64,000 bases of DNA, from contig OZ025248.1 of the NCBI GenBank assembly GCA_964019135.1, forward strand, positions 54,367,670 through 54,431,669. The letters run 5' to 3'. The notes beneath the pieces were generated by a model. That model saw only the letters and a program-made list of their open reading frames with translations. It was not told the DNA's origin and did no database searches. Positions 1-64,000 of this stretch are shown here, piece after piece. Within the stretch, counting starts at the first letter, position 1; the number at the start of each line of letters is the position of its first letter. The position numbers and the translations under genes were made by a program. This DNA comes from Arenicola marina. Its lineage: Eukaryota > Annelida > Polychaeta > Arenicolidae.

Positions 1-1403
1 AAATGGGCTTTTCATTTCACCGTGAACCGGGAATGGGATATTAGCCGATCGTCGTGATCAAGAATTTTCATTAATCGTGAACTGAAAATATTAATATTAA
101 CAACCATGAATTGTAAAATCGTCAATTTATATCTTGTATCCGCCTCTTCCATTCTATGCAGGGAGTTTTCCATTTTACTCATCGCGACCTGGAAATAAAG
201 AAATTGATTTTTTTGTGATTTGGGAATTCGACTCCCCCGCCCCCCCCCCCCCCCACCTCGCCCTCCCCCTATTCTGTGTTCCCACGATGTCTATATGATT
301 TTTGAGTGCTACACTGGGGCCTTTCCGCTTTTTAGTTTCATTCCAGGAAAACGCTTACAAATGTTGAGAATATGGGTCCCACCTCCACTTTGGCATGTCA
401 AATGGATGCAAAGGGTGCCAGAGCTCGTGGTAAGAGTAGTGAACTGTTATTATTGACATAATTCTTGTAAACGTGCAATTTTTACGTGAATTAAACCTAG
501 GCCAATAATCATGTTACAAGCCTTTTGATTGTGACAGGGCAATAGTAAGGGAACGTTAATTCATGTACTCGGAGACTTTGATTCGAAAAATGGCTATATT
601 TATCGCGGTACAAGCCATCAGGATGTACATTTACAAATGGACACCGTGATGACATTAGGGGCAGCCGAGTTTTGAGCAAGAGCTCATGCAACGAGACTTC
701 AAACGAATGATAACATATATATATCGTATCCACGCGCCTTTGTAATCTTTCCAACGGCTCGACGCTGCAAAGGTTCCAACATCTTGCTGGACTACAGTGC
801 ATATTGGGACATATTGTCTCGAACCCAAGGGGGGGGGGGCATTTTTATACCCATATTGTGATGAAAAAGATACCCCTATAGAGCGGATATTTTAAAACTT
901 GCGACCGACCGGGGGGGTGGGGGGGGGAACTCTGGAAATCCACGTTCATGGAGCGGGTTGCCGGGAAAAAATACCCCTTACTTACGAGTGGATTTTGAAG
1001 GTGAAAAAAAGGCGGGGGAAGGGGGGTGGGGGCTTTACCGCGGAACCCCCTTAACCCCAGCAATGTAGTATGCCCCCGCCCCCCCCCGCCTCGGGTCTCG
1101 GCGTCATATTTTGTGAAGTCACTCGTCCACAACTGTCCCTCATTCACTTAAAAATTTATATTTAATAATAGCAAACCAACCGAAGTCGCTATTATAACAA
1201 TAAAAAAACTGCGAAAGTCAAGAAACGTAAAAACATCAACTGTTGACAAGTTTAGAGCAAGGAGGTGGGGGCGGAGAGGGGGAATGTGGGGACATGAGGT
1301 TGGAGAGAGAGGGAGAAAAGGTAGGGGTGGGGGCTGGTGTCACCAGCGATTCGTCGACAGCGTGCTGGTCATGAGCTGGTGCAGCACTAACGGTACCACC
1401 CCC
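1..1403. other. Gene-free, G-tract-rich sequence
   Basis: I see no coding exon, RNA gene or complete element here. The stretch contains a C-run at about 237-255 and several G-runs of 8-10 bases between 830 and 1090. The phrase 'aaaacttgcgacc' beside long G-runs near 890-920 resembles the repeat-like sequence at about 39200-39250, so both may belong to one dispersed repeat family. The short open frames have no recognisable product. Confidence 0.5.
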
Positions 1404-4400
1404 CTAGATAATAGCCCTTGATGCTACTGTGGGTAGATAGATAATAGGCTTTGGTGCCACTATGGCTAGATAGATAATAGACATTGGTGCCACGTGGCTA
1501 GATAGATAATAGGCTTTGGTGCCACTGTGGCTAGATAGATAATAGCCCTTGATGCTACTGTGGCTAGATAGATAATAGACATTGGTGCCACTGTGGCTAG
1601 ATAGATAATAGCCCTTGATGCTACTGTGGCTAGATAGATAATAGCTCTTGATGCTACTGTGGCTAGATAGATAATAGACATTGGTGCCACTGTGGCTAGA
1701 TAGATAATAGCCCTTGATGCTACTGTGGCTAGATAGATAATAGCCCTTGATGCTACTGTGGGTAGATAGATAATAGGCTTTGGTGCCACTATGGCTAGAT
1801 AGATAATAGACATTGGTGCCACGTGGCTAGATAGATAATAGGCTTTGGTGCCACTGTGGCTAGATAGATAATAGACATTGGTGCCACGTGGCTAGATAGA
1901 TAATAGGCTTTGGTGCCACTGTGGCTAGATAGATAATAGCCCTTGATGCCACTGTGGCCAGATAGATAATAGCCCTTGATGCTACTGTGGCTAGATAGAT
2001 AATAGCTCTTGATGCTACTGTGGCTAGATAGATGATAGCCCTTGATGCTACTGTGGCTAGATAGATAATAGCTCTTGATGCTACTGTGGCTCGATAGATA
2101 ATAGACATTGGTGCCACTGTGGCCAGATAGATAATACCCCTTGATGCTACTGTGGCTCGATAGATAATAGCCCTTGATGCTACTGTGGCTCGATAGATAA
2201 TAGCCCTTGATGCTACTGTGGCTCGATAGATAATAGCCCTTGATGCAACTGTGGCTAGATAGATAATAGCCCTTGATGCTACTGTGGCTCGATAGATAAT
2301 ACCACTTGATGCTACTGTGGCTCGATAGATAATAGCCCTTGATGCTACTGTGGCTAGATAGATAATAGCCCTTGATGCTACTGTGGCTCGATAGATAATA
2401 GCCCTTGATGCTACTGTGGCTAGATAGATAATAGCCCTTGATGCTACTGTGGCTCGATAGATAATAGCCCTTGATGCTACTGTGGCTCGATAGATAATAG
2501 CCCTTGATGCTACTGTGGCTAGATAGATAATAGCCCTTGATGCTACTGTGGCTCGCTAGATAATAGCCCTTGATGCTACTGTGGCTAGATAGATAATAGC
2601 CCTTGATGCTACTGTGGCTCGATAGATAATAGCCCTTGATGCTACTGTGGCTCGATAGATAATAGCCCTTGATGCTACTGTGGCTCGATAGATAATAGCC
2701 CTTGATGCTACTGTGGCTCGATAGATAATAGCCCTTGATGCTACTGTGGCTCGATAGATAATAGCCCTTGATGCTACTGTGGCTCGATAGATAATAGCCA
2801 TTGATGCTACTGTGGCTAGATAGATAATAACCCTTGATGCTACTGTGGCTCGATAGATAATAGCCCTTGATGCTACTGTGGCTCGATAGATAATAGCCCT
2901 TGATGCTACTGTGGATAGATAGATAATAGCCCTTGATGCTACCGTGGCTCGATAGATTATAGCCCTTGATGCTACTGTGGCTAGATAGATAATAGCCCTT
3001 GATGCTACTGTGGCTAGATAGATAATAGCCCTTGCTGCTACTGTGGCTCGATAGATAATAGCCCTTGATGCTACTGTGGCTCGATAGATAATAGCCCTTG
3101 ATGCTACTGTGGCTCGATAGATAATAGCCCTTGATGCTACTGTGGCTCGATAGATAATAGCCCTTGATGCTACTGTGGCTCGATAGATAATAGCCCTTGA
3201 TGCTACTGTGGCTCGATAGATAATAGCCCTTGATGCTACTGTGGCTAGATAGATAATAGCCCTTGATGCTACCGTGGCTCGATAGATTATAGCCCTTGAT
3301 GCTACTGTGGCTAGATAGATAATAGCCCTTGATGCTACTGTGGCTAGATAGATAATAGCCCTTGCTGCTACTGTGGCTCGATAGATAATAGCCCTTGATG
3401 CTACTGTGGCTCGATAGATAATAGCCCTTGATGCTACTGTGGCTCGATAGATAATAACCCTTGATGCTACTGTGGCTCGATAGATAATAGCCCTTGATGC
3501 TACTGTGGCTCGATAGATAATAGCCCTTGATGCTACTGTGGCTCGATAGATAATAGCCCTTGATGCTACTGTGGCTCGATAGATAATAGCCATTGATGCT
3601 ACTGTGGCTAGATAGATAATAACCCTTGATGCTACTGTGGCTCGATAGATAATAGCCCTTGATGCTACTGTGGCTCGATAGATAGTAGCCCTTGATGCTA
3701 CTGTGGCTAGATAGATAATAGCCCTTGATGCTACCGTGGCTCGATAGATTATAGCCCTTGATGCTACTGTGGCTAGATAGATAATAGCCCTTGATGCTAC
3801 TGTGGCTAGATAGATAATAGCCCTTGCTGCTACTGTGGCTCGATAGATAATAGCCCTTGATGCTACTGTGGCTCGATAGATAATAGCCCTTGATGCTACT
3901 GTGGCTCGATAGATAATAGCCCTTGATGCTACTGTGGCTCGATAGATAATAGCCCTTGATGCTACTGTGGCTCGATAGATAATAGCCCTTGATGCTACTG
4001 TGGCTCGATAGATAATAGCCCTTGATGCTACTGTGGCTAGATAGATAATAGCCCTTGATGCTACCGTGGCTCGATAGATTATAGCCCTTGATGCTACTGT
4101 GGCTAGATAGATAATAGCTCTTGATGCTACTGTGGCTAGATAGATAATATACATTGGTGCCACTGTGGCCAGATAGATAATAGCCCTTGATGCTACTGTG
4201 GCTAGATAGATAATAGCTCTTGATGCTACTGTGGCTAGATAGATAATAGACATTGGTGCCACTGTGGCCAGATAGATAATAGCCCTTGATGCTACTGTGG
4301 CTAGATAGATAATAGCTCTTGATGCTACTGTGGCTAGATAGATAATAGCCCTTGATGCTACTGTGGCTAGATAGATAATAGCCCTTGATGCTACTGTGGC

Positions 4401-7400
4401 TAGATAGATAATAGCTCTTGATGCTACTGTGGCTAGATAGATGATAGCCCTTGATGCTACTGTGGCTAGATAGATAATAGCTCTTGATGCTACTGTGGCT
4501 CGATAGATAATAGACATTGGTGCCACTGTGGCCAGATAGATAATACCCCTTGATGCTACTGTGGCTCGATAGATAATAGCCCTTGATGCTACTGTGGCTC
4601 GATAGATAATAGCCCTTGATGCTACTGTGGCTCGATAGATAATAGCCCTTGATGCAACTGTGGCTAGATAGATAATAGCCCTTGATGCTACTGTGGCTCG
4701 ATAGATAATACCACTTGATGCTACTGTGGCTCGATAGATAATAGCCCTTGATGCTACTGTGGCTAGATAGATAATAGCCCTTGATGCTACTGTGGCTCGA
4801 TAGATAATAGCCCTTGATGCTACTGTGGCTAGATAGATAATAGCCCTTGATGCTACTGTGGCTCGATAGATAATAGCCCTTGATGCTACTGTGGCTCGAT
4901 AGATAATAGCCCTTGATGCTACTGTGGCTAGATAGATAATAGCCCTTGATGCTACTGTGGCTCGCTAGATAATAGCCCTTGATGCTACTGTGGCTAGATA
5001 GATAATAGCCCTTGATGCTACTGTGGCTCGATAGATAATAGCCCTTGATGCTACTGTGGCTCGATAGATAATAGCCCTTGATGCTACTGTGGCTCGATAG
5101 ATAATAGCCCTTGATGCTACTGTGGCTCGATAGATAATAGCCCTTGATGCTACTGTGGCTCGATAGATAATAGCCCTTGATGCTACTGTGGCTCGATAGA
5201 TAATAGCCATTGATGCTACTGTGGCTAGATAGATAATAACCCTTGATGCTACTGTGGCTCGATAGATAATAGCCCTTGATGCTACTGTGGCTCGATAGAT
5301 AATAGCCCTTGATGCTACTGTGGCTAGATAGATAATAGCCCTTGATGCTACCGTGGCTCAATAGATTATAGCCCTTGATGCTACTGTGGCTAGATAGATA
5401 ATAGCCCTTGATGCTACTGTGGCTAGATAGATAATAGCCCTTGCTGCTACTGTGGCTCGATAGATAATAGCCCTTGATGCTACTGTGGCTCGATAGATAA
5501 TAGCCCTTGATGCTACTGTGGCTCGATAGATAATAGCCCTTGATGCTACTGTGGCTCGATAGATAATAGCCCTTGATGCTACTGTGGCTCGATAGATAAT
5601 AGCCCTTGATGCTACTGTGGCTCGATAGATAATAGCCCTTGATGCTACTGTGGCTAGATAGATAATAGCCCTTGATGCTACCGTGGCTCGATAGATTATA
5701 GCCCTTGATGCTACTGTGGCTAGATAGATAATAGCCCTTGATGCTACTGTGGCTAGATAGATAATAGCCCTTGCTGCTACTGTGGCTCGATAGATAATAG
5801 CCCTTGATGCTACTGTGGCTCGATAGATAATAGCCCTTGATGCTACTGTGGCTCGATAGATAATAACCCTTGATGCTACTGTGGCTCGATAGATAATAGC
5901 CCTTGATGCTACTGTGGCTCGATAGATAATAGCCCTTGATGCTACTGTGGCTCGATAGATAATAGCCCTTGATGCTACTGTGGCTCGATAGATAATAGCC
6001 ATTGATGCTACTGTGGCTAGATAGATAATAACCCTTGATGCTACTGTGGCTCGATAGATAATAGCCCTTGATGCTACTGTGGCTCGATAGATAATAGCCC
6101 TTGATGCTACTGTGGCTAGATAGATAATAGCCCTTGATGCTACCGTGGCTCGATAGATTATAGCCCTTGATGCTACTGTGGCTAGATAGATAATAGCCCT
6201 TGATGCTACTGTGGCTAGATAGATAATAGCCCTTGCTGCTACTGTGGCTCGATAGATAATAGCCCTTGATGCTACCGTGGCTCGATAGATAATAGCCCTT
6301 GATGCTACTGTGGCTCGATAGATAATAGCCCTTGATGCTACTGTGGCTCGATAGATAATAGCCCTTGATGCTACTGTGGCTCGATAGATAATAGCCCTTG
6401 ATGCTACTGTGGCTCGATAGATAATAGCCCTTGATGCTACTGTGGCTAGATAGATAATAGCCCTTGATGCTACCGTGGCTCGATAGATTATAGCCCTTGA
6501 TGCTACTGTGGCTAGATAGATAATAGCCCTTGATGCTACTGTGGCTAGATAGATAATAGCCCTTGCTGCTACTGTGGCTCGATAGATAATAGCCCTTGAT
6601 GCTACTGTGGCTCGATAGATAATAGCCCTTGATGCTACTGTGGCTCGATAGATAATAGCCCTTGATGCTACTGTGGCTCGATAGATAATAGCCCTTGATG
6701 CTACTGTGGCTCGATAGATAATAGCCCTTGATGCTACTGTGGCTCGATAGATAATAGCCATTGATGCTACTGTGGCTAGATAGATAATAACCCTTGATGC
6801 TACTGTGGCTCGATTGATAATAGCCCTTGATGCTACTGTGGCTCGATAGATAATAGCCCTTGATGCTACTGTGGCTAGATAGATAATAGCCCTTGATGCT
6901 ACCGTGGCTCGATAGATTATAGCCCTTGATGCTACTGTGGCTAGATAGATAATAGCCCTTGATGCTACTGTGGCTAGATAGATAATAGCCCTTGCTGCTA
7001 CTGTGGCTCGATAGATAATAGCCCTTGATGCTACTGTGGCTCGATAGATAATAGCCCTTGATGCTACTGTGGCTCGATAGATAATAGCCCTTGATGCTAC
7101 TGTGGCTCGATAGATAATAACCCTTGATGCTACTGTGGCTCGATATATAATAGCCCTTGATGCTACTGTGGCTCGATAGATAATAGCCCTTGATGCTACT
7201 GTGGCTAGATAGATAATAGCCCTTGATGCTACCGTGGCTCGATAGATTATAGCCCTTGATGCTACTGTGGCTAGATAGATAATAGCCCTTGATGCTACTG
7301 TGGCTCGATAGATAATAGCCCTTGATGCTACTGTGGCTCGATAGATAATAGCCCTTGATGCTACTGTGGCTCGATAGATAATAGCCCTTGATGCTACTGT

Positions 7401-8096
7401 GGCTCGATAGATAATAGCCCTTGATGCTACTGTGGCTCGATAGATAATAGCCCTTGATGCTACTGTGGCTCGATAGATAATAGCCATTGATGCTACTGTG
7501 GCTAGATAGATAATAACCCTTGATGCTACTGTGGCTCGATAGATAATAGCCCTTGATGCTACTGTGGCTCGATAGATAATAGCCCTTGATGCTACTGTGG
7601 CTAGATAGATAATAGCCCTTGATGCTACCGTGGCTCGATAGATTATAGCCCTTGATGCTACTGTGGCTAGATAGATAATAGCCCTTGATGCTACTGTGGC
7701 TAGATAGATAATAGCCCTTGCTGCTACTGTGGCTCGATAGATAATAGCCCTTGATGCTACCGTGGCTCGATAGATTATAGCCCTTGATGCTACTGTGGCT
7801 AGATAGATAATAGCCCTTGATGCTACTGTGGCTAGATAGATAATAGCCCTTGATGCTACTGTGGCTAGATAGATAATAGCCCTTGCTGCTACTGTGGCTC
7901 GATAGATAATAGCCCTTGATGCTACTGTGGCTCGATAGATAATAGCCCTTGATGCTACTGTGGCTCGATAGATAATAGCCCTTGATGCTACTGTGGCTCG
8001 ATAGATAATAGCCCTTGATGCTACTGTGGCTAGATAGATAATAGCCCTTGATGCTACTGTGGCTAGATAGATAATTGGCTTTGGCGCCACTATGGC
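1404..8096. repeat. 33-bp minisatellite, about 200 copies, GATA-motif rich
   Basis: This is a near-perfect tandem array of a 33-bp unit containing 'gatagataatagcccttgat' followed by 'gctactgtggctc' or 'gctactgtggcta'. Most units contain AGATAA, which fits the WGATAR consensus of GATA factors. Variant units (for example 'accgtggctcgatagatta', 'gccattgatgct', 'cccttgctgct' and 'gacattggtgcc') recur at regular distances, often 330 then 462 bp, showing a higher-order organisation. Because 33 is a multiple of three, two minus-strand frames stay open for up to about 1,190 codons. I regard those as by-products, since there is no start context, no exon signal and no non-repeat protein sequence. Confidence 0.95.
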
Positions 8097-9412
8097 AGAG
8101 CCAATTACAAATTCCTCTTGGTGCATCAAAGCTCGAGAGCGATATACAATGATTTGTATGCGATCAAAATCCAATAGGCATATCATTACGTTTGATAGTG
8201 TACTCACCGTAGAGCAGGTTTGTCAGTAGAACGTGAATGGAATCGACTTGACCGCATAGCATCAAAGAGGTGGCAGTTTTGTCGCCTTAGGGACAGCTAG
8301 CATATAACGAACGTTACGCCAACGATAGACGATAGAGAGAGCTTTTGTTTTTTCGCCATACTCATATATGTTCATACATAACCATTCAGTGTCCATAATT
8401 ACTTGTCTCTCCACGACCTTTGTGGCAATATTAACGGTTGTTTGGTTTCGCCTGATAATACTTTATCTTTGCCTTAAGGGTAGGAAAGGTGTAGGAGGGG
8501 GGGTGGGGGCGCATGGGGAGGGGGGGGGTGGCTGGGGAAGCGGTGGGGGTAGGGGAGTTAATCACAGGCCGCGTCCAGGACACGAACGGATCGTCCGATG
8601 CCCTGACCAAGCAAACACGTACGTCACTTCCGGTGAGTGATGACGCATGAATTAATGATCATCCGGGTGTCGATGTCGGCGTACGGTCGCCTTGGTAACA
8701 TACGATCTCCTTTACCAATGTACCGACAGATTACAGGCCCACCATCCTCATTGGATACTATCACCTCCATTATCGCCCCCCCCCACCCCTCCTCTCAGAA
8801 CCGCCATCTTCAATACCCATGATGGCTACTGGAATGGCGTGGTCGGGAAAGCATTCGGTTTTGTGAATAGACTTGTGTAGATAATCTAGTCAAGGTGCCG
8901 GAGTTCTATTGTCGCCCATATTTATTTTCCCTAAGGCTAAGTCCCAACTTATTTTTTTCTTTCAGTATGGCTTTATATCAATATTGCCCCATTTATAATG
9001 CCTATCCACGGTGACCCTCCATACTGACATCCTTCATCATTACATCAATGACATGCAGCGTAGAGGTCCACACTCCACGTCTCCCCCTCCCCCTCCATCC
9101 CCGCTTCCCCCAGACGCCAATGTTACGCATTCACCTCCCCAATTACGACCACACCCTACCCCTCCCACCTCATCTTCCTGCAGATCAAGTACCCACGACC
9201 GTCGCCCTGCGAGCACTCACCTCCCCCACCCCACCGCCGAAGTTTCACCTCGTCTCTCGTTTCCAGAGTCCACGCAGCAACCAGAACACCACTTCCATCC
9301 CCTTGCCCCGCCCCTGAGCAGGTGGCTGGGCATTTCGATGGGATTCCCGATGACTAGACCCAATGAACCAGTGACCCAGTGGGCGGACACTGCCTCGGTA
9401 ACACGCATACAT
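8097..9412. other. Non-coding stretch with G-rich and C-rich tracts
   Basis: I recognise no gene here. It contains a G-rich run at about 8490-8560, C-runs near 8780 and C/T-rich sequence at 9075-9270. Short open frames exist on both strands but show no family similarity and are dominated by low-complexity proline or glycine. Confidence 0.45.
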
Positions 9413-9580
9413 CACGTGACCTCTCTGGTTGGATTCATGATCCCCCGTTGGTCACCTGACCTCTCTGGTTGGCCTCATGATTCCTCGTTGGTCACGTGAT
9501 CTCTCTGGTTAGCCTCATGATCCCCCGTTGGTCACGTGATCTCTCTGGTTAGCCTCATGATCCCCCGTTGGCCACGTGAC
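9413..9580. repeat. 40-bp tandem repeat with E-box, about 4 copies
   Basis: The units repeat at exactly 40 bp. CACGTG lies at 9413, 9493, 9533 and 9573, and a CACCTG variant lies at 9453. Each is followed by 'tctctggtt' and 'ctcatgatcccccgttgg' or a near match. CACGTG is the canonical bHLH-zip E-box. No gene is seen immediately next to it. Confidence 0.85.
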
Positions 9581-9683
9581 GGTCCCTATCTCTTTCAAGG
9601 TCATATTGTATGTTGATCACGGGCATATTTGCCTTTTCTGCGAGGGGAAGCGATATTGTCACAATGCCAGGCTGCGACATTTG

Positions 9684-9920
9684 AATAAAAAACAATTCTA
9701 AAATTCAGAATTAAGTTTATGTGTTCGCGAAGATGTTATTTAGCCCGTTAAGGAAACAAAACCCCCCTCCAGTACAGAAACAAGAATGGACTCTTCCACG
9801 TTGACGCGTCTAGCAACCCGCTGTTAACTGAAGTCAGCCCATGAGAGACCGGCTGCTGGCTGGCGGCACGAAGTTCTACCCAGTCGGTCATTCGGACAAC
9901 AGATGCTGACTCTATTTGTT
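9684..9920 (+). repeat. Solo copy of a 235-bp module also found in the 1.33-kb tandem repeat
   Basis: This segment, from 'aaaaaacaattctaaaattc' to 'acaacagatgctgac', matches 11826-12047 and 13154-13375 closely, with a handful of substitutions and one small indel. It begins with an inverted repeat of the form AATTCTGAA/TTCAGAATT. Sequence on either side does not match the tandem copies, so the module seems to move or duplicate independently. No coding potential is recognised. Confidence 0.75.
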
Positions 9921-10185
9921 TGGCTGTTAACTGAGAATCCACTTCCCATGTTGAAAAACGATGAAGGGCAGAGCATGATCATGCGTCAACTTACCTATCA
10001 TGCATTTGTTACAATATAGGAAATAAGAAATGACTATGCTGGCACAACAAGACAACAGCGGCGACAGTTGAGTGTGCTAGTTTCTTGTTTGCACTGTTTC
10101 CATCTATAACTTGCAGACAAAACGGTCAAGTCATCTGACACTTTTAAGCGGTATAGTTGTAAGATGGTAACCTGAAAACAGTTAA

Positions 10186-10700
10186 AGGCAATAGGTCTGC
10201 TCAGCCGGGGCTGAGGACCAAATGTTGCCCAACGCCTCCATATCCATGATGCGATGATGTCTCAAAGAATTACAATATGTTGTATAATTTCAGATTCCAG
10301 TAAGCTTATGACAGCCGTGTGGGCAACAATGAATGAGGTGGCCAGTAAGTAACATGCAGGCATGGTGAGAAGTGTGATTTGGTGAAGGGCAATATTTCTG
10401 CTCAGCCGAGGTTGAGGACAAAAAGTTGCACAATGCCTCCATATCCATGATGCGATGATGCCTCAATGAATTACAATATGTTGTATAGTTTCACATTGCA
10501 GTAAGTTTATGACAGCTGTGCGGACAACAATGGATGAGGCGGCCTGTAAGTAACATGCAGGCATGGTGAGAAGTGTGTTTTGGTGACGGGCAATAACTCT
10601 GCTCAGCTGGGGCTGAGGATCAAAAGTTGCCCAACGCATCCATATCGATTATGCAATGATAAGGCAATTATAAAAATATGTTTTATAGTTTCAGACCCTT
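10186..10700. repeat. About 190-bp tandem repeat, 2.7 copies
   Basis: Three successive copies begin with 'ggcaat' plus 'tctgctcagc' at about 10190, 10388 and 10580. They share 'catatccatgatgcgatgat', 'ttacaatatgttgtata' and 'aagtaacatgcaggcatggt'. The copies are diverged by substitutions and small indels, so this is an older duplication than the nearby 1.33-kb repeat. Confidence 0.8.
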
Positions 10701-11224
10701 AACAATAGTATATATATTTAATATATGAATAATAAGCTTTACAATTATGCGCCGGGGTCCCGGTATGAATTAAATAGGCTTTGCTCCGCCGCGGTAATCA
10801 TTTCCTATATAACTAGCCGTATGCAAAGTAGGTGTATTTAGCTTAGCAGGGGCGGAGAAACCACACTTTGTTTATTTGTTGCATCCATGATGGGATTAAT
10901 TTAATTTATTGACTGAACACCGATGTCAACATCAGAAGTAGATTTGCCTAACCTAGGTAATCATGTATCATATAATCAGCCACAGGTCATCTGAAAAGAT
11001 GTGTGTTTAATACAGCTGGGGCTAAGAAACTTCACAACTTATTTGTTACAATCAAAATGTGAATAATATAATTACTATTTGAACACCGCAGTAATAGTTA
11101 AAAGCAAAGTTTCTTCGGCCGGCAAAGACTCAGATCTCGTGTATGTAAGTTACATGAGGATTCACGCTGGCTACGCCCTTGGGTGGGGGTGCTGATCATC
11201 CATCTGGTTATGTCTAATCAGCTG

Positions 11225-14200
11225 TGGCGGATGTCCCCTCACCTTTCCTGGCTTAACGATAAGAGTAATCAGCTCAGTTGAAAATTTAGTACGTGGTAAC
11301 TCAAGCTGACTGAAAATGATATGTCAATTTTAGGCCAACACATTAATTCTGAGTGGTCTTAATTCAATTTTAATTTCATCTAAACGTGCGAAATTTACCA
11401 CGTATTGTCAGCATATCCACTTTTACCAATTCTAAGGTGATCAGTCCATATATATTTGGATAATGTATTTGGCATACGTACATGCCGATGTGTGCCACAT
11501 GGCAATTGCTTACGCCAACTCATAATAGGGTCACGTGGTCTATTCACGTTTATTGGCGATGCGTTCCGCCAATTACTGGCGAAGTGTTCCGCCAGTTAGT
11601 GGCGAAGTGTTCCGCCAGTTAGTGGCGAAGTGTTACGCCAGTTAGTGGCGAAGTGTTCCGCCACTTTTATTTAATTTATTTGACAAGTTGCTTGTCATGT
11701 AGTGTCTTTCTCACTCGGCAAATAAATTTGCCCTTTCCAATTCCATACATTGTGTTCTGTTTTCTTGCCAGGAAACAAGCTGCGGGCGAGCCAGCTTATC
11801 TTTACGAATTCGTAGCTAATAACATAAAAAACAATTCTGAAATTCAGAATTAAGTTTGTGTTCGCGAAGATGTTATTTAGCCCGTTAAGGAAACAAAACC
11901 CCCCTCCAGTACAGAAACAAGAATGGACGCTTCAACGTTGACGCGTCTAGCAACCCGCTGTTTACTGAAGTCAGCCAATGAGAGACCGGCTGCTGGCTGG
12001 CCGCAAGAAGTTCTACCCAGTCGGTCATTCGGACAACAGATGCTGACGAGGTTACCTCCTCCTCCCCACCGCCTCCTTTATAATAAGTTTTGCTTGCATT
12101 TCAGTTTTATCACTACTCGAGGAATTATTAAATTGATAAGTATAGTAGGATTTATACCATACAATTCTTCTATGTATGAACTTTCGTAATAAACTGACGT
12201 AGAATTATTTGATTAACAGATAACTTAACATTTCAGGAAATGGATGACCACTGTTCCTTATTTTTCTAAACCTCATTTGTAAATGCTATCATACCTTCGA
12301 TAACCCCAGCTTTCAACACAATAGAAAGCTACGTTACATATGAGAATTCCAGTGACTAGCCTAAAAGCGACCATACGAAGTTTTAATCAATATTATTTAA
12401 TCTCCAGACCAAGTATAAATCTTGAAATTTGTTCATTTTAATAGAAGTTTTCGCCAATTCTTTTTGGTTACTCCACTGAGGGATCGCGATTGGGAATAAA
12501 TCCCAATTATATATGTACCAAGGTATTCAAATTTGAAACTTAATGCATGTTATTGTTATATTTGTGAGTATGGCGGATGTCCCCTCACCTTTCCTGGCTT
12601 AACGATAAGAGTAATCAGCTCAGTTGAAAATTTAGTACGTGGTAACTCAAGCTGACAGAAAATGATATGTCAATTTTAGGCCAACACATTAATTCTGAGT
12701 GGTCTTAATTCAATTTTAATTTAGCTTTTACTTAAACGTGCGAAATTTACCACGTATTGTCAGCATATCCACTTTTACCAATTCTAAGGTGATCAGTCCA
12801 TATATATTTGGATAATGTATTTGGCATACGTACATGCCGATGTGTGCCACATGGCAATTGCTTACGCCAACTCATAATAGGGTCACGTGGTCTATTCACG
12901 TTTATTGGCGATGCGTTCCGCCAATTACTGGCGAAGTGTTCCGCCAGTTAGTGGCGAAGTGTTCCGCCAGTTAGTGCGAAGTGTTCCGCCACTTTTATTT
13001 AATTTATTTGACAATTTGCTTGTCATGTAGTGTCTTTCTCACTCGGCAAATAAATTTGCCCTTTCCAATTCCATACACTGTGTTCTGTTTTCTTGCCAGG
13101 AAACAAGCTGCGGGCGAGCCAGCTTATCTTTACGAATTCGTATCTAATAACATAAAAAACAATTCTGAAATTCAGAATTAAGTTTGTGTTCGCGAAGATG
13201 TTATTTAGCCCGTTAAGGAAACAAAACCCCCCTCCAGTACAGAAACAAGAATGGACGCTTCAACGTTGACGCGTCTAGCAACCCGCTGTTTACTGAAGTC
13301 AGCCAATGAGAGACCGGCTGCTGGCTGGCGGCAAGAAGTTCTACCCAGTCGGTCATTCGGACAACAGATGCTGACGAGGTTACCTCCTCCTCCCCACCGC
13401 CTCCTTTATAATAAGTTTTGCTTGCATTTCAGTTTTATCACTACTCGAGGAATTATTAAATTGATAAGTATAGTAGGATTTATACCATACAATTCTTCTA
13501 TGTATGAACTTTCGTAATAAACTGACGTAGAATTATTTGATTAACAGATAACTTAACATTTCAGGAAATGGATGACCACTGTTCCTTATTTTTCTAAACC
13601 TCATTTGTAAATGCTATCATACCTTCGATAACCCCAGCTTTCAACACAATAGAAAGCTACGTTACATATGAGAATTCCAGTGACTAGCCTAAAAGCGACC
13701 ATACGAAGTTTTAATCAATATTATTGAATCTCCAGACCAAGTATAAATCTTGAAATTTGTTCATTTTAATAGAAGTTTTCGCCAATTCTTTTTGGTTACT
13801 CCACTGAGGGATCGCGATTGGGAATAAATCCCAATTATATATGTACCAAGGTATTCAAATTTGAAACTTAATGCATGTTATTGTTATATTTGTGAGTATG
13901 GCGGATGTCCCCTCACCTTTCCTGGCTTAACGATAAGAGTAATCAGCTCAGTTGAAAATTTAGTACGTGGTAACTCAAGCTGACAGAAAATGATATGTCA
14001 ATTTTAGGCCAACACATTAATTCTGAGTGGTCTTAATTCAATTTTAATTTAGCTTTTACTTAAACGTGCGAAATTTACCACGTATTGTCAGCATATCCAC
14101 TTTTACCAATTCTAAGGTGATCAGTCCATATATATTTGGATAATGTATTTGGCATACGTACATGCCGATGTGTGCCACATGGCAATTGCTTACGCCAACT

Positions 14201-14477
14201 CATAATAGGGTCACGTGGTCTATTCACGTTTATTGGCGATGCGTTCCGCCAATTACTGGCGAAGTGTTCCGCCAGTTAGTGGCGAAGTGTTCCGCCAGTT
14301 AGTGCGAAGTGTTCCGCCACTTTTATTTAATTTGCTTGTCATGTAGTGTCTTTCTCACTCGGCAAATAAATTTGCCCTTTCCAATTCCATGCATTGTGTT
14401 CTGTTTTCTTGCCAGGAAACAAGCTGCGGGCGAGCCAGCTTATCTTTACGAATTCGTAGCGAAAAACATAAAAAGTG
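11225..14477 (+). repeat. 1.33-kb tandem repeat, two full copies and one truncated
   Basis: Copies begin with 'tggcggatgtcccctcacct' at 11225, 12571 and 13899. The spacing between copies two and three is 1,328 bp. They are almost identical, so the duplication is recent or kept homogeneous. Each copy contains a mini-array of about 23-bp units ('ggcgaagtgttccgcc', itself an imperfect palindrome) at 11550-11665, 12906-12995 and 14233-14322, and copies one and two contain the 235-bp module seen alone at 9684. Copy three stops at about 14475, just where the module would begin. The 66-88 codon open frames inside are repeated with the unit and show no recognised domain. Confidence 0.9.
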
Positions 14478-14537
14478 ATTATCCATGTAACCTTTGAAGC
14501 TTTCTATGAATCACGAAGGGTCCTTCCTATCTGGTGG

Positions 14538-14755
14538 GGGGCCGACGCGATAGCTCAGTGGGTGAGAGCGCTGGTCACATGAGAGCCTAACGGCACGTGG
14601 ATCCGTGGTGACCATGTCTATGTGGTTGCAGGATAAAGACCCTTGTAAGGAGTAGGGGGTTCCCCCCGGGGACATGGCTCTACTCTCCCCTCCTTCTCCC
14701 ATTGACGCGATATGACCAAAAGTGGTCAACGCGTCCTGAATAACTAATCAACCAA
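14538..14755 (+). mobile_element. tRNA-derived SINE, full length with 13-bp TSD
   Basis: The 5' part resembles a tRNA gene, with an A-box-like 'tagctcagtgggtgagagcg' and a degraded B-box region near 'ggatccgtggtgacc'. The body includes 'gtagggggttccccccgggg' and 'cattgacgcgatatgacc', and the tail is 'taactaatcaaccaa'. The insertion is flanked by perfect copies of TCCTATCTGGTGG at 14525-14537 and 14756-14768. The same family recurs at 35.3, 45.3, 46.4, 49.4, 53.8 and 59.3 kb. Confidence 0.9.
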
Positions 14756-14768
14756 TCCTATCTGGTGG

Positions 14769-15909
14769 TCTCGTCGACCGCGCGGCGGTGGTCGACACCA
14801 CGCCAGGACTAGAAGTACCTTCAAACGCTTTGGATTGGCGTGTTCGGCCGTCGTACCAAAACAAAATCGACACTGGAAACTGGACCCCTCCTTCCAGACC
14901 CCTACTAATAAGGTATCTATCAGATGATCACAGCACGAGCAGACCCGCTGTCACTCAAACTTGCATCCCTATGATTGCGCTCTCGTGTAACTAATGCGCA
15001 GTGACGGAGGGAGACAAATTGCGCAGAACTAGGAAGGACCTGTCTTCAAGAGACTCCACAAGGTGGGAGCACTTCACTAATCGTGAACCCCATTTGGGGT
15101 TTCCTAGAATTGGGCTGGCTAGTTCTACGCCCAAATGTTATAAATGTCACTATGGGAGCAATATAATTATTTTTTTATTTACAAGCAGGTATCATATAGG
15201 CATTGTCAGATAGTGTGGTCGATAGGCACGGTGAAGTTAAACATAAAATTCAAATTAAACTGCCGCCTCTTCATCCTCGCTTTTCCGCACTGATTACTGT
15301 TTGATTAACGACATCAGAATCACCGGGTAAGATATATCCGTGAGAGGAAATAGTTCTCACAGGCGGCACCAAATTATTCTCTTTAGGAACACATTCCATG
15401 AAATGAAAGTCAAATTTTATTATTCAAACGCGTATATTTCTGGTTTAGACAATCGAGTCGCTTGCTAATATAGCCGGTCGCTTGCTCATGCGTCGGTCTG
15501 TTGCTCGTCTGCAATTCTACAAGCCCCAATCACCGCAACTCTAAGCTGGTACAAGTACACAAGCGAAGTTGGGGCCGCTGAACCAGCCTATAGAAAGATA
15601 TGCCGTGTGTGTGACGTATGAGTTATTCGGATGCGTTTGATCAGTTTGGCGCTGAGCAAGCCAGAGGAAGGACTGTGTCTGGGTAAAAGGTGGGGTGCAC
15701 CCATGGATCTATGTTGGTACGTGGTAAGGAGGGGGAGGGGGGCAAACCGTGATGACAGAGAAATAAAATTGTAAGTTAAAACTAGACTGGAGCAACAGAC
15801 TGTAGTCACAGGAAGGAGATTATTTCACGCGGAAATATTTGCCGTTGCGACACCCTCTCTGGTTGTGTGTCACGAGACATCTTGAGTTGAGCAATTTCCT
15901 TCCTTCCGT
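14769..15909. other. No supported gene
   Basis: The stretch between the SINE and the MITE contains short open frames on both strands (about 60-73 codons) with no recognisable product. A T-run near 15170 and a G-rich patch at about 15727-15742 are the only compositional features. Confidence 0.4.
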
Positions 15910-15911
15910 TA

Positions 15912-16323
15912 GGGCGTGTTCAATTTACCTGTAACCGACGGGAACCCGAAATCGTTTTTGAAACGGATTTCAACGGTTTGTCCACCTAAGGTTTGGTTTC
16001 ATTTGTTTACAGTTTCAGCATGTATTTTGGCAATGGCCATGGGCTTATGAAGTTATCAATAAATATGCTGTTTCATTTTCTACCCGCGATCGGACTGTCC
16101 GTAAATAAATTAGCGTCATATTTTTGTCCAGAAGTCTCTATTCAATACATTGATGACTAACTATGGTGTATGTGTTGCTTGAACTGACAGTTCCGCCGAA
16201 CGGAAACCAGTTATCTCGACAGTTTCACGGTTTCGAGCAAACCGGTTTCGGTTCTCCTGCCGAACCGACAGGAACAGTCGGTTCGGCAAACCGGTTTTGG
16301 TTTCATGTAAAAATAACACGCCC
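15912..16323. mobile_element. MITE-like element with inverted ends and TA duplication
   Basis: The left end GGGCGTGTTCAATTTAC and the right end, read on the opposite strand, GGGCGTGTTATTTTTAC, match at about 21 of the outer 27 positions. Both ends abut a TA dinucleotide (15910-15911 and 16324-16325), as expected for a Tc1/mariner-type TA target duplication. The 412-bp interior holds no transposase but has several forms of 'aaccggttt' and 'gaacc', giving further internal pairing. I infer a non-autonomous DNA transposon. A PIF/Harbinger origin is less likely because a direct TTA duplication is not seen. Confidence 0.65.
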
Positions 16324-16639
16324 TAAGTTTCTCCTGGTATTGCAGTCTGTATTGTGCTCATTTAGTGATTTGCTTGATGCGCTCATTATAGGCTTTACTT
16401 TAGTAAATAAATATCTACTACTAAAGCTCCCATTCGCGAGGTGCATGTGCGTTCCTCCACGCAGACCGCTGATGTCTATGCAAATTAAAGATTCTTGAAA
16501 TGAGTCCCTGAATATTTGGTAGGAAAATGGTCAAAGGGTTTTACCAAGAACCAGATTGATTCTCAAATGTCAAAGACGTAGAATCAATGGTTAGCCAAAA
16601 CATGGCACCTAATGACATATCATCTGACCTCAATGGCAA

Positions 16640-16858
16640 TTACGATATACTAGAAAGGTATCTGATTCGTGCAAGGGAAAAACATATTTCTACTAAACTA
16701 GTTAAGTATTTACGAAGACGTCTTTGTTTCCCAGGAGCAAGAATGTTTGGTAGGCTGGCCCCAGCTAACACTTCAGCATTTGTTACCTTGCTTAGCCAAG
16801 CTTTGCCTAAAATATTTCCCAGGAACCGAAAATGGAAATTGTTGACTGCAACTCCTTG
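16640..16858 (-). mobile_element. LINE ORF2 C-terminal fragment (minus)
   Basis: Minus-strand translation gives FHFRFLGNILGKAWLSKVTN followed by AEVLAGASLPNI. This resembles the conserved segment just after the reverse transcriptase in one group of animal LINEs (consensus like 'FHLRCLRSILGISWQDKVTN AEVL'). The fragment is out of context and in opposite orientation to the RT fragment that begins a few bases to its right. Confidence 0.7.
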
Positions 16859-16861
16859 CGA

Positions 16862-17240
16862 AGAGAGTATATCACGAAGCGCAGTGCGGCTTCGTACCCG
16901 AACGATCCACTGTTGATATAATATTCTCGTTGCGTCAACTTCAGGAGAAATGTAGAGAGAGATACTGTCATCAGATCTGGGTGGCACAAACTATTCTATT
17001 GGCTGCCCCCGCAGACTGCTTAACCTTATTCGCTCTTTTTATGAACTTTAGTTCAGTACAGTATAGTTCGACGGGTCTACTGATCAGAGAAACGGCGTGG
17101 CGCAGGGATTTTTTCCAGCACCAACTTTATTTGCTATTTTCTTCTCTATGCTCCTTTCGCACGCAGTTGATTAGGACGTGGAGGGGGTTTATAAGGGACT
17201 TACTGTTCGCTGACGGTTCAGAAAGCCAGCTACAGAGACT
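16862..17240 (+). mobile_element. LINE reverse transcriptase fragment (plus), decayed
   Basis: Frame reading from about 16871 gives QCGFVPERSTVDIIFSLRQL followed by QEKCRE, the conserved RT segment that in intact relatives reads 'FRPGRSTVDMIFSLRQLQEKCRE'. Farther on, DLLFADG near 17200 corresponds to the catalytic F/Y-A-D-D box, with the second aspartate replaced by glycine. The reading frame changes at least twice between these motifs, so the copy is inactive. It abuts a minus-strand piece of the same LINE type, giving an inverted arrangement. Confidence 0.75.
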
Positions 17241-17329
17241 CCCAAACGCGTGTGCATTATGTAGCAAAACGTCATTATTATAATTATGATCGATTCCTAA
17301 GCTGCAAAACATATATATAAAAAGGACCT

Positions 17330-18180
17330 GCGTTATGCGGGAAGATGTACTCAAACTTTTAAACGATAAAAGGACCTCCCTAAATCTATACAGATTGATG
17401 GTTGTGAAATAACTGATCTCTTAACGATCTGAGAGAAATTTAATTCCTTTTTTGCTACGGCTGGCCGAGGCCTTGCAAAGGCAAACTTAAAGTTGCATGT
17501 GGAGTTGTTTCGCTGTTTTTGAATGCCAAATTTGCGTATAAGAACACAAACCTAAGGCCTTAAGGTTCATAACAGACAATAAACACCTACCATATCGCTC
17601 ACCAATTATCTGCCAATGAGCAAAACATTTCAAATTCATGAATTGCCCGCCACAAAAATGAAAACTTGTGCTGATTTGAAACGTCATAAACGTGTGTACA
17701 AAAGTCGTTTACCGGTGCCACCGACAGGAAGCCCAAGCGCTAAATTATATGAGACAATAGAAGCGTCCGGAGTGCCACTTTTTCTTTGGCGGTGGCCGTT
17801 GACACTGCTTGTGGTCAAAGGTAATATTTCCTGTTTATGTTTATTTTGGTACAGCCGTTGCAACGGTCAGCTCCACATGTAACTTTAATAGTAGTGCTCG
17901 TCGAATTGACGATTATCTTTAAGGCAAGCATAATACCGAGTCTAAATTCGCATTTCTTTAAGCACAGTAGAGGAAAAGATTCGCTATGTGCCGACATTAT
18001 AAAAGTAATTAAGGATGAGATATCTGTAGCCTTGGCCGTTATTGTGAATCAAAAATTTGCAACTGACATGAAATTGATAAATGTGTACCGCTTTATAAGA
18101 AGGGTAATGAAAATGCACTCAGCAACTACCGTCCAGAGCTATTTTGCCGGCCATTTCTAAGGTTTCTGAGACAATAATTA
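17330..18180 (+). mobile_element. Second LINE fragment: linker and RT N-terminal part, decayed
   Basis: At about 17385-17475 the translation IQIDGCEITDLL, then EKFNSFFATAGRGLAK, resembles the linker before the RT in CR1/Jockey-like LINEs ('I.ING.EI..P..IAEKFN.FFA.IGP.LA'). At about 17970-18150 the pieces 'ADIIKVIKDEISVALAVIVN' and, in another frame, YKKGNENALSNYRP match RT motifs ('FKKG....NYRPI'). Order and orientation are correct for one element, but frames are disrupted. It is a different LINE type from the neighbouring fragment. The middle part (17490-17940) is not recognised. Confidence 0.65.
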
Positions 18181-19660
18181 CTAACTCTACAGCTGCTCAC
18201 TAGCAGCACCGCGTGACGTCACGTGCTGATGTTTTTGCGTCCGCTAGGAATTAAGGCAATTAGGACTTAGAGGGAAATAGAGATGGGGGAGGGGGTGGAG
18301 GGGGTCGAGTAGGGTGGTAGGGAAGAGGGAGGGGGGGGAGTATGGGGTTTATTATGAGGTCAAATCATGTCCTGGTCGCGCTGCCATGGTGTCTCCTCCC
18401 TCACCCCTTGACTCGGAGAGCGAGTGACAGCACAGACAGTCAGGTGACATCCAGCGCGTCCTCTACCCCCAAGACGCCCATGCACTCAAGGTCATGGATG
18501 TCACGTGTCACCCCACGTGTCAACGATGTGCCAGTCGCGGTGCAGCGAGCGGCGAGGGAAAGAGGGAGGAGGATGGGGGCGGGGGTGGCGGGGGCGGGAG
18601 GATGGGGGCGGGGGTGGTGGTGGGGGCGGGAGGATGGGGGCGGGGCGGGAGCGGGAGGAAGGGATGGGTGGGTGGGGGTGGGGGTGGCGCTGAGTGGCGT
18701 CGTCCTTCGGTCAGCCATCCCAAACAGCCTGAATTAGTGGCGCAGCACTCAGGTGGACCCCCTGAGCGCCCCGCCCTGGCACTCAATGTCAGCATGGCCC
18801 ATGCGGGACGTGCCTTCACTGATTGCCGACCCACGAGCACTGGCGGCAGACGGTCGTCAGCCTCGGGTATCAATCTACAGGTCACGATTTCCTTCTTGTA
18901 AAATGCAGGGTTGGAAGCTAAGTAGAATGTAATGAACTATTTTGTGTGTGTACATTTCTGAATATATGGATTAAACGTCGTAACCAGTTCAATAAAATTA
19001 CTGTAATTTATACATTAATGAGCATGGTGCCCGTTTTATTAAGCAAGAAATTTTCCCTGGGTTTATTCAAATAGACGCTGTCTGCAGTCTGATTGGGGCA
19101 GAAAGTGGGGGATAACCATGTAAGCTTAAATGCTTAGATCTAATGCTGTGTAAGCCAGGAATAACCCTTGCCTTGCTCTTTGCCAGACATGTCTGTAAAA
19201 CCAGTCACGGAGCGGCGGTATCCTGCCGGATACAGTGTCAGAAACGGCGTGGCAGTTGGCTGGTCGGCGAGGGCAATGAATCTCCCCCCCGCCACGTCCT
19301 GCGGTGCGGGTTGGGGGTGGGGGGCAGCGACGATGTCACGTGGTGGGTAGGCGTGTCTGACAAATCTGGCGGTTGACATCCATCCCGTCATCTCCGCGGA
19401 GCTTATGAAGCACGACTCACTGGGTCAGCCGGCTTAAATGGTGGTGGTGGGGGCGACGGGGGAAGGGGGTGGGGGGGCTGTCATAAAGCGGACAATAACC
19501 GGGAGATCGCCGTCATCCCCCTGAGAGGAGCAGCCGGTGGGTTGCTTAGGGTGCTGGTGAGGGTGGTTGGGGTGGTGCCATAGGGCGGAAGGGGGGCGGG
19601 ACGGTGCAGTGGGGAGGGGTAAGGTGTTACGGTGGGTAGGGGGATGGGACTACACGGGAT
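18181..19660. other. Non-coding, with a G-rich tandem patch
   Basis: No gene is supported. At 18555-18690 there is a G-rich imperfect tandem repeat built from 'gggggcgggggtgg' and 'gcgggaggatgggg', preceded by G-rich sequence at 18280-18340. Open frames across it encode low-complexity Gly/Arg or Pro/Ser. Another G-rich patch lies at 19310-19330 and 19440-19475. Confidence 0.5.
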
Positions 19661-19671
19661 CTGCTCAAAGT

Positions 19672-21380
19672 GTGGTGCGATGTGGTGTGGTGTGGTGTGG
19701 TGTGGTTGGGGTGGTGGGGTGTGGTGTGGTGCGGTATGATGTGGTTGGGGTGGTTGGGTGTGGTGTGGTGTGGTTGGGGTGGTTGGGTGTCGTGTGGTGT
19801 GGTTGGGGTAGTTGGGTGTGGTGTGGTGTGGTTGGGGTGGTTGGGGTGGTGGGGTGTGGTGTGGTGCGGTATGGTGTGGTTGGGGTGGTTGGGTGTGGTG
19901 TGGTGTGGTTGGGGTGGTTGGGTGTGGTGTGGTGTGGTTGGGGTGGTTGGGTGTGGTGTGGTGTGGTTGGGGTGGTGCCGTGGGGTATGGTGTGGTGTGA
20001 TTGGGGTGGTTGGGTGTGGTGTAGTGTGGTTGGGGTGGTTGTGTGTGGTGTGGTTGGGGTGGTGGTGTGTGGTGTGATGTGGTTCGGGTGGTGGGGTGTG
20101 GTGTGGTTGGGGTGGTGCGGTGGGGTGTTGTGTGGTGTGGTTGGGGTGGTGGGGTGTTGTGTGGTGTGGTTGGGGTGGTGGGGTGGGGTGGTGTATGGTG
20201 TGTTTGGGGTGGCGCGGTGGGGTGTGGTTGGGGTGGTGTGGTGCGTTGTGATTTGTGTTGGTGTGGTGTGTTTGGGGTGGTTGGGTGTGGTGTGGTGTGG
20301 TTGAGGTGGTGGGGTGTGGTGTGGTGTGGTTGGGGTGGTGCGGTGGGGTGGTGTATGGTGTGTTTGGGGTGGCGCGGTGGGGTGTGGTTGGGGTGGTGTG
20401 GTGCGTTGTGATTTGTGTTGGTGTGGTGTGTTTGGGGTGGTTGGGTGTGGTGTGGTGTGGTTGGGGTGGTGGGGTGTGGTGTGGTGTGGTATGGTTGGGT
20501 TGTTGGGGTGTGGTGTGGTGTGGTTGGGGTGGTGCGGTGGGGTGTTTTGTGGTGTGGTTGGGGTGGTGGGGTGTGGTGTGGTGTGGTTGCGGTGGTGTTG
20601 TGAGGTGTGGTTGGGGTGGTGTGGTGTGGTGTGGTGTTGTGTGGTGTGTTTGGGGTGGTGCGGTGGGGTGTTGTGTGGTGTGGTTGGGGTGGTGAGGTGT
20701 GGTGTGGTTGGGGTGGTGTGGTGTGGTTGGGATGGTGGGGTGTGGTGTGGTGTGGTTGGGGTGGTGGGATGAGGTGTGGTGTGGTTGGGGTGGTGGGTTG
20801 TGGTGTTGTGTGGTGTGGTTGAAGTGGTGCGGTGGGGTGGTGTATGGTGTGTTTGAGGTGGCGCGGTGTGGTGTGGTGTGGTGTGGTGTGGTTGGGTGTG
20901 GTGTGGTGTGGTTGGGGTGGTGGGGTGTGGTGTGGTGTGGTATGGTTGGGTTGTTGGGGTGTAGTGTGGTGTGGTTGGGGTGGTGCGGTGGGGTGTTTTG
21001 TGGTGTGGTTGGGGTGGTGGGGTGTGGTGTGGTGTGGTTGCGGTGGTGTTGTGAGGTGTGGTTGGGGTGGTGTGGTGTGGTGTGGTGTTGTGTGGTGTGT
21101 TTGGGGTGGTGCGGTGGGGTGTTGTGTGGTGTGGTTGGGGTGGTGGGGTGTGGTGTGGTTGGGGTGGTGTGGTGTGGTTGGGATGGTGGGGTGTGGTGAG
21201 GTGTGGTTGGGGTGGTGGGATGAGGTGTGGTGTGGTTGGGGTGGTGGGTTGTGGTGTTGTGTGGTGTGGTTGGGGTGGTGCGGTGGGGTGGTGTATGGTG
21301 TGTTTGAGGTGGCGCGGTGGGGTGTGGCTGGGGCGGTGTGGTGCGGTGTGGTTTGTGTTGGTGTGGTGTGTTTGGGATGG
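19672..21380 (+). repeat. 1.7-kb G/T-only minisatellite, strand-asymmetric
   Basis: The plus strand consists almost entirely of G and T in variants of 'ggtgtggtgtggttggggtg', with very rare A and C. The minus strand is therefore a long C/A tract. Larger internal duplications are visible: a block at about 20461 recurs at about 20912 (offset about 451 bp), and a block with 'tgtatggtgtgtttgggg' at 20193 recurs at 20351. G-runs of 3-4 spaced by a few bases occur throughout and would allow G-quadruplex formation. The long frames (up to 611 codons of His/Thr/Pro) are repeat translation, not genes. Confidence 0.95.
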
Positions 21381-21465
21381 ACACCTTCTTAAAATCCACA
21401 TGGACCTCTTTCTTTAAATCGACATGCGAAATGGACACCTGCTTAAAATCGACATGCGACATGGG
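21381..21465. repeat. Short tandem repeat, about 3 units
   Basis: Diverged units contain 'tggacacc', 'cttaaaatcgacatgcga' and 'tttaaatcgacatgcgaaa', about 28-30 bp each. They lie at the right edge of the G/T array and are unrelated to it. Confidence 0.6.
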
Positions 21466-24400
21466 GCCCTTGTATATTCTGGTCGCAAGGTCAATTGACT
21501 CCTCCTACCCCGAACTAGCAGACTGTTGTACTGTGCGTTTCGCAGCGACCGCCTTCATAGATAACCAGATTGTTGGTACGCTTTATTAAAGTTGCATATC
21601 GAGCTCTTTCCCACCAAAACTAAAGAGGTCAAAATACAAATAAGAATCAGTCCTTGATTCATTCAAGATTTCTTTTGTATATACTCCACGCATGCCAGAT
21701 TGCCAAATGGATCTCTTAGCCTTGACCGTGATATCAATTTACCACAAGTTTTCATTTTAGTGGTAAACGTCATCAGTTTGTGCGCTTCGCGATGCTTTGG
21801 CATTAGAAGCAGTGCCGAGACGAGAGTTCTGTGGTGTCCCGGGATAGCCACGTTTGCCACATCACAGCCAAAACGGCGATGTTTATCAGGTTTCTGAATT
21901 TATAGAATGAAACAATCGAGTTTTTTCTTTGGCGGGAAAGCGCTCGATATGCAACTCGGTAAGACGACTCTTGCCACATGCATACCGACATGCTGAGGCA
22001 TCGTGTATGGTTTGGAAAAAGTGACAACGAACTTGCCTTTGTTCACCTGATACAGTGCGTCATCAGGCAAAGGCTGGGTCCTCGGCACTTCATATGTAGA
22101 AATGCGTGACACATATGTGCTATTAAGTCGCGTAGGGCGGTTATGGGATTTCATCCCTTATTTGTCGCACTGTTTGGCGTGCGGCCGCAGTCGACAGCCA
22201 TACGGTACGACAAATAAAGATTTGAAATTGACGGATTGGTCAGCGACGTGAACAGGAAGTAGGCTTATATTTCGCGGCGCGCGAGAGCAGTCCCGCACAG
22301 TAATATTAAACTCTGGACGACGATTTTCTGAAATACGCGGAGATAACTTGTATGTATCGAGGCGTAATATTTATCCTTTATTTATCAATATATTACGCGA
22401 TTTAGATTATGTTACTTTTTCCAAATTAGGGTTAATTATGTAAAGGATATGCCCGCAACAAATGGAAATAGCGTTCCGTGATGAGACCGCGATGCGGAAC
22501 ACGGCCTTTGCGGACGAGTTGGGGTCTGGAAGTGTCCATCAGTGTCCAATGTCGATTTTTCACTACCTTTTGTGTAGCTTTTTGGTTAGGTTCAGTGTCG
22601 CTTTTTCAAGAATCTCTGTTCAGATTCTCAGTGTCGGAATTTGGGAGTCAATGTCGAATGTCGATTTTTCAAATATGCCTTTGTTTGTCGCGTGTCGCCA
22701 TTTACCCCTTCCAGACCCGTGCGAGTGGGCGAATGCATCGAGGAAGCAGTATCCAACAACAGAGACATAACGGCGCCCCTGGCGGAGACGGTCGAGGGCG
22801 GAGAGTGCCTATCTCCATGATAGTTTCACAGTCGCAAGGCGAACAGCTTGGCATGGCGCACCCAAGTTCGCTCAGACGCTTTTTGTGTCCGTCACATTTG
22901 ATTAATCACAACCCACTCGCTCTTGGCCGAACGGCCCGTGCCGCTAATTGGTGACCATATCAGGACTTATAGCATTCCCAACTGATTCCTTTTGGCGGTA
23001 ACCTTGGAAGCAGACGACAGGTCACCGGTCGCCAGGCGCACTTAACCTGGGGTGAAAAGGCTGGACAAGGTCAGACAAGACGCGCGGCAGATGACACCGC
23101 CGGTCGGGAAAGGTCAGCGATGTCAAGCTTCGACTCTAGGGTCATTTATTAGAACGGACGAGAAACATGACCGTCAATGAATGGGATTACGAAGGGTACT
23201 GGTTGCTTTCATCTTAGCATTTGTTGGAATTTTAGCCAACCTAGATGTGTAAACATTGCATCCCACAGCACTGTAAGGGTTCCTGCCTGACTTACCATAA
23301 ACATAACAATTTCCCAATAACTACAGACCAAAATTGTGAAAGATTAGGTAAGAAATCAAGTAGTTATTAATGTGCAAAATTTACCAAATTAAATAGGTAG
23401 TAGCCATGTTCCTTTCCAGGTGTATCACAGGCTAATTTTTTCGTCCTCTGCCAAACTTAACGGTCAACATGGATAACATCCACTGATGGTACTTTTGATG
23501 CCAACACTGGCCTTGATACGACCACAATCGGTATGCATCAGAGACATAGGATAAGGTGGGCAGTCATCAGAACTCGAGTTTCCTGACCTACATAGATACG
23601 TTTGCGGGATCCGTTTATATTGGATTTGTTCGGTCGTCTGCAGTGGCAGTAGCCAGTGCAGTGGCCATCACCCACCAATGCCGCACATATCGCTGACACT
23701 CGACCACCAGCAGTGTTTGAAACATACATGTGTGTTTATATCTGCGACTAAGACTGGCTGCACTATAGAAAGACTGACAATGGACGATGGTGGGTTGTTT
23801 ATAATTTCAGCAACTCACGTTTTATATGAACCTTTTCCTCACAAAGAAGCATTTACTACCAGACAGCACTATAACTACTGCTAATGTCGAGGCTCGTTTA
23901 TGTCGCTAAAACACACGGCTTCAACTTAAGCGTAACGAAAACAACCTGATAACAATACCTGCGTTTTCCTCCATAGATAATTCATGTGCAAGACGTATAC
24001 CGTATAGACCAGCACCCTCCCCCATCCATATCCAAAACAAGAGCTCAGTGGGACATTGATGATGACGAAAATCGACTTTGGGTCAATGAGCGTGTCTTTT
24101 AAAACATGCTGAACCAAACCGGGACGTTATACGATGATTTCTTCATTCCAGTAGCTTCATTCCAGTAGCTTAACTATTGCATATACCGGGTCCCTTGGTT
24201 TGAACTTTAAATTGGAAAAAAAGCGTCGTTTTGGCGTCAAGGCGTGGCCCAGAAATTCTATCAGCGGCATGGGTGTGACTAATGGTCCTTTCTTAATATT
24301 ATTACTTATTACATATTGATGGTAGCGGTCGCCTAAGTAGGTGGGCAGGTTGGAATAATTACGGCCTTCAGCGTCCAATTTGGGGTAAATATGGCATTAA

Positions 24401-24776
24401 ATCGGCAATTTGGGCTCAATAACGCCTTCAACGGGCAACGTACGCACTTTAGACGTTATCAAGGGCAATTGGGGGCTGCAGGCACTACTCTGAACAATGT
24501 GCGCACTGTATAAACCGACATTAACATACTTTAATAGGTAAAACCGTGCTTTTATGACGTATAATAGCCGAGTAAAGGCCTTTGTAAAACTGTGATGTCT
24601 TCACGTCATTGTGACGTCATAGCATGGCGCACGACAGCGTCCAAATAATACAACGCAAACTTTATGCCCCACAACCCAAAACGTTGACTACGACGGCGGT
24701 AGAAGCATCCGCCCTTCAGATATGATATGGCTTGGCGTAATTACCAAAAAACGCTATACTTCATCATTAAGGATAC
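21466..24776. other. About 3.3 kb without a supported gene
   Basis: I find no conserved protein motif on either strand. Two overlapping plus-strand open frames at 22462-22954 (102 and 158 codons) contain repeated 'tgtccaatgtcgatttttc'-like phrases and look non-coding. A minus-strand frame at 21900-22154 is unrecognised. Sequence composition is ordinary. Confidence 0.4.
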
Positions 24777-25448
24777 ATGAATTACGAGCTGACGTACAAA
24801 GGACAATGCGGTCGGAAGACAGATGGTAAGAATGTTTTGCTGTCACCAATTATCTGGAGGTGTATGTTCCCTGTCGTTATCCGCAAAGATCTCAGCTCCA
24901 TCGTGTTTTCCCGATGTTTGATGAATTTTCAAATATATCCCGAATCTGTATACTTTATCATTAGCAAACGTTTCGTTGCTATGGAAACAAAATTGCGACT
25001 TGCTTTTCGACATGTGCTTGCCCTAAGTATATTGTACTTGTCAACATCTCCCACCCTGGTGAAGAAAAGTGAAATCACCGAAACATTCGTACATGAAATT
25101 GAACGAAGCTCCATTATCTCCATAGGATCCAATGTTAAAAGTTATAGACTTATGCCACCATGTTTACAGTTAATGACTCAGCTCACTATTATCCATACAC
25201 AGTTGCAAGCATTAGGTGATGGCTTGAAAAAAAGCCGTATCTTTAACCATTGGGCAAATTTCAAAAACAATCCTATGACGTCACTTTTTGTTCCAATTGC
25301 ATATGGTAAGCACCGTGGCTACTGGGTATCAAGTTTAACTAATAAACAAAACCTGGTGTTGTTTGATGGAGGCACTAGTGAAATACGCGATAAAACATAT
25401 TTTTCCCAGCCTGAGAGATCTAGGGCTTTAACATGGGAAGTCTTGTAA
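24777..25448 (+). CDS. Unrecognised 223-codon open frame
   Basis: This is the longest open frame in the window that is not made of tandem repeat, exon or element sequence. It starts with ATG in the context 'ggatacatgaattac' and ends in TAA. I recognise no domain. There is one moderately hydrophobic patch (residues about 75-93, LRLAFRHVLALSILYLSTS). Local base composition is AT-rich, where chance frames of this length are uncommon but possible. No splice partners, promoter or poly(A) signal could be tied to it. It may be an intronless gene, part of an unknown element, or chance. Confidence 0.2.
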   Translation: MNYELTYKGQCGRKTDGKNVLLSPIIWRCMFPVVIRKDLSSIVFSRCLMNFQIYPESVYFIISKRFVAMETKLRLAFRHVLALSILYLSTSPTLVKKSEITETFVHEIERSSIISIGSNVKSYRLMPPCLQLMTQLTIIHTQLQALGDGLKKSRIFNHWANFKNNPMTSLFVPIAYGKHRGYWVSSLTNKQNLVLFDGGTSEIRDKTYFSQPERSRALTWEVL

Positions 25449-26148
25449 AGAAATGCGGTCGGTCATGGAACCGAAAGTAAGAAAGTTTTAGTTTACACGT
25501 ATACGAGGAACTACTTTCCCTACAATATAAAACCACTTTCTTATTTTCCGGATTTTTTTATGTACCAAAAGTGACGTCATCGTGACGCCACGTGCAGCAT
25601 CAGATAACTTTTAGACTCGACACAAGTCATTCCAATTCATATTTCTATGGCATATTAGAACCTCATAGCGATAGCTAGATGGTAAATGGGTCAAAAAGCG
25701 AAAAACGCACTGATGTCATTTATTGCGTTTTCCGCGAAATTTAGGACCTCATTTTACTCGAGCATGACGCATCAAAAAGTGAACAATATATTTTCGTCAT
25801 AATAAATAACAGAGGTACCAGAACCTATATGAAAAATGTAAAAAAATTGCTCAATAAAAATGTAAACTATTTAGATGGTTTCACATCTGTTTGAGGAGGA
25901 ACTTATTCCTATTCTGGAAATGGTTATTTCATCATATGTCCTAATCTATCAGAGAATTAGTCCTGAAGAAGCTGCGTTGTTACATAATGTCTGTCTTTTT
26001 AGTTGTTTCAAGGTAACAAAGCGAAAGAAGTAATATACATAAACATCACACTAAAACAGTTATTAACACTTTATCTATTTTATTTCTATTTTGATCGCCT
26101 TTTTAATTTGTGAAGAACGCCGTCGATTCCACCTTTCGGCTGTCGACC
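25449..26148. other. AT-rich, no supported gene
   Basis: This is A/T-rich sequence with isolated 'gtgacgtcatcgtgacgcca' near 25570. No open frame of note is present. Confidence 0.4.
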
Positions 26149-26302
26149 GAACTGTAGTGCAAGAACTCTAGGATCACTGAATTGTAGTGCAATAACTCTC
26201 TAGGGTCACTGAACTGTAGTGTAATAACTCTCCAGGGTCACTGAACTGTAGTGCAATAACTCTATTGTCACTGAACAGTAGTACAATAACTCTCTATGGT
26301 CA
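26149..26302. repeat. About 32-bp tandem repeat, 5 copies
   Basis: Units of the form 'ctgtagtgcaataactct' plus 'ctagggtcactgaa' repeat five times with small length differences (one unit lacks several bases around 'ctattgtcac'). Confidence 0.85.
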
Positions 26303-27935
26303 CAGATCCGACGCGGGCGCAACAACTTCAGGTGGCGTACGTTGTAACTAGGACTGACTTCGCAAATTCGCTTTAAACACTAATCCCGTTTAGATGTCTG
26401 GTAGTATAATGTACATGTGTAAGGTCTGACTGATGTGTTGATATGTCTACCCTAACTGTAGCTAACCAAGCTTCCATTAAGATCAAAGAAGCTAAAAATT
26501 CCATTTTTTGTTGGCTGCCAAGTGAGGGCTTTAGTCAAGGTGGTCAAATAGGTTTTGTGAACAGCGCCCAAGGCCTATGGTTTCAGACGTTAGTGTCGAT
26601 CCTTCAGACTGTCACGACATTAACGTCTGATTTCCAGGCTACCCTAGCTGACGAAAATGTCCGAGCCAGGCACAACAGACGTAATGCTGCTGATGATGAT
26701 GAGGTGGTGACTGGTGTGTATGTCACTTCTGTACGCACGAAGACAAGACTCAGCCAAGAACCCTCTCGGGGAATTGATACTGGGATGACACACGCCACAG
26801 ATGCAGCTCCGCCTGCTCGCCAAGTGAGCTCCCGGTGAGCGAATAAAACGGCTCCAGACACTCCAGGGGTTCGCACCCCCACTCTGCCGGTCTGTAGTCG
26901 CGACCAACACTTCTCCCACCAGGCGGTTTCCCCAATATACACCAAGGCATCATCTTAGTTTGAGACTGCCATTTATTAACCAGTATCACAGAATACATGT
27001 CCACAAGAATACAAAATATATCTTAAATTTACATCGCCATGAAGATATAACAATATTCTTTTCCACATCATAGAGAATACATTCGACCATTATCAGCAAT
27101 ATAATTTAGATAACCGCAAATATAACAATTGCAAAACGTTGCAGCCACTGCTTTAGTGCACATCATCATAATTCGACTTTATCTAAAAAAGTATCAGAAT
27201 GAAAATAACATAAATTAAGTAACACGACGGTATTGAAAGTGAGAAGACTCTAATCTAAACGATCTAAGATGCCTAGAAGTACCATTCCTGTGTCACTAGC
27301 GACAACGCCCGTAGAATCCTATCTAGAATGCTGGACATCCCTTCAATACAAGCAGTGTAAGAACGCATCATTCAACTGCCGCAACTGTCACCAAAACCCA
27401 GGGAAAGAACCACGGTACATCCTTGCCTGTTGGCTCTTCCAAGTTGTAAGCATGATACAAGTATTCTTCTCTCCCCACGCTATCTTTAATCAATCATAAC
27501 ACGCCATTACTTAAGCCAATCCGTGTCAATATTTTATACCACGTTTGTTTATATTACATTTAGAGCTCAGAAATTTAAGGCATCAGCCATTCAAACTGAA
27601 GTATAATATATACGAGATAATGTCAGCGTCACGTGGACGTTTTTGATCCTTTTCTTTCACATACGATAACACTCGACCACTGAGCCAATTCACAATTCAT
27701 TACCGAACATTTTCATACATTGTGTTCATTGGTAGACATCCGATCACGAGAGCAAAACCACACAAAGAATCTTTAGTTCAGATAGAATAAATAATACGTT
27801 CCCCGCATTAAATATTCTCCTCAGATACAAATCTTTGAATTTACATTAACAAAGTCTCAAGAAGCTGGTTTTACATGCACTTTGGCGAGCCAATGCCCTG
27901 CCCATGCGGAGTTAACAGAATGCTAGACGGCTATG
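26303..27935. other. No supported gene
   Basis: Several 60-130 codon open frames overlap on both strands at 26443-26945, but none has a recognised motif. The region 26960-27900 is AT-rich without any feature I can name. Confidence 0.4.
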
Positions 27936-28915
27936 ACATCACAATACAGGTTGTTGATAGCTATACATGACGTCACAATACAGGTTTTGGATGGCTAGAC
28001 ATGACGTCACAATAGAGGTTGTGGATGGCTATACATGACACTACAATAGAGGTTGTGGATGGCTATACATGACACCACAATAGAGGTTGTGGATGGATAT
28101 ACATGACACCACAATAGAGGTTGTGGATAGCTATACATGACACCACAATAGAGGTTGTGGATGGCTATACATGACGTCACAATAGAGGTTGTGGGTGGCT
28201 ATACATGGCACCACAATAGAGGTTGTGGGATGGCTATACATGACATGACAACAGAGGTTGTGGATGGCTATACATGACACCACAATAGAGGTTGTGGATA
28301 GCTATACATGACACCACAATAGAGGTTGTGGATGGCTATACATGACGTCACAACAGAGGTTGTGGATGGCTATACATGACGTCACAATAGAGGTTGTGGG
28401 TGGCTATACATGGCACCACAATAGAGGTTGTGGATAGCTATGCATGACATCACAATAGAGATTGTGGATGGCTATACATGACACCACAATAGAGGTTGTG
28501 GATAGCTATACAGGACACCACAATATAGGTTGTGGATGGCTACACATGACGTCACAAAAGAGGTGGTGGGTGGCTATACATGACGTCACAATAGAGGTTG
28601 TGGGTGGCTATACATGGCACCACAATAGAGGTTGCGGAAGGCTATACATGACGTCACAATAGAGGTTGTGGATGGTTATACATGACGTCACAATAGAGGT
28701 TGCGGAAGGCTATACATGACGTCACAATAGAGGTTGCGGAAGGCTTACATGACGTCACAATACAGGTTGCGGAAGGCTATACATGACATCACAATACAGG
28801 TTGTGGATGGCTATACATGACATCACAATACAGGTTGTGAATGGCTATACATGACGTCACAATACAGGTTGTGGATAGCTATACATGACGTCACAATACA
28901 GGTTGTGGTGAGCTA
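27936..28915. repeat. 34-bp minisatellite with CRE palindrome, about 28 copies
   Basis: Units consist of 'gttgtggatggctatacatg' followed by 'acgtcacaatagag' or 'acaccacaatagag'. In about half the units the junction reads TGACGTCA, the full palindromic CREB/ATF site. The others have 'tgacaccac' or 'tgacatcac', mostly single changes that remove the central CpG. The period is 34 bp with few indels. Confidence 0.93.
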
Positions 28916-29834
28916 TGCATATGAAGGAACATGGCGATTAAGGTAATTAATACTGTTACGAAGCGGACAACAGAACAGAGATATCACCGCTCCTGCATGA
29001 CGCCGTCAAGAGCAATGACGTCACAATGCCTCCCACAATACAACGCGTCAGAATTAAGTTGTGCACCAACAAGCGGTCAGAGGCCGGTTTACCATATAGC
29101 TGCGATTACCTTTGAAATTAACATGTTTACATCTATACAGCATCATATGTTCCCTGTTTATGCATGCATATATTGTTCTGTGAAATATGATGCAGGCATA
29201 CAACTCCACAGGAGCGTCGCAGTGGGGATCAGTACTTGGGCTCGCAATATATTGGTGACCAAATGGACAGTCAGTTAGTATCATGCACGTTATTAATAGC
29301 GGGCTGGCCATAAAGAATTCACATGATCTGTGGTGACGTCAATCGAGGGACGTGGCAACCATTTCGGTCACACGACGTCTTCTGATTCGCTGAAAGAAGG
29401 AAAATTAAACAATCCGTTTAACATGCAGATTGTCGATGTTATCAGAATGGGGCAAGGCTGCAGATGCACGGCTGTAGAGGCACGGCTCCGGGGAAACGGT
29501 CCCCAGGGCCGTGCCTGAAGCCGAAAAATACTTAACTAATCTTAAAAGAGTGATTATAGTTTGTTGTGATTATATCATGCAAATAGTGAATTAATGATTT
29601 TGGTCATATTCTCATTATAGTTCACCACCACAAAACTCAGATATAAGAAAACGTGTTAAATATCTCCTTACCATACTTGACTATCTTATGGTATGATAAT
29701 GATGCATGCATGATAGCGGTTCTCGATGCCAGATATATAGAACAGATAACAGATATATATATAAGCAAAGTGCAGGCCATATACGAGACAAAAGAGTCTT
29801 GCAAGCAACCTGTTCCCGGTTAAAAGGCGACCGA
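28916..29834. other. No supported gene
   Basis: Open frames of 62-115 codons on both strands have no recognised product. The sequence has repeated 'agatatat' phrases near 29730-29760. Nothing else is seen. Confidence 0.4.
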
Positions 29835-30130
29835 TGTCATAGGGGACCCATATCTATACAAATTTTGCCCATTATGGGCGCGTTGGCGCCCCATATCTAT
29901 ACATGCTGCCCATTATGAGGGCGTTGGCGCCCCATATCTATACATTTTGCCCATTAAGTGCGCGTTGGGGCCCCATATCTATACATTCTGCCCATTATGA
30001 GCGCGTTGGGGCCCCATATCTATACATTCCGCCCATTATGAGCGCGTTGGGGCCCCATATCTATACATTCCGCCCATTATGAGCGCGTTGGGGCCCCATA
30101 TCTATACATTCTGCCAATTATAAGCGCATT
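29835..30130. repeat. About 41-bp minisatellite, 7 copies
   Basis: Units contain 'ccccatatctatacattctg' and 'cccattatgagcgcgttgggg'-type sequence (split by one variable base). Copies at the left edge have 'ggcgcc' where later ones have 'ggggcc'. Confidence 0.88.
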
Positions 30131-30518
30131 GGTGACCCATGCATCGAGGCATTATGATGAGGGAGGCGGTATCTCCATGCGTGTTTCACCTGCAAGACAC
30201 TGACCATGGCCTTGGCTTTGGCGAACTTACACACTGTGCGGTCGGTGACCATTTCTCAGATGCGCTATTTCAATTAGGACTACATAATCGTCAGTTCTGT
30301 TGTTCATGTGACCCTGTCGTGACGTAGGCGCGAGTGTCGAGTTGTTGATCGACCGGGAGTGGTTAACCATTGTTATTGCCTACATCGTGTTGCTACCAGC
30401 CAAGAATAACGCTGACTAGGCGGCGTCTCGTCATTCCTCCGTCCCATACAATTACACGAGGTGTCTGTCCCTCTGATAGGTAGGTACCTTGTATGGGAAC
30501 AAAAGCCGCCCTGACTGA

Positions 30519-30694
30519 CCAGCCAGCCAGCCAGCCAGTCAGCCAGCAAGCCAGTCAAACAGCCAGCCAGGCAGTCAGCCAAACAGCCAGCCAGCCAGTC
30601 AAACAGCCAGCCAATCAGCCAGCCAGACAGTCATCCAGCCAGCCAGTAAACCAGCCAGCCAGCCTGTTAGCCAGCCAGCCAGCCAGCCAGCCAG
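30519..30694. repeat. CCAG/TCAG short tandem repeat
   Basis: This is an imperfect (CCAG)n array with interspersed 'tcag', 'aaac' and 'caag' units. The plus-strand frame through it encodes Gln/Pro/Ala/Ser repeats and is not treated as a gene. Confidence 0.9.
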
Positions 30695-31600
30695 GTCAGT
30701 CTTCAGAAGCTAGCCTCCGTCATGACGCCTACACCCAGGGGCCTGAACACATAATCTGACCGACATCTTGTAACGCCACACCTCCCAACAGAACATAAAT
30801 AAGGAACGCTGATATGGTATCACAGACCTAATTATCCACCCACTAGTTCCGCCGTACAAAAGGCACGATGCCACATCACGATAGACTCGCTACGAACCAA
30901 CTAGCGTCTCAACCAATAACCTGGATACCTATCGTATTATTGAGGCAAGCTGGCAAATAAGGGAACTACTTAATGCGAGTGAAAGCGCAGGGCGATGCAA
31001 GCGAGATATCTGCGATATATCTGTCTGTAAGGATGCATGGCAAGGCTCAGCATAGTCACCTAAATAGGGCAGCAAGAGTTTTGTGAGCAGACAGGTAAAG
31101 TCAATAATTTTTTTCTTCAAAATCAGCTGTTCTAAGCACCACCCTATGTACATCTTCTCTGTATGTCTCGATCGGGTATTACAAACCCCCCTCCCTTCTG
31201 TAAGTCTGGCTTGGCTGTTTACAAACAGCGCCCCCTGTCGTGTGTTTGGCTCGGCGTGTTCTTACTAAAGACCCACATCCTTAAAGATCAAACTACCGTC
31301 ATCATATTCCAAATGTCCCACACATCAAAATAATAATACAGACCTGCGACTTTAACATTGCTGGTGGTGCGCCGTTCTGAGATATATGTCGCCCAGTCAT
31401 GTTAGTGTAACATCCTGCTGAACCAAATTATACATGATCATATCGGCCTTCTGTTTAAATGGCGGGAATACTGACTGACAATGTTAGTGGCGAAGTATAT
31501 CAATTTTTATAGCATTTTATTTAAAGCTACCAGATATACCTTTTCCAGGTGAAGTACTGATTATAGCAACTGACAAGAGTTGGCATCAGACCAACGAGAA
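30695..31600. other. Intergenic sequence downstream of the CNK gene
   Basis: No coding exon is seen. On the minus strand an AATAAA hexamer lies at 31516-31521, about 1.1 kb past the last coding exon of the CNK gene. It could be its poly(A) signal, but this is one common hexamer and is not proof. Confidence 0.35.
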
Positions 31601-31605
31601 TACGT

Positions 31606-32240
31606 GGGCTAATTCACGATACTGGCATCTGTCTCAGAGAGGTCATTCCCGAGACTACAGCACCTGTCTCATGGGGCTAATTCACGAGACGACAGCACAT
31701 GGCTCAGGGCGCTAATTCACGAGACTACAGCACATGGCTCAGGACGCTGATTCACGAGACTACAGCACCTGTCTCACGGCGTTAATTCACGAGAGTACAG
31801 CACCTGTCTCCTTGCGCTAATTCACGAGACTACAGCACATGGCTCAGGGCGCTAATTCACCAGACTACAGCACCTGTCTCACGGCGCTAATTCACGAGAG
31901 TACAGCACCTATCTCACGGCGCTAATTCACGAGAGTACAGCACCTGTTTCATGGCGCTAATTCACGAGACTACAGCACATGCCTCATGGTGCTAATTCAC
32001 GAGACTACAGCACATGGCTCAGGGCGCTAGTTCACCAGACTACAGCACCTGTCTCACGGCGCTAATTCACGAGAGTACAGCACCTGTCTCACGGCGCTAA
32101 TTCACGACAGTACAGCACCTGTTTCATGGCGCTAATTCACGAGACTACAGCACATGGCTCATGGCGCTAATTCACGAGACTACAGCACATGGCTCATGGC
32201 GTTAATTCACGAGACTACAGCATATGTTTCAAGGCGCTAA
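31606..32240. repeat. 36-bp minisatellite, about 17 copies
   Basis: Units contain 'gcgctaattcacgagactac' followed by 'agcacatggctcaggg' or 'agcacctgtctcacgg'. The two unit types alternate irregularly. The array ends where the next minisatellite starts ('ctgagccagcctgcc'). Confidence 0.9.
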
Positions 32241-32249
32241 CTGAGCCAG

Positions 32250-32630
32250 CCTGCCTAGCGGTGTGCCAGGCCCCAGCCTGGCGGTGAGTAGGGCCCCAGC
32301 CTAGCGGTGTGCCGGGCCCCAGCCTGGCGGTGTGCCGGGCCCCAGCCTAGCGGTGTGCCGGGCCCCAGCCTGGCGGTGAGCAGGGCCCCAGCCTAGCGGT
32401 GTGCCGGGCCCCAGCCTGGCGGTGAGCAGGGCCCAGCCTAGCGGTGTGCCGGGCCCCAGCCTAGCGGTGTGCCGGGCACCAGCCTGGCGGTGAGCAGGGC
32501 CCCAGCCTGGCGGTGTGCCGGGCCCCAGCCTAGCGGTGTGCCGGGCCCCAGCCTGGCGGTGAGCAGGGCCCCAGCCTGGCGATGTGCCGGGAACCAGCCT
32601 GGCGGTGAGCAGGGCCCCAGCCTGGTGTGC
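32250..32630. repeat. 23-bp minisatellite in alternating pairs, about 16 copies
   Basis: Units of the form 'agcctggcggtgagcagggc' and 'agcctagcggtgtgccgggc', each followed by 'ccc', alternate so the effective period is often 46 bp. The array ends about 20 bp from the last CNK exon, so it lies in its 3' UTR or in a further intron. Confidence 0.92.
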
Positions 32631-32649
32631 CGAGTCTCAGCCTCGTGTG

Positions 32650-32802
32650 TTACCTGGGTGTGTCGCTGCTGCCCTCAATCTCCTCCTCATACAACATCTC
32701 GATGATGTCGGGGTGGTTCCGGCGGAAGTCGGTCACACTACCGACCGTCAGGTCACCCGCCGACAGGAAGCCGTCAATCACGGCCAACTCTCGCTCCTTC
32801 TC
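32650..32802 (-). CDS. CNK exon 12: end of C-terminal coiled coil
   Basis: Translation begins EKERELAVIDGFLSAGDL and continues through FRRNHPDIIEMLYEEE. It matches the CNKSR2/IPCEF1 segment '[36 protein letters not shown]' in spacing and character. The frame ends DTPR followed by TAA at 32650-32652. The same bases form a donor-like AG/GTAACA, so either the protein stops here or the exon ends at 32654 and splices on; I prefer the stop. The acceptor 'cacgttccag' at 32803 lies about 20 bp from the 33-bp minisatellite that fills the intron. Confidence 0.8.
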   Translation of the reverse strand, partial: EKERELAVIDGFLSAGDLTVGSVTDFRRNHPDIIEMLYEEEIEGSSDTPR

Positions 32803-35800
32803 CTGGAACGTGACGTGGAACGTACTCACATACAGTCAGTCTTGTCATTGCTCGTTGCTCACATACAGTCAGTCTTGTCATTGCTCGTTGCTCACATACA
32901 GTCAATCTTGTCATTGCTCGTTGCTCACATACAGTCAGTCTTGTCATTGCTCGTTGCTCACATACAGTCAGTCTTGTCATTGTTCGTTGCTCACATACAG
33001 TCAGTCTTGTCATTGCTCGTTGCTCACATACAGTCAGTCTTGTCATTGCTCGTTGCTCACATACAGTCAGTCTTGTCATTTCTCGTTGCTCACATACAGT
33101 CAGTCTTGTCATTGCTCGTTGCTCACATACAGTCAGTCTTGTCATTGCTCGTTGCTCACATACAGTCAGTCTTGTCATTGCTCGTTGCCTACATACAGTC
33201 AGTCTTGTCATTGGTCGTTCCTTACATACAGTCAGTCTTGTCATTGCTCGTTGCTCACATACAGTCAGTCTTGTCATTGCTCGTTGCTCACATACAGTCA
33301 GTCTTGTCATTGCTCGTTGCTCACATACAGTCAGTCTTGTCATTGCTCGTTGCTTACATACAGTCAGTCTTGTCATTGCTCGTTGCTCACATACAGTCAG
33401 TCTTGTCATTGCTCGTTGCCTACATACAGTCAGTCTTGTCATTGCTCGTTCCTTACATACAGTCAGTCTTGTCATTGCTCGTTGCTCACATACAGTCAGT
33501 CTTGTCATTGCTCGTTGCTTACATACAGTCAGTCTTGTCATTGCTCGTTGCTCACATACAGTCAGTCTTGTCATTGCTCGTTGTTTACATACAGTCAGTC
33601 TTGTCATTGCTCGTTGCTCACATACAGTCAGTCTTGTCATTGCTCGTTGCTCACATACAGTCAGTCTTGTCATTGCTCGTTGCTCACATACAGTCTGTCT
33701 TGTCATTGCTCGTTGCTCACATACAGTCAGTCTTGTCATTGCTCGTTGCTCACATACAGTCAGTCTTGTCATTGCTCGTTGCTCACATACAGTCAGTCTT
33801 GTCATTGCTCGTTGCTCACATACAGTCAGTCTTGTCATTGCTCGTTGCTCACATACAGTCAGTCTTGTCATTGCTCGTTGCTCACATACAGTCAGTCTTG
33901 TCATTGCTCGTTGCTCACATACAACCTGTCTTGTCATTGCTCGTTGCTCACATACAGTCAGTCTTGTCATTGCTCGTTGCTCACATACAGTCAATCTTGT
34001 CATTGCTCGTTGCTTACATACAGTCAGTCTTGTCATTGCTCGTTGCTTACATACAGTCAATCTTGTCATTGCTCGTTGCTTACATACAACCTGTCTTGTC
34101 ATTGCTCGTTGCTTACATACAGTCAGTCTTGTCATTGCTCGTTGCTTACATACAGTCAGTCTTGTCATTGCTCGTTGCTCACATACAACCTGTCTTGTCA
34201 TTGCTCGTTGCTCACATACAGTCAGTCTTGTCATTGCTCGTTGCTCACATACAGTCAATCTTGTCATTGCTCGTTGCTTACATACAGTCAGTCTTGTCAT
34301 TGCTCGTTGCTTACATACAGTCAATCTTGTCATTGCTCGTTGCTCACATACAGTCAGTCTTGTCATTGCTCGTTGCTTACATACAGTCAGTCTTGTCATT
34401 GCTCGTTGCTCACATACAGTCAGTCTTGTCATTGCTCGTTGCTCACATACAGTCAGTCTTGTCATTGCTCGTTGCATACATACAGTCAGTCTTGTCATTG
34501 CTCGTTGCTCACATACATTCAGTCTTGTCATTGCTCGTTGCTTACATACAGTCAGTCTTGTCATTGCTCGTTGCTCACATACAGTCTCGTCATTGCTCGT
34601 TGCTTGCATACAGTCAGTCTTGTCATTGCTCGTTGCCTACATAGAGTCTGTCTTGTCATTGCTCGTTGCTCACATACAGTCAGTCTTGTCATTGCTCGTT
34701 GCTCACATACAGTCAGTCTTGTCATTGCTCGTTGCTCACATACTGTCAGTCTTGTCATTGCTCGTTGCTCACATACAGTCAGTCTTGTCATTGCTCGTTG
34801 CTCACATACTGTCAGTCTTGTCATTGTTCATTGCTAACATACAACGGGTTTTGTATATGTCCATATACAACCGGTATATTACCGGGGAAAACTTGTTAAG
34901 AAAAACCAATAACTGTCCTAGTCATAATGGAAGCATGTAGGTTCCAGTCATATTCTGTGAGTCAAGGAATCCTTTCCGCTAGAGATAGTTCGCAATATCC
35001 ATAAAGAAAGTCAAAACTTACCCGTAATGTCCTCTTTAAGCCTTGTAATTTCCTCTGGAAGCTGACTTCTTTACTATTTCGTATTTTTAGTTTTTCCGTT
35101 TTCGTTAAAGTGCTTTTCCGCTGTTGCTTAACATTGACGCCGTCAAAGTCAAGGTCGGCGCGACGCAGGTTCTGGAACTCAGCGACTAGTTCATCGGTTG
35201 ACTGAGATAAATCTGGAAAAGTAACATACTATGGTTACGGGTGGCTACCAGTGAAAACCACGCGTCTGGGTCTGAATGGTTGGTTGTTTGTACATTCAGG
35301 ACGCTTTAACCACTTCTGGTCATATCACGTCAACGGGAAAAGGGAGGGAGAGTGGAGCCATGTCCCCGAGGTAACTCCCTACTGTTTGCGAAGAAGGACA
35401 AGGGATCTTTATCCTGCGACCGCACAGACATGGCCACAACAGGGCTCGAACCAGGATCTCAATGGAAGTGTACCGATGAAGTTCCTACGGACTGTTTGGC
35501 GTGGAGAAGCCATACCTACCCTCCCTACTGCTGGACGGACTTGGACTCGCCCTCGGGGTGGGAGGACTGTTTGGCGTGGAGAAGCCATACCTACCCTCCC
35601 TACTGCTGGACGGACTTGGACTCGCCCTCGGGGTGGGAGGACTGTTTGGCGTGGAGAAGCCATACCTACCCTCCCTACTGCTGGACGGACTTGGACTCGC
35701 CCTCGGGGTGGGAGGACTGTTTGGCGTGGAGAAGCCATACCTACCCTCCCTACTGCTGGACGGACTTGGACTCGCCCTCGGGGTGGGAGGACTGTTTGGC

Positions 35801-38800
35801 GTGGAGAAGCCATACCTACCCTCCCTACTGCTGGACGGACTTGGACTCGCCCTCGGGGTGGGAGGACTGTTTGGCGTGGAGAAGCCATACCTACCCTCCC
35901 TACTGCTGGACGGACTTGGACTCGCCCTCGGGGTGGGAGGACTGTTTGGCGTGGAGAAGCCATACCTACCCTCCCTACTGCTGGACGGACTTGGACTCGC
36001 CCTCGGGGTGGGAGGACTGTTTGGCGTGGAGAAGCCGGACACCATGGATGTCGTGTCACTCTCCTCGTCGCTCTCGTCATAGTAAGCGTGGACGTGCACG
36101 TCGGGTTTGGGCGACGCGTCTGTGAATTAATAAACATAATATGACGGCAGTGCGGACATTCACCTCCTTAAATCGGCACTCGCTAGTTATAGATGTGGTG
36201 TTCACTAGCTTGCAACAGAAACAGGTAGATCTAGTAGAACGACTCTAGAAAACCAAACCTGTGCGTTCTAAGGGGCATGTAGTGTTAGAGGACGAATACC
36301 ATTATTTGTATTGAGATGCCCACTGTATAACGAGTTAAGAAAACAATATATAGATGCGAAATACTTGGAGCATATACATTTCGAAACCTTTCGGGAGCTA
36401 ACGCAAACCGCGGTAAAACATGAACTACGAAATTTAGCTATATATATTCTGAAAGCAAAAGGGCCACATTCCTTGTACATAAACAACGATGCCAACACTA
36501 AGTGACTGATTTTATGTATGTTTTCTTTTTGTACTTTAGGCCTGTGGACGTCAAATACAATTAAATTATAATTACACAAATAGTTATTATTACCCCCATT
36601 CACCGCCTAGGTGGTCAGGGGCCAACCGAATGGTCTGACCATCCTTATGATATGGATGAGTTATGGTTGTGGTATGCTCGATTGTCCCCCATGCGGAGAT
36701 GTCCCCCCCCCCCTGTATCTATCATAATGGCACCGCACGAACACGTGGAGCAGGGGTCTCAATATCATGTATTATATGTAAGGGGGACAACCGCACATAG
36801 GGGGGACACTTCCGCATGTCACAATAATACTGATCTGCATGGTAGAGGGTGAAAACAAAAAAGCCGCATCGATATCGGAATTTTGATACGTAATACACAA
36901 GAAAGACACACAAGAGAAAAGTGTCTTTGGCAACAAGCCGCGTTCTGTATTGTCCGCTATAAGTTGCACAGGTCGGGCATGTGCAGGTTGAAACCGCCCC
37001 AGCGTTCACAGCTCACCTTTATCCGGTTTCGTGAAGCCCGACGTTGTGGCTAGCGAGCTGGTATCATAGAAAATGGCCGCGATGCCCATCTTGTTCATCC
37101 ATCTAGGAAATTAAAGGAAATAATGATATATTATATACACGGTCCTCGACGGTTCCAAAAATGTACACTAAGGTAAAGGTTTTGAATGGAAATGATGAAT
37201 ATGTATGTAGGTTCTTCTTTTAATAGTAAACATCTAGTTTTTTTTCAATTCGTGGTGCTTATAGTTATACAAAGTACATCTATTCACACCTCTTTACTTA
37301 CTTGCTCATGTCGTCCTGCCTCTCAGAGGCGAAGTAGAACGTGAACCCGCTGTGATAAGCCTTAAAAGCACTGAAAATACATCAAACCGACACGATGATA
37401 AAAACATCTAAAAACTGAAAATACTTGACACTATTACTATTTACCGAGCGTTAGAGGAGGAAGTATAGCATTACATATAAGATGATGCGATGCAGTCACG
37501 TTAAGTTGCAGGGTACGGTTTATTCAAACATCTGCGCAAAACTACACAAGGGCTTGTACACATGTACTTGATAGAGGAAGCTGCTACATGTCGCTAAGTC
37601 TAACCACTTACAATTTTTTGGTCTTGATCTCCGGTGCAGGCGAGATCTTAAAGGCCGGAAGATGTAAGACCCCTTGAGCCTTCATCTCCTGCACAAACAA
37701 CAACCAGTCAAACGCATGTTTTGTAATCTCTGATCGCCATCCCAATGTAGCATAAAAAAATCCCATTTTGCCTGCAAACTTCACAAAAGTCGCAATAAAT
37801 GAGTTACTTCAGCCGTTAATCACATAGGTGCCGAATCGATAAAGGTAAAATAAGGACATGTTAAATTACTGAAGACGCCGCTATCAGGAGACACTGCCTC
37901 GTTAGTTAAAGTGTCATTTATAGGCAAACCTTTGAAGTTCACTTGGCCATGACTCCAGCATATCAACAGCAGAACCTCCCTAATCCCAGGTTAACCGAAA
38001 TCATGCCAATATAGGAACTTTTTTGTGCGTCTTATCCCGTACTCGAACCTTGAAAATCTTAAAAATCTGTAACCCGAATATATTGCTCCGTCCAAGGCAC
38101 ATTCCGTCTATAGAGGTATCACTGTATATGTCTATACATAATTAGCGAGTGTGTGCATCTGGTTTGAGATTATTATAGGTTTGAGGCTATTGTAGGCGGT
38201 ACTGGTCTGCAACAGACACGATAGAGGTATCACAGATCTCACCTCTGGGTCCTTGAAGTAATACAGGTTCTTCTCCTTGAGGACGAACCAGCGCTTCGCC
38301 CAGTGTTTGTGGATCAGTCCCCCTCCCTCTCGCTTCTTGTAGAGCCACCCCTGACAGTCCCCGCCCCCCAGGTCCTTGCACGAGACCCGACGGGCTGCTC
38401 CTGTAATTACAAACAACAAAATAAGATGTCACTGGCATGCTGACCGGAAGTAATACACTGACCGGAAGTGATACACTGACAGGAAGTGACAGACTGACGG
38501 GAAGTGATACACTGACCGGAAGTAATACACTGACCGGAAGTGATACACTGATCGGATGTGGATCAAAATTGAGAAAATGACTTTGTGGAGTTCAGTGCGT
38601 CCATTAAAATTCAATATCTAGGCGGTAGATGGTCCCTCAGAATGGAGTATTTACTTATCCGTCATATGAAAGACTATCCGGCAGGGATGAATAGGTGGCT
38701 CCGTCCTTTTAGAGGCCGTACTTTTGTCGTCAGTCTGGCATTGCTCAACGAAAAGCCCACTTTTTGCTTGGGGGAAGGAGGTGGGGGGGGGGGGGCGGGG

Positions 38801-41800
38801 TACCAGTGTCCTGGTCGTGCCAATAATACTTCTTTCATTGACCCAGGCTCCGATTCCCTTCATTGCGTCTCATACAAGAAAGCACTGATTGTGTTTTGAC
38901 TTTTTTTCAGTCCAGTTCGGGTTCTTTTGTCATACTATTAGCATGTCCCAGGTGGAGATGTTTGATTGTGTTTTTGTCTGAGTCTACTTCACCAATAGCA
39001 GTGGTATCCTGAGGCACACCATGAAGCTCGAGAGCATAAAGTGGTGGGTCAGTGAACTTCAATTTTTAATTCAACGACCTGGCTGCATTGGGCCAGGAAG
39101 GACTTTCCGAACGAAGTGCTGAAACTCGAACATTCGGGTTCAAACAGGACGCCCTACGGTAAATTTAGATCAACAGGGGCGGATCCAGGATTGTTAAAAG
39201 AGGTCCACTGGAACTTGCGACCGGGGGGGAGGGGTCTAAAAAATGCGACCAGGGGTTCTAGCAAATTGACGCGTGGGGGAGGGGGGGGGGGCGGTCCACG
39301 CCTCAGATGGCATGAACTTTGCTTTGGAAAACGGCATTCTTCCTCAAAAACTGGTGGGGGACACCGGTACCCCCCAGTACTAAGAGCAGACTATTCTATC
39401 TATCCGTCTGAAATGTTAAAACGGAATTGGACTCGCCCTCGGGGTGGGAGGACTGTTTGGCGTGGAGAATTCATACCTACCCTCCCTACTGTTGGACGGA
39501 CTTGGACTGGATGGCGGACAGTTAACGCAAACGTTTCGAACTACGTCTGGCGCACAAGTTCGAGTTACTTGGCATACTACCACGGTCGCTGTAGCGTCAC
39601 AACAATTATGGGCAATGCGACATCTTTGAACCCGGAGAAGACATATACGTGAATATTACACAACGGATCGGAGTGAAGGTTGCACGGCAACTGTGTACAG
39701 GCCGTATTGTTCCTACGGCTCAGTGATATTGAACTGTGACCCTCTTTCACTGGTAACAGGGATGCTGGCATCGGGTTGGTCCTGGCAGATGTAGATAGAT
39801 AATTGTAACGTGATTTGCATATCATTAATAGGGTTTGCCCCCACTCCCCCCCCCCTCCCAAGACCGTAAGCCGTTGCATCATACATAGTGGGCATTATTC
39901 TCCATTAAATAAAGGGAAAGTTAGGCTTAAAGCTATTCAAACAGTTGTTACCCGCCACTTAAGGCACATTTGCATAGTACACTAAAATGAAAGATTAGCA
40001 TTCACGTTTAACAAAACAGCAACACTGGCTTAAAAATGTTATGGTAAACCTGGCCGAAAAGGCATTCTTTCTCTTGGCAGCTGACTGTAAGTTGGAAGCT
40101 ATGTGAACTACGTCACAGCTTTGTGTGTAATTCACCGATTTATTGCACCATTTTAGGGATGCTGAACATACTACATTTTCGTGATAACAAATCATTCTTG
40201 CATTATTTAGACCTTAAACAGATAATAATTTTAGATCTTGGGAAGATTTGGGCGGGAAACAACGAATAGCTATAAAAAGTCTTCAAACCAAACACCTACA
40301 GCATATGATAGATCGAAACAAACAGAAGTGTATGCAGGAAGACCCCTAATTATCGCGTTGGAACCCGATAAACCACGATATCAGCGTCCCTCCCTACATT
40401 TTGTGCAATGAACTCGCCCAATCTAATACCCACTCGGGATTAACACGCAATGGACCCGTCAAGGGGTTAAATGGGAAGTAAAGTCGGCCATTTTATCGGC
40501 AGTCACAAGAGGGTGAAAAATACACCTGCATAATTATATTTATAAATATATATATAACAAATATTTCAGTGGATCTTTATATTATACTTAGGAAAGTAAA
40601 ACCATATTTTATCACCAATATTATAATTACCCACTTTTTAAATGTACGTTTTATGATATATAAGATATATATCATTCTGTTAATAATTTCACCCATTCTT
40701 TTGTGTTTTTGCATTTTGGGCGTCTTACAGACCTAACGCTGTATCATAGTAAAGTATTGACCGCTGGTTATGATTAGATTTCTGTATCATGTAAAAGAAG
40801 TAACGAATTGCATTGGCATAATATATGACACAATGTTTGTAAGTGGCAAGGCGCTTTCTGCCACTAGCTGTGATGGTCACGTCAAGTCTGTGCATAAAGC
40901 GGTCTAAAACACGAGTACACTGATTGATTGACACTCAAGAGAGCAGAGACCACTCACCTAACCTCCTCATGGCATGTTTCTTTCGTAGGAGGGAGGACGG
41001 GGACTGGGTGGGCGACTCCTTGGGTTCCCGCGTATTGGCCACCTTCTGGGGCACCCCGCCCACGATGTTCACTGTGTAGCTCTGGTTAGAACTGCAATTA
41101 ATCAAGGACACCGCTGTAGATCTTCGTCAGTGTGCGCGAGAGAGTCAGGTAAATATCATTTAAAAACATACACATAAGTTACATGCAACGGGGACACGAA
41201 TAATTAAGCAGCACAGCTTCACATGGAGACCTCGTGTCATTTTCGTTTTGTCATGTTAGGGTCATATAATATAATATAGGGCAGTTTTTGCCCTTTGTAT
41301 CAAGCGTCACGAAAAAAAATAGCTACCTGAAGTCACAGATCAGAAGCAGAACTTGCGTTAGGAAGTTACCTTCTTGATGATGTCAATAGATACCCCCACC
41401 CTATATAACATCTTGCTATTTCTCCGCTATGCGTACAAATTAAGGGAAAAACTGTTTCAAAATGTTACCTTATTTACTTGATGTTATTTGTATATACATA
41501 TATTTGAACTTTGAGGCTGTGAGCCTACAGTATGTAGTGACCACTTGGCGCTGGCGATACGCTGGCGTGCACGATACAAGAGGCACAATACAGACCACTA
41601 ATTGTAACCGGACCCCGTTGGAGTGACGAGGGGGTAAACAAAGCGATTTGCTAACACTATCAAATGGTCCAACGCAAGGTGAAGGTCAAACCTGGCCCGA
41701 GTCGAGACGAAAAGTTTATAAATTAATAGGAATCTCGTTTACACGTGATCGCGCACGAGATTCTCAATAGTTGTTAGATCGTGGTCTATGTCGTGTATTG

Positions 41801-44800
41801 GTCCAAATTACCAGCCAAAATTTACAAAAAAAATCCGTGTATACAAACAAGACAGCGCCAGCCGATCAGCCTGTCGCATATTGAGCTCGCAATTTATAAG
41901 GCAATAAATAGCATATAGATATAAATAGTGTCTTATGAAATCGTGATTGTTTTTTTTGTGATCGTGAACAAAAGGCCCTTTTTTTGGTGGCTAAATAGCA
42001 GCTGAGGGCCCGCCTTCCTGAAAAACTGCCTGTCCAATATTGTAACTGCCCGCCCATCCGGCGGGTAGGCGGGTCTCTGGCTAATACCCTGTACACAGTC
42101 CCGCCATGTTATGCATGATAAGTATAACTGCAGGCGCCGAGTCCACCCAATAGTAAGTCAGTGCCGTTTAAACCCACTCTACGCGGCAACACGTGGTGTA
42201 CACCCTGTGTCAAGCCATGATGCACATACCCGGATGTAAGCCGCAAACACAAGTACTGTGTACGGCTATGATTGGCACCTTGTTGTACAACTCCAATGAC
42301 GGACAGCAACACGACATACTTACACGCAGCTTGTGAAGAGATTACTCATCGTGCTTTATCGGCAAGGACACGACACATGTCACCAGTAGTAATAATCCAG
42401 ACAGAAGAACGCTAGTTCACCAGTCACGACAATACTCCATGGCCGTAAAGACCCTCAACAACACACTTCATTCATAATCCATAAGTAAAGTATTCACCGG
42501 CCCCTACAGCCAGCAGCCACCAAATTAGACCAACTTAGACCAACAGCAGCCACCAACTTAGACAAGCAGCAGCCACCAACTTAGACAAGCAGCAGCCACC
42601 AACTTATACGGCAAACAGTACACTGGTTTAGGCCAAGTGGGCGCGTACAGCAGGCCAGGATCAGGAAGCCGTGGAATCTTCAACTGATGGCTATAATGTG
42701 TCGCCGTTGTTGTCAAAAAACGACAGGAAGAACGCCAATCATTAATCCACAGAAATCCTGTAAGAGTCTAAAATGCCAATGGTCAGGGTATACAGGGTAA
42801 GTTTTAAGTAAAAAATCCAACGAATGCCGCCATAACGTCGTCTTTCCACGACAAGCGCGCCTGTTGAAATGAGAAAAACGGATAAAGTTCCGATGAAGCT
42901 TAATTAAAGGGAAGCGAAAATGCCCACGCGCGTCTTCAGTGAAGTTCTCTGTTACTTCCGCTAGTTTCGCTTACACGTTACGGAGCACAGGGGGCTTGTA
43001 ACCAGCCAACCACGGATACGCGGGGTCGTGACCGGGCACCCCTGACACGGCGATAGCAGAGAGCAGCCGCCAGATCATTGCATCCAGCGGGAGTGTGTGC
43101 TGTGAGTGGGGGGGGGGGGGGGAGAGGTATGGGGTGTTAGGGACAGGCGTCACGTCACTGGGCCGGACACAGTGTGACACAGAAAGCAGCTCATAGGTTC
43201 ACCAAATCTATACCCGTCATTTAATGAAATCTACCCAAACACTGCACTTCAGCATGCAGGATTTGACGTCATATGTCCTGACCTATCTCTATGGCTTCTG
43301 TAGCAGCTTGCGAACTTGTGTTCTTCTTATTCGCCCAGTATCTCATACACGTGGTGTAACGTGCGTATTGCACATCGCGTTAACTACCAGCGCGAATACT
43401 GTAATGTCAAACAATGGTAGGTACTACTGCTGCTACATTCTACGTCAATATACTGCTGCTACATTGAATTGTCAAAGACTGCTGCTACATTCAACTGCCA
43501 AAGACTGCTGCTACATTCTACTACCATATACTGCTGCTACATTCAACTGCCAAAGACTGCTGCTACATTCTACTACTATATACTGCTGCTACATTCAATT
43601 GTCAAAGACTGCTGCTACATTCAACTGCCAAAGACTGCTGCTACATTCTACTACCATATACTGAAGTTACATTCAACTGCCAAAGACTGCTGCTACATTC
43701 AGCTGCCATATACTGCTGCTACATTCTACTGCCATATGCTGCTGCTACATTGAATTGTCAAAGACTGCTGCTACATTCAACTGCCAAAGACTGCTGCTAC
43801 ATTCTACTACCATATACTGCTGCTACATTCAACTGCCAAAGACTGCTGCTACATTCTACTACTATATACTGCTGCTACATTCAATTGTCAAAGACTGCTG
43901 CTACATTCAACTGCCAAAGACTGCTGCTACATTCTACTACCATATACTGAAGTTACATTCAACTGTCAAAGACTGCTGCTACATTCAGCTGCCATATACT
44001 GCTGCTACATTCTACTGCCATATACTGCTGCTACATTCTACTGCCATATACTCAGGGAGAGACATAACCGACTGCCCGACTGCCCGGGACAGTTGAGTTA
44101 CAGGTTCGGACAGGTCATAATGCTGGTTGTATGCCCGACGGACAGTTGAAGATTTAGAGCCTGCAGACTGCGATCTCTCGCTATTCAGCAATGTTGAGCA
44201 GTTACACTGAGCTAAAAACCTGCTGCTACATTCAACTGCCAAAGACTGCTGCTACATTCCACTGCCAAAGACTGCTGCTACATTCAACTGCCAAAGACTG
44301 CTGCTACATTCCACTGCCAAAGACTGCTGCTACATTCAACTGCCAAAGACTGCTGCTACATTCCACTGCCAAAGACTGCTGCTACATTCAACTACCAAAG
44401 ACTGCTGCTACATTCAAATACCAAAGACTGCTGCTACATTCCACTGCCAAAGACTGCTGCTACATTCAACTGCCAAAGACTGCTGCTACATTCAACTGCC
44501 AAAGACTGCTGCTACATTCCACTGCCAAAGACTGCTGCTACATTCAACTGCCAAAGACTGCTGCTACATTCCACTGCCAAAGACTGCTGCTACATTCAAC
44601 TACCAAAGACTGCTGCTACATTCAAATACCAAAGACTGCTGCTACATTCAACTACCATATACTGCTGCTAAATTCTATTGCTGCTACATTCTACTGCTAT
44701 AGACTGCTGTTCCATTCGACTGCCATAGACTGCTGCTACCTTCTACTGCTGCATTCAAGACTGCTGCTACATTCAACGACCATATACTGCTGCTACATTC

Positions 44801-47800
44801 TGTTGGTGCTGCATGCAACTGCCATATACTACGCTACATTCTACTGCTGCATTCAACTTTCATATACTGCCGCTACAGTCTACTGCCATATACTGCCGCT
44901 ACAGTCTACTGCCATATACTGCCGCTACAGTCTACTGCTGCATTCAACTTTCATATACTGCCGCTACAGTCTACTGCCATATACTGCCGCTACAGTCTAC
45001 TGCTGCATTCAACTTTCATATACTGCCGCTACAGTCTACTGCCATATACTGTCGCTACAGTCTACTGCCATATACTGCGTTACATTCTACTGCTGCATTC
45101 AACTTTCATATACTGCCGCTACAGTCTACTGCCATATACTGCCGCTACAGTCTACTGCTGCATTCAACTTTCATAAACTGCCGCTACAGTCTACTGCCAT
45201 ATACTGCTGCTATAGTATATTGCAACTTACTGCTGCTACACTCTATTGCAACTTACTCCTGCTATATTCTACAGCCACTGACACTGACAACAATACTGAC
45301 AGGACACTAGCATCTATACTGATATGAGGGGCCGGCCCGATAGCTCAGTGGGTTAGAACGCTCACCTGGGGTGCTCTGGCCACCTGAGAGCCTAACGACA
45401 CATGGATCGATGGTTCGAGCCCCGCTGTGGCCATGTATGTGTGGTCACAGGATCAAGATCCTTTGTCCTTTTTCGCAAAGAGTAGGGGGTTACCCCCGGG
45501 GACATGGCTCCACTCGCCCTTCCTTCTCCCATTGACGCGATATGACCCAAAGTGGTTAAAGCGTCCTGAATATACAACCAACCATCCTATACTGATATGA
45601 CACCTATACTGACAGACACTGACACCTATACTGCCAGGTCACTGACACCTAAACTGTCATTACACTGACACCTATACTGTCAATACACTGACACCTATAC
45701 TGGCAGGTCACTGACACCTATACTGCCAATACACTGACACCTATACTGTCAATACACTGACACCTATACTGGCAGGTCACTGACACCTATACTGCCAATA
45801 CACTGACACCTATACTGTCAATACACTGACACCTATACTGGCAGGTCACTGACACCTATACTGCCAATACACTGACACCTATACTGGCAGGTCACTGACA
45901 CCTATACTGTCAATACACTGACACCTATACTGCCAATACACTGACACCTATACTGTCAATACACTGACACCTATACTGGCAGGTCACTGACATCTATACT
46001 GGCAGGTCACTGACACCTATACTGGCAGGTCACTGACACCTATACTGCCAATACACTGACCTATACTGTCAATACACTGACACCTATACTGGCAGGTCAC
46101 TGACACCTATACTGCCAATACACTGACACCTATACTGTCAATACACTGACACCTATACTGCCAATACACTGACACCTATACTGCCAATACACTGACACCT
46201 ATACTGTCAATACACTGACACCTATACTGGCAGGTCACTGACACCTATACTGCCAATACACTGACACCTATACTGTCAATACACTGACACCTATACTGCC
46301 AATACACTGACACCTATACTGCCAATACACTGACACCTATACTGGCAGGTCACTGACACCTATACTGGCAGGTCACTGACACCTATACTGCCAATACACT
46401 GACACCTATACTGTCAATACACTGACACCTATACTGGCAGGCGCGATAGCTCAGTTGGATAGAGCGCTCGCATTGAGTGCTCTGGCCACATGAGAGCCTA
46501 ACGGCACGCGGATCGATGGTTAGAGCCCCGCTGTGGCTATGTGGTCGCAGGATAAAGATCCCAGGTTTTTCTTCGTAAAGAGTAGGGGGTTACCCCCGGG
46601 AACATGGGTCCACTCTCCCTTCCTTCTTCCATTGACGCGATATGACCAATAGTGGTTAAACTTCCTGAATAACCAACCACCCAACCGTCATTGATGGGGT
46701 CGGCCAGGGTATTATATTATTATAGTACTAGAGGACATGCCAGCTAAACACAGCGAGCGATCGCGTTAGAATGCGGACAAACATGTCAGTTTCATTTTGA
46801 GCCAAAAGATAATGAAGCGCAAAATCCTGGAATTTATCTACAAAGGGCAGACAGCGCTTAACATAAGACATAGTTGACTATGATTATTAATATATGCCCA
46901 GCAGTGGCCCAAAGGGTGTACTGTAATAACCTTAACCTTGGGGAATCCTGTGTCCACGCCGTGTATTCAAAGGGTGCACTGTGGTAACATAAATCACGGG
47001 GGATCCTGTGTCCACGCCGTGTATTCAAAGGGTGCACTGTGGTAACATAGATCACGGGGGATCCTGTGTCCACGCCGTGTATTCAAAGGGTGCACTGTGG
47101 TAACATAAATCACGGGGGATCCTGTGTCCACGCCGTGTATTCAAAGGGTGCACTGTGGTAACATAGATCACAGGGGATCCTGTGTCCACGCCGTGTAGTC
47201 AAAGGGTGCACTGTGGTAACATAGATCACAGGGGATCCTGTGTCCACGCCGTGTAGTCAAAGGATGCACTGTGATAACATAAAACTTTGGACCTTGTTAG
47301 AATGAAATAAACAGTTTTAAGTTTGACTTCAACCAATGGAACCGAGGGGAACCGAGGGCAATCATACTCCATCGTTTATGAAAAAACTCAACAGACATGG
47401 CGATCGAGCTTGGTGGGTGATACCCCATATTCCATCGTTTATGACCTGCTGTCAAGCGATCACCCCGCGGCCCTATTTGCGGTCGGGAAATTTATCGACG
47501 TAGCCATGAAACTAAGAGTGTGTATACGTTTTGCAAAATTTTCTCTCTATGTGTTTTTTGTTACATGGCAACACGCGTGTATTTACATGTCGTAGACCAA
47601 TAAAGAATTGAATTGAATTGAATTGTTTATGAAAGAACCCAATAGACATGGCGATCGAGCTACAGGGTGAAACTGTACATTGGCTCCTAGATGGCGGAGG
47701 CATTTTGAGCCCTAACAGACGGGGCCAGCCAGCCTGTGGATTCAGCAGCTTGGTGTGGGCCATACAGACCCCATGGCATCTCTATAGTAAGTGTCACAGC

Positions 47801-50800
47801 TACTGGATCAGCACCCGGATATGGTGGCCAGTTACCACCCCTGAGCGCCGGTAGGTGTAGGGGTGGGGCGGGACTGTGGTAGGGCATGAGTGGGGGGTGG
47901 TAAATGGGGGGGGGGGGGCTGCTAAATGAGGCAGCTTTGGGCAAAAGCCTAGGAAATGTAAAAAACATATTCAAGCGGATACCACGTTAGCATTGATTTA
48001 ATTGACACACCATGACTGGAGTATATTTGTTTGTCGTACCCTCTACTTATAACAGTGCCTGTAGATGTTCAAATAACTAATACGTTAGTAACATATGTAT
48101 ATTCCATTCATATGCAGTAACATTGACCACCTCCCCATATGGTAACAGAAACTGAGCCGCCCCCCTCCACCCCCCCGTCGTATGGATGGGCAACAATGTA
48201 TTCCACCCAGGCTGTAGTCCGTAAACAAAGTGCTCCGCAAATGAATTATTCCATTAATAAAGTAATCCATCAACAATTAAAGTATTCCAAGTGTTACCAA
48301 TATAACTAACTAATATAACTAACTGATATAACTAACCAATATAAGCAAACAAGCCCAAACAAAATTGAAACGATCTACGAGATAGAAGACTCAATCAGAA
48401 GTAGCTGAAATCGACCAATGAGATACGAGACTCAACCAGAAGATATCAGAAATCGATAAATGAGATACGAGACTCAACCAGAAGATATCAGAATTCGATA
48501 AATGAGATACGAGACTCAAGCAGAAGATATCAGAAATCGACCAATGAGATACGAGACTCAAGCAGACGATAGCAGAAATCGACCAATGAGATACGAGACT
48601 GAAGCAGAAGATAGCAGAAATCGACCAATGAGATACGAGACCCAAGCAGAAGATAGCAGAAATCGACCAATGAGATACGAGACTCAAGCAGAAGATAGCA
48701 GAAATCGATCAATGAGATACGAGACTGAAGCAGAAGATAGCAGAAATCGACCAATGAGATACGAGACTGAAGCAGAAGATAGCAGAAATCGACCAATGAG
48801 ATACGAGACTCAAGCAGAGGATAGCAGAAATCGACCAATGAGATACGAGACCGAAGCAGGAGATAGCAGAAATCGACCAATGAGATACGAGACTCATCCA
48901 GAAGAGAGAATCCAGGCCCTGAATGCTGAGAAGTAATCCATGACCGGCGCAAGCGGCCCCGGGATTGCCTGTATCTGGAATGGTACACATGCCGACCACA
49001 AGTGCAAAGATGCAGCTGCCACGGCACAGTACTACACACGTGGTGTTAGGCGCCTTCAGTCGGTCGCTATAGCTCGCGCCGCCCCTCTGTTCTTACCGTA
49101 TGCAGCCTCTAGCGGGGCTTGTCGAAGGCGGCAGAGACATGGCATTCTTTGCCAGACAAGAAGGAACTGCTGCCAGACGCCCAACATCTCGGCCTTGTCG
49201 GGGCACTTCCGCTTGGCAGATGACCTCAATGCCGCAATACACAATACGCGCTGCCTCACGGTAGTCATACCACACAACACATTTCAGCAATTCTTGCCAT
49301 AAATGCTTACAAAATCAACAGTTTCCCTGAAGTGTTCATTTCCACAATGCATGCCCGATGGCCGTTCCACCATAGCAGGCTAATTAATGACATCTTAAAC
49401 GTAAATAACCAACACGCGAGAAATCTCACTGCACACATTAAAGTGGTTAAAGCGTCCTGAATATAAAACCAACCAACCAATCAATGCACACATTAGGCCT
49501 GACCTGACAAGTAATATAGTCCCACATAGGACATCCAACACTGCCGCACAGCAGCGATCGGTCTCAGGAACAGACCCAGCCGACAGCTCCCAACCTCTCG
49601 ACGAGTCTGACACTAGCTCCGCCTGCTCGCTGTGTAGTCTGCGTCTCAAGCGGATTTAGAACACATTACATTACGGCTGGAAAACTTCCTGCACGGCGTC
49701 ACTCTACAATACACACACCAGACACGCCACCTACCGGGAGAGTGAAGAGGACGATAATGAGAGTCACATACGGACGCCACTCGAGCGAATCCTCTACCGG
49801 GTTCGACTGCCTGTGGTTCGACTGGCTGCACAGCGCCTATCTATCCCTTGGCCTCCATAGCCACCCCCTGTCAGCCAACCTTTACAGCTTGGCCTACCTA
49901 GACAGTACCGCCCCACCCCCCTTTCAGCCACCCCCTGAGGTCCACACAGCACTAACTCCCGACTTACTCAAGTGTGGATTGAGTTTTGTGTCTTCCTGGT
50001 TGACTCTGCATTGCGACCTCGATTCAGCGGCTGTCACTGCCGCTCACAGGAATTCAAGAGAGTGGTAAACAAGCACATAGTCATTATCATACCAGTTGGG
50101 GTACCAGTGCATTGAAAGTCTGACGTAACATGCGCACATCGACCCGACACAGTGCTGGTAACCAAGATTTAAGCCACGCCAGAGGTGGTACTGCAGTACA
50201 TCACTAGTGAGACTGCGCGTTACGCATACGTTGGACGATATGACCAGGCATCATATGACCAAGTGACGTCATACGTAGCATCATATGACCAAATGACGTC
50301 ACACTTAGCATCATATAGTAACTGACGTCACTCGTAGTATCCTGCAGCAACTGACGTCACTCGTAGTATCCCATAGCAACTGACGTCACTCGTAGTATCC
50401 CATAGCAACTGACGTCACTCGTAGTATCATATAGCAACTGACGTCACTCGTAGTATCCCATAGCAACTGACGTCACTCGTAGCATCCCATAGCAACTGAC
50501 GTCACTCGTAGTATCATATAGCAACTGACGTCACTCGTAGTATCCCATAGCAACGGACCTCACACATATAATCCTACAGCCATTGACGTCACACCACATA
50601 GTCTGTATAATACCTAATCTGTAGTCACACTTAGTATCCTATATCAACGGACGCCATACTTAGTATCCTATAGTCACTGGCGTCTTACTTAGTATCCTAT
50701 AGTCTCTGACATCTCACTTAGTATCCTATATCAACTGACATCTCAATTAGTATCCTATAGTGACTGACATCTCACTTAGTATCCTATAGTCACTGACATA

Positions 50801-53800
50801 TCACTTAGTATCCTATAGTCACTGACATCTCACTTAGTATCCTAAAGTGACTGACATCTCACTTAGTATCCTATAGTCACTGACATATCACTTAGTATCC
50901 TATAGTCACTGACATCTCACTTAGTATCCTATGGTGACTGACATCTCACTTAGTATCCTATAGTCACTGACATCTCACTTAGCATCCTATGGTGACTGAC
51001 ATCTCACTTGGTATCCTATAGTCACTGACATCTCACTTAGTATCCTATGGTGACTGACATATCACTTAGTATCCTATAGTCACTAACATCTCACTTAGTA
51101 TCCTATGGTGACTGACATCTCACTTAGTATCCTATAGTCACTAACATCTCACTTAGTATCTTATGGTGACTGACATCTCACTTAGTATCCTATAGTCACT
51201 GACATCTCACTTAGTATCCTATGGTGACTGACATCTCACTTGGTATCCTATAGTCACTAACATCTCACTTAGTATCCTATGGTGACTGGCATCACACTTG
51301 GTATCCTATAGTCACTGACATCTCACTTAGTATCCTATGGTGACTAACATATCACTTAGTATCCTATAGTCACTAACATCTCACTTAGTATCCTATGGTG
51401 ACTGACATCTCACTTAGTATCCTATAGTCACTGACATCTCACTTAGTATCCTATAGTCACTGACATCTCACTTAGTATCCTATGGTGACTGACATCTCAC
51501 TTAGTATCCTATAGTCACTGACATCTCACTTAGTATCCTATGGTGACTGACATCTCACTTGTTATCCTATAGTCACTAACATCTCACTTAGTATCCTATG
51601 GTGACTGGCATCACACTTAGTATCCTATAGTCACTGACATCTCACTTAGTATCCTATGGTGACTGACATCTCACTTAGTATCCTATAGTCACTGACATCT
51701 CACTTAGTATCCTATGGTGACTGACATCTCACTTGGTATCCTATAGTCACTGACATCTCACTTAGTATCATATGGTGACTGACATCTCACTTAGTATCCT
51801 ATAGTCACTGACATCTCACTTAGTATCCTATGGTGACTGACATCTCACTTGGTATCCTATAGTCACTGACATCTCACTTAGTATCCTATGGTGACTGACA
51901 TCTCACTTAGTATCCTATAGTCACTGACATCTCACTTAGTATCCTATGGTGACTGACATCTCACTTGGTATCCTATAGTCACTGACATCTCACTTAGTAT
52001 CCTATGGTGACTGACATCTCACTTAGTATCCTATAGTCACTGACATCTCACTTAGTATCCTATGGTGACTGACATCTCACTTGGTATCCTATAGTCACTG
52101 ACATCTCACTTAGTATCCTATGGTGACTGACATATCACTTAGTATCCTATAGTCACTAACATCTCACTTAGTATCCTATGGTGACTGACATCTCACTTTG
52201 TATCCTATAGTCACTGACATCTCACTTAGTATCCTATGGTGACTGGCATCACACTTAGTATCCTATAGTCACTGACATCTCACTTAGTATCCTATGGTGA
52301 CTGACATATCACTTAGTATCCTATAGTCACTAACATCTCATATAGTATCCTATGGTGCCTGACATCTCACTTAGTATCCTATAGTCACTGACATCTCACT
52401 TAGTATCCTATGGTGACTGGCATCACACTTAGTATCCTATAGTCACTGACGTTACTCGTAGTATCCTATAGCAAGTGACGTCACGCGCGGGTTGAGCTGG
52501 GTGGATCTCTGGCTTACAGAACGTGTTCCTTATAGCACGATATGAACGAGACGAGAGCGAATCTCAATGCATAAGCCGCTCGGTGAGTTGCATCCGGCAT
52601 ACAAGAGATCATGGCCACAGATAGGATTCCAGGACACACCCCCACCCCGACACCAGTCCTCACCTAAACCCCGACAACAGCCCTCACCCCCACCCCGACA
52701 GCAACCCTCACCTCCACCCCGACACCAGCATTCACCTAAACCCCCACAGCAGCCCTTACCCCCACCCCGACAGCAGCCAGCACCCCCACCCCGACACTAG
52801 CCCTCACCTAAACCCCGACACCAGCCCTCACCCCCGCCCCGACACCAGCACTCACCTAAACCCCGACACCAGGCCTCACCCCCACCCCGACAGCAGCCAT
52901 CACCCCCACCCCGACACCAGCCCTCACCCCCACCCGATACCAGCCCTCACCCCTCCTCGAAGAATGGACTACAGGTTTCGGAGTGGGGGTGAGGGTCGGA
53001 GTCGAGGTCTCGGGGTGGGGGTGGAGGTGAGTGCCGGAGACGAGGTCTCGGGGTGGGGGTGGGGGTGGGGGTGGGGGTGAGGGTAGGGGTGAGGGCCAGA
53101 GTCGAGGTTTCGGGGTGGGGTGGGGGTGGTGGAAAGTGCCGGAGTCCATTTCTCGGGGTGGGGGTGGGGGTGGAGGTAAGGGCCGGAGTCGAGGTCTCGG
53201 GGTGGGGGTGAGGGCTGGAGTCGAGGTCTCGGGGTGGGGGTGAGGGCCGGAGTTGAAGTCTCTGGGTGGGGGTGAGGATGAGGGCCGGAGTCGAGGTCTC
53301 AGGGTAGGGGTGAGAGCCGAAGTTGAGGTCTCGGGGTGGGGGTAAAGGTGAGGGCTGGAGTCAAAGTCTCGGGGTGAGTTGGGGGTGAGGGACTGAGTCG
53401 AGGTATCGGGGTGGTGGTGATGGCCGGTGTCGAGGTCTCGGGGTGGGAATGAGGGCCGGAGTCGAGATCTCCGGGTGGGTGTGAGGGCCGGAGTCGAGGT
53501 CTCGGGGTGGGGGTGAGGGCCGGAGTCGAGATCTCCAGGTGGGGGTGAGAGCCGGAGTCGAGGTCTCGGGGTGAGGGTGAGGGTGAAGGCCGGAGTCGAG
53601 ATCTCCGGGTGGGGGTGAGGGCCGGAGTCGAGGTATCGGGGTGGGGGTGGGGGTGAGGGCCGGTGTCGAGGTATCGGGGTGGGGGTGGGGGTGAGGGCCG
53701 GTGTCGAGGTATCGGGGTGGGGGTGGGGGTGAGGGCCGGTGTCGAGGTATCGGGGTGGGGGTGGGGGTGAGGGCCGGTGTCGAGGTATCGGGGTGGGGGT

Positions 53801-56800
53801 GGGGGTGAGGGCCGGAGTCGCGTTAGACCTACGTTCGTTACTTCAGGACGCTTTAACCAATTCTTGTCATATCGCGTCAATGGGAGCAGGAAGGGAAGAG
53901 CGGAGCCATGTCCTCGGGGTAACCCCCGGCTTCTGCGGTCACCGGGTGGGGGTGAGGGCCGGTGTCGCGGTCTCGGGGTGGGGATGTGGGTGAGGGGTCA
54001 CCGGGTTGGGGTGAGGCGTGAGGGTGTCAAAGATCTCGAAAGAAACGTAATACCCACAGTATGTAAGGCCAGATACAGGAAGCTGTCACCGGAGTAGTAG
54101 ACTACACTCATATAGTATGAGATGGGACAGCAAAAAAAATCAGTTAATACCTTCCGGGTTCCTCACCTGAAAGGGCTCAGATTGACCAGTTAAGATATGT
54201 GATGTTAGACCAACGGCGACTGCGCTAAACAAACACAGGAACTGCGGTCTGGCCGACAAAATGTTGTCAGCTCATAACCTGAACCATAAATCATAAGCCT
54301 AAGAGAAGACATACTTATACAAACACACGTCCATGTTTGAACCATAGCGACATATCGACGCTTTGGTGGCCTTCGATGTGACCGTGTGACCCTGGGGGCC
54401 CCGGAGTATGGTGGACGGTGGGGTGGAGGGTGGCGTGGCGGGGAGGGGCGGGTGGCGGTGGACGGTGGGGGGGGGGAGGCTACTGCCCCGGGGGTTATAA
54501 TGGATTGCCTGCCCAAGACCCTACGGTATAGTTCGGGGTAAACACATTTACTTGTGTTTCCTTGGATACAAGATCGGGTGGAACGTTGTACAACCCTTCA
54601 AGGTTAGGTTGCTACGCCCAAGCGGTAGCGCGCTTCCTAATAAGCGAACTGCTATTCGTCACGTCTTGTTAAATCATTTCCGCCGATACCATCTGCAGTA
54701 AACCTTTTTGTTTTTTTTAACACTTGTTATCGCCGTGGGATATTTGTCCCTAGCAAGTCGTAACAACTATAAGTGCTAAAAAGCAGTCGGTGATTACCCT
54801 TAAAAATATGCCTGTAGAGGTGCTAAGTAAGTGTTGCTACCTGGAAAGTACCGTTACGGATAATCTATCCCTGGACGAGGAAATAAATACTCCCATCGGG
54901 AACGCAGCTACCTTTTGGTAGCTTGAACAAACGTGCGTGGCAAAATTCTAAAATGGCAGTAAAACGTGGACTACATATTGTGGCCAAGGAAGAAATTGAA
55001 CAATTTCCATTTTCGTTGCTGCGAAACATTTTAGGCATACCTTGGCAAGACAAGGTGGCGAATGCTGAAGTGTTAGCCAGGGCGCAAATCCCGCGAAGAA
55101 AATCTTATTATTTGAACGAAAACAAAGCTGCATATCCACCGTCTTTCACAGACGTACAGATTGGCGCCAACCAACCAAATCCGGGGTTCCGACGCAAGTC
55201 TGGTAACAACATTACATGACTTTCCATGACAGTCACTCTAAGGATCAAGGTCATTTACAGGTAAAGGTCATGAAAAACCATTATAATTTCAGCAAAATGG
55301 CATCTTCCGCTTCTCATAAATAAGAAAGGCGAGTACCACTGTACCGCTAACACTTGTTTTTGAAAATTTCCATGGCCATAATCTCAGACATGTAATGTGT
55401 AGTCGTAAAACCGGGGGAAGTAGGATGAAATCCCATGGACTTTCCATCACCCTATTGAATTTCCATGACTACTTGAAAGATAGCAACAATATTCCATGAC
55501 TTTCCATGATGACCGTGTGAACCCTGCAAAGTGAAGTCGACTCCATAGAGAAGTACATGATATCATATTGACGGAGATGACCACAAGACGGCGCCACGGG
55601 TCTTGGTAACTAACCTGTCCGGTCGCGTTTCGTTGGCCTTCACCTCTTGTCGCAGGAGGTCAACACTGGTCTTCAGCCCCGAACTTCCCTTCAGCCGCTC
55701 TCGCTCCAGCCGCTCCTGTAACGGAACGTGTAGTAGCCAATCACAAAGAAGCTCTCGCCGTGTTGTCGCGCCGGTATGAAAGGACGCGTCCGATTGGCCA
55801 GACGCCGCGACATCACTTTATGTTTCTGCCAATGGCAGGAGGAGGTACATTTAAAGCAATACTTACATGCTCCATCTTACATTTTTTACATTTTAGAATC
55901 AAGACTAAAAGTATCTAAAAATTATGATGCATATATGTTTTATATATCTGAGTCTGTAAAACTACAATTTCAACATAAAACTGCGTGGTTTATTTATATC
56001 GCGCGCGGACGTGATAGCGAGCAGCGGTTGACATCACACACAAAATACCGAACAGCAAACAGGCGCGCAGGGATATAAAGCCGGCTATCAAATTGCTTCA
56101 CTCCGGATAGCTCACAGTATTTCAGGGTTTAAATTCAAGCCAGAATATACTTATTTGACATACGGAAGAGGTTGGTAATACAACAAATTACAGAATATAT
56201 TGCTTTAAGCTATAATAGAAAATTTGAGGCTGGATTTGAGGACAATAAAATCATCTAGATATCAAAGTAGCTACATATATTCTCAGTTCCTTCTTTTAAC
56301 ACACTGAGCGAATTTGATCTCAATAATTTCACAAATATGAATAGGTCATGCAAATTTGCTAGAAATGCCTCAGTGTTAAAGGGTTTTAACAGGCATCATA
56401 GAAAGCCGCAGACGAAAATAAGATCAATTTCATGACATGCGCTAAAAAGTCAGTCACACAAATACAGTGAGCGTGCACCATATGAAATCATCGCCAAAAC
56501 AGATGACCAAACGTACTGAAGCAATCACAACAAAACAGTTCGTCTTAACCAGGCAAATACTAAGTAGTTCGTACGGGCAAACAGTAACCATCACAGTTCG
56601 TCAAGGTCACATGGGCAAACAGTAACCATCACAGTTCGTCAAGGTCACACGGGCAAACAGTAACCATCACAGTTCGTCAAGGTCTCAGTCAAACAGAAAC
56701 CATAGCAGTTCGTCAAGGTCAAACGGGCAAATAATAACTATTACAGTTCGTCAAGGTCACACAGGCAAACAGTAACCACCCCAGTTCGTCAAGGTCAAAC

Positions 56801-59800
56801 GGGCAAATAATAACCATTACAGTTCGTCAAGGTCAAACCGGCCAACAGTAACCATCACAGTTCGTCAAATAATAACCATAACAGTTCGTCAAGGTCACAC
56901 AGGCAAACAGTAACCATCATAGTTCGTCACGATCAAACGGGCAAATGATAACGATTACAGTTCATCAAAGTCACACAGGCAAACAGTAACCATCACAGTT
57001 CGTCAAGATCAAACGGGCAAATAATAACTATCACACTTCGTCAAGGTCACACGGGCAAACAGTAACCATAACAGCTCGTCAAGGTCAAACGGGCAAATAA
57101 AAACCATTACAGTTCGTCAAGGTCACACAGGCAAACAATAATCATTGCAGGTCGTCAAGGTCAAACGGGCAAATAATAACCACTACAGTTCGTCAAGGTC
57201 ACAGCCAAACAGTAACCATCACAGTTCGTCTAAGGTCAAACGGGCAAATAATAACCATCACAGTTCGTCAAGGTCACACAGGCAAACATTAACCATTACA
57301 GTTCGTCAAGGTCAAACGAGCAAATAATAACCATCACAGTTCGTCAAGGTCACACAGGCAAACAGTTACCATCACAGCTCGTCAAGGTCAAACGGGCAAA
57401 TAAAAACCATTACAGTTGATCAAGGTCACACAGGCAAACAGTAACCATCAGAGTTCGTCATGGTCAAATGGGCAAATAATAACCATTACATTTCGTCAAG
57501 GTCAAACCGGCAAACAGTAACCATCACAGTTCGTCAAGGTCATACAGGTAGAAAACTGAATTAAATATGTGCCTTATACTGACATCAAGTTAAATGTATA
57601 AGTCCTTGTGTCATGATGCTTTATATTATAAAGCATTCGACTCGTTGTGCTGGGGTAAGAAGGCTCGGACACCGTGCATACTAAAACAACAACTCATTCT
57701 GCCTTAAAGATTTATGATACACTTTTTTGTTTTCCTAGACTTAAAAAATATTCATTATTAATCATTGGAAGAGCATTATATATACACCTAGAAAATAATA
57801 TATGTCACTATGCTCGTTAAAGAGCTGCAGATATGTCAATAAGAGGCCCCTTGATCAGTTTTCGCCATCTTTTACTATATTTTACTAAAGTAAAACAACC
57901 TGAGCATCATTTCCAGCTTCACGCTTCAGCTTCACTCTAACCATATATGTCGTATTTCATATATACAGTACTATGCAATATATTCAATATTCTTCACAAC
58001 GGAATATATATAGATGTATATATAAACAGTTGGTGATTGTATTCTTAAGCTATATTCTGCCACATACCGAAATAAAGTTACATGCGATAAATCATATACA
58101 GCATCCATTAACGGTTTTCTGTTTTAAATTATTTTCATTCTTTCACATCGTCGCATGCATCCCCAATATGGTTAACATTAACATCTCCCTTTCTTATAAC
58201 GGAAAACACAAAAAGCCCCACACCAAATATATACAATACAATCTTGTTTAGGGTCTTAACTAAAAAAACTTTTAATGAAAATTAAACACACACTTTCCCA
58301 GCATTACAGACGCATGCTACTGCCACGGAAACAGGCTCTTTTTGCCATCAACAACATAATGCAAACAGTTTTAACCCTAGAGCAAACCCAAGGACGGATC
58401 ACTGGTAAGAAACACAACAAAACAAGAAGCAAAACATCTATTCATACAACTTACCTCACTGTCGGAATCTGAAAGCTGTACAGATTTGGAAATGAAAGCC
58501 ATTTGTAGTCTTGGGGATAATTAACACATTGTTAGTTGGATAACGACATATATGGCAATGTGTATATGGCTATATGCAATAAAGACGTGTGAAAAATTTA
58601 CTTGATCCAAGGTTAATCGACGTGATGTAAGATTTACGGAAAATATCAATACTAATACATCTATATGCTTCAAGGCACGAGCGTTAGTAAACAGAAACAG
58701 AGAGGATATGTAAGATATAAGATGTAAGAATATAAGCCGATCCTGCGGCCGTGTGATAACTCTGCACCAAAAGGTAATTGTTCACACCTGCGCGCGCATA
58801 GTATAGCACGATAGAGGTAGTCATAAAGCGCGCCCAAATCGCTCATGTGCGATACGAAAAAGTGGTAAAATACCTGCACCCATCAAGAAAGAACGGAGTG
58901 CAGGTTGCAGAGCGTTGCATCCACACAATAACACATATGTCGCACTTACTTAAGGCTAGCAAAACACGCATTGTATGTCTGGTTACCTTCCTAACATGGC
59001 AGAAGCTATACCGAAGCCACCCTTTCAAAGCCACCTGATTACCGAAAGAGGCTAGCTGGAACCATGTCAACAAGAAATTCCTTTGAAAGTGTATTCATTG
59101 GGCATTAGAGTGCAAATCAAGCGCACATAGTCTCAGACGTTTCCCACGGGGTTTCGTTGTCAAGCCAGACAGCCACCACATGCAAAGAATGCGACTACAA
59201 GACGGGCATTATTACAGCGCCGAGAACGGGAGTTTTCAGGTGAGTTATCGCATATCTATATACTGAAAGCCACAGCATGGTTATGTATAGCCAAATAGCA
59301 TGTGAACGTTAACGATTGGTTGGTTGTACATTCAGGCAGCATTAACCAACTTCTGGTCATATCGCGTCAAATGGAAAAGGAAGGGAATAGTGGAGCCATG
59401 TCCCGGGGGTAACCCCCTACACTTGGCGAAGAAGGACATTGGATCTTTATCTTGCGGCTACACAGACATATGGCCAAAGCGGGACGCAAAACCACCGATC
59501 CACGTGCCGTTAGGCTCTCAGGGGGCCAGAGCACTCAAGGTGAGCGCTCTAACCCGCTGAGCTATAGAGGCGGCCCCGAACGTTATACCGCCGTGCAGGG
59601 GATTAAGAGGGCTGGCTGGGGGCAATGGTTGAACATACCTGGTCAGCCATCTCCCCCCTGCGTTGGGAGTTGATCCTGGTCACCCGGAGCAGGGTCGGAG
59701 AGCCGTGCTCGCCGCCAGCCACCTCCATCACCGCCGCCTCACTCCCCTTCCGCTTCCGGTTGGCACCTCCGTCTTCCGAGGATACGATCTGGAGGCTGGA

Positions 59801-61290
59801 TCCGCCGGCTGGGAGTCGCGCCTGCCCCCCCGCGGTGGGGGTCTCGGCCTGGGGGTGGCCGCCCCCGCCTTCGCCCCCCGCCGGGCTTTGGTTGGTCACG
59901 CCCGGCGGGGTGACCGACTTGGTGAAGGTGGGTTGGGCTCCGGGTGGGGTGTGCGCGCCAAGCGGGGGTTGGGCTTTGGGAGGGGTTTGTCCTCCAGGTG
60001 AACTTTGGCCTTTCGGAGGGGTTTGGGCTCCAGGTGGACTTTGGCCTTTCGAAGGGGTCTGTGCCTTGGGTTGAATCACCGCCTTGGGCGGGCCTTGACC
60101 TGGGGTAAGTGCCGTAGGGTCTTGCCCCTGGGGTGGGCTACTACTCAGCGGAGACACCCCCGCCGACCCCCCGGCGCCGGCCGCCCCTGACGTGGGGGAG
60201 GGGGTAAGGGTCGGGGACGTCGTCGGGGTTAAACTGGGAGTGGCAGTGGAGGTGGGGGTCAAAGTGGACGACCCGGGGGTAGGGGTGACACCCCCAGAGT
60301 TACTTGCCCCCGACGCGGGTGACAATATACTGCCCACCCCCGCCGCCTCGCCCCTCCCGGACCCCGGCGGCGAACCCCCCTGTCGGCCTGGGGCGTAGGT
60401 CTTGGTCAGGGGGCCCAGCTCGGAGGGTTTGGCGGGGGAGTGGGTGATGGTTGGAAGAAAGATGGCGGGGGTGGTGGGGGTGTAGTTGGGGGTGGTGATG
60501 CTGACACTCACGGGGCTGGTCACGCCCACTGCCCCAGGAAACCCCTTGGCACCTGGCGGGCGGCACAAAGGTATACACTCGTAAGAGATCTACAAGATCT
60601 ACAATGATTCTGGTGAGAGTATCGTGAACACTTAGGTAACACAATTTACCATATTTAATAAAGGTCATCCGATTTCATGTCACACTTTACCAAATTAATC
60701 ACCATATTTAATAAGGGTCATAAAATTTCACGTCATGACCATTGAAATATGCACATCTAGATGCAATACACTTCTGAATCAATTTCCTTACTAATGTTAA
60801 AGCCTACGACAACACGAAAGAGACAACGTTACTGAGATAACCGCCTTAACACCCAATCTAAAAACAAACACAAATACACGAGTAATGAAGGCGTCAAGCT
60901 TACAGATATCACAGGTACTGAACCCTACCCCAGACGCCCCCGCCCATCGCAGCGGTCGTACCTATCAGGCCCGCTTTGCCCATCTCACCCGAGGGCCCGT
61001 CGTCCTGCGCATGCGGGGAGAGCAGGTCGGAGCTGGGGGAGCTGAAGTCTAGGTGGCTGCTCTCCGAGCTGGGCGAGCTGATGGTGTAGGACTTGGGTCG
61101 GCCGCTGGAAGCCAGCTCCCCGATCTCGATGCTGTTGCGCTTGCCGGCCGGCGGGGACCCCCCGCTCACCGTCGCCCGCCGCTGCTTGTGTGTCTCCAGC
61201 GGAAGCGGAAGTAGCGCCGACGAGGTGGACGTGTTCTGGAAGACGTCGTTGTCGTTGTCGTTGTCGTTGTCAGACTCGTGCTCGCGCGCG
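32650..61290 (-). CDS. CNK / CNKSR-family scaffold protein, 12-exon gene model
   Basis: CNK proteins are cytoplasmic or membrane-associated scaffolds that link Ras, Raf, KSR and Rho-family signalling; IPCEF1 shares the PH and C-terminal parts. The model joins exons 60962-61290, 59639-60552, 58455-58475, 55615-55715, 40958-41091, 38243-38400, 37612-37688, 37302-37370, 37017-37102, 35520-36119, 35022-35212 and 32650-32802. Every junction has an AG acceptor, a GT donor and matching phase. The total is about 2.83 kb (about 940 codons). The PH domain opens with RRVSCKDLGGGDCQGWLY, very close to vertebrate CNKSR2 and IPCEF1. The C-terminal part matches their conserved coiled coil. No SAM, CRIC or PDZ exon is visible, so the gene is 5'-incomplete. 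Exons upstream of 41091 are linked by phase alone and could belong to another gene. Confidence 0.8.
32823..34850. repeat. 33-bp minisatellite in the last CNK intron, about 61 copies
   Basis: Near-identical units of 'cagtcagtcttgtcattgct' plus 'cgttgctcacata' fill almost the whole intron between exons 11 and 12. Variant units ('tacatacaacctgtc', 'ccttacatacag') recur, showing local duplications, for example the block around 33945-34090 repeated at about 34185-34330. Frames on both strands are open for hundreds of codons because the unit is a multiple of three. Being intronic to the CNK gene, they are not treated as coding. Confidence 0.95.
35022..35212 (-). CDS. CNK exon 11: start of C-terminal coiled coil
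   Basis: The exon reads STDELVAEFQNLRRADLDFDG near its start and ends FQRKLQGLKRTLR before the donor GTAAGT. Vertebrate relatives have '[22 protein letters not shown]' and '[20 protein letters not shown]' in the same order, so the family match is clear. The acceptor is 'cttttccag'. The 191-nt length (phase 1 in, phase 0 out) agrees with both neighbours. Confidence 0.85.
35276..35458 (-). mobile_element. 5'-truncated tRNA-SINE in the CNK intron
   Basis: The sequence matches the 3' part of the SINE family in reverse orientation ('cattcaggacgctttaacca', 'cttctggtcatatcacgtca', 'ccacaacagggctcgaacca'). The tRNA-like head is missing beyond the B-box. It lies in the intron just downstream of the VNTR exon, within about 60 bp of that exon's inferred donor. 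Confidence 0.85.
35489..36040. repeat. 75-bp coding VNTR, 7 full units plus partial ends
   Basis: Units start at 35491, 35566, 35641, 35716, 35791, 35866 and 35941, with a partial eighth from 36016. The period is exactly 75 bp and I see essentially no base differences between units, so the expansion is very recent or strongly homogenised. The 75-bp length keeps the CNK frame. Each unit contains on the minus strand the overlapping donor-like sequences GGGTAGGT and AGGTATGG. A diverged extra copy sits in an upstream intron at 39424-39513. Confidence 0.95.
35520..36119 (-). CDS. CNK exon 10: acidic stretch plus Pro/Ser VNTR
   Basis: The exon starts ASPKPDVHVHAYYDESDEES, then DTTSMVSG. The acidic motif and following STPxxxxPPxPR pattern match vertebrate CNKSR2 just after the PH domain ('[20 protein letters not shown]'). 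It then enters a 25-residue repeat, FSTPNSPPTPRASPSPSSSR plus EGRYG, encoded by near-identical 75-bp units. The phase-consistent donor is GAGG/GTAGGT at 35519, inside the last full unit. If that donor is skipped the frame reaches TAG at 35485. The exon is 600 nt, phase 1 in and phase 1 out. Confidence 0.75.
36120..37016 (-). other. CNK intron 9
   Basis: The intron has a donor GTGAGC at 37016-37011 and an acceptor 'ttaattcacag' ending at 36120. It contains an AT-rich part near 36300-36600 with open frames of about 65-110 codons that lack recognised domains, and a C-run at about 36703. No element with clear ends is seen. Confidence 0.6.
37017..37102 (-). CDS. CNK exon 9: end of PH domain
   Basis: The exon reads WMNKMGIAAIFYDTSS, then LATTSGFTKPDK. 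The first residue is the invariant tryptophan of the C-terminal helix of PH domains, matching 'NVWLNKLGSAVIHQES' of IPCEF1. The acceptor is 'tttcctag' and the donor is AAAG/GTGAGC. The length of 86 nt gives phase 1 in and phase 1 out. Confidence 0.88.
37302..37370 (-). CDS. CNK exon 8: PH domain beta strands 5-7
   Basis: The exon encodes AFKAYHSGFTFYFASERQDD then MSK. It lines up with 'AFKISHPQIKTFYFAAENVQEMN' of IPCEF1. Acceptor 'tattttcag' and donor GTAAGT are both strong. The 69-nt length gives phase 2 in and phase 2 out, and the split codons at both ends restore Phe and Lys. Confidence 0.88.
37612..37688 (-). CDS. CNK exon 7: middle of PH domain
   Basis: The exon reads EMKAQGVLHLPAFKISPAPE then IKTKK, matching '[23 protein letters not shown]' in the family. 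The acceptor is 'gtttgtgcag' and the donor GTAAGT. The 77-nt length (phase 0 in, phase 2 out) fits both neighbours. Confidence 0.88.
38243..38400 (-). CDS. CNK exon 6: start of PH domain
   Basis: The exon encodes GAARRVSCKDLGGGDCQGWL, then YKKREGGGLIHKHW and AKRWFVLKEKNLYYFKDPE. The block RR(V/I)SCKDLG..DC.GWLYKK is the family signature of CNK and IPCEF1, and the W-FVLK-LYYF pattern is the first PH beta strands. PH domains of this family are thought to help membrane recruitment, but lipid specificity cannot be read here. The acceptor is 'taattacag' and the donor GTGAGA. The length is 158 nt, phase 1 in and phase 0 out. Confidence 0.92.
38442..38561. repeat. 18-bp tandem repeat with ETS motif, about 7 units
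   Basis: Units of the form 'gaccggaagtgatacact' or 'gaccggaagtaatacact' repeat just upstream of the PH-domain exon, inside the intron. Four of the seven contain ACCGGAAGT, the high-affinity ETS-family consensus. The others differ by one to two bases. Confidence 0.85.
38562..39423. other. CNK intron 5, left part, with a possible dispersed repeat
   Basis: No exon is seen. The stretch 39175-39390 starts with 'ggggcggatccaggattgtt', contains two G-rich tracts and 'aacttgcgacc', and ends near 'accggtaccccccagt'. Its phrases recur at about 885-915, so it is probably a dispersed repeat, but I cannot define its ends. Confidence 0.35.
39424..39513. repeat. Diverged intronic copy of the 75-bp exonic VNTR unit
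   Basis: The sequence 'ttggactcgccctcggggtg', then 'ggaggactgtttggcgtgga' and 'cctaccctccctactg', repeats the VNTR unit of exon 10 and runs into a second partial unit, about 90 bp in all. It differs at a few positions ('gaattc' for 'gaagcc', 'gttggacgg' for 'gctggacgg'). It lies in the intron upstream of the PH exon, 3.3 kb from the VNTR. Confidence 0.9.
39514..40957. other. CNK intron 5, right part
   Basis: This is AT-rich sequence with no exon, element or tandem repeat that I can define. A C-rich tract lies at 39839-39858. Confidence 0.45.
40958..41091 (-). CDS. CNK exon 5: linker before the PH domain
   Basis: The exon reads SNQSYTVNIVGGVPQKVANT, then REPKESPTQSPSSLLRKKHA and MRRL. The basic LLRKKHAMRRLGAARRVSC junction resembles the Lys/Arg-rich run before the PH domain in CNKSR2 ('GKSKRRISCKDLG'). 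The acceptor is 'aattgcag' and the donor G/GTGAGT. The length of 134 nt gives phase 2 in and phase 1 out, matching exon 4 (55615) and exon 6. Confidence 0.75.
41092..43425. other. CNK intron 4, low-repeat part
   Basis: This is the 3' end of a 14.5-kb intron. At 42500-42605 there is a short tandem repeat of 'cagcagccaccaacttagac' units (three to four copies). A G-run at 43110-43124 forms, on the minus strand, a very strong polypyrimidine tract before a possible exon (42975-43099), discussed among the findings. Otherwise nothing is seen. Confidence 0.45.
43426..45275. repeat. 26-bp minisatellite in two blocks, about 60 copies
   Basis: Units of 'actgctgctacattcaactg' plus 'ccaaag' make block one (43426-44055) and block two (44221-45275), separated by about 165 bp of unique sequence. 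Block one contains an internal 286-bp duplication (11 units; 'attgaattg' at 43463 and 43749). The right part of block two uses different units such as 'tactgccgctacagtctactg' (shown here without its variable base). Confidence 0.92.
45328..45586 (+). mobile_element. tRNA-SINE, full length, 14-bp TSD
   Basis: This is the best preserved copy of the family. It has an A box in 'tagctcagtgggttagaacg', a B box in 'ggttcgagcccc', the body 'gtagggggttacccccgggg' and a tail of 'aaccaacc'. The target-site duplication CTATACTGATATGA is perfect at 45314-45327 and 45587-45600. It sits exactly between the 26-bp and 23-bp minisatellites of the CNK intron. Confidence 0.93.
45600..46434. repeat. 23-bp minisatellite, about 36 copies
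   Basis: Units read 'cactgacacctatactgcca' plus 'ata', with the common variants '...ctgtcaata' and '...ctggcaggt'. The three variants alternate in short recurring blocks. The right end is cut by the SINE at 46435. Confidence 0.93.
46435..46676 (+). mobile_element. tRNA-SINE at the array edge
   Basis: It has the A box 'tagctcagttggatagagcg', a B-box-like 'ggatcgatggttagagcccc', the body and an 'aaccaaccacccaacc' tail. No target-site duplication is recognisable and the minisatellite does not resume after it, so the right flank was probably lost or rearranged. Confidence 0.88.
46917..47275. repeat. 58-bp minisatellite, about 6 copies
   Basis: Units contain 'aaagggtgcactgtggtaac' and 'ggggatcctgtgtccacgcc' with 'gtgtattc' or 'gtgtagtc'. 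The period is 58 bp and copies differ at a few positions. The leftmost and rightmost copies are more diverged. Confidence 0.9.
47411..47624 (+). mobile_element. LINE 3'-end fragment with GAATT tail
   Basis: The frame reads SSDHPAALFAVGKFIDVAMK, similar to the C-terminal end of Jockey/CR1-like LINE polyproteins. It is followed by a short 3' UTR and a (GAATT)n-type tail ('aaagaattgaattgaattg') ending at 47624. The fragment is flanked by 37-bp direct repeats (47374-47410 and 47625-47661) that differ at only three positions. Confidence 0.6.
47662..48397. other. CNK intron 4, no defined feature
   Basis: A G-run lies at 47905-47920 and a C-rich stretch at 48150-48178. No exon or element is recognised. 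Confidence 0.4.
48398..48912. repeat. 42-bp minisatellite, about 12 copies
   Basis: Units contain 'aaatcgaccaatgagatacg' and 'agactcaagcagaagatagc' plus 'ag'. The period of 42 bp keeps frames open on both strands (for example 14-residue units NRPMRYETQAEDSR on plus). The array is intronic to the CNK gene and I do not treat the frames as coding. Confidence 0.92.
48913..49429. other. CNK intron 4, unrecognised open frames
   Basis: Overlapping frames at 48940-49302 (plus, 120 codons) and 49056-49290 (minus) have a codon composition that could be coding, with Cys and Arg rich residues, but I recognise no domain and see no convincing splice signals in the CNK phase. Confidence 0.3.
49441..49484 (+). 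mobile_element. 44-bp remnant of SINE 3' tail with 11-bp TSD
   Basis: The insert contains only the last part of the SINE ('aagtggttaaagcgtcctga') and its 'aaccaaccaaccaa' tail. It is bracketed by perfect TGCACACATTA repeats at 49430-49440 and 49485-49495. It is therefore a genuine but extremely 5'-truncated insertion. Confidence 0.85.
49496..50229. other. CNK intron 4, no supported exon
   Basis: A plus-strand frame at 49742-50068 (108 codons) is unrecognised. No element or array is present. Confidence 0.35.
50230..52490. repeat. 29-bp minisatellite with CRE-bearing edges, about 78 copies
   Basis: The left dozen units read 'agcaactgacgtcactcgta' plus 'gtatcccat' and carry TGACGTCA. The middle units read 'tatcctatagtcactgacat' plus 'ctcacttag', lacking both CpGs, and alternate with a 'tatggtgactgacat' version so the effective period is 58 bp. 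The last one to two units at 52440-52490 again carry CpG-containing 'tgacgt' sequence. All are clearly one family. Confidence 0.93.
52630..52965 (-). repeat. C-rich arm of an inverted minisatellite
   Basis: The plus strand shows repeats of 'cacccccaccccgacaccag' and 'ccctcacctaaaccccgaca'. Read on the minus strand these are 'ggtgggggtgagggctggtg' units, the same as the G-rich array that starts at 52978. Confidence 0.9.
52978..53822 (+). repeat. G-rich arm of an inverted minisatellite
   Basis: Units of 'cggggtgggggtgagggccg' plus 'gagtcgaggtct' or 'gtgtcgaggtat', about 30-36 bp, run to 53822. Repeats resume briefly at 53941-54020 after a SINE fragment. Together with 52630-52965 it makes a head-to-head array with its axis near 52972. 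Confidence 0.9.
53838..53940 (-). mobile_element. SINE 3' fragment inside the G-rich array
   Basis: The sequence 'acttcaggacgctttaacca', 'catatcgcgtcaatggga' and 'ggagccatgtcctcggggta' is the reverse complement of the SINE 3' half. The head is missing. The array continues on its right, so the SINE piece landed in, or was captured by, the minisatellite. Confidence 0.85.
54021..54759. other. CNK intron 4, G-rich patch
   Basis: A G-rich patch lies at 54410-54480. No exon or element is recognised. Confidence 0.4.
54790..55150 (+). mobile_element. LINE ORF2 C-terminal fragment, decayed
   Basis: Frame pieces CCYLESTVTDNLSLDEEINT (near 54832) and EIEQFPFSLLRNILGIPWQD then KVANAEVLARAQIP (near 54990-55095) match the C-terminal end of the same LINE type found at 16.6-17.2 kb ('FTYLGSTI..NLSLD.EI' and 'RSILGISWQDKVTNAEVL'). 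Stops and a frame change show it is dead. It lies in CNK intron 4 in antisense orientation to the gene. Confidence 0.75.
55151..55614. other. CNK intron 4, start
   Basis: Scattered 'tttccatgac' phrases recur at about 55220, 55364, 55479, 55500 and 55512 but do not form a regular array. No exon is seen. Confidence 0.4.
55615..55715 (-). CDS. CNK exon 4 (tentative): charged helix
   Basis: The exon encodes ERLERERLKGSSGLKTSVDL followed by LRQEVKANETRPD. It is strongly charged and helix-like, with no recognised domain. The acceptor is 'ttccgttacag' and the donor AG/GTTAGT. At 101 nt it is phase 0 in and phase 2 out, fitting exon 3 and, across a 14.5-kb intron, exon 5 at 41091. The link to the CNK gene rests on phase and orientation only. 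Confidence 0.6.
55716..56555. other. CNK intron 3, AT-rich part
   Basis: AT-rich sequence. No exon or element is recognised. Confidence 0.4.
56556..57545. repeat. 38-bp minisatellite with nuclear-receptor half-site, about 26 copies
   Basis: Units read 'cagttcgtcaaggtcacacg' plus 'ggcaaacagtaaccatca', alternating with 'caaacgggcaaataataacc' versions, so many pairs have a 76-bp period. Most units contain TCAAGGTCA, the extended half-site of monomeric nuclear receptors such as ERR and NR5A. Confidence 0.92.
57546..58454. other. CNK intron 3, AT-rich part
   Basis: AT-rich sequence with runs of 'atata'. A 92-codon frame at 57973-58251 is not recognised. Confidence 0.4.
58455..58475 (-). CDS. CNK exon 3 (tentative): 21-nt microexon LSDSDSE
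   Basis: Between the acceptor 'tctgtacag' and the strong donor GTAAGT lie exactly seven codons, LSDSDSE, in phase 0 at both ends. This joins exon 2 (ending MADQ) to exon 4 (starting ERLE) without a frame change. Alternatively, an in-frame ATG at 58502 would give MAFISKSVQLSDSDSE as the start of a shorter isoform from a second promoter. Confidence 0.5.
58476..59311. other. CNK intron 2, left part
   Basis: No exon, array or element is recognised between the microexon and the SINE. Confidence 0.4.
59312..59577 (-). mobile_element. tRNA-SINE, minus orientation, 8-bp TSD
   Basis: This is a full-length copy in reverse: the tail 'ggttggttgtacattcaggc' is at the left, the A-box region 'ctaacccgctgagctataga' at the right. 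It is flanked by GAACGTTA at 59304-59311 and 59578-59585. It lies in the CNK intron about 60 bp beyond the donor of exon 2 and in the same orientation as the gene. Confidence 0.9.
59639..60552 (-). CDS. CNK exon 2 (tentative): long Pro/Thr/Ser-rich exon
   Basis: The 914-nt exon (phase 1 in, phase 0 out) starts GAKGFPGAVGVTSPVSVSIT and ends RVTRINSQRRGEMADQ before the donor GTATGT. The acceptor is 'cccgccag'. The middle is low-complexity, with a degenerate 10-11 residue repeat of the type TPPKGQSPPGAQ in about seven copies. A nuclear-localisation-like NRKRKGSE lies near the end. Low-complexity Pro/Ser/Thr linkers occur between the PDZ and PH domains of CNK proteins, which fits its place, but there is no sequence match. 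Confidence 0.65.
60553..60961. other. CNK intron 1
   Basis: A 409-bp intron with donor GTACGA and acceptor 'gcccgccag'. It is AT-rich in its middle and no element is seen. The phrase 'atgcacatctagatgcaata' near 60750 recurs at 62040. Confidence 0.55.
60962..61290 (-). CDS. CNK exon 1 of the window (tentative): Ser-rich
   Basis: The exon encodes repeated Asp-Asn (DNDNDNDND), then VFQNTSTSSALLPLPLETHK and IEIGELASSGRPKSYTISSP, then SSESSHLDFSSPSSDLLSPH. Serine-rich SP and SxxS stretches suggest a phosphorylated linker. The most likely acceptor is 'tgttcggcag' at 61293-61291, giving 329 nt in phase with exon 2. An ATG at 61319 is a possible alternative start. No domain is recognised. Confidence 0.55.
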
Positions 61291-62540
61291 CTGCCGAACA
61301 AGGTCAAGGTCAAGGTCATGTGTGAGCGCGTCTACCAATGCAGTTATTCTGATTGGTAGATCAGTGGGTGGGTCCCAATGTCCCAGAGCGCCTTAAAATT
61401 ATGGGACATCCAAACAATAATGAGACATTAATTAAAATGCAATATGGCGTAGTCCGTTCACTATATATTAGCAATGAGTCACCATGTCCCCTCACAGCTC
61501 AAGGATATTTTTGCGCGACAAATGACGCAGGACGCGTACCTATCACAATCGCTGCTAATGACCGAATCGCCGTGAGAATGGAGGAAGGTTTTTGTTGGAT
61601 GTTGAATAACATTGCTCTTGATACCACTCGATCATCACACAAACTGATGACGAGGACCACACAAGACCGGGGCGAGTGGATAAATGCTCTCATCTGTCGC
61701 TTGATAGACTAACCCGCTGCTGCCGATTTCAGGAACTATCCTGGAATTACGTCCAATTCAAAGCTGCACATCGCTGGTGTGGGACACGTTTGGCCTTCAG
61801 GCTGCACGAGGGTGGACGCCAACGCCTTCCCACCGGATAACCCCGAGGAATATCAGCACTACAGACTGGGCCAGAACCACGGCCGGTCGCCAACAACAGT
61901 CTGTCTATCTGTCACTGAACGTCTAACAACTGAACAGTGCGCCCTGTTTCAATCAGTCCTCACACCGTCGTCTTCCTGGAGCCCACACAGCCACACGTGA
62001 CCGAATCACGCCCGTCACGACAGCCCGCTTCACGCCGTATATGCACATCTAGATGCAATACACTTAGGAATCAATTTCCGATAGTGGCGTCCTGACAGAA
62101 GCTGTCTCCCGTGAACCAGAGTATTCAAACTGAGTGAAGGGTAGATAGGTCTAATACCACAGAGCGATGCAACCAAACAACAAGAGCCAGTGACGACTAA
62201 AACCAGGGACTGTAGAAATGTCATATGTCGGCCGATGAGGAGTACCCCGGAGGAGTAATGTACCAGAGCCTCGGGCCACATGGGACGTTCTGGAAAACAA
62301 TGTTTCGGCGTTTCGTACTGAATGCGAAGGGTCACCGCCTCGGATCTCCACCCCCCCCCCCTCCACCGCCCCCCTTTCCTCCCCCGTGGGCGTGGATTGC
62401 TCGGTGTCAATTGTGTCTGGGGCCCAGAAATACTGCACACTGACACGACTGATAACTACAGTCCGCAAAAGCTCAATCTGCATGACGCTATACCACGTCG
62501 GGAGGAGGTGTGTGGGACGAGGTGTGCGCCGCATGACAGG
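61291..62540. other. No supported exon
   Basis: Open frames at 61353-61712 (plus, 119 codons) and elsewhere are unrecognised. A C-rich patch lies at 62349-62385. If the CNK gene continues upstream, its next exon should be beyond this region or unrecognised in it. Confidence 0.4.
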
Positions 62541-62544
62541 ATGC

Positions 62545-63492
62545 AGGCGTGCGCCGAATGGCACGACACTGGCGTGCGCCGAATGGCACGACACAGGCGT
62601 GCGCCGAATGGCACGACACTGGCGTGCACCGAATGACACGACATGGGCGTGCGCCGAATGGCACGACACTGGCGTGCGCCGAATGGCACGACACTGGCGT
62701 GCCCCGAATGGCACGACACTGGCGTGCGCCGAATGGCACGACACAGGCGTGCGCCGAATGGCACGACACTGGCGTGCACCGAATGACACGACATGGGCGT
62801 GCGCCGAATAACGCCACAGGCGTGCGTCGAATGACACGTCACAGGCGTGCGCCAAATGGCACGACACAGGCGTGCGCCGAGTGGCACGAGAAAGGCGTGC
62901 GCCGAATGGCACGACACAGGCGTGCGCCGAATGACACGACACAGGCGTGGGCCGAAGGCAAATACTCAGGCGTGCGCCGAAAGGCACCTCACAGGCGTGC
63001 ACCGAATGGCACGACACAGGCCTGCGCCGAATGGCACGACACAGGCATGTGCCGAATGGCACGACACAGGCGTGCGCCGAAGGCAAATACACAGGCGTGC
63101 GCCGAAAGGCAATACACAGGCGTGCGCCGAATGGCACGACACACGCGTACGCCGAATGGCACGACACAGGCGTGCGCCGAATGGCACGACACAGGCGTGC
63201 GCCGAATGGCACGACACAGGCGTGCGCCAAAAGGCAATACACAGGCGTGCGCCGAAAGGCAATACACAGGCGTGCGCCGAATGGCACGACACAAGCGTGC
63301 GCCGAATGGCACGACACAGGCGTGCGCCGAATGGCACGACACAGGCGTGCGCCGAATGGCACGACACAGGCGTGCGCCAAAAGGCAATACACAGGCGTGC
63401 GCCGAATGGCACGACACAGGCGTGCGCCGAATGGCACGACACAGGCGTGCGCCGAAGGGCAATACACAGGCGTGCGCCGAATGGCACGACAC
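62545..63492. repeat. 25-bp minisatellite, about 38 copies
   Basis: Units read 'gcgtgcgccgaatggcacga' plus 'cacag', with variants 'aaggcaatacacagg' and 'cactg'. Units are CpG-rich. The many overlapping frames on both strands (up to 438 codons) are repeat read-through. Confidence 0.93.
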
Positions 63493-63547
63493 CCAACAGG
63501 TCACGATGTGCCAACCCTGGCACCTGCATCTGACACTGTATGGCACG

Positions 63548-64000
63548 TAGGGATGTATTGGCCCACATTAAGATGTTCCATCCAACCCCATTTCATTCTG
63601 CCCGGGGATGTACTGGCCCACATTAAGATGTTCCATCCAACCCCATTTCATTCTCCCCGGGGATGTACTGACCCACATTAAGATGTTCCATCCAACCCCA
63701 TTTCATTCTGCCCGGGGATGTACTGGCCCACATTAAGATGTTCCATCCAACCCCATTTCATTCTGCCCGGGATGTACTGGCCCACATTAAGATGTTCCAT
63801 CCAACCCCATTTCATTCTGCCCGGGATATACTGACCCACATTAAGATGTTCCATCCAACCCCATTTCATCCTGCCCGGGATGTACTGGCCTACATTAAGA
63901 TGTTCCATCCAACCCCATTTCATTCTGCCCGGGGGGTACTGGCCCACATTAAGATGTTCCATCCAACCCCATTTCATTCTGCCCGGGGATGTACTGACCC
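63548..64000. repeat. 54-55-bp minisatellite, at least 8 copies, runs off the window
   Basis: Units contain 'gatgtactggcccacattaa' and 'gatgttccatccaacccca' plus 'tttcattctgcccggg'. The period is 55 bp, with 54-bp units where a G is missing. The array continues past the right edge, so its full length is unknown. Confidence 0.93.

Follow-up and report, generated by a model that had tools for sequence, protein, structure and literature searches.

The human gene IFI6 (6-16, G1P3) contains a minisatellite that was reportedly described by Turri et al. in 1995. Its units are 12 bp long, a length divisible by three, and lie at the end of exon 2. These units are used as splice donors and give rise to three mRNAs, according to an excerpt of PMC4526556. 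A second human case is the 31-bp VNTR of CBS at exon 13/intron 13, which an excerpt of PMC2630376 denotes as c.1444_1467+7(16_21), i.e. 24 exon and 7 intron bases. We read this notation as placing the end of the named exon within one unit and the remaining units in the intron. The same excerpt states that the copy number varies between CBS alleles and that the units carry substitutions, and a part of PMC5188458 reports second-hand that more units result in lower enzyme activity. In human duplicated genes, minisatellites at exon-intron boundaries have led to alternative splicing and novel introns (excerpt of PMC2812944). The kind of arrangement, a minisatellite supplying multiple splice donors, is already known from IFI6 and CBS.

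Here we compare with these systems a 75-bp minisatellite from Arenicola marina that spans a predicted exon-intron boundary of a gene whose domains point to a CNK scaffold. The analysis covered a 64-kb stretch of DNA (the window) and the single assembly from which it comes (867 Mb, 762 contigs). The exons of the gene surrounding the array were placed as follows:

40958-41091, minus strand: predicted CNK exon preceding the PH exons (from splice sites and frame)
38400-38243, 37688-37612, 37370-37302 and 37102-37017, minus strand: four PH-domain exons, spanning 37017-38400 (from matches to Pfam PH and to the IPCEF1 PH domain)
36119-35970, minus strand: predicted array exon with splicing at the first donor, 150 nt with phase 1 at both ends, longer by 75 nt for each further unit, down to 35520 (from the acceptor ttaattcacag, lengths and translation)
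35212-35022, minus strand: next CNK exon, starting in phase 1 (from splice sites and frame)

The first-pass annotation of this DNA had named the gene a CNK scaffold and had placed the repeats after the PH domain, and both assignments held. The array exon follows the four PH exons; from this position, it may be the counterpart of the tail of vertebrate CNKSR2. The gene was identified as CNK because SAM and CRIC domains lie upstream and its PH domain is closest to that of IPCEF1. One frame of an upstream locus (L004) contained a SAM domain (Pfam SAM_1, 1.1e-06) and, above cut-off, a CRIC domain (PF10534). The spliced four-exon PH model matched Pfam PH at 6.5e-15, and the best of 29 PDB sequences was IPCEF1 (2.1e-23), which is grouped with CNK1-3 in an excerpt of PMC11257983; the PH region compared with PDB in unspliced form gave no match. 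A PDZ domain was not found in the stretches scanned, namely L003, L004 and positions 54001-64000 of the window, all read unspliced. Genome-wide, CRIC gave one match at E <= 0.001, which is interrupted by a single stop, and the CNK gene is apparently single-copy.

The six other mapped exons are 69-191 nt long. A Pro-rich open stretch of ~0.9 kb on the gene's strand (60551-59642) is probably a coding exon, and suggests that the gene is able to carry long exons. It includes a degenerate repeat at 59969-60062 (period 36, 2.6 copies, 86% matches). At 61245-61271, also on the gene's strand, a perfect hexanucleotide repeat of 4.5 copies forms an Asp-Asn run in an open frame.

The repeats that bear on the array exon are these:

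36036-35489, minus strand: minisatellite of seven identical 75-bp units (36036-35512) and a 23-bp partial unit (35511-35489) (from TRF and exact search)
39508-39421, minus strand: solo unit copy in the intron that precedes the first PH exon, 84/88 bases identical, with a unit-to-unit junction and GGGTAGGT (from genome search and alignment)
35453-35277, minus strand: dispersed SINE-like repeat, intronic and downstream of the array, with at least 41 matches including the window itself (40 of 4398 first-look candidates were scored)

TRF called 35489-36036 as an array of period 75 and 7.3 copies, with 100% matches and 0% indels. The array spans 548 bp with its units head to tail, and an exact search returned seven full units on the minus strand, from 36036-35962 through 35586-35512. 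There was no difference among them over 525 bases, so that the seven 75-bp units previously described as near-identical are indeed seven and 75 bp long, but are identical. Each comprises 67 nt from the exon side of the boundary and 8 nt from the intron side. The sequence GGGTAGGT occurs once in every full unit of the array and eight times on the minus strand of the window, the eighth occurrence being at 39482 in the solo copy in the upstream intron. Five of the six reading frames are open across the array, and an open frame through it was for this reason rejected as a sign of coding.

Each unit contains two closely spaced candidate donors, written here with a slash at the splice point:

35969, 35894, 35819, 35744, 35669, 35594 and 35519 (first base of GT; sites within 35514-35969), minus strand: seven in-frame donors AGG/GTAGGT, score 3.58 each
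35965, 35890, 35815, 35740, 35665, 35590 and 35515 (first base of GT; sites within 35510-35965), minus strand: seven second donors TAG/GTATGG, out of frame and 4 nt downstream of the first, score 2.94 each

The scores were obtained with an approximate human donor matrix. Between 36119 and 35214 this matrix gave, among 79 GT sites, seven at 3.58, the seven out-of-frame sites at 2.94 and a next best value of 0.14. Because only the unit donors score well, the donor of the array exon very probably lies inside the array. By the same human matrix, the six other donors of the gene scored between 2.93 and 7.07, five of them above the array donors, which ranks the array donor among the weaker ones of this gene.

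AGG/GTAGGT is present in 7/7 full units, always in phase 1. Measured from the exon start at 36119, these donors give exons of 150, 225, 300, 375, 450, 525 or 600 nt, each a multiple of three, and each extra unit adds 75 nt and 25 residues. Splice models translated with one, two and seven units read on into the next exon (35212-35022) without a change of frame. The first-pass annotation had proposed that the equivalent donor in any unit would give the same downstream frame, which agrees with these lengths and phases; it had also singled out the donor of the last full unit as the phase-correct one, a choice that falls away, as all seven are phase-correct and the last has no special claim. The idea of frame-neutral splicing needs to be narrowed. 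It applies to AGG/GTAGGT in any unit, but is conditional, because use of the second donor of a unit (2.94 versus 3.58), which the first-pass annotation had overlooked, shifts the frame: translated for units 1 and 7, it yielded GRFISVNR and then a stop. The intron-retained model met a TAG stop immediately past the array. A model with the array exon skipped (zero units) entered 35212-35022 in frame; skipping the exon would therefore keep the frame too.

Predicted RNA structure did not single out a donor. The unit folded at -23.5 kcal/mol (z -1.00; 33/200 shuffles equal or better) and the unit dimer gave z -1.55 (17/200 shuffles equal or better). Predicted accessibility was alike at all seven donors, and we rejected RNA structure as a donor selector.

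The array itself far exceeds chance; arrays are nonetheless very common in the window. Counting non-overlapping arrays with a period of at least 10 and at least four copies, we found 27, and tandem-repeat coverage was 38.8%. Coverage ranged from 0.6 to 100% (mean 53%) in eight 5-kb places at round positions and from 0 to 51% (mean 14%) in 29 loci of ~3.2 kb around copies of the dispersed repeat. In upstream loci it was 46% (L003), 41% (L005), 99% (L006) and only 5% (L004). Several properties of the CNK array were rejected as distinctive on these counts. Unit identity of 100% was seen in 1/27 window arrays, but arrays with 99% occurred in two other loci (L014 and L024). A donor in every unit is by itself no rarity, with at least two donor-like sites on the gene's strand in 2/27 arrays and on either strand in 5/27. 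A unit length divisible by three was shared by 11/27. The uncommon feature is the position of the array at the end of an exon. With tandem repeats making up 39% of the window, no particular cause has to be invoked for an array that runs across a donor. Rough arithmetic (27 founding units of ~40 bp, seven mapped donors, 64 kb) gave ~0.1 expected donor-crossing arrays per window; one find is thus unsurprising genome-wide, and others should exist.

Other repeats of the window were recorded along the way. A period-72 array at 52637-52951 on the gene's strand has nine donor-like sites and no sign of an exon. At 1405-8075, a 33-bp array of ~202 copies keeps a frame of 2122 residues open on the minus strand, which is probably a by-product of its unit length. 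Two nearly identical open frames (11881-12189 and 13209-13517) lie 1328 bp apart, with 23-bp arrays nearby at about 11.6, 12.9 and 14.3 kb; the paired frames and arrays suggest a larger tandem duplication. Elsewhere in the assembly, the mitochondrial contig (C762, loci L046 and L047) has the order nad3, nad2, cox1, cox2, as read by eye, which is reminiscent of annelids, with TGA inside genes, and its cox3 match begins ~1.3 kb past the end of the cox1 match.

The simplest origin of the array would be a tandem duplication across the boundary, in which a 75-bp segment straddling the CNK exon end and intron start was duplicated and then expanded or homogenised. It was not a simple clean duplication, because at its far end the array breaks off in the 23-bp partial unit, beyond which the sequence is unrelated; this end is cut or rearranged. 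A search of the one assembly with the unit returned the array and the one solo copy, but no further array; variation in unit number between alleles, as proposed by the first-pass annotation, may occur. The absence of differences over 525 bases in the array, compared with 4/88 in the solo copy, suggests that the present seven units spread more recently than the separation of the solo copy.

How many units are coding depends on the donor. The array begins inside the exon, but the seven units that the first-pass annotation assigned to this exon were assumed and describe one possibility, because splicing at the first donor would already produce an ordinary exon of 150 nt, with the remaining units intronic. 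The spliceosome would meet seven equal 5' splice sites. Any AGG/GTAGGT donor would give an in-frame protein with one to seven copies of the Pro/Ser-rich 25-residue unit, as the exon length, the unit length and the donor position share one phase. The donor nearest the acceptor, that of unit 1, would be preferred, most of the array would then be intronic, and longer in-frame isoforms would be minor. We lean, by a modest degree, towards this mostly intronic array in which the 150-nt exon is the form used most, as would be expected if IFI6 and CBS are taken as analogues. In its favour, 150 nt falls within the 69-191 nt range of the six other mapped exons. Against it, all seven donors are predicted to be equally accessible, so that nothing local favours the first. 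An exon of 600 nt would also be conceivable, given the ~0.9-kb open stretch on the gene's strand. The array, the donors with their phases and the gene family are shown directly, whereas the origin by duplication, the donor preference, the longer isoforms and the effect on the protein are what we infer here.

The first-pass annotation had instead proposed that splicing tunes the number of repeats, which would mean that a number of donors share the splicing at similar frequencies and produce a ladder of isoforms with one to seven units after the PH domain. The donors are equal in sequence and context and all in frame, their predicted accessibility is similar, and IFI6 units serve as alternative donors in the excerpt cited above. 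However, the out-of-frame donor 4 nt away in every unit would add faulty products, and the CBS numbering, as excerpted, ends the exon in one unit with the remainder intronic. On balance we regard comparable use of several donors as possible but doubtful.

What such isoforms would differ in can be read from the translations. Ser/Thr-Pro sites number six in the one-unit exon and rise by five with every further unit, to 36 in the seven-unit exon. The residues at the junctions between units would be GRY, translated from intron bases. A 14-3-3 pattern was absent from the one-unit form and occurred once per extra unit, as RYGFSTP; this 14-3-3-like motif is a lead only. An extension of the ladder would make the array a valence dial read by splicing on a RAS-pathway scaffold, with several donors in use and Ser/Thr-Pro sites and RYGFSTP added per unit. 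We consider this a long shot; if it were true, many genes in a minisatellite-rich genome may carry ladders of donors.

Rather unlikely, in our view, is a simple coding repeat, with the exon always extending into the last full unit and seven units present in every protein. The seventh donor keeps the phase and would leave an intron of 307 nt, the shortest of all (757 nt with the first donor), but six equal upstream donors would have to be ignored. The exon would also measure 600 nt, compared with 69-191 nt for the six others, a length argument that the ~0.9-kb open stretch weakens.

The exact identity or number of the units could be an artefact of assembly, and 100% identity is unusual next to the 59-95% matches of the other 26 window arrays. 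Near-perfect arrays occur elsewhere in the genome, namely the 99% arrays in L014 and L024, and this array is short (548 bp) beside many longer ones assembled in the same contig. Moreover, adjacent units must have existed, because the diverged solo copy includes a unit-to-unit junction. We therefore hold an artefact to be very improbable. That the units are small introns from tandem duplication, each running from a donor to an acceptor in a subsequent unit, is hardly credible: intron gain by this route has been described (PMC4974935 and others), as have novel introns from repeats at exon-intron boundaries (excerpt of PMC2812944), but none of the unit's nine AG dinucleotides would preserve the frame if spliced to a unit donor, and nested introns were rejected for want of a frame-keeping acceptor in the unit.

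Returning to a mostly intronic array with a preferred first donor, the locus has consequences that depend on how many donors are used. If the first alone is used, it shows a gene tolerating minisatellite growth across an exon end. With more than one in use, the minisatellite would make intron bases coding, giving GRY at every junction, and the scaffold would vary in its count of potential phosphorylation sites while the reading frame is preserved. Seven identical in-frame donors with the same local sequence are a natural test of 5' splice site ranking by position only, and the host genome, with 39% tandem repeat in the window, is a good place to gauge how frequent such arrays are.

We know of no CNK gene with a minisatellite at an exon boundary. 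A text search of the literature for CNK together with tandem-repeat words gave no CNK term among the matches listed, which does not imply absence from print. The Arenicola gene shares SAM, CRIC and PH domains with the CNK family (CNK1-3, IPCEF1). Its array resembles the VNTR of CBS, as excerpted, in that the unit spans the exon end and the intron start. Extra CBS units would shift the frame, because 31 is not divisible by three, whereas the 75-bp CNK unit keeps it; the CNK units are also identical, whereas those of CBS carry substitutions in the excerpt at hand. Unlike the repeats that formed novel introns in human duplicated genes, as excerpted, the CNK array supplies donors only, with no frame-keeping AG in its unit. 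Compared with IFI6, the unit is 75 bp and present in seven copies, the gene is an invertebrate CNK, and the donors are predicted only. New to us are the gene, the animal and the pairing of seven identical donors with a 75-bp unit that leaves the frame intact.
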